Part shown: positions 1-64,000 of the stretch, piece after piece
How positions within the stretch are numbered: the first letter of the stretch is position 1
Layout: every line of letters begins with the position of its first letter
NCBI RefSeq assembly: GCF_030463565.1
Contig: NC_134646.1
Location: 19,573,296-19,637,295, forward strand
DNA from: Pelecanus crispus
Lineage: Eukaryota; Chordata; Aves; Pelecaniformes; Pelecanidae
Length of the DNA stretch: 64,000 nt
Direction: 5' to 3'
Notes under the pieces: model-generated
The model's database searches: none
Told to the model about the DNA's origin: nothing
What the model saw: the letters and a program-made list of their open reading frames with translations, nothing else
Program-made: the position numbers and the translations under genes

Positions 1-212
1 CCATTCAGCACAAGCCAGTAAAAGCTGCATTTCATTCTGCAGGAGCAGCTCTTGTGCCAGTAGTATTGCAAAACAATCAGATGCAACAGCAAGCTTGTAA
101 CCATCCCACCTCTTCTCCAGTTCTCTCACGCACACATCTAACTTCTCCATTTGAAAATGACTGAGTTCTACTTTAGAAGATTAGTCTTCTCAATTTGACC
201 CCAAGCTCTCAC

Positions 213-3200
213 CATTAGCAGCAGGAGTCTTCAGCATCTGTGGCTGTGGCTTTTTGACACCTTTTTCTATCCGTCTAGTGGCCCACTGTTGAAGAGAAAG
301 AAAACATTAATTTCACAAATGTAGTATTCACTTCAGAAAAAAGTCACTGAAAAAAGCAACAGGTTATGCAACAGTCAAGACAGGTTATGATTTTCAAAGA
401 GTATCTTCACCAGGTAATCATCATCCATCTTCCTCAGATGCATCCACAAACCCATACACAGTTCCTCTGAAGAAACACTGCCTCAGTGTATTTAATAATC
501 AAAAAAACCCTCTGTGCTAGTCAGTACTTCCCAACTCTGCTTGCCAGTCTTCAGAGAGCCAACTTGGTGCTCCACAGATGTTTCAGTTACAGTTCACATA
601 CACAGCCACCAAGAGCCCCACAGGCCTCCGTCAGACTTGCTACTTGCACACCAGCCACCAAGTCATGGCCACATGGGAAGCGCCAGGAGCTGAGCTAGGC
701 AACAGCCCCTCAGCAGACAACACAGGTTCACAGAGCTGACAGACATCGCCACTCAGCTTGTCTTTTCAGAGTAGCTTTACCATACTGAAGCAAAAAAGAG
801 TCCTAACTGGGTTAAGCTAAACTGAGGCCTGCACACAGCTAACTCTGCTAAATACCAAAACAGTATTTGCAGTCATGGGAAGTCTCATTTAAGTTCAGTC
901 TCAGTCCAAAAAGGACTGCACACAAGATTTTTTCCAAGCTGAACAAAACTGAAATTTCCCTTGACTCTGCTCATTTCTTGGCATTTTAGAGTTCTAAGCA
1001 GCAGAGAAACAGGTCAAATCACCAGCTCTAGTGTACAGCTGCAAAGAGCCCCTTCCCCTGCCCTTGGGAAGGGCTCCCAGCTCACTGGGGTTAACCTGCT
1101 CTTTTCTAGTGGGTGTGCTAGGAGAATGAGACTGAAATAGGTGATAAAGTAAGTTCCGCTCCCCAAGAAGTGTCAAAGCTTCTGAGCAGCTCTGCTCCCT
1201 GCAAACCCTTGTGACAGAACGTACAGCATCAGGAGACTTCCTCAAATTTCCAGCCCTGATGGGGCTGGAGCCAGTTTAACCTGTTCTCGGGCCAAAAGGC
1301 TTTCTTGACCTTCAGCTGACTCAGTTCCACACAGTCCTTTTAAACACCCCTTCTACCTCCTACGTCAGGCTTTATTTTTACTGGGTTACCGATTACACCC
1401 CCTTCACCACCCCAAAGCCTGCCCATGATGACAGAGTAGCCCTTCTGGCCTGGATTGTTCCTTTCTCTATGCGGCAGCTTTGCAAAGGGATGGAAAGCTC
1501 AGCCAGAGGACTGACTTTGTAGCTCCCCATTACGCACATTAATTCCTCCCCCATAAGATTTAATGCTATTTTTAGGAATACTGTCATAATAGGCATTTCC
1601 ATGACAGACAGGTGACCTGGCAGAAGTGAGCTCATATCAAAAGATCAGGGTATTATCCTGTTCAAACCTTAACAATTTACTCTCCAGTCCTTAAGCAGTA
1701 TCAAAGGCATACTTTGTTTAATAGCATACAGATGGTCCTCGCTGGTCTGCACAGAAAGGACCCAGACCAATGCTAAACCATGCAATTTCCACCCTCTCCT
1801 CCAAAAGACCTATGGGGCATTTGGGGATGCAGTTCTCTTTTGAAGGGTCAGTACCCTGACTCATGGCATTATCTCCACCACACAGCTTCCCAGACACAGC
1901 CAGGACTGCTTACTATATCAGGTCTCACTGAATCACAACCTACCCTGCCAATATATTTACTTGTTTTCTCAGTTCTGCTGCTGCTAAGGCAATAGCTGTT
2001 CCAGGAGCTAAGTTTTACCTGTAGGAGGTAACTCAGTACTTTCCGGCAACACATCATCCTTGGCAGTGCTATGGCTATAAAAGTTCTGGGAAATACCAAA
2101 ACAAAACATTGTTCAAGGAAGAAACTACTCACAATACCTTCATTTCTAGATATCTTGTACTAAATGGATTTAGGGTACAGGTAAACCAGCAAATACATTG
2201 ACACAACCATTCTCTGACCAGACTTGAAGCATGGTATTCAGTGAATGAAAAGCTCTGTAAGCAGGTAAGTCACTTACTACATAGACTAGAAAGAACATAC
2301 TTGGCTAATGGTCTCAGCCATATACACTAGCTGAGAAAAGTTTTCATCTTCCAAATCCTCTCAAATGGGTAATCAAAGCCTAACACTGCCACGTTTTGCT
2401 TTGCAAAACCTGGGAGAACAGTTTCCGTTTGGTGCTCAGAAAGAGCATGCAACACTCCCTTCACAATGCTCTTGCTACAGAAATCCTGCAGTTACAAGTT
2501 CCAGCTAGACAGTGTCAAAAAATTTGAACCTCAGCACAAGCCATGACAACACAGGCTACTGAGACACGCTTTTGTAATGCTCAAAAGCTTGCAACACCCT
2601 ATTGTACTGCAGTATCTTTTGACACTTTGCTGTGCAAAGGAAGCAGTGGACTCTTCCCAAAGCAGACAGAAATTACAGGGTCATGTAACCCAAGTAAGTT
2701 TCTACTGCTTAGGTGCATTTATCTACGCTATTCAGAAAAGTACATTCCTGCTTCCAAAGCAGTCTAACTTTTGGTCCACAGGTTCATCTAACTCCAGAAA
2801 GCTGCAGTACCCCACCTGGGAGATGAGGGGGACAGAACCAAAGAGAAAGACTGGAGAAGACAGTTCCCTTTGCCCTCTACCCATGCCTTCCCAGGAGATG
2901 GGAGCACTGCCACAAGCGTGACATCAGCGTGGCATCTTGTGCCAAGGTTGCACAGAGCGTTCCAGGGGACAGCTGACTAGTGCTCCACGAGTCAATAGTT
3001 GAGGCAGTTTTACTTTTGGTGCTAATCTCCCAGGGGATTTAAGCATGCTTCAAAAAACCAGCAAGGACAAGACCAGCTCTCTCTCTTGCTCCCCTCTTGG
3101 CCAGGAGCCTTTGGGCATTCATAAGGGCCCACATCTACCAGATACTACAGCAAAACAGTTTTAAGTCCTCTCTGTCAGCTTTCTCCCTCCCTCAATCCAT

Positions 3201-6200
3201 ATTTCCAAAAATTATGTATGTTCCAGCAACCAAGCAGCAAGACATTTTTACTTAACTTTACTTAATCTAATCCTTCCACCTGTTCTCAGGCACCTGAAAT
3301 AAAGGCACGATCATCAAAGCCAAAGTCTGAACTCTGATCAAGTGAAAGGTTTGTTTACATCCAGTTTGGAAAACAAAAGAGACACCACATGCAGCAATGT
3401 GAGTGATTTCCCTTCCTTCCTGCTAGCTAGGGATTTGCACCATCCATTGTCATTTCAGCTGGTTCCTGTGCTAAAGAAGAGCTTTATGCTACAAAGAGCT
3501 ATCACAATGTAAGCTGATCCATCTCACAGAAGGGAAAATAATGTGTCTGTGTATTAGAGATCAAAAAGCATGAAACAAGTTACAAGCCATAGCCTCCATT
3601 CCACTCAGGAGATGAGCAAAAAGCACACTGGCAGGTCTTTTGGATTTATGACTTACCAGTAACATTAACAAAAAATCTAAGTGGCTTCTTGCAAGCTGGT
3701 GCTGAGCAAGCAGTCTTGAGTACCTTGGCACAGACCTAAGTCTTTAGCAGGGATTCCTGAAGCAGTTTTGGGGAATGAGTACAAAACACCAGGGTCCTGA
3801 ACAGATTAAAAATAGTTCTGCAGCTGTGGCTACCCACTGAACTAACACATGATGTTAGAAAACAGCATGATCACAGAAGCTACACAAACACCACCACAGG
3901 TCTGATTTTGAAATTTTGATATTCCAACTACTCAGGACAAAGTAGCTTGGATGCTTTAATCACACAAGGCACCGTCTGAAGATACCACACTTCACTAGGC
4001 AAGGAAGACATATCAACCTTTCCCTGAGAAGGTTTCCCTCGTCATCCTCATAGGAAAGGCTTCTAGTTTATCAGCACCTTAAAAAAACCCAACACACATG
4101 GCAAGTCAACAGCATATACAAAATGGCCAAAAAATTAATTTTGCTTATGCATCACTAAACAATTCCCACATATATAGGACCTACACAGTACTTCAGAAAG
4201 ATCCAGTTAGACTTCAGAGGGAGGAAGAAAAAAAAAAAAAAAAAGAATCACACATCATTTACAAGAGATGTCAAAAAACCCTGTTATCTCCAGATAAGAT
4301 AGTTGCCTATCTGGAGAGGGGCTCCAAAGCCAAGCTTGACATGTTGTTTCATGACAGCACATCTAGAGATACTTTGTTAGGATCAGTCACAAGCCAAGTT
4401 ATTAGGAACACTTCAGGGACTTCTCATTTTCCTAACAGACAGAGCTTTGCCTTTCACCCCATTTATCACCTTTACATCACCTCTGACTTAATAGCAATGC
4501 TTGACAATTGTTCAGAAGAGGAGATAATTACTGATAACTTAAACGTGCAGTCATATGGAGTTAGATCACTGTGCTCCCCTATTTAAAAGCACTGACAGGT
4601 CACATTCAGAGCAAAAGTTTATAGGCAAGTGCTCCTCCTCGGAGGCTCTCCAAACCTCAGTAACAAACAAAGATTTCATAGCACTACCCACGCCATGCTA
4701 CATTGTTTAACACAGCAAAATCTGCATGCCAATTATTGGGTGCTTTTGTGTGAGGAGGAGAGGAAAACACCACCACCAAGAGGAGCAATCATTTCTGAAT
4801 GAGGGCAAAAGGTCCTCTGTGGTCTCCCACGCCATCTTTCCTCATTCGGATGGGACATCCTTGCCACTGCCACCAAGCAGTTTTCCAATTTCTTCTGCAC
4901 ACGAGTTGTACAGCAAGTCCTTCCTGGTGGACAGGTATCCAAAGAACAAGGAGTCCAGCTTTACAGGAAAACACCAAGGGCATCAGCAGCAGAAGTGCCA
5001 AGCAGCTGCTTCTACACCAGCTTCCCAAACTGTTACTTTAAGGTAAGCTCTGAATACAGTTGCTGTTACTTTTTTAATGGCATTTGCTTATCAATAGTAT
5101 CAGAAATCAGTGTTCACATGCTGTGAAATTGAGAGCAGTTTCAGATCAGGGCTGTTGACAGAGAGATGCTGCGTTAATTAGCGACGCTCTGCCAACCTTA
5201 CTTATATGCAAGAAGCCTTGATTATTAAATCTGTGGAAAACATACATAATAGCCTTCATAGGACTGGGGTCTAGGTTAATACAGCCTATGGATTTACTTC
5301 AAGATTACGCAGCAGATTTGCTAAAATACTATTCCAAAAGCAAGTCCAAGCCCTGTAAACAAGGGTGCGTCATCCACATCAGGCACATCTCCAAGACATG
5401 CTTCTTGTTAACATCTGAGCTGGCAGCCTTCAGAGTTACTCTCTCACTCCAGAGATCTCCATTTCTCTGCCCAGCAGTTCTTGAAGGATACCAATTACAC
5501 AGAGGCCTTCGTTGACACTGCACAACGACATTAGTCAGCAAAGCTTGCTTCAGAGGCCAGTGAGTCAAAGAGGAAACAGTCAAAAACCCACAATGATTCA
5601 CCTATTTATTAGCTTACACATTCTCCTTTTCCCTTCCTCACCCTTATACCCAGCACCACATGCAATCCTGATGTTGGTTCATGGGAAGAAACTGCAGCCT
5701 GGCATACTTGGGACAGGATATAACAGCCCATCCCAGCCACCCTGCACAGCCACGACCTACAGTTTGACCACAGGCACCAAAAAATCCTGTTTCCCCCCAC
5801 GGGTATATGATTCTCAAGTTTAGGTCCATTAACATCATCAGAGTCATCTGCAACACAAGTACCTTTGGCTTCACCTCCTAACTACTGAATAACACCCTTG
5901 TCTAGCAAAAGGACATTCCCCGTGGGGCAGCATAATAAGCTATTAGAAATTCCTCCTTTTACAAGGGGCTGGTGTTAAACCCAGATGGATCAGTTATAGG
6001 ACCTGAAAAACACCTATGACTTCAAGTATCTGTTGTGCAACCGGCACAGCACAACCAGCAAAACCAACCACGGAAGAAATGCTTTCTCTGTTTCTCTGCT
6101 AACTGCAAGCCCCAGCATCAAAGTGCCTTGAGAGATCCGGGAGGGGAGGCAGGGGTACACAAATATAACCTAGTAACTTCCCCCAGGCTAGCTCATTTCT

Positions 6201-9200
6201 TAGTATTTCACAAGTAACACACACCACACAGTTTAAAAATACAAGAAATGTTTTCCCATTAGAAAGAGCAAGCAGGGCAGTCTGTACAAAGAGCTGCTGA
6301 CAAGTCAACCCTACTGTCTCAGGGAGCTAGGCATACCCCAAAGAAAACAACAGACTGGGGGGGGGGGGGGGGGGGGGGGGGGGGGAAGCAATCGGTCAAG
6401 CAAAGATCATCACTCACGGGCTCATCGCTACTGCTAAATATATAAGCATACAGTCTAAACCAGTCCTCCAGATTTTCTACAGATTGCTCTGTGGTACTGG
6501 CTGCTCCATGGGCCTTAATGAAAGATAAATCACTTTCTGAAAGGCTGGCTTTCTCCACTGCTTGGCAAGAGCGCTCAAATGGCATGCTTTCAGGTGCCTT
6601 ATCAACCCCAACACATAGTTGAGCTTATAAAAGAGGCAACAGACTAAGACAGATGAAAAATGAGACCAAAAGGTAAAGACTCACTAAATTTAAAACTGGA
6701 AGCTATCTGACTATGTTTAAAAACAAACAGGGAGAAATGCAGCATGCTGTGATGATTGCAAAAGGCCATCCCCAGCATTTCAGCAATAGGAAATATTTCG
6801 GAGGCAAGTGATTTCACAAGCATCAGCATGGCAGGTGACTAGCCCAGACTAGCTCCTCATAGAGCAAACAGCTGCCAGAGATGCTTTTGTAGCAGTAATC
6901 CAACATTTAAAAAAAAAAACATGCTAATGTGGTGCCAGAGATCCTTCTATTAACACTGAAAGGGAAGCCACAGACAGAAGAAAGTGAGCAGTTTCCTAAA
7001 AGTTTGCTTAGTTTGGGAAGACAATTCAGAAGCAAGTTAATGTACTTTTAAGGAATACTTATGTGATGGAGAAAAGCAGGTTTTCTAACAGCAAGTAGTC
7101 TGCCTGCTGTACTGCATTCCTCCAGTATTAGCACAGTTTGTCATGCTTTTCTGCTCTTTTTCCCCTTATCACATAGGAAAAAAAAAATATAATCACATTG
7201 GAAAAAATATACTTATATACTCCACATGAAGCTGGTCATCCCTAGTGCAGTACTTAAGGGTCAAATGCAACCCACAATGCAACCAAACAGAAGCACATCC
7301 TCAACACTGCTGTCTGTACATGCTGCACCTTGCTTAGAAGCACATGCCTTGCTGAGGCAGCCCAGCACAGAGAAAAAGCTATTGTGCACCAACTGATCTC
7401 CATTGTCAGTAGTGTCAAAGTACAAGAACACACTGTTCTTAAAAGGAGCTTTTCCCCTCCCTTTTCTTGACCCATGCTCGCAGAGCTGGGAACAAGCTTT
7501 CACCCCCCTGAAACAAAAAGGAACAGGTTTATTTTTATTGGCAGGAAAATATTCAAGCACAGGTCCAGCATCATCCACAACTCACTCCATACCACAGCCT
7601 AGATACCAACTTAACACCACAGACTCATTTTTATATGCTTTGTTTCATCTGACAAGACAGTGGACCAGCAGACAAGCCACAGCTAACTGGAGACTCCCTA
7701 TCTACTCAGTCCTGGACAATGATGCCCATGTTGACAGACCTGGTTCCTCACAACAGATTAGCTTTAATAAAACACCTGACAATTGTTACCTGACAATATA
7801 TGCTGCATAGGAAACAAACCACATAGTCGCTGTATCCTCCCGCTATGTGAGCATGTGGGATATAAACAGGCAAAGCCAGAAAGCAACTTGGTATTCAGCT
7901 GGGGTGCACAGCCACCACTGTGCAGACAGTTCCTGTGATCTAGCCCATCAAAGAGGCAACAACGACATCAGCAGCAGTCCTATCTTGACTGAGATGGCCC
8001 AAGAGCCCACCCTCCTGCAACATGACAGAGGAGACCACCGGTGAGATCCAGGGCTGGAAGACAAAGAGGAAGCTTAAGGAAGCCATTAAGTTAAACACTG
8101 TGCTCATAAAGGTCTCAGCCATCAGAAACTGCAACATCCTATGACTCAACATAGGCACAACACAGACTACTGCTTCTCAGCAGAAAGCCTGCATAGTCAA
8201 GTCAACAGCCCAGGAAGTTTCAGGTACCAGGACAACTGCAGAAGGCTACCAGCTATGTATTTAACACTCCCCATTGTTAACATGATTTTTGGCAGGGAAA
8301 AGTCAGTTGTGACAACACATATCTTCAGGGGGTCTTGTAGGCACTGCATGGAACTGGCTGGCAGACTATCAGCCTGTCTCTGTCAGGCTGCTGACCAAGA
8401 CAGACTTGTGAGCCAAGGAACAGTAGACATTTCACAACAAAACACTTTTTTCAGGGATTCTCCCCATGCAGGTATTCTGACAGCATAAAGAATTCACAGG
8501 CAAAGCAAGGCCAAGTTGAGATAAGTGGATTACCTAGGTGGATTGAGCTTCTTCACTCTCCTGCAGCAAGTCCAACTTACCAGACTCTTCCAGAACACTT
8601 CCCAATTTGTCATTGGTTTTACTTTTTTTAATATATATAATATTTATATACAATGTAATTATTTATTAATACCATATATTTTTAATATAATGAATGGCAT
8701 GTAATTCCAGAAAGTATTTAATGCAAAAGTAATGGCAACTCTCAAGTCATTATTTTCTCCCTTAGGCATTAGAAGAGCTCTTACTCTTAGCCTAAGAAGT
8801 CACCATCTTTGATATGCCATCAGCTGTTTCTCCATACTTCTGCCCAAGGCATTTTGAGTCACCTCTTGTTGCAACATTTGATGACACTAAAAAAATAATC
8901 ATTCATGATCTAAGAATAGGAATGTAAATTGTGGTTAATCACAGGTGAAGGCAAGTCATCCAAACAAGACTATCTCACTAGGCCATCTGGGTTGCTCCCT
9001 CAGGCCAGCGTGACCTTCACCTCCTCCACTTCTGCTATCCAGAAATTTTTTTCCAGTAACAACCACATCTTCTACCCTTAACATTAACCTCATACCATTC
9101 AGGGCCCCATAAAGTACTTCAAGCAGGTTCATTCTCACCAAAAGCCTTAGCACATTTTAGCTTCAGATGCATTTAACAGATGCCATTTTTATTAGCTGAG

Positions 9201-10298
9201 CACCAAGGATCCTGAAGGCACTGAAGTACATGAACAAGGTTTGACTGAAAACCTCATAGAACAAGATAAAATTATACAAGACCTACTTTCCACAGTCACA
9301 TGCTGATGTATACTGCATTGCCACAGGCTGTGCCTTGCATCAGTTTACTTTTCCTCCTTACAACTGTTTTGTTGCTTTGGGTTCCCCTCCTCCTTGGAAA
9401 AAGCATAATAAAGATTTAAACCAGATCATTTCCATCAGCCATTTTAAAACACTCTTCCTCACCACCACCATGAGCTTCAGAGGAAGCGTTTTCACACGCA
9501 TAGCAACTATGTTCCATCCAGAAAGCAGTTCCTTTGCGAGAAGCTCACTTTCCCAGAGACTTTCCAGGCAGATGGCGACTGAGATGCCGGACACGCTCGA
9601 CTCAGATGGGAGTGTGCATCTCTCAGCATCAGCACTCCTGGCACTTGCCGTCGCAGGCGCTGGGCACGCTGCCAGACATTTACACCCGCCAAGAACATGA
9701 CCCCGCACCACTTCTCTCAGGTGGCGAACAGCTGTCACCAAGCAGACACAACCGCGCCCAGGACACGGTACAGCCTTAGCTTCCCAGTCCCGGGCACGGC
9801 CTCAGGGACAGGAAAAGCCGTCCCCCTCCCCTCACACCCACCCGCGGGGCCGCCGGCGCCCAGGGCGCGGCTGGAGGCGGCGGAGCAGCTACGCTTTCTC
9901 CAGCCGGAGGGAGCCATGCCCGGCCGGCAGGGCGCCAGCGCTCCTCAGGACGGGGCACAAATGCGCCGGCGCCTCTGGGCGCTGCCGGAGAGGCGCAGCC
10001 CGGGGGAACGGGCCTAGCCCTCCCCGGGGTGCCCGCCGCCTCACGCCGGCCCCGGGGGACACCTCACCGGGGCGCCATTTTGGAGTCGCCCGCGCGGTGC
10101 GGCCCGGCGCCTGAGGAAGGGCGCGGGGCTGAGGGGACGGCGTCCCCCGCCTACCTCCAGCGTCTTCACCAGGACCCACATGTAGGCCTCGGAGATGCCC
10201 AGCGAGACGCCCAGCGCCGAGGGCACCACGATGAGGGCGAGCACCAGCGCCAGCCACACCGCGCCCACCCGCGCCGCCACCGACCCCAGGTCCTCCAT
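213..10298 (-). CDS. GPAT3: GPAT3, coding exons 1-2 only (glycerol-3-phosphate acyltransferase 3), rest beyond left edge
   Basis: Coding exon 1 is 10155-10298 (48 codons) and ends at a GTAGGC donor. Exon 2 is 213-285 (73 nt), between a CTTCAACAG acceptor and a GTGAGA donor. Exon 1 reads MEDLGSVAARVGAVW, a hydrophobic stretch at residues 14-31, then GVSLGISEAYMWVLVKTLE. Exon 2 begins WATRRIEKGVKK. Both match the known N-terminus of vertebrate GPAT3 (GVSLGISE, LVKTLE, WAT-RIEKG). GPAT3 acylates glycerol-3-phosphate to lysophosphatidate in the ER and supports triacylglycerol synthesis. The catalytic exons lie outside the window, so completeness cannot be judged. Exon 2 has the same length and phase as exon 2 of the copy at 23-40 kb. 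The start is the first ATG in a family-like context and sits just 3' of a GGC repeat. GPAT4 is less likely because its N-terminus is longer and different. Confidence 0.9.
6357..6385. repeat. Poly-G homopolymer, 29 bases
   Basis: There are 29 uninterrupted G on the plus strand (C on the GPAT3 sense strand) inside GPAT3 intron 1. Such a run is prone to length errors in sequencing and could form a G-quadruplex. Confidence 0.95.
8622..8700. repeat. AT-rich low-complexity stretch
   Basis: About 80 bases made almost wholly of A and T with short TATA and ATTT runs, within GPAT3 intron 1. No gene or transposon is seen in it. Confidence 0.6.
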
Positions 10299-10470
10299 CG
10301 CGGCCAGCGCGCCGCCGCCGCCGCCGCCGCCGCCGCCAGTGGGAGGGCGGGCCCTGCCACCCGCCGCCCTAAAGTCCCTCGGCCGCCCCCGGCCCGCCCT
10401 CGGCCCGCCCCGCTCCGCCCGCCCGGGGCCAGGCAAGGGCAGCGGCGAGGGTGGCCGCACCGCCCCAGCT
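9780..10470 (-). promoter_or_regulatory. CpG-island promoter of GPAT3
   Basis: Very GC- and CpG-rich sequence in an otherwise AT-rich region, covering GPAT3 exon 1 and both flanks. The position fits a broad housekeeping-type promoter. The transcription start is not visible. The boundaries are judged by eye. Confidence 0.75.
10311..10337 (-). repeat. (GGC)9 trinucleotide repeat in GPAT3 5' leader
   Basis: Nine perfect GCC units on the plus strand, which read GGC on the GPAT3 sense strand. The repeat ends 12 bases before the proposed GPAT3 start codon, so it most likely lies in the 5' untranslated region. Confidence 0.9.
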
Positions 10471-10479
10471 GCTGCGTGA

Positions 10480-13400
10480 AGTTGAAGGGGGCTGTAGGCA
10501 TTTTATTTAAGTAGATGTTTCTACAGCGAGTGTCTTCTTGTGAAGGGGAGCAGAGGGTGCTCCTTACCGCACACATCCTTCGGGAAGCACAGGGCTAGGG
10601 AGACGGGGCTTCGCCTTGGGAGGTGATGTTTGGGGAATGGGAATCGGCTAAAAACAGGCAACATCCTCACTAAAAACTCGTGTAGGAAAAACGGCTCCTA
10701 CGCAGCTGGACGGGAGGGCGGCAGTACTGCCACAGCGTACCGCGTTGCTTCATGGCAGGTGCATCGCCAGGAAAGCCATGGGAAGAGTGAAAACAGCAGC
10801 TTGGGAAGGAAAAGAGAAAAGGAAAATTGGGGAAAGCTCCTGGATCTATGAAGACTAAAGTAGATAAAGACAGCTAAAAAAGTGAAAAGGGACAAGGTCT
10901 GTGCTTCAGCCAGCAGAACACCTGGTCCATGTTGTGTCTCACGCCTTGAGCTGGGAAGAGGGATTCACTGAGGGACCAGTCTCGAGGGTACCCGACCAGG
11001 CACTAGGCACATGCCAAGAGAAACAAAACTTTGTGGAAAATGGCTAGAGGAGGGTTTGCCTGCCCTGGCCTGTGCATGGCAATCATATAGCACGTGGCCT
11101 GACAAAATCTATGCCAAGAAAGCGATGTTAGCAGAAAGAGGCTGAAGTAGAACAGGGATGGCAGCCTTGCCAAAGCATCCTGAGGGTAGGGAAGAACACT
11201 TTCCTCTAGGATAAAGGCTTTCAACCTAAAGTCCGCATGCATCTTTCATAGGCGTTTCCTAGAAAAGGGACATCTGATTTCCCCCTCCATATTCAAGAGG
11301 TCAGAAATGTATCTAAGAGCCAAGTGCTTAGGATCCAAGGAAAAAACCTGAATTAGACTCCAATGCCTTAAGAACTATTTCCAGAAGAGTCATGTGGGCG
11401 AGGGCGTTGGATTCTGGCTCCTATTTTTGGCTCTGGCACTGCACCATCTTGGACAAGTCTCCTCTGCTCTCAGCATCTCACCTCTCCTCCCATTCTTTGA
11501 CTCATCTAGTTAGATAAGTTCTGAGGCAGAGACAGGATGATCCCTGATGAAGCCTCTGTGCACAACCACCGCAGAAACAATCGTCCAGCTAGGTCTGAGA
11601 TTGTCAACCAGCACTTCAGTGTTTTCATCCTTCGAAGTGTTTAGTTGTGATCATGCCTGAAAGGCCCAGTTCGGACTGAAGGCAGTAACCCGTTGGTGCC
11701 ATACACACATTAATGCAAGAGTCCCTACTCCAAAGACCTGTACTACAAGTGGTTTTCAAACGTTACAGCAGTGTGTGGATCCAAGTCAATTAAGAGTGCC
11801 CAAAGTCTGGAACAGAAAGAAATCAAAATAACATTACATTCCAAACTGGGTGATATTCACAACACATACACCCGTGGGTAGCTTATTTTAAATTCAGATT
11901 TTGTCCATTGCTTCACAGGCAGAAAGTGATACAGGGCATTTAGTACTTGTTCATGAATTTTCATCCGGGGTGCAAATGGTAGAGGCCAGAGGCTTGGTTC
12001 ATTTGTTTGTTTTTACCTGGCATTAAAGGAGCAGAAGTCTCCATCCAAAGGACAGATGTAGCCCAGGTAGCAACAGTGGACACCGTCTAGCTCCTGAGGA
12101 AAACAATATGGTGTTCACAGTAACGTGTTGTACAGATTTCATCTCCAATACATTTCAATATCTTCATTTAGATCGTAACATCTAAAATTGCCATCTGAAG
12201 CAAGAATTACAATACAGATAATCCTGTACAAGGCAAAGCTTTTTGTGTTTGTTGACAAAACCTTGAAAACTGAAAATAAAGAATTTGTTTGACTTAGTCC
12301 ACCTGCTTGTTAAACCTCTGTTTCAGTAAAATGCAAAAAAGTCTTGACTCAGCACAGTGTATGGCAAATTTGGTGGCATATGGCAAATTCCTGAGTCTCA
12401 GAGGGCTGAAATCCATCAGTGTCCCTGAAGCATCAAAAGAAAATTCTGGAGACCTCTACGTGTGGCATTCACCATGTGGAATTAAGGCATCGTTTTTCTG
12501 CTGCAACAGCTTGCCTATTGGACCTACTGCCACTGTCTGCAGGCTTCATAACCAAATAGTAGGAAATGAGCAGTCTCTACCAACATTTGTGCTTCAGAGC
12601 AGGAGAAGGTGACTGGTTTGATCCCGGCTGTCATTACACACCGGTGGGGGAAAAATGCTGGCAAAAAGGTATTTTGACAGGAAGCAGTTATAGGCACGGA
12701 CAGCCATTCCCGAAGCCGAACAGAAGGAGGACAGAGGCAAGACTCACATAGAATGTAAACAGAAACTCATTTTATTGCATCCAGGTTTCCCCTCCACGCT
12801 TGCATGAATAATTCACAAAGCCATTAATGTTAAATTGGAAAAAAATCATTTGTGTTCTTGAGTTGCTTGAAGAACCACCTTCTCTGCCTGGGACAGCAGG
12901 GAGGAAACATGCCTGATAACCTGACAGCCGCCTCCTGGTGACAGAGCTGCTGGCAAAGTCCTATCATGAATGTGCTGAAGTTCATACTTTGCACATATCT
13001 TGCACTCCCATCAAAGAATAGCTGGCTGTTAACTGCAAAAACTGTTGACTTATTAAAAAAAAACCAAACAGCTTTCTCTCTTTGCCAAGTGGCCTTTGTC
13101 TTTTAAAAAGATATAGCTGTTATAAACCACTGATGACTTATCTACTGATAAATTAGTTTCAAATTAATTCCATCATTACATTTTATTTGTTTGCGCTGTA
13201 GCCTGTGACAATATACAATTTCTATGCATCGCTTTTACCAGTGAGCCTGTTTTCCTAAGAGAGGAGGACTTTTTTCTTTCAAGCACTAGGACCATACTTT
13301 CAGCACAGTTAAGACAGCACGATTCCACTGAAGACACAGAAAGAGTGCTAGTTTTAACAATTTTCCATGTTTTCATTTTTTTAAGGCCTGTTTTATGTAC

Positions 13401-16400
13401 AAAGGCTACATGTAGTCATGCTTTCTAGTAGAGTATTTTCCAGTAAAAAGTGCAAACCATGAGAAAGAAACATCCCATGATAATATATCAGAGTTGATAA
13501 ATTTGGAAGAAAACGTTTTCATATATCCCTGTTTTTCAATTTATTTCACAAAGTACAGTACATACAAAAAAAGCTTAAGTTGAAATTATATGCTTCAAGT
13601 TTATCTAAACCAGGTGCTCCAAATGGATCCAGAAAGTTTTGGGTTGTTTTTTAACTTTGTGAGAAGTTACCAAGATTCTTAATATTTGTTCTATAAACAC
13701 TAGCAATACTGTATTTTTATGTCTGTAGTAAGAATACATTCACATTTATTGCCTTAATATGCATGGCTATGTAATGTAATGCATGATTTTAACAGGGGGT
13801 TGGACTGAATCAAACACTGAAAAAAAGCATGTGTAAAATTCTCATCAGTCTTACCACACTGCTTTTCTGAATGATTTATTTTTACATTCCTTTGGCTGTA
13901 CTTATTTTATCCCACTTAATTATTAGAGCCTATCAAGTTTTGGCCATGTGGAGCATGGCTGCAAACTTTGTTTCCAGGATGAGGGAAATCACGTTGAACC
14001 GGCTCAGGAAGAGAGCCTGGAGCCTGGACTGTGTCACCTCGTGGCAGTCACACTCTCCCCTTTCTAAGTTATTGCACACATTATTGGCTTCTGGTAGGTC
14101 AGATCTAATAAAAAGTAGCTTTCCATTTGTCTCCTGTCACTGGAGCCAGGCAGCTTCAGAATATCAAACAGTTTCATCTCATGTAAATACCTGTATTTTA
14201 TTGGAAATAAATAGGGTCAGGGTAGTTATCCTAGTACTCCTTTTTATCTTCTGCTGTTGAGGAATGGCAGGTAGCCAGCAAACCACTCGGGGGAATTCTG
14301 CACTCTCTCGTCTGTCTTCTGGCTTGCAGACAGGTCATGCTTTCTCTCCACCACTGTATTTGCTATAATTCACTGTAAAAATTGATACCTTTTATACAGG
14401 GAGTCAGATGTTTTCAGCTTCACTTTGTATCCGGGAACCTAAGTGGAATTTTACCTTCTGCTGTCATGGACCTCCAATTCTTATTACACTGAAAATAAAT
14501 ACAACTAGCCTGGCTTCTACGTACCCTGTAAGCCTAGCAGCGTGTATTGACGGAGTTGCAGCCTTGGGTGTTGTCTCCAGCAAGGATGAGGGCTCATAAG
14601 CACTGTGTGCTTCATAAACATAGCGCCCAGGCGTGCCCCACCTCAAAAAATTTAACTTCCATAGTTTAGAAATTTAAGTTTCTAGGAGTTCAGCAATCCA
14701 GCTGCAATAAAACGCCATTAAAAGCCCCAAGCTTGCTTTCTCCTTACAGCGAGTGGGAAAGTGTGAACACACAAGAAGGACATGAATAGAAGAAAGCAGA
14801 AACAGAGGGGATTCTAGCTAGAACAGCTAACAGGAAACTGCGGTGGAGACAACTGCAGGCCACAGAAACTGCACACGCATCCCACAGAGCCTTGAGTGTC
14901 TCAGAGGTGCCTATGCTGAGGTGACTTGGTTGGAAACTGAGTCTTTAATGCTGGAGGGGGAAGAAGGAGGAGAGGGATAAATCCCAGAGGTAAATGTTCC
15001 CAGGTGTTCAGCATCCAGCACTTTTCATTTGGATACCCTAAGCACAGGCTTTGTGGTCATTCGGCCTCTCATCTACAGCAGGATTTTATCACTTGGAGCA
15101 TAACAGCTGAGACTCCTTGTTAGTCTTGAAAACAGGACCTTGAGACCTTTCTAGCAAGCAATACACTTGCACATGTTTCAGTGAGATGTCTCGGTGCTTG
15201 TTCCTGCAAGTTGCTAAATATGCTGGCCTTTATACAACAAAATATTTAAGTGCATACTTAAAGCTTGGTTCTGTAGCAGTAGAGGAGCATCAGAAGGCAA
15301 TTCAGCAATGGGCTTCCCCTCATGACCTTAAAAGCATCTGCACTCAACTGACCACCTAGAAACCTTCACCACTGTGTTAACGTGGAAGGGGGTTGTGAAT
15401 ATCTCAGCAGTTCTGTGCATCAAGCACAGGAGGAGAGGCAGACACCATCTTCAGAGCAAAAATGCTACAAACAGACAACCCAGCAGACATGCGAGAATTT
15501 GCAGCATCAACACAAGGAGCACGCCACAAGGATGGCACCTCCTTTTACTGTCCACCATGACCTGAGGCCTGGCAGCCTGGCTTTCTACTGCACTTGGAGA
15601 GGAGAAACGGTGAAGAAAACATATATACGTATTACTCCAGAACTTCATGATCTCTCTCATGACTTAAGCTGCCAATATAACAAAATTACCACTTAAAACG
15701 ATACTGTACTTTTCCGTTCATGCCAGTATTCTAAGGAAGGACAAAACATGCTGATGTCCAGTAAATTAGCTTACCTTTTCATCTTTTTTTTTTTTTTCCT
15801 TAAGTGATATTAAGGCTTGTACCTCTCAAAAGAGCATTAATAAGGTTCTAGTCGTCATGGCGGTGTTAGACACGCATACAGCGCTGCCACCTCCTGGTCC
15901 CACAGCAAGAGCAACCCGTGCCCGTTTGACACGTGAAGCAGGCTGTGCAACGCCATGTATGCGCTTGATGCACCCACCAGAGCCCCGTGTCACATGTACA
16001 ATGCAAAGGGTGAGGGTGCAACATGCAAAGAATAGCTTAAAAGCCCAAATGTGTAAGGCAGCGTCTGGATAGAAATCAGCCTCAGCTCAGATCTAACATA
16101 AATGTATTTTTTATATGAATATCTCTCCTTATAAGCCCTTGTAGGTGTATTTTATAAAATGGTATTAATAAAATGGTATTAATAAAACACAAGACAAATG
16201 GAGCACTTATTTGAAGTATAATGTACGGCTATTTCATTGAATGTGTGTACATACTTACATCTTATGTAAAGTTATAAATTATATGAGTAAAGGAGACTGC
16301 CCATAGTCATATATGATGAGCATTTTTTTTGAAAAATCTATTATATAATTGATAAACACAGCATTTAATGTACAAAAAAACTAATGCATATGACATAGTT

Positions 16401-19400
16401 ACAAAATAAGCTGTTTAATAGATGTCCATATAAACTTAAAAGGTAGTATTTAATAGCTATTCCGTATAAAAAGAAGAAATATACCTTTCTAGATTATCTA
16501 GTAACCTATTTCTTAAAAGTCTGATATGCTAGGATATAGTATTCTCCCCAATATTACTCTATTTAATATCCACCATGTAGATATTAAATGTCTTTCACCA
16601 CATGCATCTTCTGTATAGTCAAATACAAATACCAAGGGATATCAACTGATGTCAATAATCCGCAATTGCACACAAATCATGACTACTGATTAGTAAAGCA
16701 ATTATCATATTAAAAGAGTTCAACAGGGCTCAACATACTGTAAAATTAGAAATCAGTCAATACCACGGCCATTATGTAGAACATCATTGATTGGATGTAC
16801 TAAATGCTAGCCTTGATGACAATTGATCACGATGAACTCTGCTCACAAAGGAGTCTGGTATACTAATTGAGGAGCTATCATTAAACAGAATAATAAATAG
16901 AGGAGGAGGAGGAGGGGAGAGGAGAAATGGCTGCAAAGCTAAGGTCCTTCCTGTCTGTACAACAACAACAACAATAAAAAAGCAAAGAGCCAGGAAAGCC
17001 TCTGTCTCTACTGTATGTCCACTAACTTCTAAGCCTACTTTTCCAAAACCAAATGAACGTGTGAACCCTTCGCAGGTCATCTCCACAATCTGCACCACAG
17101 CTGGGAAACATGCTCAAAAGAGCCTGAGCAATGGGTATTTCACCTCAGCACAAACATTTCCAAAAGCAAATCCCACAGAGAGGCTGGAAAACCCAGACGT
17201 CCCATCCGTAATGCATCTGTGACCTATCTCCATTGGCCTACTTGAAATCAGGCCTCAGACTGCACACATTACCAAAATATGTTCCTTGGAGTGCCTTGAG
17301 GCTAAAACCAAACACCAGGTGAAGAGCTGCCCAGGCTGCTTTCCTCGCTTTCATTCAGGGCAGGCTGCACAAGGAAGAGTTTGAGTAAAACGCTGGGATG
17401 TCAAATTTGGCACTGTTTGCTGTTCTCACTACAGCTCAAGAAAACATCTGCTGTTAGAAAATAAGTTCAGAACATCTCCCTTATTACCCTGAAAACATGT
17501 TTTTTTTCTGAAAGTGTCCCCAGTCCCAGACTGGGAGCAAAACAGCATCAAGGTACTCATCACAGCAAATGCAAGTGTTGTACTGCCTCCAGGAACATCC
17601 CAGGCTTGCTGCCTCTAGTGAATTTTAAAATACAGGTAGAAGCTCAGGGGTTAGAGCCATACCTGATTTTGAAGCAACTAAAGGACGGAAGTATTTCTGA
17701 TTTTGGTTTGTCACAGGGAAGAGACAGCCTGGGGAAACCCCACACAACACAGGCTGCTGAAATTTAGAACAAGCGCAAACGTTGCTGGTAGTACACCATG
17801 ACTGATAATCAAAGATCCGGTGTTTGGGGTATGCAGAGTTACTTCTCCGTTTTCATGGTTTCCTGGAAATGTAGGAGAAATAACAGCTCATTCATCGGAA
17901 TTTAGGGCAACTCTGCCTTGAATGAAACGTTGAGAAAGTTGTGCAAGGGAGAGTTAGCTACCACTAACTAGTTGCCACTAGGTGGCAACCTTTGCACATT
18001 TCTGATACTACATGGAGGAACAATTACTGAAACGCATCTTGAAACAGCGAGTCAGGAAAAAGAGGTGTCTCCCAATTACGCAGAGTAGGTCAGCAGAAGT
18101 CGGAGAGAGAGCATTTCAGACATTCCCAAAGATAAGACGCAGCTGTAGAAAAAGACATTGGGAGTCAAGAAAATAAAGGACTCCAGCTACCTCAATCAGT
18201 CCTAATATGCAGGTGCATCACAGTGAAAGATTATTAGATGTTTTAGCACACTGATTCAGTTCTCACAGGGTACAAGAGGTCAATAGTTGCTTATCACTAC
18301 ATCTTGTATTGTTATAATTAACTCATGTTTCTCATGTCCGCACTATGGTCCTAGTAGGCATTTGGGCGTCCCTTTATATACATACAAAACGCATATATAT
18401 ATACACACCCACACAGAAAAAAAAAGTGTATATTTATATATATAAAAAGTGACCTCAGAACTTCTGGTCCTATGTAATATTTGAGTCACATACTTTCTTG
18501 GAGACCCAGGAAATTTAAAGAACCTGTCTAAAAAACTGGCTCAAATACATCAGGGCAATGATGGTCATTTACACAGAAACTCACCTTACAGTGCTTTAAA
18601 GCTGCATAGTTACAACCTGTTTCAGGTTACTTTACCCTTGTAGCAGGACAGCACAATATACTTTAAACATGAATAATGGCGATGTCCAAATAACCTTTTC
18701 TTAGTCCAGGCATGAAACCCCAGAAATATGAGCCAGATGTTGAAGCTCTTCCAGTCTACACATTTAGTTTAAAGGGATCAAAGCATAAATCATCTTTACA
18801 AGTTCTGCTCCCAACTTAGGTAACAGTAACACAAACATCCAAAAAGATGCTTTCAGAGGACTTCTCAAGCTCCAGTTTTGGAAGCCTGCCTGAGGAAGGA
18901 GAGGCACATTAGACACAGTAACCCAGCCTTTATGGGATTCTGAGTTGCCATTACTTATTCAAGGCTTCAGGACGCTAAATAGAGGGAGCATTGGCTCCAG
19001 CCTTCAGCCCAGTGCAGAAGCAAGATAACACCCAAGTGACTTAAGATGCTGGACTGCCCAGGACCCTGCTGAATACAAAGATTCTGCACTGCACCTTGGG
19101 CATGCTGTGTGAGTTTTATTAAGGACCTAAAGGGGGAGTTTATTAAATATACCTGGTTTTCCATCCATACAGCTGATCAAACAGTGATGTCTTCAAAAGT
19201 TAGCAGAAAGCAGCTATTTTGACTCCCTCTCTCTGACTCACCCACATAGCAAAAAGGCCTGATTTTATTCACTCATTCCAACATACCTTTATTTTCAACC
19301 CATGGCCCACTGTCTTAGGCATCTCAGAAGTTTGGGATGCATGCACCTAGGACTGCTTTGGTTTGTTTCAGTTTCATCAACCTGATGCATTAGTGCCACA

Positions 19401-20734
19401 ACAACAGTTAGCATCACTTAGATGCTTCATACGTATTAGCCAGCAGTGCCAAATTACAAAGCAAGGCTATGTTTTACAGTGTAGGTCTTCCCTACACCAA
19501 TTAGCTGTATCGGAAGGCCCTCATATTTTATTTCCAGAAGAGGCCATCCAGTCAATTAAAAGTGCAAGGCTCATTGGGTAAGGAGCTGAAGGGCAAATAT
19601 ACTAAATGGTAAACAAAGGAAGTTTGTGCTCTTGAGGAAGACAGAGCCACAGGCTTCTCCAAGATGATAATACATCTTGCCTATGTAGCTTGTACAGCTA
19701 GCAAATAAATAAAAAAACCCCTACTTACACTGACAGATTTTTTTTTAAATTTGGGGGTTTTTTGGGGGGGAGGAAAGTTGGGGAGGTTTAGGGGGGTGGG
19801 GCTGGTTGGTTTGGGGGGCAGAGGGTTGTGAGTGCCTGATCCACTGAAATATTCATTCTTTTCCATCTAATTCTATCACTTGGCACAAATTAGCACAAGA
19901 CTGCTACATTTCATCCCGCAAAGGTACAGAGTAAAAAAGGAGCTCAAACAGTTTAGAAGCCTGGTTCCTGCAAGACCAGTGGAAGGTAAGCAAAGAGGAG
20001 GAGTAACACAAGTGTGAGTTCTTTGATTGTGAAAAATAAGCTGCAGTTTATCAGCTTCCCACTCGTGTTATCATGAGAAAGTATTCTTTTCACTGTTACC
20101 ATGCCCTCCTGCTGGAGGAGGAAGACACACTTATCTGTGGTGTCCTTTTGGAAAACAATCAGTTCCTCCACAACCTCAGCACTCTAAGGGCAGTGTACAA
20201 TTTCTGTTAAATGCCTGTTCTGTCTCCTCTTTTACCTCTGAGCAGGAAGAAGGCACACAGTAGTGTGGGAAGGATGCTCCCACACTTGTCTTAACCCCTT
20301 GCATACAAGTGCAGTCTCTATTAGTGACTCTCAGACATCAGTCACACAGAAGGAAAGCTCCCAATTTTAAACTCTGGCACACTGAAGAGATTTAACAGTT
20401 ATCAGGATAGTCTGTGACATTTCTTTAGATTTTTATACTTAAACTAAAACTTAATACTTATACTTAACTATACTTAAACTTTAAACTAAATCAAGAGCTT
20501 CAACAGACATGAAGGCACAGCTAACCACAGTCAGGAGCAAGCAGACCTCTTTCACAATAGGAGAGCCTGAAACAATTTTCCTCTGTAGACACTGTGAGCA
20601 CTCTCCCTGCCTGGGTGGCTAAGAGCTTTTTAAAAGGGTAGATTCTCCCACTGCTTACCTATGACACCAAAATTTGGACTGACTGATCCACCAAGAGAAT
20701 TCACATACCTGTAGAAACTGAACCGTACTCTTCG
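10480..20734. other. Intergenic region between GPAT3 and its tandem paralog, left part
   Basis: No gene could be firmly identified. Two places on the minus strand look like exons: 11743-12093 (two exons with canonical sites) and 12771-13032 (acceptor, open frame, stop and AATAAA). Both are described in findings as unproven. A perfect 14-base tandem duplication lies at 16156-16183. An AT-rich microsatellite-like stretch lies near 18378-18445 and a G-rich tract at 19752-19831. The remaining open frames are short and look random. Confidence 0.6.
19752..19831 (+). repeat. G/T-rich low-complexity tract with several G runs
   Basis: Several runs of four to seven G are separated by short T- or A-containing spacers on the plus strand. 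The pattern is compatible with G-quadruplex formation. No coding content is supported. Confidence 0.7.
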
Positions 20735-21773
20735 CTGGGTAAAAAACTGGCTGGGTGGCTGAGCCCGGAGAGTTGTGGTGAATGGAGTTAAATCCAGTTG
20801 GCGACCGGTCACAAGCGGTGTTCCCCAGGGCTCAGTTTCGGGGCCAGTCTTGTTTAATATCTTTATCAACAATCTGGATGAGGGCATTGAGTGCGTCCTC
20901 AGTAAGTTTGTAGATGACACCAAACTGCGTGGGAGTGTCGATCTGCTCAAGGGTAGGATGGCCCTGCAGAGGGATCAGGACAGGCTGGATCGATGGGCTG
21001 AGGCCAACTGTAGAGGTTTAACAAGACCAAGTGCCAGGTCCTGCACTTCAGTCACAACAACCCCATGCAATGCTACAGCCTTGGGGAAGAGTGCTGGAAC
21101 ACTGCCTGGCCAAAAAGGACCTGGGGTGTTGGTTGACAGCCGGCTGAACACGAGCCAGCACTGTAGCCAAGAAGGCCAACAGTATCCTGGCTTGTATCTG
21201 GAATAGTGTGGCCAGCAGGAGCAGGGAGGTGATTGTCCCCCTGTACTTAGCACTGATGAGGCCGCACCTCGAATACTGTGTCCAGTTTTGGGCCCCTCAG
21301 TACAAGAAGGACATCGAGGTGCTGGAGCATGTCCAGAGAAGGGCAACAAAGCTGGTGAAGGGTCTGGAGCACAGGCCTTATGAGGAGCAGCTGAGGGAAC
21401 TGGGGTTGTTCAGCCTGGAGAAGAGGAGGCTGAGGGGAGACCTTATTGCTCTCTACAACTACCTGAAAGGAGGTTGTAGTGAGGTGGGTGTCAGTCTCTT
21501 CTCCCAAGAAACTTGCGATAGGATGAGAGGAAATGGCCTCAAGCTGCATCAGGGGAGGTTTAGATTGGCTATTAGGAAAATTTCTTCACAGAAAGAGTGG
21601 TCAAGCATTGGAACAGGCTGCCCAGAGAGATTGTGGAGTCACCATCCTTGGAGGTGTTCAAAAAACGTGTAGACGTGGCACTTTGGGACATGGTTTAGTA
21701 GGCATGGTGGTGTTGGGTTGATGGTTGGACTGATGATCTTGGAGGTCCTTTCCAACCTTAATGATTCTATTCT
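20735..21773 (+). mobile_element. CR1 LINE, 5'-truncated 3' end
   Basis: This is the 3' end of a chicken-repeat-1 LINE. It carries the end of the reverse transcriptase and the C-terminal part of ORF2, with recognisable stretches such as PQGSVSGPVLFNIFINNLDE, KFVDDTKLRGSVDLL and [20 protein letters not shown]. It ends in the typical GGTTGGACT...GATCTTGGAGGTCCTTTCCAACC tail and ATTCTATTCT. The reading frame shifts near 21165: the first part is open to 21206 and the rest reads from 21208 in another frame. The copy is therefore dead. It is heavily 5'-truncated, as is usual for CR1, and its divergence suggests an old insertion. The left boundary is approximate. Confidence 0.93.
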
Positions 21774-21847
21774 AGTTTTACTTTCATTGTAAATAATCCA
21801 GCCACCAAGCCAGGAAACGAAATTATTACTCTACCCCTAATTAGTTT

Positions 21848-21930
21848 AGTGGTGGACTTGGTAGTGTTAGGTTAATGGTTGGACTGGATGATCTTAAAGG
21901 TCTTTTCCAACCAAAACAATTCTATGATTC
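21848..21930 (+). mobile_element. CR1 LINE 3' tail fragment
   Basis: A second CR1 3' end, only about 80 bases long, carrying GGTTGGACTGGATGATCTT, the CTTTTCCAACC block and the terminal ATTCTATGATTCT. It has the same orientation as the larger copy ending 75 bases upstream, so it is a separate short insertion or a duplicated tail. Confidence 0.85.
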
Positions 21931-23176
21931 TAACCCAGGGATGATACACCAGGCCTTGGCCATGGAAGAGGAGAGCTCAGTTCTGTGCCATGCAGCCTCA
22001 CCTGCATATCAGCTCTGTTAGCCCCTCCCCTGAATATTAGTTTTCTAGACTCTCCAGGACTGGGTAGTGTTCTATCTGTGCACCTGTCTTTCTGCAGGGT
22101 GTATTTGTGCTCACCATGACAGGTCCTCCATCTCTGCTGATACCTCAGTCAAGGGGCTGCTGTCATGTAAACTGTCCTTACCAACTCATCTGTCTTAAAG
22201 CAACTTGGGCAAAATAACACCTATTCGTGTGTGCTTCATTAGTAACATTCAGATCATTAAAGAAGCCAGATTCTTCCATGTGGGAGCTACTTAACAGGAG
22301 AGCAAATATTTTATACAAAGAAATGCTCTAGGTGACAAAAATATTCCCATCTCGGTTTCTGTAAGTGCACTTGCTCTATTTATTTCTGGAGGGTGGTCTT
22401 GTCAGAGAGGAAATCAGTAGCCTTCACATCAAGCAGTAACACAAGCAGGTCACATCATAGGTTTTCTTTAATTTGTGTAATCCATACAAACAGACACAGA
22501 AAGGGATATTGCAAAATCAGAAGACACAATATAATTTAAAAATATATTTTTCTACAATATTGTCCTTGGCTGTGACTAACTTATCCCAGCATCAGGGATG
22601 CACTGCCCTGGACACTGTTCTGCTGTTTGTCAGTGGGACCCTGGAAAACTTCCTATGTTGCCATCCCTGGCCTTGTGACATGGAGGGGAAAGTCAGAGAC
22701 TGCCTCTTTCCCTCTGACATCCAACACCTCCTCTCCAACTTGCAATTCAGAAAATGTATTTTGGTGAACTGCTTAATGTCTTCTGACATCAGGAGATATA
22801 TCTCTACAGCCACACAGTAACTGTGGCTCACAGGGAAACTGCTAGTCCAAGTCTTTGATAGAGGCTAGGAGTACAGAGATGTTACAAGTTAGGAAATTAC
22901 CATTTAAGTCTTCAGGGTAACACAAAGATTTAAAAAAAAAAAAAATAGTGTTTTAATGAACTTAAGTTCTCTCAACGTTGGAGAGAATTTTACTAGTATA
23001 TTGTAAATCTTTCTATTTATAAAATTATATCCTTATTTAATACAAAATAATACCTGCTGTGTCATATGCAAAACATCTTACTGGGACAGAAGGAAAATAC
23101 GTTGGTTTTAATATAAAAAATAGCCCATTTTCTGGTGGAGATAAGTCATGGAAAAATGAGATAAAATAAATACCAT
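21931..23176 (-). other. Downstream flank and probable 3' UTR of the GPAT3 paralog
   Basis: On the minus strand this follows the stop codon of the GPAT3-type gene. A possible ATTAAA signal lies about 140 bases after the stop (23036-23041) and an AATAAA at 22379-22384. Which one is used cannot be told. No other gene is seen. Confidence 0.4.
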
Positions 23177-26100
23177 TTAACAAACATTTCTGTTTCCCAC
23201 AGATCCACTTCCTATAACTATCTGGCAATATTTTTTCTGTTGCTCTTCCTTGAAAGAATCTTCGACATTTTTCCTTTTCAGTCCCCCATCCCTGAAAGAT
23301 ACAGAGAAGAAACAGCCTTGAGCTCACTTCAGGGTCAAGGCAGAAAAATGTTACAGTGTTTAGACTATGTAGTCAAAGCAGTTTTCACCCTAAATGTTGG
23401 CTTTTGCAATACAATGCTAAATGATCTGTACTGCCAAGACTTACCACACAACACAAACAATGCCTTTCCTTTAATGCAGCATTTCACAGGTGAATAATTT
23501 ATTTTTACCAGATACTACCTGCTGGCTAGATCCACCTGTCAGCTGTTTCTTTTTTTATACTACATTAGTCTATTTATTCTAGTGGAACTATTCAGGGAAT
23601 AAAATAATATTTTCTGACTCAGAATCAATAAGGGTGATGGACTACAGACCAAGCAAAGCAAATCTGGAAGAAGTTTTAAAAGATTCCAGGCTAATGTTTC
23701 AGAATACAGAACACCTAGATATGCCTTAAATCCAACCTCAAAGGCATTGCTTCTTACCAAGGAAGCACAGACATTCCTCCCTGAGCAGCAATGACAGCCT
23801 TGACTCTGTTGGCAAAGTGAACAGCATCTTCTCCTTCCTGAAAAAAATATATGAATGATTTGCTTTGCAACTTAAATATTTTCTTCATGTATCACTTAAA
23901 GAGATACTTTTTGTCAGACAGCAGGCAATTGGGTTTATGCCAGGTCCACAAGCCAAATGCGACCTGCAGGGCAGTTCCAGCTGGTCCTGGGGAATGCTGC
24001 CTGGTTTCCCACCATTCAGTTCCGAAAAGAACTGAGTGGGAGGCTCTGTGGTTTTTGGGGCAAATCTCAAACAACACATAGCGTGAGGTCACAGGTCTGG
24101 CCAGAGCAGGGATGCATCTGCTCCCAGTACTTCGGTACCAGTCTGAAGTTGGGAACACACTGAAAGGATCACCCTTGGAGGGGATGGGGCACCTTAAACA
24201 GCATTGGGGCCTGGCGCATTCAGGATCAGTGAATTATTGTAAGTTTGCAGGAGTCTGTTTGCCTGAACTGCAGAGGACTGAAAATACATGCATTACAGCA
24301 GCTTCCCTGCCAAGACTAGGGCTGAGCAAAAACCAGGGCAGGCAGTACCAAACCGGAGCATTGCTGGAGCAAAGGCCTTGACCACTTTGTCAGCATTAGG
24401 TCGATATCTAGGGGCAGCTGGGTGAGAGGCTGTGCCAGGTTGTGGGATAAAGCTGCTGGGCAAAGGATTAGCTGGATATTCTGCAGGGCTGAGAAACAAA
24501 GAGGTAGGAGGAAGCTGTGCAGCTGGAGGTAGAGCGGGGGGACACAGAAGGCAGAAGTGCATGGAGTGAAGAGACAGCCCAAATGACTTCTGTGTAAAAA
24601 AGGAAGGTCTGTGCCAGGCTGAGGGGCAGGACTCCTGCACCATAAAACCACATTTTAACATCTCTTCTAGTATCTGGCAGCAGAGGAAAGCAAGGCAGCT
24701 GCACCCAAGTAAAGCAGCTGTTTGGGAGCAATAGGGAGCATGGCACAGAAATGTCTGAATATCTGCAAGAATTGTTTTTACCTGAAGGTAACGAACCCAC
24801 TTAAATCTGTGCTCACTTAATTTTAAGACTACAGTGTTACTTTCTGGCCTTTGTCCATTAAGTTGTCAATAAAGATTCACAAACATAATGCCAACACCCC
24901 GTGCGTAGTAACGCAGGCTTCCTCCCAGACAACATTTTATGAGCATTTTCAAAACATACGAAAGCGTGAGTACCTCTTTGACCATTGGTGGCAGGTACCA
25001 CACATTACAGACAATCGCCCAGCTGGTCATCACGTTAAAAACATGTGTCATGATGGAATACTTTGTGCTGTTCCAGAACGCATCCCCAAAGCGGGGGTCA
25101 TACTAGAAGACAAGAAGAACAAGTGAAAGGGCATGATCTGCTACCTTAGTTTAAATCACATAAGCAGCTCTTTTTTGGCCACAAAGTCACAGTTCAAACT
25201 GTTAAATCCAGAGCAAATCTAATCACACCTCCTAAAAGCAGCAGTAAATTCAGAGTAAAGCTCCACATTGCAATGTTTATTACAAATTTATAACAGTTAA
25301 CCTTCATCAGCAATGCAGGAATCCAAACTGTGACAGACCCATTGAAACACATCTCAACTATAACAAGACAGACCTACCCAAAATGTAAAGGCTTGTCATC
25401 TATGGATATGCTGACTACAAAGGTTTCCTTGAAAACACTCACACCAGTTTTAAAAATCCATAAGATTAGGCAACATTATACTTTTTCTGAAACTAACTAA
25501 TGTATCTAGGGCTAGGATGACTTGGCTAGAGCTACTCAGAAAGCCTTGAAAGTGCCAAGAAAAGAGCCTGAAAAGGCAGGCAGAACTGAACACGCAGCAC
25601 AGCAATTGCACCGGTGCTTTTCAGGTTGCTCCTAACCAGCTGTAAAGATACTCGGTGAAACATTTCCCATACTGCACTGAACTGCAAGACATTTCACACC
25701 ATGAAAAGATTCTGTTTTCTCAGGGCTTATTCAGTACCTTATTCACACAGAACAAACCCCCTTTTAAGGTTTACACATGAACAGCTTCTCTGACATGAGA
25801 AGCTTCTGCAAATAATCTTCCCACGTTTGGAAAACTGCAGATACATTACCTTGATTGCTACTGGATGGATGGTCCCTCCTACCTCAAAGCTACCCTTCTT
25901 GAACATCATTACTGATGTGTTGTTTATGCAGGTACCTGGCCAGAATTAATACAGATGAAGAGTTTAATCCACTCTAAGAAAAGTAAATGAATCCTAAACT
26001 GTCTTAAGGAGACTTAAGTTGCTAAAGGAGAAAGTAAGTTTTGATTCTGAAGCATAATCCCAGAACCTGTTCTCTCTTCTGTTATGCTATACACCAAAGC

Positions 26101-29100
26101 AAATAGACTGTCATAAAACTGTTGTAAACACTAGAATCTGACTTTTGATATCTCACAAGAGCTAATTAATTCTACAGACTGAAAACAAACACCTCACTTG
26201 GAAAGACTGTGTATAATAAACTGTACTCATCAGCAACAAGTGAGAAGAGCAATAAAATCAATATAGTTGTGTCCTACCTTCTGGGAAAATTAAAATGGGT
26301 AATTTGGCCTTATCTGCAATGTGTTCTCTAATTCTGTGGAGAGAAAATAAGATTTCAGTGTATACTTCATATTTGTATTTGGCCAAGAATCTAAACATTC
26401 GTTACCTCTTACATAGGACAAGAAAAGCCCTTGCCCAATTGCCCTTTCCCAGTCAGCAGCCTCAGCCGGGATGTGTGCTAGTTTCAGGCCTTTATCTCAG
26501 AGGTTATCTCTTACTAATTGCAAAAGTAGGTTTTCTATAAAACTGTATGCAGTTTTATTTCACCATTTTAACCCAATTAACACAAAGGCAGAGAATGGTG
26601 GTATCTGAAGCGTGTAAAAATCACTTCTCATTTATCTTTGGCAGGTTCCAGCTATGAACACAGTCAAACTTTTCTTTTGACTGAAGTATAGTCTGTATTT
26701 CAAGTTTTCATGCTTTCTAGGTTCATAACATCAGTTTTATATGTATCTAATGATCCTCTGCATCTACTTAAGAGATAGGCCACTATTTTACTACATTTGC
26801 TGCATCACTTAAACAAATGTATTACCACTAAGCAGATTACTGACACACAAAATCTGTTGTTTTCCGAGACACTTGTCTTTCCTATGACTCAAGAGCATGC
26901 AGTTCCTCTCCCATCCACATTAAAGAACAAAACCAAAACATCAGATATCAAAAAAGGAGAGAATGATCCAGCATGGGAGAACCTTCTCCATTTTTCTAAG
27001 GACAAACTGTCATAGACACTTACTTAACATGAGCTTCATCACACCCCATTTCATGAAGGTTCAGAATGACTAAGAACAGTCACTGTAAACACCCGAGAAT
27101 ATACGAGCTGCCATACTCAGTCAATCCTGTTCATGTCCTTAAAGTCCAACATGCTGTCTCTGCCAGGAATCAATACTGCAGGCCTGGAGAGCAGTATAGG
27201 CATTAAGCAAACATATTATGACACTTCTCCAGTATGCTCGTCCAGCTTCTAGCAGCTAGGTGGTACCTTGGTCTTTTTTTAATTACTTTTTTTTTTTTTT
27301 TTTTTCTTTCTACAAACAGCCTCCCTTTATCCAGTAGTCACAGCAGACATAACCAGCTTCGATGCTCAGAGCTGATGAAAAACATACCAGGGCAAGGCAT
27401 GATCTGGGAAGCAGATGTGCTGACAGAACTCTGATTTCTGGCCTGATATCCCAAATCATCAGCCTCAAAACAGAATGAACAGGGTCCCCGCCTGTGACAG
27501 GCAGGGCGATTGTGGCAAGGTGGAAATTCCCAGAGGTTACAGGGAAAATGATCAAAAGTTCAGCAGATGATTGCTCCACCCTGCACCTTCATTGATGGAG
27601 CAGTTCCAAACCTTACACTGATGACAACCTAGAGCTGCCCACCAAAGAGAGATGCAGGGTGAGGACAGTCTCAACTCACGCTTGGACCTCACAATTACTA
27701 GACCTGATGGGACAAAAGCAAACACCTCACTACCTTACTTTTTCCTCACCAGATGACGGTCTTTCATTTCTGAGCGTTCAAAAAAAACATGCTGAGTGGT
27801 TTGCATGCAAGTTTTTTGAATAAGTCCCAGAATCCCTCTGTGTGCCTGGCCAACCTGCAAGCCCAAAAGAAACTGGTTACTATGCAAACTCACACACACT
27901 TAAATGATAAAATTCTGAACACAGATGCATCAGTTTCTAAGCTTGTTCACAAATTATACCAATCCTCTTGGTCAAAAGTGCACATACACCTGCCCGTGCC
28001 TATTATTTTGCAGTCCTGAACGTGAGTTTGAATGCTATCAAATCCCACTCTTTCTACCAGTAAGTTTATCCTCTTACCCAACACTACATCTATGGGCATC
28101 TCAACATTACCAATATTTACCAACTCTCTTGTACATACCAAGGAATAGCATCCATCACTGGCCAGGATTAGAACATCTAGTGGAGACGTGTGGTTGGCTA
28201 CACAGATGCCTCCTTCCCGCGGTCTGTTTTCCCTGCAATGAAAACCATAAAAGTAATTACTTAATGCTTATTCTCCAGACTACGGGCCCGATCAGGTGAC
28301 CCACCCAGTGAGCATACATCCACAATCGAGACTCTCTGTGACAAAAGCATTTCAGGCACACAGCTTATCTACAGATCCATAGGAAGTGGAAGAACACAAA
28401 ACATTTTAAAATACTAATATTACTATAATATACGTTAAAACTTCTGGCAGTACGTTACAGCAAATAAGTCATCTTTCCTCATGCTTTCAAGAGTCCCTTC
28501 ACATTTCAGTAGTTTTGGCATTTCACCAAAACCAGTTTCTTTTTAGCTGAGAATACGAGACTTCATTGGAGTAGGCATTTTAGCTGCATACATTACCATT
28601 CATAGAAGCATATATCAAAGAGCATTTGGACACTAAAATTCTAAAAGCAAAGACACTAGAGCATGATTTTGCTTGTTTTCTAAAGGACAAACAAAAAAAT
28701 ATTTCAGAAGCCTCCATTACATAAAACTCCACCACTAACCAAGCAAGATATTACAAAAACTTACTGAAATACCATCCATAACTTGCTTTAGGAAAGAGCA
28801 TGAAGAATTAGTTACCAAGCAAATCAGCTAATAGAACAGCTGAACATTTTATGGCGATGTTCTTGCACATGATTATAACGCATTCATGGCAAACATTGAG
28901 AAAAATGTCTACCTGTATATTTAACCAAGAATACAGTACTACTACATTGTTGCATACCCTGCCAATACACAACAGAAAACACAGTAGGGCATGCAAACAT
29001 CATGATGGAGTCTAGGTGATCCAAACAGCTTCTTGGATCAAATTGCACCATCATAGTATCTGTGCAGTAATGGAATAAGAATCCCACTCTGAAACTTGAG

Positions 29101-32100
29101 ACATTGAGTACTGTAAGAAATCAATACCAAACCAGCAAGAGCAGGGTGGCACCACTCACCTGTTGTGGAAATGAACAATACCACCCAGACATCGGAGACC
29201 TAATGTGGCACATATCATCTGAACCTGGTTGCTCAGCCAGCATTTAACTCTAAAAGAAATGAAGCCATATATACATTTCCAGTTCTATGTAGTCACTCAC
29301 AGAACAATGTAATGTAAACTCTCCAAATTATTCCCCAAAGCTGTTATTACAAAGACCATACTAAGAGGATTCTTTGCACTAACAATGCCATGCAGGAGGA
29401 GCTTATCAGGTATCAAAGATAGTCCTGTTCCATTTTTCTACTGTAATCTATTCTAAACCCCCTAGATTCAAAGCAGAGAAGGTAATAGTCAGGGTTTTGT
29501 TTTATACATTTTCTCTGGAAGCAACTGTTATCAACCCATGCATTAACATTAATTTAATATAAAAATATTTAGCTGGTGAATCACATTTGAGGGTTTTTTT
29601 GCACTGACAGGACATAACAATCTCACAGTATTAATATGGAATTGCTCAGGACAGATGATTAACTTGCCCTATTCTGACTCAAGTAGAGCATACTCTATTT
29701 TCCACTCTAAAACATGCTTCCAGCAGTATCTATCTGGCTTACACTGCATGACTGCATGTCCACTTTCAGATACCATTGCCATACTCTTTCTCATAGTGCT
29801 CTATGAGTTCACAGCAGAGAAAAAGTCACCCCATGATAGTCCACATTAATCCTCCAGACTCAAGCAGATTTATATTCCAACACACTACTTCAAATCATTA
29901 AAGAAATAAAAAAGAAATGGGAAGAGTGCTCAGCAAACACCTACCTGCCATTTGGAAACTGTCCTACTACCGTAGTGGCCAAGAGCAGCAAGAGGATGCT
30001 GAAAACAGCCAAGCAGACACTATGAAGTAAAAATTCTTAATTAAATGCTAAGAAGCAAAACTGGAAAAGCAAGCAAGAAAATATTTTATTTAACCCTTTA
30101 TCCATTTCACAATGCTTCCCTCCACCATCAATAGCATCTAAACTAGCAATACAGCAGTTAAGGCCAACAGGAGCACATGTTTTCACTCAATTAATCCTGC
30201 ACTGAGTACAAAGCCTCATGATGCCTGGAGCTTAGCTTCTAAAAAGCACCACACCCTGATCTGAAGCTATCACGCAGTAAAGCAGCTGTGTGTTCAAAGA
30301 GGACAGCAAGTAGTGGCTAGCGTTCTTTAATGCAGGTAAGATTTCTCAGTACCAAAAGGGACTCATAATTTCATTTTTAAAAACCTATCCAGAAATTTCA
30401 GTACAGTAGTAAACTACTATATAACCATGAAAATTAAATGTCATTGGTTATTAATGGCTGAGCAAAACCAATCTTGAAGCCATTTCTACATAAGTGTCGT
30501 CTCCTTAAGCTGCATATCTAAGTTTACACACAGGCATATGTACTCTGCTATATGACTGAGCGGTATGAAATCCCTCTATGCAGTGCAGCTATCTTTTAAA
30601 TATACTGTCTCCCCATCAAAGGAATAAGAAATTTTAAAAGCTCTTGCTCTTTACAAGAATGCATGAATATTTGTAACTGGTCAATATGATAAAGGCTGGT
30701 TTTGCTTAAAAGAAAATTTTAAAAGTCTGAAAATTTAATGCATTCCAAGTAGATGTCTCTTTTTTCCATGATGCCCTGTCCTCCCTGAACATTGGCTTTG
30801 CTTCAAGTCTCAGGTGTTCAGCATACAGTCTCCCTGTCTCTTAGACAGGTAGAGCCTGATCCTTTCAGTTGAAACAGTTGTTACTTTACATAACAAAAAG
30901 ATCTCCAGATCATTTCTGTAAAGTTTCTCTGGATTTTAAGAACTAATCAGTTACTAATAAAACATGCAGAACATGAGAAACATACATCTTCAGCACCTTT
31001 TCTTTTTTTTTTTCTTTTAGGGATATTTAAGTTTCGATGGCATCTTAGAGAACAAAGTCATGCCAGGTTCTCCTTTCTGCACTAGTCAATAGCATATTAT
31101 TTCACATCTTTTGTAAAAAGTAACAAGAAAAACAGATCCCAGCAAATTACATCTGGCTCACCGAAAAGGCAGCAGGAGGCAATACCGAATTAAGATCCCA
31201 ATGACCCACACAACCGTTAGTTGCCAGCTGACATGGTGCAAGTTGGCATCGGTTCTGCTGAGGAGATTCCAGGACACCAGCTCCTCAGAGGAGAACCGTT
31301 GGGTGACTTCGTCTTCTGCAACTGCCTCACACCCCTTCTTGGAGAAGTACATAACATCAGCAAGGTCAAAGCATCCTCGGCGCTGGACAGCAATCTCCTG
31401 TTCCATGGAGGTTTCCTCTCTCTGGATAATCCCTACATGAGGAAATGAGTATGCTTTCCACACAGAGGAATGGACAATATGGATTACAAAAAAAGTAAAA
31501 TACACATGCTTTTTAGAAATAGCTCTCCTCCTACTCCAAGCACCATAATTGCATTGTTATGCCTCATTTACATACTGGCATTTAGTTCCACAAGTTACTT
31601 CTCTAATCCTATGCCATATAACACCACTAAATTTTTTAGGAAAGGAGAAAAGCATTCAGAGCAAGCTGCAAATAAAACCTTGAGCACAACACCTACTCCA
31701 TTGTCATTTACCAAACACCACATGACACACACCTACAAATGTCAACAGTGCACTACCAAGACTGCAGACCCATCCTAGTGCCTTGACTCAAATTCAGGCA
31801 GTGTTTGTATAGTTATTGTTCTTCCTGCTGTTGATTAGTTTTACCTTTTCCCAGCTGTAACAAACACTTTCCTCCCCCCCCCCCCCCAAGTCTTCTCTCT
31901 TCCCCCATCCTTTCTCCTTTAAGAGTCACTTCGTTACCAAGAGACTTCAAACTGTCTAGATTTTTCCCCCCAAGATATACATAGTGTAACACAGAAGCAT
32001 TGTGCAGGAAGAATGACAACACATTCATGCTCCATATCTGTAATTAGGCCTCATAGAACGGCCACACAGCAAGTCTGTGATGTTTGCTGAGGTCACTCTG

Positions 32101-35100
32101 AGACCAGATTCTTATCTGGCTCGTTACAGTGACTAAGATGGTATTGATTCATACCAGCTAACACATGGCTTTTTTGTCGTGTGTCGTCCCCCCCCCTTTT
32201 TTTTCCTGGGGTGGGGGTGGCGTGGTATTGGATGACATTAAATATGCATTATACAAAATACATTTCATTTATCTTAATCAACATACTACCCCCTGATCAG
32301 AAGATCAGAATCACAAAACTCTCCTTCATCTGCACTTCAGTCAAATCTTCAACACCCAGGAAATCAGACCTGAAATTCATTAACTGACAAACCAAGCAGT
32401 CTACATGACTGATGACTGAAAATGGCACTACAAGTAAAAGGATTATTATGAGAACTTAACCCAGTCCCCTTCAGTCAAAGAAGAAAGGAAAAATAGCTGG
32501 GAAGAGAAAAAAAATAAAAAATTACTCTCTCAGATTTTATCCCCATGCCCAGAGAAGAGTGCAAGTTGTAACTGTAATCTGTGGGATGGTGTAGCTCCTT
32601 TGCTTGAGAGACCCTGGCTTTTTGCGTGCTAGGAGTTAGAAGAAGTGAGAGAATCCATACAGAGCAGTATCAAGGGCAAAGAATACTCATTCCTCTTAAA
32701 CTTGTGAAGAGAGAGCTGACTGAATCAGAAAGTACAAAATACTCACGAAAATGGGGACAGCTTCCCAAATGCTTATGAGCAATGTCCTTCTATACTCACA
32801 CTAGTCTCTCAACACCTTTTATTCAGAAGACTCAATCATTCACAGATTATCTTGCTTATAACATGCTTAAGATCTCTTTTGTAGGTTTGTAACTTCAACA
32901 GTTATTTGCCCATCAACCTCCATTTTGGCCATTCCAGTTTCCTTACTTAATATCAGATACAATTTATGTTTCCATTTACTCTTTTCTAGGTAAGATATTA
33001 AAATACTTGCTTTTTTACAAGACAAATAGTGCTGTGTCACCTTCATTCAGAGATCTTACCAGTGGAGATTAAATTTTCAAGTGCCAGCGCCTTCTGCTTT
33101 TTTACTCCCTCCTCAATCTGCAGGGTGGCCCACTGTTCCCAAAACAAGAAAAGTAGATGTTGATGGGTTTCATTTCATCATTTCCAGGCATTCTGCAATT
33201 ACCTTAGGTGAATTGCCTGAGCCTCTTTTATTGAAGCCAGGTCTTAGATTTTCATTTTTCAAATTCAGCCTGAAGGCTGTCCTGCATGCCTCCTGTTTCA
33301 TTTGTTACATAGACTACCTTTTGCCATTTTCAGGAAAAATTGTTTGGCTCATACTTCTTTTCAGGACACAGGCAGCTGTTTTTTTCCTGGGGCCCCACAA
33401 ATTACTGAGCTACCTAAGAGACTGTGTGAGGTCCACGGGTCCAAAACTCACTCTTCCCCATTTAGCTTCAGGCAATAGAATGTTGCAAAATACTATCACT
33501 GGCATTAGAGACGTGCTGGAAAAATAGATCTAAAAATAGGTTTTAAAGAATAAAAGAGATTACCTCAGTTTTAGGGCATTCATGCAATTTCTGTTAACAG
33601 AAAACAAGAGGGACTATTTTGTATCCATGAGTATTTCTGGAGTAGTAGGTTTGGTAATGAGCTTTCACCCTTTCCTCTCTTTACCTTTTTGAGTTTCTCC
33701 TCCCCACACAGAGCGGCATAATACTCCTCCATGAGCAAAAATCAAATATACTAATATGCCTACTTTTTGAAGTTTTCATAGCTTTGAATGTTTTCATCAT
33801 ACATATGTAGACATATAAACAGTAGCTCTTGTGAGTATTAGATCTTCCCGTGTTTACGTCAAGATATCTGCCCTAATAAAGGACACAGGATGCTTGCATG
33901 TAGGCTCTGCTCATTATTAAGGAACCAATGACCCACTCAGCTTACGTTCTCACTGCTATTAAGGCTTTCCACCTACAACAGATAAGGATATATCTTTCTG
34001 CTTCAGGATAAACTCTTGCTAAGCAGTTTATTTCCCTCTTACTGACATGTGCAGCCATTTAAATCACCACAAAGCTTGATCTCAAATAGTCTTCACCACG
34101 TTACAACATGTTGCATGTGCCAACAATTACTAGTTTTTTGCCATCCTTAAGTTCTGTGTGCTCTCTACCAGCTCCTTCTGTAGCTATTGAAGTTTAAGTC
34201 AATAACAAAAACGGGACACTTTATCATGGCATAATTAGGATACTTTAGTTACCCTTAGTTGACTTTTTTTTTACCAGCCATCTTAAGAAAAGAAAAAAGA
34301 GAAAGTAGAATATGCAGTGATGTGCTATTTTTAAACTCCATGCAAACCATCGATTATAACACCATTTAAGAAAAAAAAAACCCCACAAACACAACAAAAA
34401 CCTTCACCTTATCTATACTTTCCAATTATTCCATAGGAAAGGTCAACTGGTACATCACCTGTCTCAATCTTTTGCAACACATGGAGAGTCATTCAGAGTT
34501 GGGGAGCCAGGGGCTGTCATGAAAACAGCAGCCTATGCACTGAGAAGTGAATGAATACATGGCACAGGAACAAGAATGTTGCAAAAGAGAGTAAAGGCAG
34601 ACGTGTTGCAAACTTAACCTCTTTATAACGTACTGCTGGTCCTCATCCCTCCCCCAATATTCTTCAGGATAGCTGTATGGCATGAGGGAGGCAAAAAATA
34701 AAAATTGCCTAGCTTGGCAAATAAATCTCTTTGCCTTACTCTCTGCTTTCCTGTCTCCTATCTTATCTCCTGTCTCCTCCCTTATCTTGCCCATCACAGT
34801 CCTCCTATGTGAACAGGCACCTGCCAGTTGGCAAGCACTGCCAGAAATGAGCTTGCTCATACTGTCCTGAAGGATTTGGAATACCTCAAGGAGGCTGGCT
34901 TTTGAACCCCAGGCGGAAAAAGGGTGATAATCACTGACCAAGCTGACTCACAAAAACATGTTAATTCAAATGAGCAAGACAAGTCAAAACCAACAAAAAA
35001 TTATCAAGTTTACTAGTAAAGTATAAAGTCTGCCTCATAGCACAGAGAAACAGTGGAACAAAAGTGGTAGCCTGCAATTAATAGTCAGTCAAGGCTACAA

Positions 35101-38100
35101 AGGCAGAGAACAAGGCAGATAAGGAAGAGTTTTCAATAGGTGAACGGTTACCCAGGGCTTGTTAGCTTGGAAAAAGAGCTGGCTGAGACGGCATATGACA
35201 GAGGTTTACAAAGTCTGGACTGGCACAGAGCAGGTGCATAAGGAACAGTTATCTGTTCTTTCCTAGTACAAGAACTAGGGAGCATCATATGAAAGTGTCG
35301 GGCAGAGTGTGTGAGCAATAAAAAGGTAATATATTTCCACAAAACACAGTTAAGTTGTTGAGTTCATTGTCCAGCACATATTGCCAGAGATCATCTGAAA
35401 TGGGAGCAGTTACATAAAAACATGGATGAAAATCATCATGGGACACAAAACTCTCCTAATTCGAATTAATGAATCGGCACAGGAGGCTGAAGCAACAAGT
35501 AGCTGGGAGGGTATTCCTGGCAATACGGCCAAACAATCACCCAGCTCTTAGGCTTTCCATCAAGCAATTGAGTTGATGCCTGTCAAAGCCAGGCGATCTG
35601 TCTGGGTCAGACTCTGGACTGACCCAGCAGAGTAGTTTCTATGTTGTTCTGCATTCGGTGGCATCTGTACATTTAATTTGTTTTTAAAATATGAAATAAG
35701 GCTTTGTGATTGCCTTTGTTTTGCACAGTATTGAGACAGAGCTGTCATGCCGGTCTTTGTTGCAAAACACTAATGAAAGGATGTTTTAAATGCCTTACAA
35801 AAATGCAGATGTTGCAACTAACACAGAATTTAAGTGTTAAATGGAGCAACTTCATTCCCAAGTTTGCTGACTGAATGAGAACTCAGGTGCTGTGCTTTCC
35901 TCCCTCCCATTTCTGAAGTGATGAGGACACAAGGAAGCCAAACATCCAGCAGGTGATCCCAGCTGGAATACTGAAGACTTGACAGTTTAATTCCAACAGC
36001 CCATTTGTTTGAGGCTTCCTATAATTACATTCTGAACAAAATAAGAGTGCCTAATACTTAATTACATTAATTACTTTCTTCATAGTACATGACATGAAAA
36101 GCTATACAATATGGAATGTTCATTTTTAAAAATCTCACTTCTTGTGTTTTTTTCCCCTCCCTTTTTCCTTTTAAGTACAGTTCAGTGTGTTGTTCAGTAT
36201 TCCATTTTTTTGTACTGTGTAAGAATTTGGTTTTGGCCTCTCTCCCTCTTCCCATATTTTACTACCTCTTCCATGTACTCACAGAAGCTTTTTCTAATCA
36301 CTCATTACACTGGCTTTTTTCAGTCCTCTTCTTGGCTTTGTTCTCATGTGTGACAAAGGCCTTGGGGCAATTACTCCATGTAAAGTCTTCCAATATAATT
36401 ACAAAGAGAATGTCAGTAGGTTTTTAGTGCAAGCTAAAAATCACCATCTAAGATCAAGCACTTATGACCTTTTCATCCAATTGTCCTTTCTCTCTGACCT
36501 CATTTCCCCTTTCACATCCCAAACAAGAACCCAGATCAAATTATCTGCATATTACATAGCAGGTCTGAGAGAATGTGTAAGCAGTAACTGTCCACAATCA
36601 GACAGTGAAAAGCACTCACAAATCTCCTGGCTGCTCTAGTGAGGGCAGATGAAATAGGTTGAGAAGGGTCCAAAACAAATGTTTGAGATAAAAGCACAAG
36701 TATCATTTCTTTGGTTTTTGATGCAGTGGCTAGTCAGGATAACCATGTATTTGAAAGCACAGCAGTGAGCTGCTTCCACTAGTTTAAGCATCTGCAACAT
36801 CTGCCCATAATCCAGTGAGAGTTTACAGCATATTAGCTACCTCAATGTACAAGTGAGCTATCAGTTCAAACAATATCCACAATTATTACCTGGCTGATGT
36901 CTTTCCTACACGTCAGTATTTCTCAAGAAACAATGATACTCCAATTTCATACAGAAGTTCAGATCTCATAAAATTCCAGAAGATTCTTGGCAAATGGAGC
37001 TACAGCTGTTTATCATGGGTTTTTTGACTCTCCACAGGACTGCGAGAGTATGGTGTAGATTTCTTTCTAGCAAATGCATTTTCTTTTGCAGCTGCAGCAC
37101 TAAAGAGCTGGAATACTGACCCTAGCACAACTTTGCTAGTATCGTCATAACCACCAAACCCCATTACAGACAGGCAAATACAAAGCTTAGAGAAAACACA
37201 TTATTTCACAAATAAAAGCTTACAAGCATACGGGAAAGAATAACCCTATTGGAAACCAAACCAAGTTAATCTTTATTATTTCCAGAAATATTTTAAGGCT
37301 AAATGAATGGTAATAATAGTAATTACGTAGTATGCAATTGAGAAATTACTGTCTTGGAGATCTTTAACTATTATACTCTCTGTATGTCCCCAAAAAAGAC
37401 AAAACAAAAGGAAACACACCACCAAAAAGCCCAAACCCACACACAATCACGCCCCCCCAAATTTTCAAACCTTGAATCTTGCTTTTGTAAAAAGGTTTCT
37501 TTTGTTTCTAAAAACCAAGTACCTAGATTCTGTGATGGAGAAGCAGCAAAGGGTATGAATTCTTTCCATACATATATTACATCTAGCCCGTTTGTACCAG
37601 TCACTGTTCACACTGCTAAAACACTTCAGTAAAGTCAGGAAATCAAAGTCACTTATCTCATCATATGCCACCATTACTCATTGCTTAGTAATAGATCTGC
37701 GAGCTTGGGCTTTATCCTAAAACACCTAGAGCTCCCAGTAATTCAGTAAGGGCTACAGATATGCTTTCTTTGAAAACACAACTTTGAAAAAGTATCTTTT
37801 GACCTTAAAGTCCTTGATTTCAGTCTCTACTCTTATTTTTCTCAAATTGACAAAACATGGCAAAAAATAAAGCATTTTCCCTCTGCCTCCCAATTTGCGT
37901 AGTCATTTACACCTGTAAGAAGCAAATATGAAGTGTTCTTAGGTGGTAAGTTTTCTATTAATTTTGCTGGTCTACATAACAGACTAAATCAAATATAACA
38001 CAGTGGAGAATCCAGTCATAGTGCTCGATGTTGGATTTTTGGTGAAACATCAACCAGTTGGTTGGTACTTCCTAGAGCACTGATATTCCTGCAAAATAGT

Positions 38101-40475
38101 CAGTGGTGTGCTAACACAGGACTAAGAACCTGCTCTTCGCATTTTCAGCATAGCTATCTCGTAAGGCATCCTATTTCACCATTCAGGCTAACAACTGGAA
38201 CAAAGGATAGCCTTTGTGCATTACCCCGTTACCAAGATCTCAGGTAGATAATGGCACAGCTAGAAAAAAGTTGACACTGACAGCCTAGTGAAGCGCCAAG
38301 TTGTTCATTTCTTGAACAAAGGGTGCATATAAGCCTGTTTTAAAGCTAACCGTATCCCAAGCAGCAGTTTCAGCCATATTCTGGTGAATGAGCCCCAGTA
38401 GTCCAAGAATGGGCCCAGCAATTGTATGTACAAGCTTTAACCGAGCATTTCCTGGCCTACCCCTACTTCCAAAGAGCCAAATGGGCCACAGCACAAGCAA
38501 AGAGGACCTAACATTCCCTCCACCCTCCCTCCCTCCCATTTCCCACCAAGATAGCTCTTAGTTACTCTTTTGGCAGGATGAGAAGCATTTGAACAATACT
38601 TCAAAGAAAACAGCTGAAATTGATCGTAAGATGAAGACAGAGGAAACTCCGGTTTTGCCCACAGGACAATTAAGGAACAACTTTCAACTAAAGAACAAAA
38701 CAACTCAGCCTGGGCTTCAGCACATGGAGCTGTGCTCTTCCTGTTATTAGCTGCTGCGGCAATGGGGAACTAGACATAAAAAGCTATGTCTGATCACATA
38801 ACTATTAACTTAATTACTTCTTTTTTGATAAATTAATCCTCCTCATTGTGAACACAAAGTTATCATGCTCATAACCTGTTACAAAAACAGTGGAAAGAAA
38901 AACATTTAACATGGTTTTCCAAAGAGAAGTGCCTTCCTATGTAAAGCACCCACTGAGTGAGTCAAATGCCCTTCAGAGTTGTGAAATGACTTGGGGGGAG
39001 GGTGGGGGGGAGGAATACAGAAATTACTTTAATGTCTGCCAACTACAGCAGCAAAGCTGTCCAAAGACCTCCTCGGGTTTGTGTTTGATATGAGAGAGCC
39101 TGATGAAATCAATTCCAAGTACCACAAGCCTCTTACTTAGGGTACCAATAAGAATTTAATTAGCATACAACTGGCTGATGAAAAAAGTATCACATATGAA
39201 AGCCAATATTACATATAGCCACTGCAGGCAGTCACTTCCCATTGACATCAGTATCTGAAAAAACAAGGAACCCCTAAAGTTTGCAGTCACATGCACTATG
39301 CTAAACAATGTTCATACAGCTGAAGAGAGTCCCTGTCCAAGAGCTCTTAATCAGTATTTACAAGAGACATAAAAATTATAAGACAAAAATAAGAATTGGC
39401 AAGGCAAGATGGTCATGGTATTAACTGTATCACATTATTACAGACACATTCTATTGCACAAATAGATGGCTCTAACAGCTTAATAACAGAAACAATACTA
39501 GTAATAAATTTTCTGCCACAAGTAGAAAGTATATTCATGAAAAGCAGGTTTATGCCAGAAAGACAAAGTTAGTTTACTGGAAAACAGAAATGCTTCACTG
39601 TTCAATATGATGAATTCACAGCACCTACTTTTGGCCACTGACAGATGTGAAAAGTCAGACTTGAAAAATTAAATGCAATTCTGGCTTATTAAAAGCCCCA
39701 GAAAACTTTTACTGATATCAGCAGAATCAGGATCTTAGCCATGACCTGTTCATCTCTAGAAAAATTACACTTTTAGAAGGTTGCACAGATTCCTCAAGTC
39801 TTGTACAGCAGAACTTATGACTGCTGGATCCCCCAGATTTATAACTGGAAGAAGCAAACACACACAGTCAGTATTCTTACCTAGAACAGTACTTATTAAT
39901 ACCATGTAATTAAAATAATCCAAATAAAACCATTGAAACTTAAGTAACAAGAACAGGTATTTTAGATGTACCTACCAACTCCCATAAACTAATACATCTT
40001 TTTATTTGACTTGTCATGAGTATACTATGAAGTATTTTAACCAGCTTGAACTAGAAGCAATATATCATGGAATCTCTACTTTAACACAAGAAAACCTCAA
40101 ACCAATACCAGATCATAACCCAGCACATAACTAGATATCACTAAAGACACCATTCAAAAGAACTGTCATGTAAATTAAAGTTGCAGACAACACATCCAAG
40201 TTAATAGAATTCTTTCTGCTGACTTTTATGATATCTATATCAAATGTACAGATTTTTATTTTTTTATTAAACCTGTCCTGTAGTAAACACATACCTTTTT
40301 AACTCAATTCTCAACTTACCTCTAACATTTTTATTACAATTCTCACATAGAAATGAGAAATCCCCAATGGCACTCTAATCATCGAAGGCAGCAAAACTAA
40401 TACCACAAACAAAATCGTCCAGACAGACAAAATCTTGCCCCCTGCAAGGCCGTAGCCCTCTCTATCTTCTTCCAT
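23177..40475 (-). CDS. GPAT3-like tandem paralog (glycerol-3-phosphate acyltransferase), complete, 12 coding exons
   Basis: Coding exons, 5' to 3': 40320-40475, 33060-33132, 31162-31432, 29945-30019, 29160-29249, 28139-28232, 27739-27854, 26278-26333, 25850-25935, 24974-25102, 23758-23837, 23177-23291. All junctions are GT-AG and in phase, giving 446 codons (human GPAT3 has 434). Residues 19-34 are hydrophobic, and 148-188 hold a membrane-associated pair of segments. Acyltransferase motifs are NHTSPLD (235-241, with catalytic His236 and Asp241), FERSEMKDR (278-286), FPEGTC (308-313) and HPVAIK (334-339). Family blocks such as DEVTQRFSSEELVSWNLLSR and KKGSFEVGGTIHPVAIK are present. The expected activity is acyl-CoA:glycerol-3-phosphate acylation at the ER. 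The start codon has A at -3 and G at +4. The N-terminus (LAGGKILSVW) and residues 254-275 differ most from GPAT3. It is intact in sequence, but expression and activity are unproven. Confidence 0.92.
27287..27305. repeat. Poly-T run, about 19 bases
   Basis: A long T homopolymer in intron 7 of the GPAT3 paralog. It is a simple low-complexity tract. It could be the A-tail of an old minus-strand insertion, but no element body is recognisable. Confidence 0.7.
31874..31887. repeat. Poly-C run, 14 bases
   Basis: Fourteen consecutive C on the plus strand in intron 2 of the GPAT3 paralog, reading G on the sense strand. Low complexity only. Confidence 0.85.
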
Positions 40476-41061
40476 TCTTGCTCCTTCAAAATGGCAACCT
40501 GCTGTATTTCTGAGAATATAAGCTCATCTGTAGTGGAGAGTCCAGCAAGCTTCAAGAGACAGAGGCAAATAAAAATTATACATTCTAAGAGCCAAAGCTG
40601 TCTCCAGGAGAAGGCTGCTGCCCTCTGAAGCCTGATACCATAGATGCTCTCAATGATAATGTCATTTCTACCCCTTGTCCCACCCTAACTCCACCCACTT
40701 CCTTTTAATGGATGAGCATTTACTCACCAGATATAATACATGGGGGAAGAAAGAAAAAACGTGATAAGTAATAATATGTTAGGTAATAAGATGCTGCCAA
40801 TAAGGAAACTTGTCAATATGTCAACTAGTTTTCACAAGGCATCCCACCAATAAACTACAATACAATACCAAGTAGGTATGGTTTTCAGACTGCCTAAAAT
40901 CTTCTCTTCTAAAACTCATTTAATACACATGAAGCACTTCTCCAACTGACACTTCCTCAAATTAGTGACTGACTTAGAGTTTCTACTGGATGGTGAAATG
41001 ACTGTCTTGTTTTGGTATTTGACCAAGGGAACCAAAGTGAAGCTTGAGGTGCAAGTCAGAC

Positions 41062-41089
41062 TTTTTTATTTTATTTTATTTTATTTTTT
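41062..41089. repeat. (TTTTA)n microsatellite
   Basis: About five TTTTA units with flanking T runs, in the region upstream of the GPAT3 paralog. Confidence 0.8.
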
Positions 41090-42971
41090 AATAACACCTG
41101 TGAAATGGAGATGCAAATTTCAGCAGGCAGGAATTGACAATACAATAAAACCTGCTCCCTCCACTGCTCTACAAGAAATTAGCCAAACTGTATTACAGGG
41201 TTACAAAATGCACTGTGATGAAATAACAAGTCACCTACCTTTGCATCTATTCAACTACAGAATTTAAATACAATAGATAAGCAGGTTTCTCCTTCTATCC
41301 TATCAAATGCCAATAATTTAATTCAGTATTTTTTAGGAAAGACCTAGTTCGGCCCCTTGCACCAACCCTTCTCCTGCCTTTTTGTATGCATCACAGAAGA
41401 AACAACCTAAAAGGAGCCCAACAGCTGCTCATTTACAACCTTATCACAGAATAAATTAACTAACATTGGTGGAATGAGCACTTAGGGCATAACTTCCAAG
41501 ACAGTAATATGCTGGTCATGAAAGATCTTTCCTTTGCACATGCTTACATTAGTGTGTTCATCTAAAGCTGAGGCTGTCCTTCTAAAATATCCCCATCCCC
41601 ATGTACTGTTGTTTGGTTTGTGTTGTGGAGCAGCCTCAGTACACGCAAACTGGATTCCTTAGAAATGAAAGCAGACCCAAAGATCCTCTGTAGAAACTGC
41701 ACCCAATACTCTCCAGTTAGTAACAGAAGCACAGATATCAGTGGACTGCACCACCACTAAGTCCTCTAGTTTATACCACACACCGGGCCACCAACAAGGA
41801 GGCTCTTGACATATTACAAGCTCATGCGATACCATGACACGCTTCTTGTGCTATATGAGTCAAGTAGCTTTTGTATCTTCAGATTTGCTGCTGCATGCCA
41901 TCCCTCAGGTCTCTGTAACTACACCACATCTTCTTCAGCAATCTAACTTTTCTTTTGCATCTTTTCATTATTTACCTGCTTTACCTTCTCTCTCCTTGTT
42001 GACCTCTTTCTGAGCCTTCTGTATCTTCTACAAAACCTTGTTTGTTTGTTTTTTAATTGTTTCTGCCTTCCCAATTTTCTTTCTCTCAATGGCAACCTCA
42101 AGCCCCTCACTCCCCCATTACACTGCTGCTGCGAGGCACACCATTACCCACTATTTCTCACCTGCCTCACCAAAATGCTCTTGGTTCTAGGCTTCTCCGG
42201 GAACAATGTTTCATTGGTTGTAAAGCAGCTTTGCCCACCCACTTCTGTATAGCTACCATTCCTTATGTTCTCATTTCTGGTCTCTCCCTTGAGTGGCTTT
42301 CCCTGCTAATACACATTCCCTAGGGTGGCATACAGTAGAGAGCTGGATGAGCAGGCGTTGATCCTCTGGCACAATGCAGCGCATCTCTGAATAGCTACCT
42401 TCAGCCTCGGCACAGTGGATTGGCACGTGTGTCGTCTGGGTGCTAAAAACTTTGTGGGCGGGAAGGTGGAGGTAGTTTCTGGGACCTGATTTGAGGCAGG
42501 AAAGGTGGACGAAATGAAGTATTGATAGCACACCAGGAAGTAACAGGAAGGTGTGGTGACTTTTCATGGGATGCCTCAGCAATAAGCCTAGGCAAACAAA
42601 AGAAGGATTATTTCTTAAAAGGAGAGAGGCAAAGACAGACTTCCCTACCCTGGGGGGAGGAAGAAGAGGTTTCCTCTCTGGAATGGGGGAGAATTGTTTT
42701 CCATCCTGTGAGACCTTATCATTTGCACTGCCTGTCTAACCCTTACAAAGTCATATTCCCCGCCACACCAGAAGCACAGACACTGTAATTTTTCCCTGCC
42801 ACCTTTAAAAAAAACCAGAGAGCAAGCAAACCCCTCCCATGCTCACCCCTCCATCATGCTGAATGATGGGACTGCAGCCCTTTGTTAGCTATAATTTTCC
42901 CTGGCAAACCACTCAGTCCAACACATAGAAGGCTTTCTGAGGGCTACTGAGACAGCTATCACAGACATATT

Positions 42972-42989
42972 AAAAAAAAAAAAAAAAAA
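42972..42989. repeat. Poly-A run, 18 bases
   Basis: An uninterrupted A homopolymer. No element body was recognised next to it. Confidence 0.8.
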
Positions 42990-43448
42990 GCAGAACAGGT
43001 TTGGAGGGGGAACAAATAAAACAGAGAGGCTTTGGCAGTCTATTTCTTTTCACCCAACACGTCACATGTGCCACACAGCAACCCATTCCACTCAGTTTGC
43101 TCCTGGACACGCAACACTTCAACAACCCACTGCAGTGAAAGCATCACCTGGAATTCATGGGTCAACCTGGGAGTCCCAACCCCTTGCAGGGCTATGAAAG
43201 AGGAGGCCATAGGGATGGCATTCCCACATGAAGTGAAAGAAGATGAAGAGGTGCTAGTAGCCTCTCTGCTGAGGTGGTCAAACTATCTAGCCTAAAGGCA
43301 CTACAAGATGTGTATGGCCAACTCTCTTCTTATCTTCACTCTTTGCTTTATCTGCTTTGTACCTCCTGAAATCATGCAAAACATTTCAGTGTTCTTACTG
43401 TTCTATTGCAAACCTTTAATGTCACATGGTTTGGAGGGTTAAAAAAAA

Positions 43449-43498
43449 CCCAACAACAACAACAACAACAAAAAAAACCCAAACACAAAAAAAAAACC
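43449..43498. repeat. (CAA)n and A-rich microsatellite
   Basis: About seven CAA units followed by A-rich sequence with scattered C. Low complexity only. Confidence 0.8.
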
Positions 43499-46400
43499 AA
43501 ACTGGGGACAACACCAAAATCAAGAAGAGCCACTATGTCTACCTATTAACAGTATGGAATAAAAATTCTAATGCAATGAAAAATTGTCCCCAAAAGCACT
43601 GAAGAATGAGCTTGAGTACTGGAATTGGTCCAATCATGACCAAGGAGTTCAGTTTTGGTTAATTTTCTGCCAGAATCGGCTGGCAAAGCTTCTGCATCTT
43701 TCTGCTCTTGGGATCATGAGCATGGAAACAACTGAGATATGGTGGTCAAAGCAGATCTACTTCTTCACTCCAAAGCACTCAGGATTGGTATAAAAGTAAA
43801 TCTGTATCTCTGTATTGTGTCTCTGCCCTGTATGAAGGTGATGCACTTAATCATGATGTGAAGAAGAAAGGAAATTCTTTATTTCTCCAGGCAATTCATA
43901 ATACAGCTTCCTATTTTCCAGTCAGAAAGTTGGCAAAGCTTATTACACCCCCTTCACAATCATTGATTTTCTTTTATTATTTCAGAAGAACCACTGAAAT
44001 GTGGTTTGTCTGAAATGTACATGTTTGTCAAATTCCAGTATGAATAGCCATGCATCCAACACTATGAGCTGAATAACTATTTTGTGATGGGACTACACAA
44101 AATTCCTCGGCACAATAATTCCTTTAAGAATTAGCTCTGTCACCCACTGACTAAACAGAGCTTCTGTGTGTCATTCCTCTGCCCTTCTCACTTTTATCCC
44201 TCTTACCAATAGCCAGCCTGCTGCAGTCATGTCCATTTTGAAGCCAGAAGAGATACTTATCCAGAAGTGTGAAGGTATTGCAAATAATTCAAATAAACAT
44301 GCAGAAACAGAAGGTAGTTTCACTCATTTGTAAGGTCCAGTAAATAACAGCTGATTAATTTATACCAAATAACTACAAGCACTTCTTTATGATGAAATAC
44401 CCTATACGTCAGGAAAAGTTGCAGGACACTTAATGTACAAAACTCTCTGTTCATTTGGAAGAATGAAATCCAACTGAGAAGAAAGGGATGCTGGTGACAC
44501 AGGAGAAACTCAAGAGCAAAGGTCCCTTTAATTTAATGAATCTCAAATTGACACCTGCAAGCATAAGACATTCACTTGAAACAATGAAGATACTCCTGGT
44601 CTCCTAGGGAAATGAGAAGATGAAGTGTGTGTCTACCTGGGCTCTCGATCCTTGAGGTCATTCTACTAATTTCTTAGGCAATGTTTTGCAATTGTCTGAG
44701 AGAACTGGAATTATGACCCATTTATTTTTTCACTGCAAGGACAAGCAAACACAGCACTGACCTCTGCCTATCTGTAGCGGCTTATATGGAAGGGTTAAAT
44801 CAGGTATAAACAGCCTCTTCCTGCACAGGTGTGGCTATACAGCAGTCATCTTTCAGGCAGGTGTGTATACACTGTGAACAGATAAAAACTGCAACAGGCC
44901 ATAACAGCTTTCAAGGAGTGCCACTGTGGTTCTGTCTTGCCTCTGATACATTACCTACTGTGGACACGGACTAGAAAGAACAATCAGTGTGGCCTGTAAA
45001 GAGAGGGAATCATAGTCACAGAAATTTTGGGAACCACGGTTTTCAGGTATGCTTCCTTCCTGTCCAATACTAACTATTCCAGTGACTTGAACAGATGCCT
45101 GGCGGGATGTCATAGAGGAGAGTTTGCAGCTGATACTGGCCTGCCTTTCTTGTAATGCCTTTCTTATCAGACTACCAAAACATCGTATGTCCCTAGCAGA
45201 TGCTGTTCCAAAAGAACACTGACATATCAACTTCAGCCAGGTGGTGCTTCAGGTGTTGAAGTAATACATTCCCTACAGGTTAACAAAGAGATATTTCTAC
45301 TTGAGGCAAATGACAATAGGCTCCATGACTACCAACCATGGCCAATCTTCTATCAGTTGATCATCTTTTTTACAGTAAATATGCAGGGTATATCGTTTAC
45401 CTGTTTTGATCAAAAGCTGCTTACATCTAGAAGTACACCCTAGCATTGTCATTAGGCACATGAAGGTGTTACTATTGCTAAAATTATTCCTCTGACTCCA
45501 GTTGTAGGGCTCCCTGGTATTTCTATGCAAGTTTTGCCATGCTACAAAGACAGTAAAGCAGACTGATCTACTTAGAAAAGCCCTGTAAGTCAATGACACA
45601 AAGTCAAGAGAGCAAACCAGGGCTGATTTCCCAGGATTTCTTAACATCCAGGGGTACCAGGATTATGTTTTGCAGGGTAAGAAAGTCTTTCAAACAGGAC
45701 TGACCAGAGCAATCTGCACTCCAGTAATCCTGATGTGTGTACTCACACATGACAACTACTAAGAATACCTCTTTTTCGATTAAACTTTCACCAGCTAAAA
45801 CAAAAAAAGTGCTCTTTTGGTTTTTGCTTATATCTTCTCAATGTTTCAACATCACATTCAGCAAACTCTTCACCTGATTGCTACTCAAGGGTGAAATAAT
45901 GTCTGGTAGTTTTGTTCTGATTTTTATCAAGACTGAGGTTTCACTTGTGAAAAATCCTCCAAAAGGTCAGAATAACCTTAAAGATCACCTATGGCATGGT
46001 AAGCAATGTCAGATGCAGTATTTGTTTATGGAACCCACACTGTCTTCATGCACTAAAATGCAGATATCCACTCCTCTGCATTCATACTCTAACTGATCTA
46101 TGTCTGCTGTTCTTTAGGTCTGCATGGATCCCATCTACGCCACTAAATAGATCTGTGTTTATATCTGACCGCAGTAAGGCTGTGCTATTTATGGTTTATC
46201 TTTGGCCATTAACAGTTGAATTATGAAAACATTGAAGAAGTATGTTTAAGTATTGTATCACTCATTAGGATGACTAACACATTTAGCTCTGACCACACAA
46301 GCATTATTGTTTCCACACAAGATAAATGCAACAATTACAGAACCTTATTTATCATATCCTGTAGCTTACAACAGGCTTGTGTCTTTGTATCACAAAAGCG

Positions 46401-48528
46401 GCAAGTCCACTACATGTTCTGACTACATTTGTTTGCCTCAGCAATGTATATCTATACACGTCAGATGGGTAGGCATTACATGACTGTCAACACGTATCTC
46501 ATATATGGTCAATATACATCTTGTATTTGGTTTGTGTATCATTGATGCTGAATGCAATAGAATAATTTGTCAATGCCCAACATTTATTGCATTGATTAAA
46601 TGCATAAAGTCTTCTCACAGCTCTGGCTTAGGAGTGACTGCAATCACAGCACAGGGTCCTTTAGGGCAATTTCTGAAAGATGTCAGCATTCATGCCTGCT
46701 TTCATCATTTTCTCCACAAACAGCTACGGCAGCTGTTCAGATCTATCTGTTCTTGTTGCCTCCACCATGGCGACATGGTCCATAATGAAGCCATTTGTTG
46801 CAATGTATGACTTCAGTTGTGTTGTACTTATTGCCCATTCGTTTAATACCACATGGCCTGCATTGCAAGAAATGCATACTAGCTCTTTCCCATTAATCTT
46901 GTCAATCATTCTGTATCATCTGGAGACTCATCACCCCCTTATTCAGAGACCTAGATCATTTATGAGTGTGTTGAGAAATAGAAGTCTTAGCTGGTCCCTC
47001 TCTCCACTGTGACAACAGGTAAGAATCACAACAATTTTCCTCTTCTAAATATTGGCACCATTCACATGTATTTTAGATAATACTTAAGGAAGTTTATTTA
47101 AATATAAATATGCCAGAACTAACCAGTCTCCTTCTAAATCTCGCCAACAAGTTTTAAGGGAAAAGAAATTGCACTAAAAAGGTTAATTTTATATGCAACC
47201 TAAAAATACACGTGTGAGACCCCAAGAGCGTGGAAACACTTTTTGAAAGACCACAGGAGCACACATCCTATTTCAAGAGTCATGAAATTAATATCTAAGG
47301 CTAAGAATATGCTTACCTATAGTCCTGGTGAGGGATGAAATCAAACATTTGCTCTCCTGAAGGGGAGAAACTCCTGCAGCCTTTAGACCGGATCTCTGAT
47401 CACGTCTCAAAGAATGCCGTCACTTTTAACTCTCCCTTCCTGAAATTTTTTTCTAGAGCTTTCTTCTGGCCAATATGGCCATGAACACCTGCTAGAATGT
47501 GAAAAAGTATGTCACTACAAAATTAAAAAGAAGTAAAATGTGACTACTGAAAAAAGACAAAACATACATTCTGCAAACTCAGTCTGTATCTTAGGAAGAA
47601 GTGGTACAATTTACTGCTGTCAGATCATTGTTTAGCATTATCATTTTATTACTTCCTTAGCACAGTTTATTAGGTTATTAACTCAGAAGATTCTCACCGC
47701 GATCCTAAACGGTATGGTGCACCTCCAGACACACTCAAAGCTGCAAATCCTGTTTCAAAAGGTACAACCTTGTTATAGATAGGAGCTCAGCCAGTGCCAT
47801 GCCTTTTCGTATTGCAGGCTGGCATGACACAATCCTCCCACTCGGAAGACATGAATACAGCTCACTCCACCCACGCTCCCAGCTGGATGATGTGGGCCAG
47901 GCAGCTCGGTTTAAATGCTGTTTTGATGCTTTGCTAAAGCTCTTAGTACAGATCAACAAGGCGCTTCTCTAAGCACCTGACTTTCGGCCTGGAGCTGTGG
48001 CGGGTCCCCGAGCTTGCAGGCAGGTGACTGGCAGGTACCACTGAGGCCAGGACACCTCACCTCGCCCTCGGGAACAAGCCCTCGCTGCTGCACCTGCAGT
48101 CCCGCGCTCCAGAAGCCACCCCTGAGGCGCAGGGGGTCCGAACAGCCTTCCTAAATCGGAGCATTGTTTCATCTTAAGGGTAGAAACAAAACTGGAATTC
48201 AGACTTAAGAATGACACCGTTTGAGGCAAACCAAAAGGGCCGGTTTTGCGGTGAGCCTCGCCGGGCAGGAGGCGGGAAGAGGCCGGGAGAGCGAGGGAGG
48301 ATCGAAGCGGGCGCGGAGGCGGTGAGGGCTGACGCGACGCGGGGAGGGCAGGCGGCTCCCGACGGAGCGGCCCGGGCCAGGCCGCTGCCCGGGCCCCGCA
48401 GCCTCCTCCCCGCTCCCCCGCCGCTCCCCGGCGGGACGGGATGTGCCGGGCCGGGCCCTGCCCTGCCGCCGGCGGCCGCTGGGGGCTCCCGCCGCCGCGG
48501 CGCGGCGCGGCCCGCCATTGTCGGGGGC

Positions 48529-54875
<6,347 letters not shown>

Positions 54876-55615
54876 TCTGTTAATGATTTGTCCAGATGAC
54901 ACTGCACCAAAAGCTATTGCCAGCATATTCAAGTGACATATTGATTTATAGCACTGCAGGGACAAAAAAAAGCAGTGCATTTTTGCAAGACATCCAAGTT
55001 TGGGGGTTTTTTCCCCCCCAATGCACGAATCCTGTTTGGCATAGAGACAAGTCCAGATGACATTCCCTCATTTTGCCTTCCAGAGTTAAATCTGTATTCA
55101 CTGTCTCAGGGTTTAAAGACTATGCTAGCAAGACGTTAGGAGTCACATAACCATGTCACATACTGCCTCGGAGTAACACAGCTTGAGGCTGCAGTTCAAG
55201 AAGCAGTACTACCCTTGCCTCAGCAGAAGTTCAGGCAGGGAACATCAGATGAACACAAGTAACATGCTTAACAGAAGTAGCCATCTATGTAAATTGCCAC
55301 AATTTGAATACTTTAATTTATCCTTAGCTATCCACTACTTGTTTATTTTTTGTCCCTTCCAATCCAGCAAGGGAAAACCAGCCAGCTGAACTTTAGCAAG
55401 ATCTGTGAGCAGAGTAAGTGGTCCATACCATTGCCAATTTCTACTATTGCTTTCATCTTCCATACTTCAGACAATTTTAGAGACTTGACAGTTATTAAAA
55501 AAGCAGCAGACACCCACCCTTCAGTCAGTGACGCATTACGCTAGCCAACCACATTTCCAGTAAACAAGTATATAAAGATGAAAAGTAGTTTTATTGTTTA
55601 TTTCTTTATAGTATA
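54876..55615. other. Gap between the convergent ABRAXAS1 and MRPS18C 3' ends
   Basis: It holds the ABRAXAS1 3' UTR from the left and the short MRPS18C 3' UTR from the right. No clean AATAAA for ABRAXAS1 was found on the plus strand (ATTAAA occurs at about 55494), so its transcript end is undefined and could overlap MRPS18C. Confidence 0.6.
55590..55602 (-). terminator. MRPS18C polyadenylation signals, two AATAAA copies
   Basis: TTTATT on the plus strand at 55590-55595 and 55597-55602 gives two AATAAA hexamers on the minus strand. They lie 13-26 bases past the MRPS18C stop codon, which implies a very short 3' UTR. Confidence 0.75.
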
Positions 55616-57878
55616 TTACTCCGGATACTTGATATTACATATCTTGGGGTCTGTGAGAAATGATGGGTTCTTAAACATAACTGGCATAAATCCTGTAAAA
55701 AGATAAGATGGAGGGATTTTTTTAATAGGAAAGTAGGCTTGACTTATAAAACTCAAAAGCATAATCAATACTTACCAAATACATGAGCTCTTTTAATGGC
55801 TTTTGTAATTTCTTTCTGCTTCTTGTTGCACAAGCCTAAAGAGAAAAAAATCATTTTCAGTAACCAAATATATAACCATTTTCAATAACCAAACCACTAC
55901 TTTAAAGGGTGAAAGTGATACTGACTGACAATTCCCTCCAGCTTTTTTTCCCTCAGACTTTAAGTGCCTTCCTAGAAAAATGCATGTGTGCTTATACTGT
56001 TAAATACAAAAACCCATATAATTAAGGGGTATTTTCATTCCTTGATGAAAGCTACTAAGTCAGAGGCATACTATTACAAAATGTATAGAGTTGGCAGTAG
56101 TTACTTTTGGCACGATAGCTGATAACACCATTACTTGGACTCACAAGAACATTAATATTAAGCAGTAAATGATTTAATTTAATACTTCACATACCTGTTA
56201 TGTGCCTGCCATAAATGCAGCCAGTATGCGGAGAAACAAACTGGGAAAGAAGCTATTTAAAATTAAGAAATCCAAAGTCAGTTTAAGAACTTTTTTTAGA
56301 CAGCTTTATTTTACTGTTTGTATTGTTTTTCATTTTTTGATCTATTTTTACAAAACTCAGTTCTACATGGTGATTAGAAAAAGCATAGCTTGAAGTTAGA
56401 CAGTACTTTATATGCCACAATATTTAACGTATATGACAGCAGAATTAGAATCAAGGACTCTATTTGGTAAATAGTAAAGTTGTAACACCTGCACATAGGA
56501 CTAGTAGATTGAACAGCTTATCACAACTGCATTATTTGGCACTCATCTACACACATTCTTACTTTTAAGTTTTAAACCCCTACACATATGAATGAATTTT
56601 TCATTTTTTATCCTTGTGGACTTCCTGCACACACATTTAAAAATGGTAAACCACTTACCTTCATCTAAGGACAAGAATTTTCAAACTCACCTGCACATTC
56701 TTGTAGTCCACATTTATTCCACATAAGACACATTTTTTAGGAGGCTCTTTATAGGGGTTCTCCATTTGTATGGGCTGAAATTATAGAATTATTGACATCT
56801 GAAGCTTCACAAGAAAATAAGAAATGTTTGTTATTTTTATCCTTTGGGCAAAATATGCTTTGAAACCAAAAGAGGTATTTAGTGCATCACTGAAGTTTTT
56901 CAGTAACTTTCTTATCTCTGTTTCTCTAACACGCTGATTGGTACCTAGGGATTTAAAAGACTACTCACAGCTACACTTATCTCTTAGTAATAACAACGTA
57001 ACAAGTCAATTAAAGCAATCAGTAGGATAGTGCTTACAGCCTTTACTTAAAAGGCAACATCTACAGAAGCTGGTAGTAAGGTAGTTCTGTTTGATAAATC
57101 ACAAGAGAATTTTTTTGAAAATAATTTCAAAGCAAATGGCCTGAGGGAGCTCCTGTCTGCTCACACACTTTAGCAGAGAATCCCAAATATCTCCCAATCC
57201 CTGAAAGGCTCCTTAAACTTCAGAACACACCCAGTGCCAAATCCTTGCATGCTATGAGTGAAAGGAGAAATTTCCTTTTTGCAGACATAGGTAGAATTTG
57301 GGCAGAGAAAGAGTATTTTTATGAGTTTTTGCTGGTACCGGACAACACATTTTTACAACGTAACAGCCACACCTAGCGCATTAGGTGTTTCTCTCGGCTA
57401 TATACAGGAAATCAGTGCTGCCAGAGGTTTTGCTCCACGTTCGAGCTACTGAGCCAGCCGGTTTAAGTGACCACAGTTAAGATCTTGGACTACCGATCAA
57501 TGGTCACCACCTGGTGACCTCCCTCAGCGCCGGGTCCCTGCTCTGTCCCGCACCCAGTAACCGAATTCAGTTCCTTCAGGAGCCCGAGCTACGCGACGAG
57601 CGAAGCAGCGCGTTTCCGGACACCTCCGCTGCCTGACCGGAGCCCCCCCCCGGGGGGGGCTGCGCTGCGCTGCGCGCCGGGGGAGCCTCACCTGGTCGGG
57701 CCGGCCGGGCCGCCCCTCGTGCTGCAGGCGGCGCGGCCGCTGCCACGGCGTCGCTGCAAGGGAAAGGGCGACAGCGTTAGCACGGGGGAGCTCGGCCGCC
57801 GCGCTCGAGGGGCGGGGAGGGAGGAAGCAGAAGGAACGCACCGGGCACCAGCCGCCGCCAGGCCGCCCTCGCCGCCAT
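55616..57878 (-). CDS. MRPS18C: MRPS18C (mitochondrial small ribosomal subunit protein bS18m-type), complete, six exons
   Basis: Exons, 5' to 3': 57842-57878, 57692-57753, 56691-56774, 56195-56252, 55776-55835, 55616-55692. All are GT-AG and in phase, giving 125 codons (human 142). Residues 1-33 are rich in Arg, Ala and Pro, fitting a mitochondrial presequence, and diverge from mammals. From residue 34 the S18 core is clear: [19 protein letters not shown] with Cys48 and Cys51, [36 protein letters not shown] with Cys83, and [17 protein letters not shown] up to the end at NIKYPE. It is one of three S18 homologs (A, B, C) in vertebrate mitochondria, and C is the closest to bacterial S18. It is transcribed away from HELQ across about 390 bases, and its 3' end faces that of ABRAXAS1. 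The shorter N-terminus reflects a compact GC-rich exon 2. Confidence 0.95.
57643..57659. repeat. C9G8 palindrome in MRPS18C intron 2
   Basis: Nine C followed directly by eight G, a near-perfect inverted repeat with no loop, about 30 bases past the exon 2 donor on the MRPS18C strand. It could be a stable hairpin or an assembly-sensitive site. Confidence 0.8.
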
Positions 57879-58271
57879 CGTGCCCTCCGCAGCGCAGCGC
57901 AGCGCCGCGCCCGCAAGCGACGCCACTTCCGGCCGCGCGTCATTGCCTTCCGACGGCAGCCGGCGCCCGGAGCCTGCGGCCCGTACCAACGCCATGCGCT
58001 GGCCAATGGGGCCGCGGCCTGCCTTACTTGAGGCAGGCGATTGGCCGCTGCCCGGTCGCTTAATTTTAGTTGCTCGTTGACGGAAGCGGAAGTGACGTTG
58101 GTAGCGGCGGCGGGTCTCTGCTCACCCCATGGCGCTCCCGTCTTCCTCTGGCGGCTCGGCCGACCCTCGCCGTGCCCTGCTGCGGCCGTGACGGTCTCCG
58201 CACCGCTTCCTCGCAGCCCCGGCGTTAGGGTGGAGGCTGATGCCTGGCCCCGGCCCCATGGGGCGGCGGTG
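57879..58271. promoter_or_regulatory. Divergent CpG-island promoter shared by MRPS18C and HELQ
   Basis: Only 393 bases separate the two start codons. The sequence has no TATA box. It contains an ETS-type site ACTTCCGG at 57925-57932, a CCAAT box at 58003-58007 with an inverted one at 58040-58044, and a double CGGAAG, the second continuing into CGGAAGTGACGT at 58087-58098. That last is a composite ETS/CRE site often found in bidirectional housekeeping promoters. The sites are consensus matches only. Confidence 0.8.
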
Positions 58272-61200
58272 ATGGCCGAGCCCGGTCTGGCGGTGCGGAG
58301 GAAGAGCCGCCCCGGCTCTGTCGGCAAGCGGAGCCGGGCCCCGGTGCAGCCTAGCGCCGTCTGCTCGCCGGTGGCTCGCAAGAGAGCGAGCTCCGGTGGC
58401 GAGGGGCCCCCGGCGGAGACCCCGGTGCGGGGATGGCGGGGTGCGGGCAGGCTGCTGGGGCTGGCTGTCGAGGCGGGGGGGCTCCGCCTGGGAGGGTGGC
58501 TTGGGCCAGGCCGAGCCTGCGTGACGTTGATCGGGGAGGGCCTTGCTTTGTATGAGGGGGGATGCGTTTTGACTTTAAAAAAATTCATCACTACCAAGTA
58601 GCTGTGCAGGCATCGTGTCTACTCGTAGCTCAGGTTTCACTGAGTTAAAGCATGCATTCCTTTAGAAGTCAAGCTAGGTTTTCCTCACACACAACATCAG
58701 AAAAACACTTAACTTTCTTAAGTTGGGGAAGACTTAAATGACTTGTATCTGATGTATGTGCTGTATAAGTTACGCTGCCTTCATTGGTATTACTTTGGAG
58801 TATTAATACTTACTGTTTTGTTTTTACAGTGTAGTAATGATAGTGAAGAAGATATGTTTGGGGACTATGACAGCTTTTATGGAAATGATTCTTTGCTAGC
58901 TCAAGTTGATGATATAGAGCACAAATACCTGCAGGATAAAAATACAGATGTTAGAGCAGCTGGAGAAATCGTACTTGGGAATTTTCAGTCAGGAAGTCAC
59001 CACAAAAAAAAAGATAATTTTTCTACTTCAGAAAATGTGGTTATCCTTAAAGCTGACAAAGAGGATGCTCTCCAAATGAATGAAAATGACCTGGTGGATA
59101 GCAGTCAAGAACCAACTGAATTTATTTTGGATGACTTGCCATCATCACAGCTTTTATATTTTGAGAAAATGGATGAACTTTCTTCTGCTTCTAGACCATC
59201 TTCAGTCTCAGAAAGGAGGAATAAATGTGTGAATTCTTCCTCGGACAAAATCAGGAGTCCTTCATCTTTTTGTCCTGATGCTGAACACAGGAACAGACCT
59301 GCTGACTTTTCCTCAGACTCTAAGTGTGATTTATTTAAATCTGAGAGTCTTAAAGATCATCTGAAAAGTGCTATGACTGGAAATGCTAAAGCCCCGACTC
59401 TGCAGGTCTCTAAGACCAAGCAGCTTAAAGAAGCTGTTTTATCTGAAGAGATTTGTGTTGCTAGGAAAACTATTGAATCTTCTTCTGTTGATATAGGCCC
59501 TTTTTATGGATTACCTAGCAAAGTTAAAGATCTATTCAGACAATTTCGAGGGATTGAAATGCTTTATGGTAATGTAACTAGTGGTCTGTTGAAAAAAAAA
59601 AAATTGCTAGTGAAATATAGCCTGTTCTACCCATTACACTGTTAAAATATTTAAGTTAAGGTAATATTTCATGTAAACTATGTTGGAAAGTGGTTGTTTT
59701 GTTTTATTAAGTCCTTATTTTGGGTTTTTTTTTTTTTAGATGGGTAGGCAAGGTTGATATGGCTTATAGAATACTTTGGAAGGCTTGATCACTGAAAGCT
59801 TTTAGTGGTTTATTGAAGAAAAACTCTCAACCACTAGGCTTAAAGTATTCTGTATGAAACACAAGCATTTTGATACTGATTAACATGCCCCTGGGGGTTA
59901 CTAATAATTCTTTTTTAATTTGCAGAATGGCAGCATGAGTGCTTAATGTTAGAATCTCTACAGCAAAGAAAGAACTTAATATACTCATTGCCAACCAGTG
60001 GTGGAAAAACACTTGTAGCTGAAATAATAATTCTCCAAGAATTACTCTGCAGGCAGAAGGATGTTCTGATGATTCTGCCATATGTTGCCATTGTCCAAGA
60101 AAAGGTCTGGATACAGTGTTTCTGCTACTGCTTACCTTTTCTGATATGCCTTGTTACTTGGCTGGTTTTAATTTTAGCAAACTTCATGATTTTTGTAAAT
60201 GGCGTGGGAAGTGAGTGACTTCTCTCCTAAACGCTGCTCCTGGGGCTCTGTAATTTCATAATAAAACAGACTTAAATTGTGAGGTGAAGACGCTGAGTTA
60301 TAAAGTGAAGTGTGCTGAATTTTGCAATAATAGGTTTTTGCAATGTTATGTATAGTTCTGCAGTCTTAGAGCTGTTCTGCCCAACTTGCTAAAGAAATGG
60401 TCTTGAAATAAAAACTAATTTTTTTTGATATAAAGGAAAAGTTAATTTTAGAGAACAGATGTAACCCAAGCTTGATAATATTTGTAAACACTTCAGCTTT
60501 GCAATTGGAAAAGGTAGTCATAGCTAGTATGTTTTCACTGACTCAAACAGTTGATTGTGGTGTGGGTTGGTTATGTGCATGTTGAGTTCTTGAGACAGAT
60601 CTGAAATCCAGAATGAGCTTGAGTTTGTTCTCTGATCTTTCCTTTTTTACAGGTTAGGGGTTTATCAAGTTTTGGGATAGAATTGGGTTTCCTGGTTGAA
60701 GAATATGCAGGAAGTAAAGGAAGGTTTCCACCAATCAAGAGAAGAATAAAAAAGTCTCTTTACATTGCTACTATAGAAAAAGGACATGCTCTAGTGAATT
60801 CCTTAATTGAAACAGAAAGAATTGATGACCTCGGTCTGGTTGCAGTAGATGAGGTATGCTGCAGGATTTACTCAGATCTATAATATGCAACTTTTTATAT
60901 TTCTACTATGCAATTATTAGCAAAGAGCAGTTTTTTGATTACTTGATTTTGCTATGTGTGTTTATCATGAAATTATTACTACTTAACTAGTTTTTTTTTT
61001 CTGCATTGGTACATAATTCTGTAATACTGAAAGTTATTTTTCTTTAACTGAAGCATTTGTTGCTATATCAGGACAATAGATTCTATATTGAGAGATCTAC
61101 TGCGTTAGTGGTTGATGGCGAATTACTTAGTAACTACTTGTCAATTAGACATCTCTAATAGATTAGAAAAAACATAAATAATTTTAATTATATGGAAAGC

Positions 61201-64000
61201 ATTTTATGAATCCTAGAACTGAACTCCTACATGTGAAACCGTGAGACTTTGCATCTGGTATTAATAATGCCTAAATGAAACGTTTAACAAAAAAAAAAAA
61301 TCAAATAACATTTGACTGTGAGAATTGCCTCCTTTTCTGGTTTTTAGCGGTGTGGCTGAGTTGTACTACTAAGGGTTGATTGTGGGATTGAATCACATGT
61401 ATAACATCTAACAAGGGTGTTTTAATTCATAGAATGCTTCAGGCTGACTGACCTTACTTTAATACAGTAGCTTCTAAACAGAAGGCACCTTAAGAATTAA
61501 GTTCTGCTTTTTCTGGAATTAGCTGGCTGCTAGAAATTTTTTTATAACTTCCACTGTAAGTGTTGCTTAAAACGTGGTTTGTTTAAAATTGCTTTAGGCT
61601 GGTTAATATAAAGATCTCTACACTGACTGTTTACTGTCAGAAGTTAACTGTGTCAGTTATGGTCTCATTAAATGGAAGGTAAATCCTGTCATCTACTTTT
61701 GCTCTTGGGTCTCTTTTTCCATTTCAGTGAGGCTAGATTTCTGGAAGGAGCTTAGCAGACAAAATTTAGTAGAGGGATATCAATGAGGAAGTCCAACAAA
61801 GACATTCCTGTAATATTTGTTTAGGACTACATAATTTTGGGGTTTTTTTTATAGAAATACTCTTAACTCAGTAATATTCTTGCATTTTCTTTTTCCCTTC
61901 TGTGTGCAGTTGCATATGCTTGGTGAGGGAAGTCGTGGAGCAACACTGGAAATTACTCTTGCGAAAATTCTTTACACCAGTAGTAAGTCATGGTTGCAGT
62001 TAATGTTATTAAAGTATTGTAGTGCTGGCATCTCTAGAGAGAAGTCATATTTTTGCTTTCTGGATTTGTGGTGTTCTGGCTGCTTCTGAAAAACATGGCA
62101 TGACTCCATGCAGTAACTGTTTACTCATGTAAGTGTAGGTCAGTTGACCCTGTAATGATGGGCTGGGTGTTTTTGAAGCTTTTTTGCTACTACTTCTCTG
62201 AGAAATCCTGAGTATTGTCAAATGTCTTCCATTTCTTCGTAGGAGCCCCTTAGCCATTCCAATTAAATGCTTGTATAGAGAAGGATTCCTTTTTTATGTT
62301 TACGTCTCAGGTAATATTTCTTAGCTATATCCCCCTTCAAACCTGCTATTTCGGTATTTAAAAAGACTAACAATGAAGAAGCAGGCTTATGAATTAAATA
62401 CTGAGCAGAAATGTTAAAAATTGTGAACCTGGCAATAAATCGTCTTCCGTTTTACAGAAAACACGCAAATCATTGGAATGAGCGCAACTTTAAATAACGC
62501 TGGAGACCTGCAGAAATTCCTGCAAGCGGAGTATTATACTAGTAATTTTAGACCGGTCTGTATACAAGATACCCTAAACTAGTAAAGAAGATATTTGGCT
62601 TTAAAATTAGAGCATCATATCACAGCTTTTGTGTTTAATTTCATGGTGTAATGTAATATAATGCCTGCTACTGCTTGCAATTGTACCAATACAATAAATA
62701 GCATATGCACTTTTAAGTGCACAAATGCAAGTACCTTTATATTGTCCAATTTCTAAATCACAGCTACTGTGATAAACCATTATGGTTCATTTGATATAAC
62801 TAGAATCTGTACTACTGGTGCTTGAATGCTGTCATGACAGTGGTTTATGAGTAGTTCATGGGATACATTTGTCATATTCTTCGTTATAACTCGATGCTTT
62901 CTCAAGGCAGAAAATTAAAACAACTTTTTTAAAAATTCTTCATGGGGTAGAGTGCATGCTTGTTTGGATGCAAGTATGTATGTATACAAAATGTGATGCT
63001 CAAAAAAACGTTAGCTGTATATCAGTAATAGCTTAATCTTTAGAGAAGACTTGGTAATTTAACTAACGTTTCTGTTTACGGTTTATATCTTCCTAGGTAG
63101 AATTAAAGGAATACGTAAAGATACGAGACACGATTTATGCGGTTGACAGCAAAACAGAAAATGGCTTTACTTTTTCACGTCTCCTTAATTTCAGGGTAAA
63201 ACTGAAGTGCTTATAGTTTCTTTGAACTATAGATATGAAATGTATTGTTTTACACTGATTTGTTTACAGAGCTTTTACCAAAGAAACTGCTTAAACAGGA
63301 TAGTTTGTTTGTAATACCTATGAGAAAGAAAATGGTAGGCTTTGGGGAGGAAAAAGGCCTTTAAAATACTGAATGCTTAACTTGATTTTCACTTCTTTAC
63401 CACATTTTATGGTAGGCGTCTGAAAAGCAATGGGTTTGAGTATTCCAGATACCCAGTGCTTTATGTTTTTGAGTAGATTTTCTCAACAGTTGATCACTCG
63501 TAGACAATACTGAAAGACGACATCTTTTTGGCGGGTTTATTGGCTTATTACTGCCTTGTAGGGATTCATTTCAACCTTTAAAAAGAAAAATGTGTGTTAT
63601 AGTAGACTGTCAGTAGCATAAGTAACATCACTATGGTGTTGCTAAAAGAAGTATTAAGGGGAAAAAGCAAAGCATTTGATTCTTACATCCACGTATCCCT
63701 CAGTTCAAGCTAAATGTGTTAATAAACTCTTTCAAGTGAGGATTGGGAGAAAAGCTTATCCTACAACTTCTTGCAATTACGCCACATTAAAGCAAATGGG
63801 AGTATTCTAGCAAAGGTTGAGAACAAGTACTGAATACTTAGTTTATGACTTAATTTCTAAGTTTAAATGTTTGTCAATCTGTGTTTATGATAGTATTCTA
63901 GTAATCTGGAGAAGGCAGATCCTGACCACATCATTGCACTGGTTACGGAAGTTATTCCTAAATATTCCTGCTTAATCTTTTGTCCCACTAAAAAGAACTG
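58272..64000 (+). CDS. HELQ: HELQ (DNA polymerase theta-type helicase, HEL308), exons 1-8, truncated by right edge
   Basis: Exons: 58272-58424, 58830-59568, 59926-60104, 60653-60853, 61910-61982, 62458-62555, 63097-63195, and 63894 to beyond 64000. All junctions are GT-AG and in phase, giving about 550 of roughly 1,050-1,100 codons. Exons 1-2 form a low-complexity N-terminal region with the conserved acidic block DMFGDYDSF. The superfamily 2 helicase core then begins: Walker A PTSGGKT (320-326), DELH box (423-426, split between exons 4 and 5) and SAT (457-459) after IIGM. HELQ is a 3'-5' ATP-dependent helicase/annealase working with RPA and RAD51 paralogs in replication-fork repair and end joining. 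Exon 6 ends in a weak donor (GTCTGT), supported by frame and by the conserved P-VELKEY junction. The start [15 protein letters not shown] resembles the basic mammalian start but is the least certain part. The helicase C-terminal half is outside the window. Confidence 0.96.

Follow-up and report, generated by a model that had tools for sequence, protein, structure and literature searches.

GPATs carry out the first step of glycerolipid synthesis, which is considered rate-limiting (PMC6726641), and four mammalian isoforms have been described (PMC8753187; PMC4207751). For the GPAT3/GPAT4 subfamily (eGPAT, 25 sequences), Table 1 of PMC4207751 gives motif I as H[T/S][S/T][P/phi]phi D, motif II as phi[W/M]F[acidic/N]R x, motif III as FPEGTC phi NN and motif IV as phi x P phi A, with spacings of 36-42 (I-II), 23-27 (II-III) and 18 (III-IV). 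The available text of a chicken gene-family survey lists a single AGPAT9/GPAT3, and that of the papers on pigeon crop 'milk' (PMC3610128; PMC10249823) and hen liver (PMC6726641) also gives one GPAT3/AGPAT9. Among the listed titles and abstract openings of the open-licence literature that was searched, none describes another GPAT3 gene beside the first one in birds or reptiles.

In this study, two GPAT3-type genes, here called copy A and copy B, were found in tandem in the window and its left flank, the window being the whole stretch of 64,000 nucleotides of Pelecanus crispus DNA that was analysed (Table 1). We believe, with a probability of about 0.68, that copy B represents an ancient tandem paralogue of GPAT3, a third eGPAT gene in addition to GPAT3 and GPAT4, which has kept its protein-coding capacity between GPAT3 and ABRAXAS1, and that its product is most likely an ER-membrane acyl-CoA:glycerol-3-phosphate acyltransferase. 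The earlier note had described a tandem pair in one orientation, with exons 1-2 of the left copy at 10.3-0.2 kb and an intact 12-exon copy at 40.5-23.2 kb, and this description holds: the two left exons were found at 10298-10155 and 285-213, and both genes are complete. The concern raised there that the left copy might have no exons past 1-2 did not materialize, as exons 3-12 lie in the adjacent flank.

Table 1. Features of the tandem GPAT3-type pair and its neighbour, in window coordinates.
Feature	Position	Strand	Remarks
Copy B exon 1	40320..40475	-	phase 0, 156 nt; ATG at 40475; donor GAG/GTAAGT (slash marks the exon end)
Copy B exon 2	33060..33132	-	73 nt, begins W-A-T; matches exon 2 of copy A in length and phase
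Copy B exon 3	31162..31432	-	271 nt; 57/89 aa identical to A
Copy B exon 4	29945..30019	-	75 nt; hydrophobic
Copy B exon 5	29160..29249	-	90 nt; among the least conserved exons, 11/29 aa identical to A
Copy B exon 6	28139..28232	-	94 nt; carries motif I HTSPLD
Copy B exon 7	27739..27854	-	116 nt; motif II VFFERS and the altered segment preceding motif II
Copy B exon 8	26278..26333	-	56 nt; start of motif III; 15/18 aa identical to A
Copy B exon 9	25850..25935	-	86 nt; motif III end FPEGTCINN and motif IV IHPVA; 26/28 aa identical to A
Copy B exon 10	24974..25102	-	129 nt
Copy B exon 11	23758..23837	-	80 nt
Copy B exon 12	23177..23291	-	115 nt including stop codon
Copy A exon 1	10155..10298	-	within CpG island 9401-10900
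Copy A exon 2	213..285	-	73 nt, phase 0, begins W-A-T
Copy A exons 3-12	-5072 to -11719	-	adjacent left flank (loci L003, L004)
ABRAXAS1-like gene	48529..54872	+	far-side neighbour of copy B; CpG island 47901-49200; synteny anchor

Copy B lies between copy A and ABRAXAS1. The pair was placed in the GPAT3 locus because its neighbours are ABRAXAS1 and COQ2, in the order that we take mammals to have near GPAT3. To our knowledge, mammals have a single GPAT3 at this locus. ABRAXAS1 was assigned with a presumed human ABRAXAS1 sequence as the probe, and a 40-aa first-exon peptide had no Pfam match.

Copy B is a complete GPAT3-type gene of 12 coding exons (40475-23177, minus strand), with a coding length of 1341 nt including the stop codon, 446 aa and no in-frame stop. 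The introns are GT-AG in all 11 cases, and an in-frame stop lies 51 nt upstream of the ATG. Copy B resembles GPAT3 (AGPAT9) next door in locus, orientation and the plan of 12 coding exons, and exons 2-11 have the same lengths and phases in the two genes (73, 271, 75, 90, 94, 116, 56, 86, 129 and 80 nt). The observation in the earlier note that exon 2 of both copies is 73 nt long, in the same phase and begins with WAT was correct, and the phase is 0. The two proteins were identical at 259 of 437 residues (59%) with no gaps. In contrast to copy A, copy B has a different C-terminal tail, and no CpG island was detected at its exon 1, where the CpG o/e was 0.17 across 40200-40900. GPAT4 (AGPAT6), which belongs to the same subfamily, is a separate gene of this bird on contig C21; its exons 4-11 have the same lengths as in the plan of A and B, and copy B is 56% identical to it. 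When copy B was forced to be the sister of the bird GPAT4 inside GPAT4, the tree was approximately 86 lnL units worse, and copy B thus does not fall within the GPAT4 clade beside the bird gene.

Both proteins matched the Pfam Acyltransferase domain PF01553 (2.9e-28 for B and 8.3e-29 for A), and copy B scored 98.8 bits against a cut-off of 23. The hydrophobic segments of copy B, N-terminal and mid-protein, are as in A. Motif I (HTSPLD, residues 236-241), motif III (FPEGTCINN, 308-316) and motif IV (IHPVA, 333-337) of copy B agree with the eGPAT consensus, as do these three motifs of copy A, and the catalytic residues are retained in copy B. In motif II (VFFERS, 276-281), the Arg, the F and the acidic residue are preserved, but an F occupies the position of W or M in the consensus; the motif fails the strict pattern and passes one that is relaxed at this position, whereas VWFERS of copy A matches strictly. 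The claim of the earlier note that all four motifs are kept therefore stands for I, III and IV, and for II only under the relaxed pattern. The numbers of residues between the motifs are 34, 26 and 16 in copy B and identical in copy A, so that two of the three lie outside the printed eGPAT values in both genes, probably owing to a different counting of motif ends.

Residues 268-271 of the presumed human GPAT3 sequence read HVWF. These residues are given as motif 2 of human GPAT3 in Table 3 of PMC8753187. In a comparison of copy B with the PDB, PlsC of Thermotoga maritima (5kym) was the sole distinct sequence at E <= 0.1 (E 0.0076); the two proteins aligned at HxxxxD, at the arginine of motif II and at the FPEGT loop, with VFFERSE of copy B opposite VFLDRKN. 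PlsC is a remote bacterial lysophosphatidate acyltransferase, which uses another acceptor than GPAT. GLIQK had also been considered as motif II with an R-to-K change at its Arg, and it was rejected because the eGPAT motif and the PlsC alignment put motif II at VFFERS with the Arg intact.

Within residues 252-277, copy A and the presumed human GPAT3 and GPAT4 sequences share the same residue at 24 positions, and copy B was changed at 14 of these, compared with 55/250 elsewhere (Fisher 3e-4, for a segment picked post hoc). Scan-corrected permutations gave 211-324 of 5000 for this B-specific clustering, depending on the width of the scanning window, and the same scan gave 148/2000 for GPAT4-specific, 468/2000 for human-GPAT3-specific and 1971/2000 for A-specific changes. 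The clustering of changes near motif II, which is barely stronger than that of GPAT4, is therefore suggestive only.

If copy B acts as a GPAT, the His-Asp pair of HxxxxD in motif I would catalyse the transfer of the acyl group of acyl-CoA to glycerol 3-phosphate, and motifs II and III would hold the phosphate. The putative product, lysophosphatidic acid, would enter phospholipid and triglyceride synthesis. The substitutions in motif II and immediately ahead of it might, more tentatively, alter the acceptor or acyl preference or the regulation, and a different acyl-CoA preference or tissue use of copy B is possible. In this respect, copy B may serve as a natural experiment on which residues near motif II tolerate change with a fixed catalytic core.

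The dS per lineage was 0.65, with an interval of approximately 0.52-0.83 read off the likelihood profile. At 4-fold sites, 57 of 111 differed between A and B (JC 0.87 in total, 0.43 per lineage), which gives a younger date of approximately 200 My. The protein clock, calibrated with a split date that we take to be 319 Mya, gave by branch-length arithmetic approximately 270 Mya with B sister to A, and approximately 405-435 Mya under the two alternative placements. These estimates suggest that the duplication occurred roughly 200-430 million years ago, far before modern birds; at such an approximate age, relatives of copy B would be expected in other reptiles. The earlier note had suggested that copy B could be a lineage-specific enzyme, and these dates do not support an avian-specific duplication. 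A copy born within birds could look old if it had then diverged very fast, and copy B is indeed fast, with a protein branch of 0.59-0.62 against 0.15-0.17 for copy A (3-4 times faster); a sister relationship of A and B was also not rejected (lnL -3061.98 vs. -3061.09 for the best of the five-sequence trees; four-taxon AU p 0.402). However, the protein clock points to approximately 270 Mya even on that tree, and the synonymous divergence per lineage by either estimate exceeds the value of approximately 0.2 expected over about 100 My of bird evolution at a rate that we assume to be about 2e-9 per site per year. We therefore consider an origin within birds unlikely.

Presumed human GPAT3 and GPAT4 sequences served as references for the assignment of the two copies. 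The identity to the presumed human GPAT3 was 79.5% for copy A and 62.0% for copy B, which favours copy A as the GPAT3 orthologue, whereas the tree alone also allows the reverse assignment. In that reverse case, a case of hidden paralogy, copy B would be the true mammalian GPAT3 orthologue and copy A a paralogue lost in mammals. The best tree did place B as sister to the presumed human GPAT3, but by 0.4-0.9 lnL units with a UFBoot of 42, which is a noise-level difference, and in the four-taxon AU test all three placements of B had p values of 0.40-0.57. As to site counts, 12 sites grouped A with the presumed human GPAT3, 8 grouped B with it and 5 grouped A with B. The A+B count was the lowest in 315, 186 and 67 of 500 simulations under the trees 'B with human GPAT3', 'B outside' and 'A+B', and it was 5 or less in 471, 469 and 337 of 500, respectively. 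The observed counts were all above the simulated means under every tree, so the conflict is larger than the model predicts. None of the likelihood, AU and site-count tests among the three placements picks one, including the side of the bird-mammal split. We consider this exchange of orthologues quite unlikely.

Because the tree was unrooted and had no outgroup, it does not distinguish 'B outside A and human GPAT3' from 'B sister to both GPAT4s', and a position of B on the GPAT4 stem or a split before the GPAT3/GPAT4 divergence is compatible with it. Under the preferred reading of copy B as an old paralogue, a loss in mammals would be implied if the duplication predates the bird-mammal split. 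We tentatively speculate that ancestral amniotes might have had three ER GPAT genes (GPAT3, GPAT4 and a fast-evolving 'GPAT3B'), that one gene of the tandem pair disappeared in mammals, and that birds kept a version in which the pocket next to motif II was reshaped to take a different acceptor or acyl chain. If this ancestry is true, expression studies of avian 'GPAT3/AGPAT9', such as those of pigeon crop milk and hen liver, may have measured two enzymes together. The chicken survey may have overlooked copy B, or some birds may not have it; where both genes exist, the probes or reads in avian GPAT3/AGPAT9 work could stem from either. A third ER-type GPAT in birds, if true, would change the reading of avian lipid work.

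Another reading is that copy B is decaying, having been relaxed or silenced recently, with its frame intact by chance or recency. Its long protein branch, the exon 1 without a CpG island and the altered motif II position fit such decay. Neutral evolution was simulated on the A frame, with 1000 sequences per divergence level and an assumed 0.1 indel per substitution. Stop-free sequences numbered 15, 1, 0, 0 and 0 of 1000 at 0.1, 0.2, 0.3, 0.43 and 0.6 substitutions per site, and 13 to 79 indels were expected. Along the 437 codons aligned with A, copy B shows neither a stop nor a gap despite the large divergence, so its intact frame is unexpected under neutral decay; all 12 exons and all splice sites are preserved as well. 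The identity to A is 83% for exon 8 and 93% for exon 9, the exons of motifs III and IV, compared with 36% and 38% for exons 1 and 5, which is the pattern expected from active-site selection. The differences between A and B at codon positions 1, 2 and 3 were 130, 80 and 208 of 437, respectively, and the pairwise dN and dS were 0.25-0.27 and 1.2-1.9 (four methods). A three-gene codon model in which A and B had synonymous branches of equal length gave omega values of 0.12 for A and 0.31 for B, and omega B = 1 was worse by 31 lnL units (with the GPAT4 branch at its preset limit). Without the equal-rate assumption, omega B was inseparable from 1 (lnL -4058.5 at 1 vs. -4059.6 at 0.3); branch-specific omega is not identifiable without a clock, and the 'free' optimum was incompletely converged, the run with omega B = 1 being 0.15 higher. 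The dN/dS check proposed in the earlier note thus speaks for constraint under a shared synonymous clock and does not separate omega B from 1 otherwise, while its view that selection has probably maintained copy B as a protein-coding gene is upheld by the intact frame against the neutral simulation. We consider decay very unlikely.

An assembly artefact or collapsed haplotypes can be dismissed as extremely improbable, since the two proteins show 178 differences in 437 residues and blastn between the two gene regions gave nine matches, namely eight exons and one 57-bp CR1-type repeat, with none intronic.

Gene conversion in exon 3, where 4-fold differences were 9/26 compared with 48/85 elsewhere, was not significant (p 0.07). 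The 57-bp element, which lies 3' of copy A at -13611 to -13555 and 3' of copy B at 21877-21932, was rejected as a conserved 3' element because it is a repeat: it was found at several more sites in the 204-kb region together with CR1-type sequence, the family being judged by eye.

Both genes were modelled on the minus strand from the window, 80 kb on its left and 60 kb on its right (a joined 204-kb region). Copy B, the diverged GPAT3-type gene, has 12 coding exons encoding 446 residues with no in-frame stop; its introns are GT-AG in 11/11 cases, and an in-frame stop lies 51 nt upstream of its ATG. Copy A, the GPAT3 orthologue by identity, also has 12 exons and 446 residues and runs out of the window. 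Rebuilding both models showed the coordinates and description in the earlier note to be correct, and because the exons of copy A run on past exons 1-2, the pair is indeed two tandem genes. The lengths and phases of exons 2-11 were equal between the copies, and the proteins aligned with 259 identities over 437 residues and 0 gaps. A blastn comparison of the two gene regions (E ≤0.01) gave nine matches, namely eight exons and one CR1-type repeat, and found no intron similarity. We conclude that copy B is a real, complete and old paralogue, an added member of a known enzyme family.

Positions of the genes and other features (window coordinates unless stated)
Feature	Position	Strand	Remark
Copy A	10298 to -11719	-	
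Run of C in copy A intron 1	6357-6385	-	unbroken, 29 C
CR1-type repeat	20746-21932		length about 1.2 kb; lies downstream of copy B
ORF	21151-21546	+	
Copy B	40475 to 23177	-	
ABRAXAS1 CpG island	47901-49200		
ABRAXAS1	starts 48529	+	match to human ABRAXAS1 probe
CpG island past ABRAXAS1	57301-58800		strong; GC 0.645, CpG o/e 0.93
CpG island, right flank	81701-83500		
COQ2, right flank	near 109.2 kb	+	
Further CR1-type copies	68608-69781; 113385-114577		joined 204-kb region
GPAT4	C21:319961-324402		another contig of the same genome

When the genome (1.31 Gb, 310 contigs) was searched with copy B, the best candidates (33/33 scored) held 25 exon matches, of which copy B had 12, copy A 7 and a third locus 6, so that at least three loci match among the candidates scored. 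The third locus is a complete GPAT4, identical to human GPAT4 at 434/455 residues, and its exons 4-11 equal those of A and B in length. Identity to human GPAT3 was 79.5% for A and 62.0% for B, and B was 56% identical to the bird GPAT4. A tree with B as sister of bird GPAT4 was about 86 lnL units worse. The tree, being unrooted, does not distinguish a placement of B on the GPAT4 stem from one outside A and human GPAT3, the two being one topology. The tandem arrangement and B's closer identity to GPAT3 favour the GPAT3 side. The positions of ABRAXAS1 and COQ2 place copy B between GPAT3 and ABRAXAS1; a 40-aa ABRAXAS1 peptide had no Pfam match. Mammals are not known to carry a GPAT gene other than GPAT3 at this locus.

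Three placements of B were compared: outside the pair of A and human GPAT3, as sister of A, and as sister of human GPAT3. Their lnL values were -3061.47, -3061.98 and -3061.09, respectively (differences ≤0.9 units), and the four-taxon AU p values were 0.475, 0.402 and 0.566. The observed counts of sites were 12 grouping A with human GPAT3, 8 grouping B with human GPAT3 and 5 grouping A with B, each above its simulated mean under every tree. Under the three trees in the same order, a simulated A+B count of ≤5 arose in 469, 337 and 471 of 500 runs, and A+B ranked lowest among the three counts in 186, 67 and 315 of 500; these simulations rejected no tree. Because the internal branch is short in each tree (0.028-0.039), the duplication lies near the bird-mammal split under any of them. 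Scaling protein branches to that split at 319 Mya gave a rough date of about 270 Mya for the tree with A and B as sisters, and about 405-435 Mya for the other two. Synonymous divergence between A and B was 0.65 per lineage (interval about 0.52-0.83, a 1.92-unit lnL drop), and 57/111 4-fold sites differed, giving 0.43 per lineage. With about 2e-9 substitutions per site and year assumed for birds, the duplication is roughly 200-415 My old, the same order of age as the protein-branch dates. The earlier note had observed the pair rightly but suggested that copy B could be a lineage-specific enzyme; an avian novelty is unlikely, since the age of modern birds, about 100 My, is far outside these rough dates. 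The duplication probably predates modern birds, and copy B should therefore be found in other reptiles.

The differences between A and B at codon positions 1, 2 and 3 were 130, 80 and 208 of 437, and pairwise dN and dS were 0.25-0.27 and 1.2-1.9. In a three-gene codon model with the synonymous branches of A and B set equal, omega came to 0.12 in A and 0.31 in B; fixing omega B at 1 was 31 lnL units worse (in a run whose GPAT4 branch sat at the limit imposed), and a common omega for both was 14.6 units worse. When the branches were not set equal, omega B was not separable from 1, since the synonymous sites shared with GPAT4 were saturated, which is a real limit of this estimate. The open frame is evidence on selection independent of these estimates: neutral simulation from A at 0.1, 0.2, 0.3, 0.43 and 0.6 substitutions per site left 15, 1, 0, 0 and 0 of 1000 sequences stop-free, whereas copy B has 0 stops and 0 indels relative to A. 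Conservation was patterned, with 83% and 93% identity between A and B in exons 8 and 9 (motifs III and IV) and 36% and 38% in exons 1 and 5. The frame and this pattern support the suggestion that selection has probably maintained copy B. With a protein branch of 0.59-0.62, against 0.15-0.17 for A, it reads as a gene kept up yet evolving fast.

In sequence, copy A fits all published motifs of the GPAT3/GPAT4 subfamily (eGPAT), whose consensus for motifs I-IV is in Table 1 of PMC4207751. All four motifs were said to be kept in copy B; this holds for I (HTSPLD), III (FPEGTCINN) and IV (IHPVA), but motif II, VFFERS, has F at the W/M position while retaining Arg and Glu. The residues between motifs number 34, 26 and 16 in both copies, and two of these three distances miss the values printed in PMC4207751, probably a counting difference. 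The VFLDR of PlsC (5kym) aligns to the motif II stretch of B, and hydrophobic segments lie close to the N terminus and at about residues 144-190, as they do in A. Given the motifs, this alignment and these segments, the most economical reading is that copy B would be an ER-bound acyl-CoA:G3P acyltransferase. Of 274 positions identical among A, human GPAT3 and human GPAT4, B departs at 69. The stretch from motif I to motif II, residues 252-277, holds 24 of the 274 positions and 14 of the 69 departures. The scan-corrected clustering was borderline (211-324 of 5000 permutations), and GPAT4-specific changes cluster nearly as strongly at another place (148/2000). As a lead only, these changes hint that acceptor or acyl preference may be altered in B.

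In the literature consulted, four mammalian GPATs are listed (PMC8753187), the GPAT3/GPAT4 split is vertebrate-specific and the text on it names no further vertebrate paralogue (PMC4207751), chicken has one AGPAT9 (PMC6726641), and AGPAT9/GPAT3 is up-regulated in pigeon crop (PMC3610128, PMC10249823). Among the matches listed, no description of the pair was found at the level of titles and abstract openings; copy B may well already be in databases as an automatic 'GPAT3-like' model.

Exon 1 of copy B is without a CpG island, whereas copy A has one. Transcription of B may begin further upstream, in a non-coding exon that, we speculate, could lie within the ABRAXAS1 CpG island. The CpG island past ABRAXAS1 is possibly a divergent promoter for the next two genes, presumably HELQ/MRPS18C by synteny. 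The CpG island in the right flank has a long low-complexity stretch whose translation is repeated GK, RQ or FA dipeptides. The run of C in copy A may mark a site of polymerase slippage or of an assembly error. The CR1-type repeat is about 88% identical to its two further copies, and the ORF, judged by eye, resembles a CR1 reverse-transcriptase tail.
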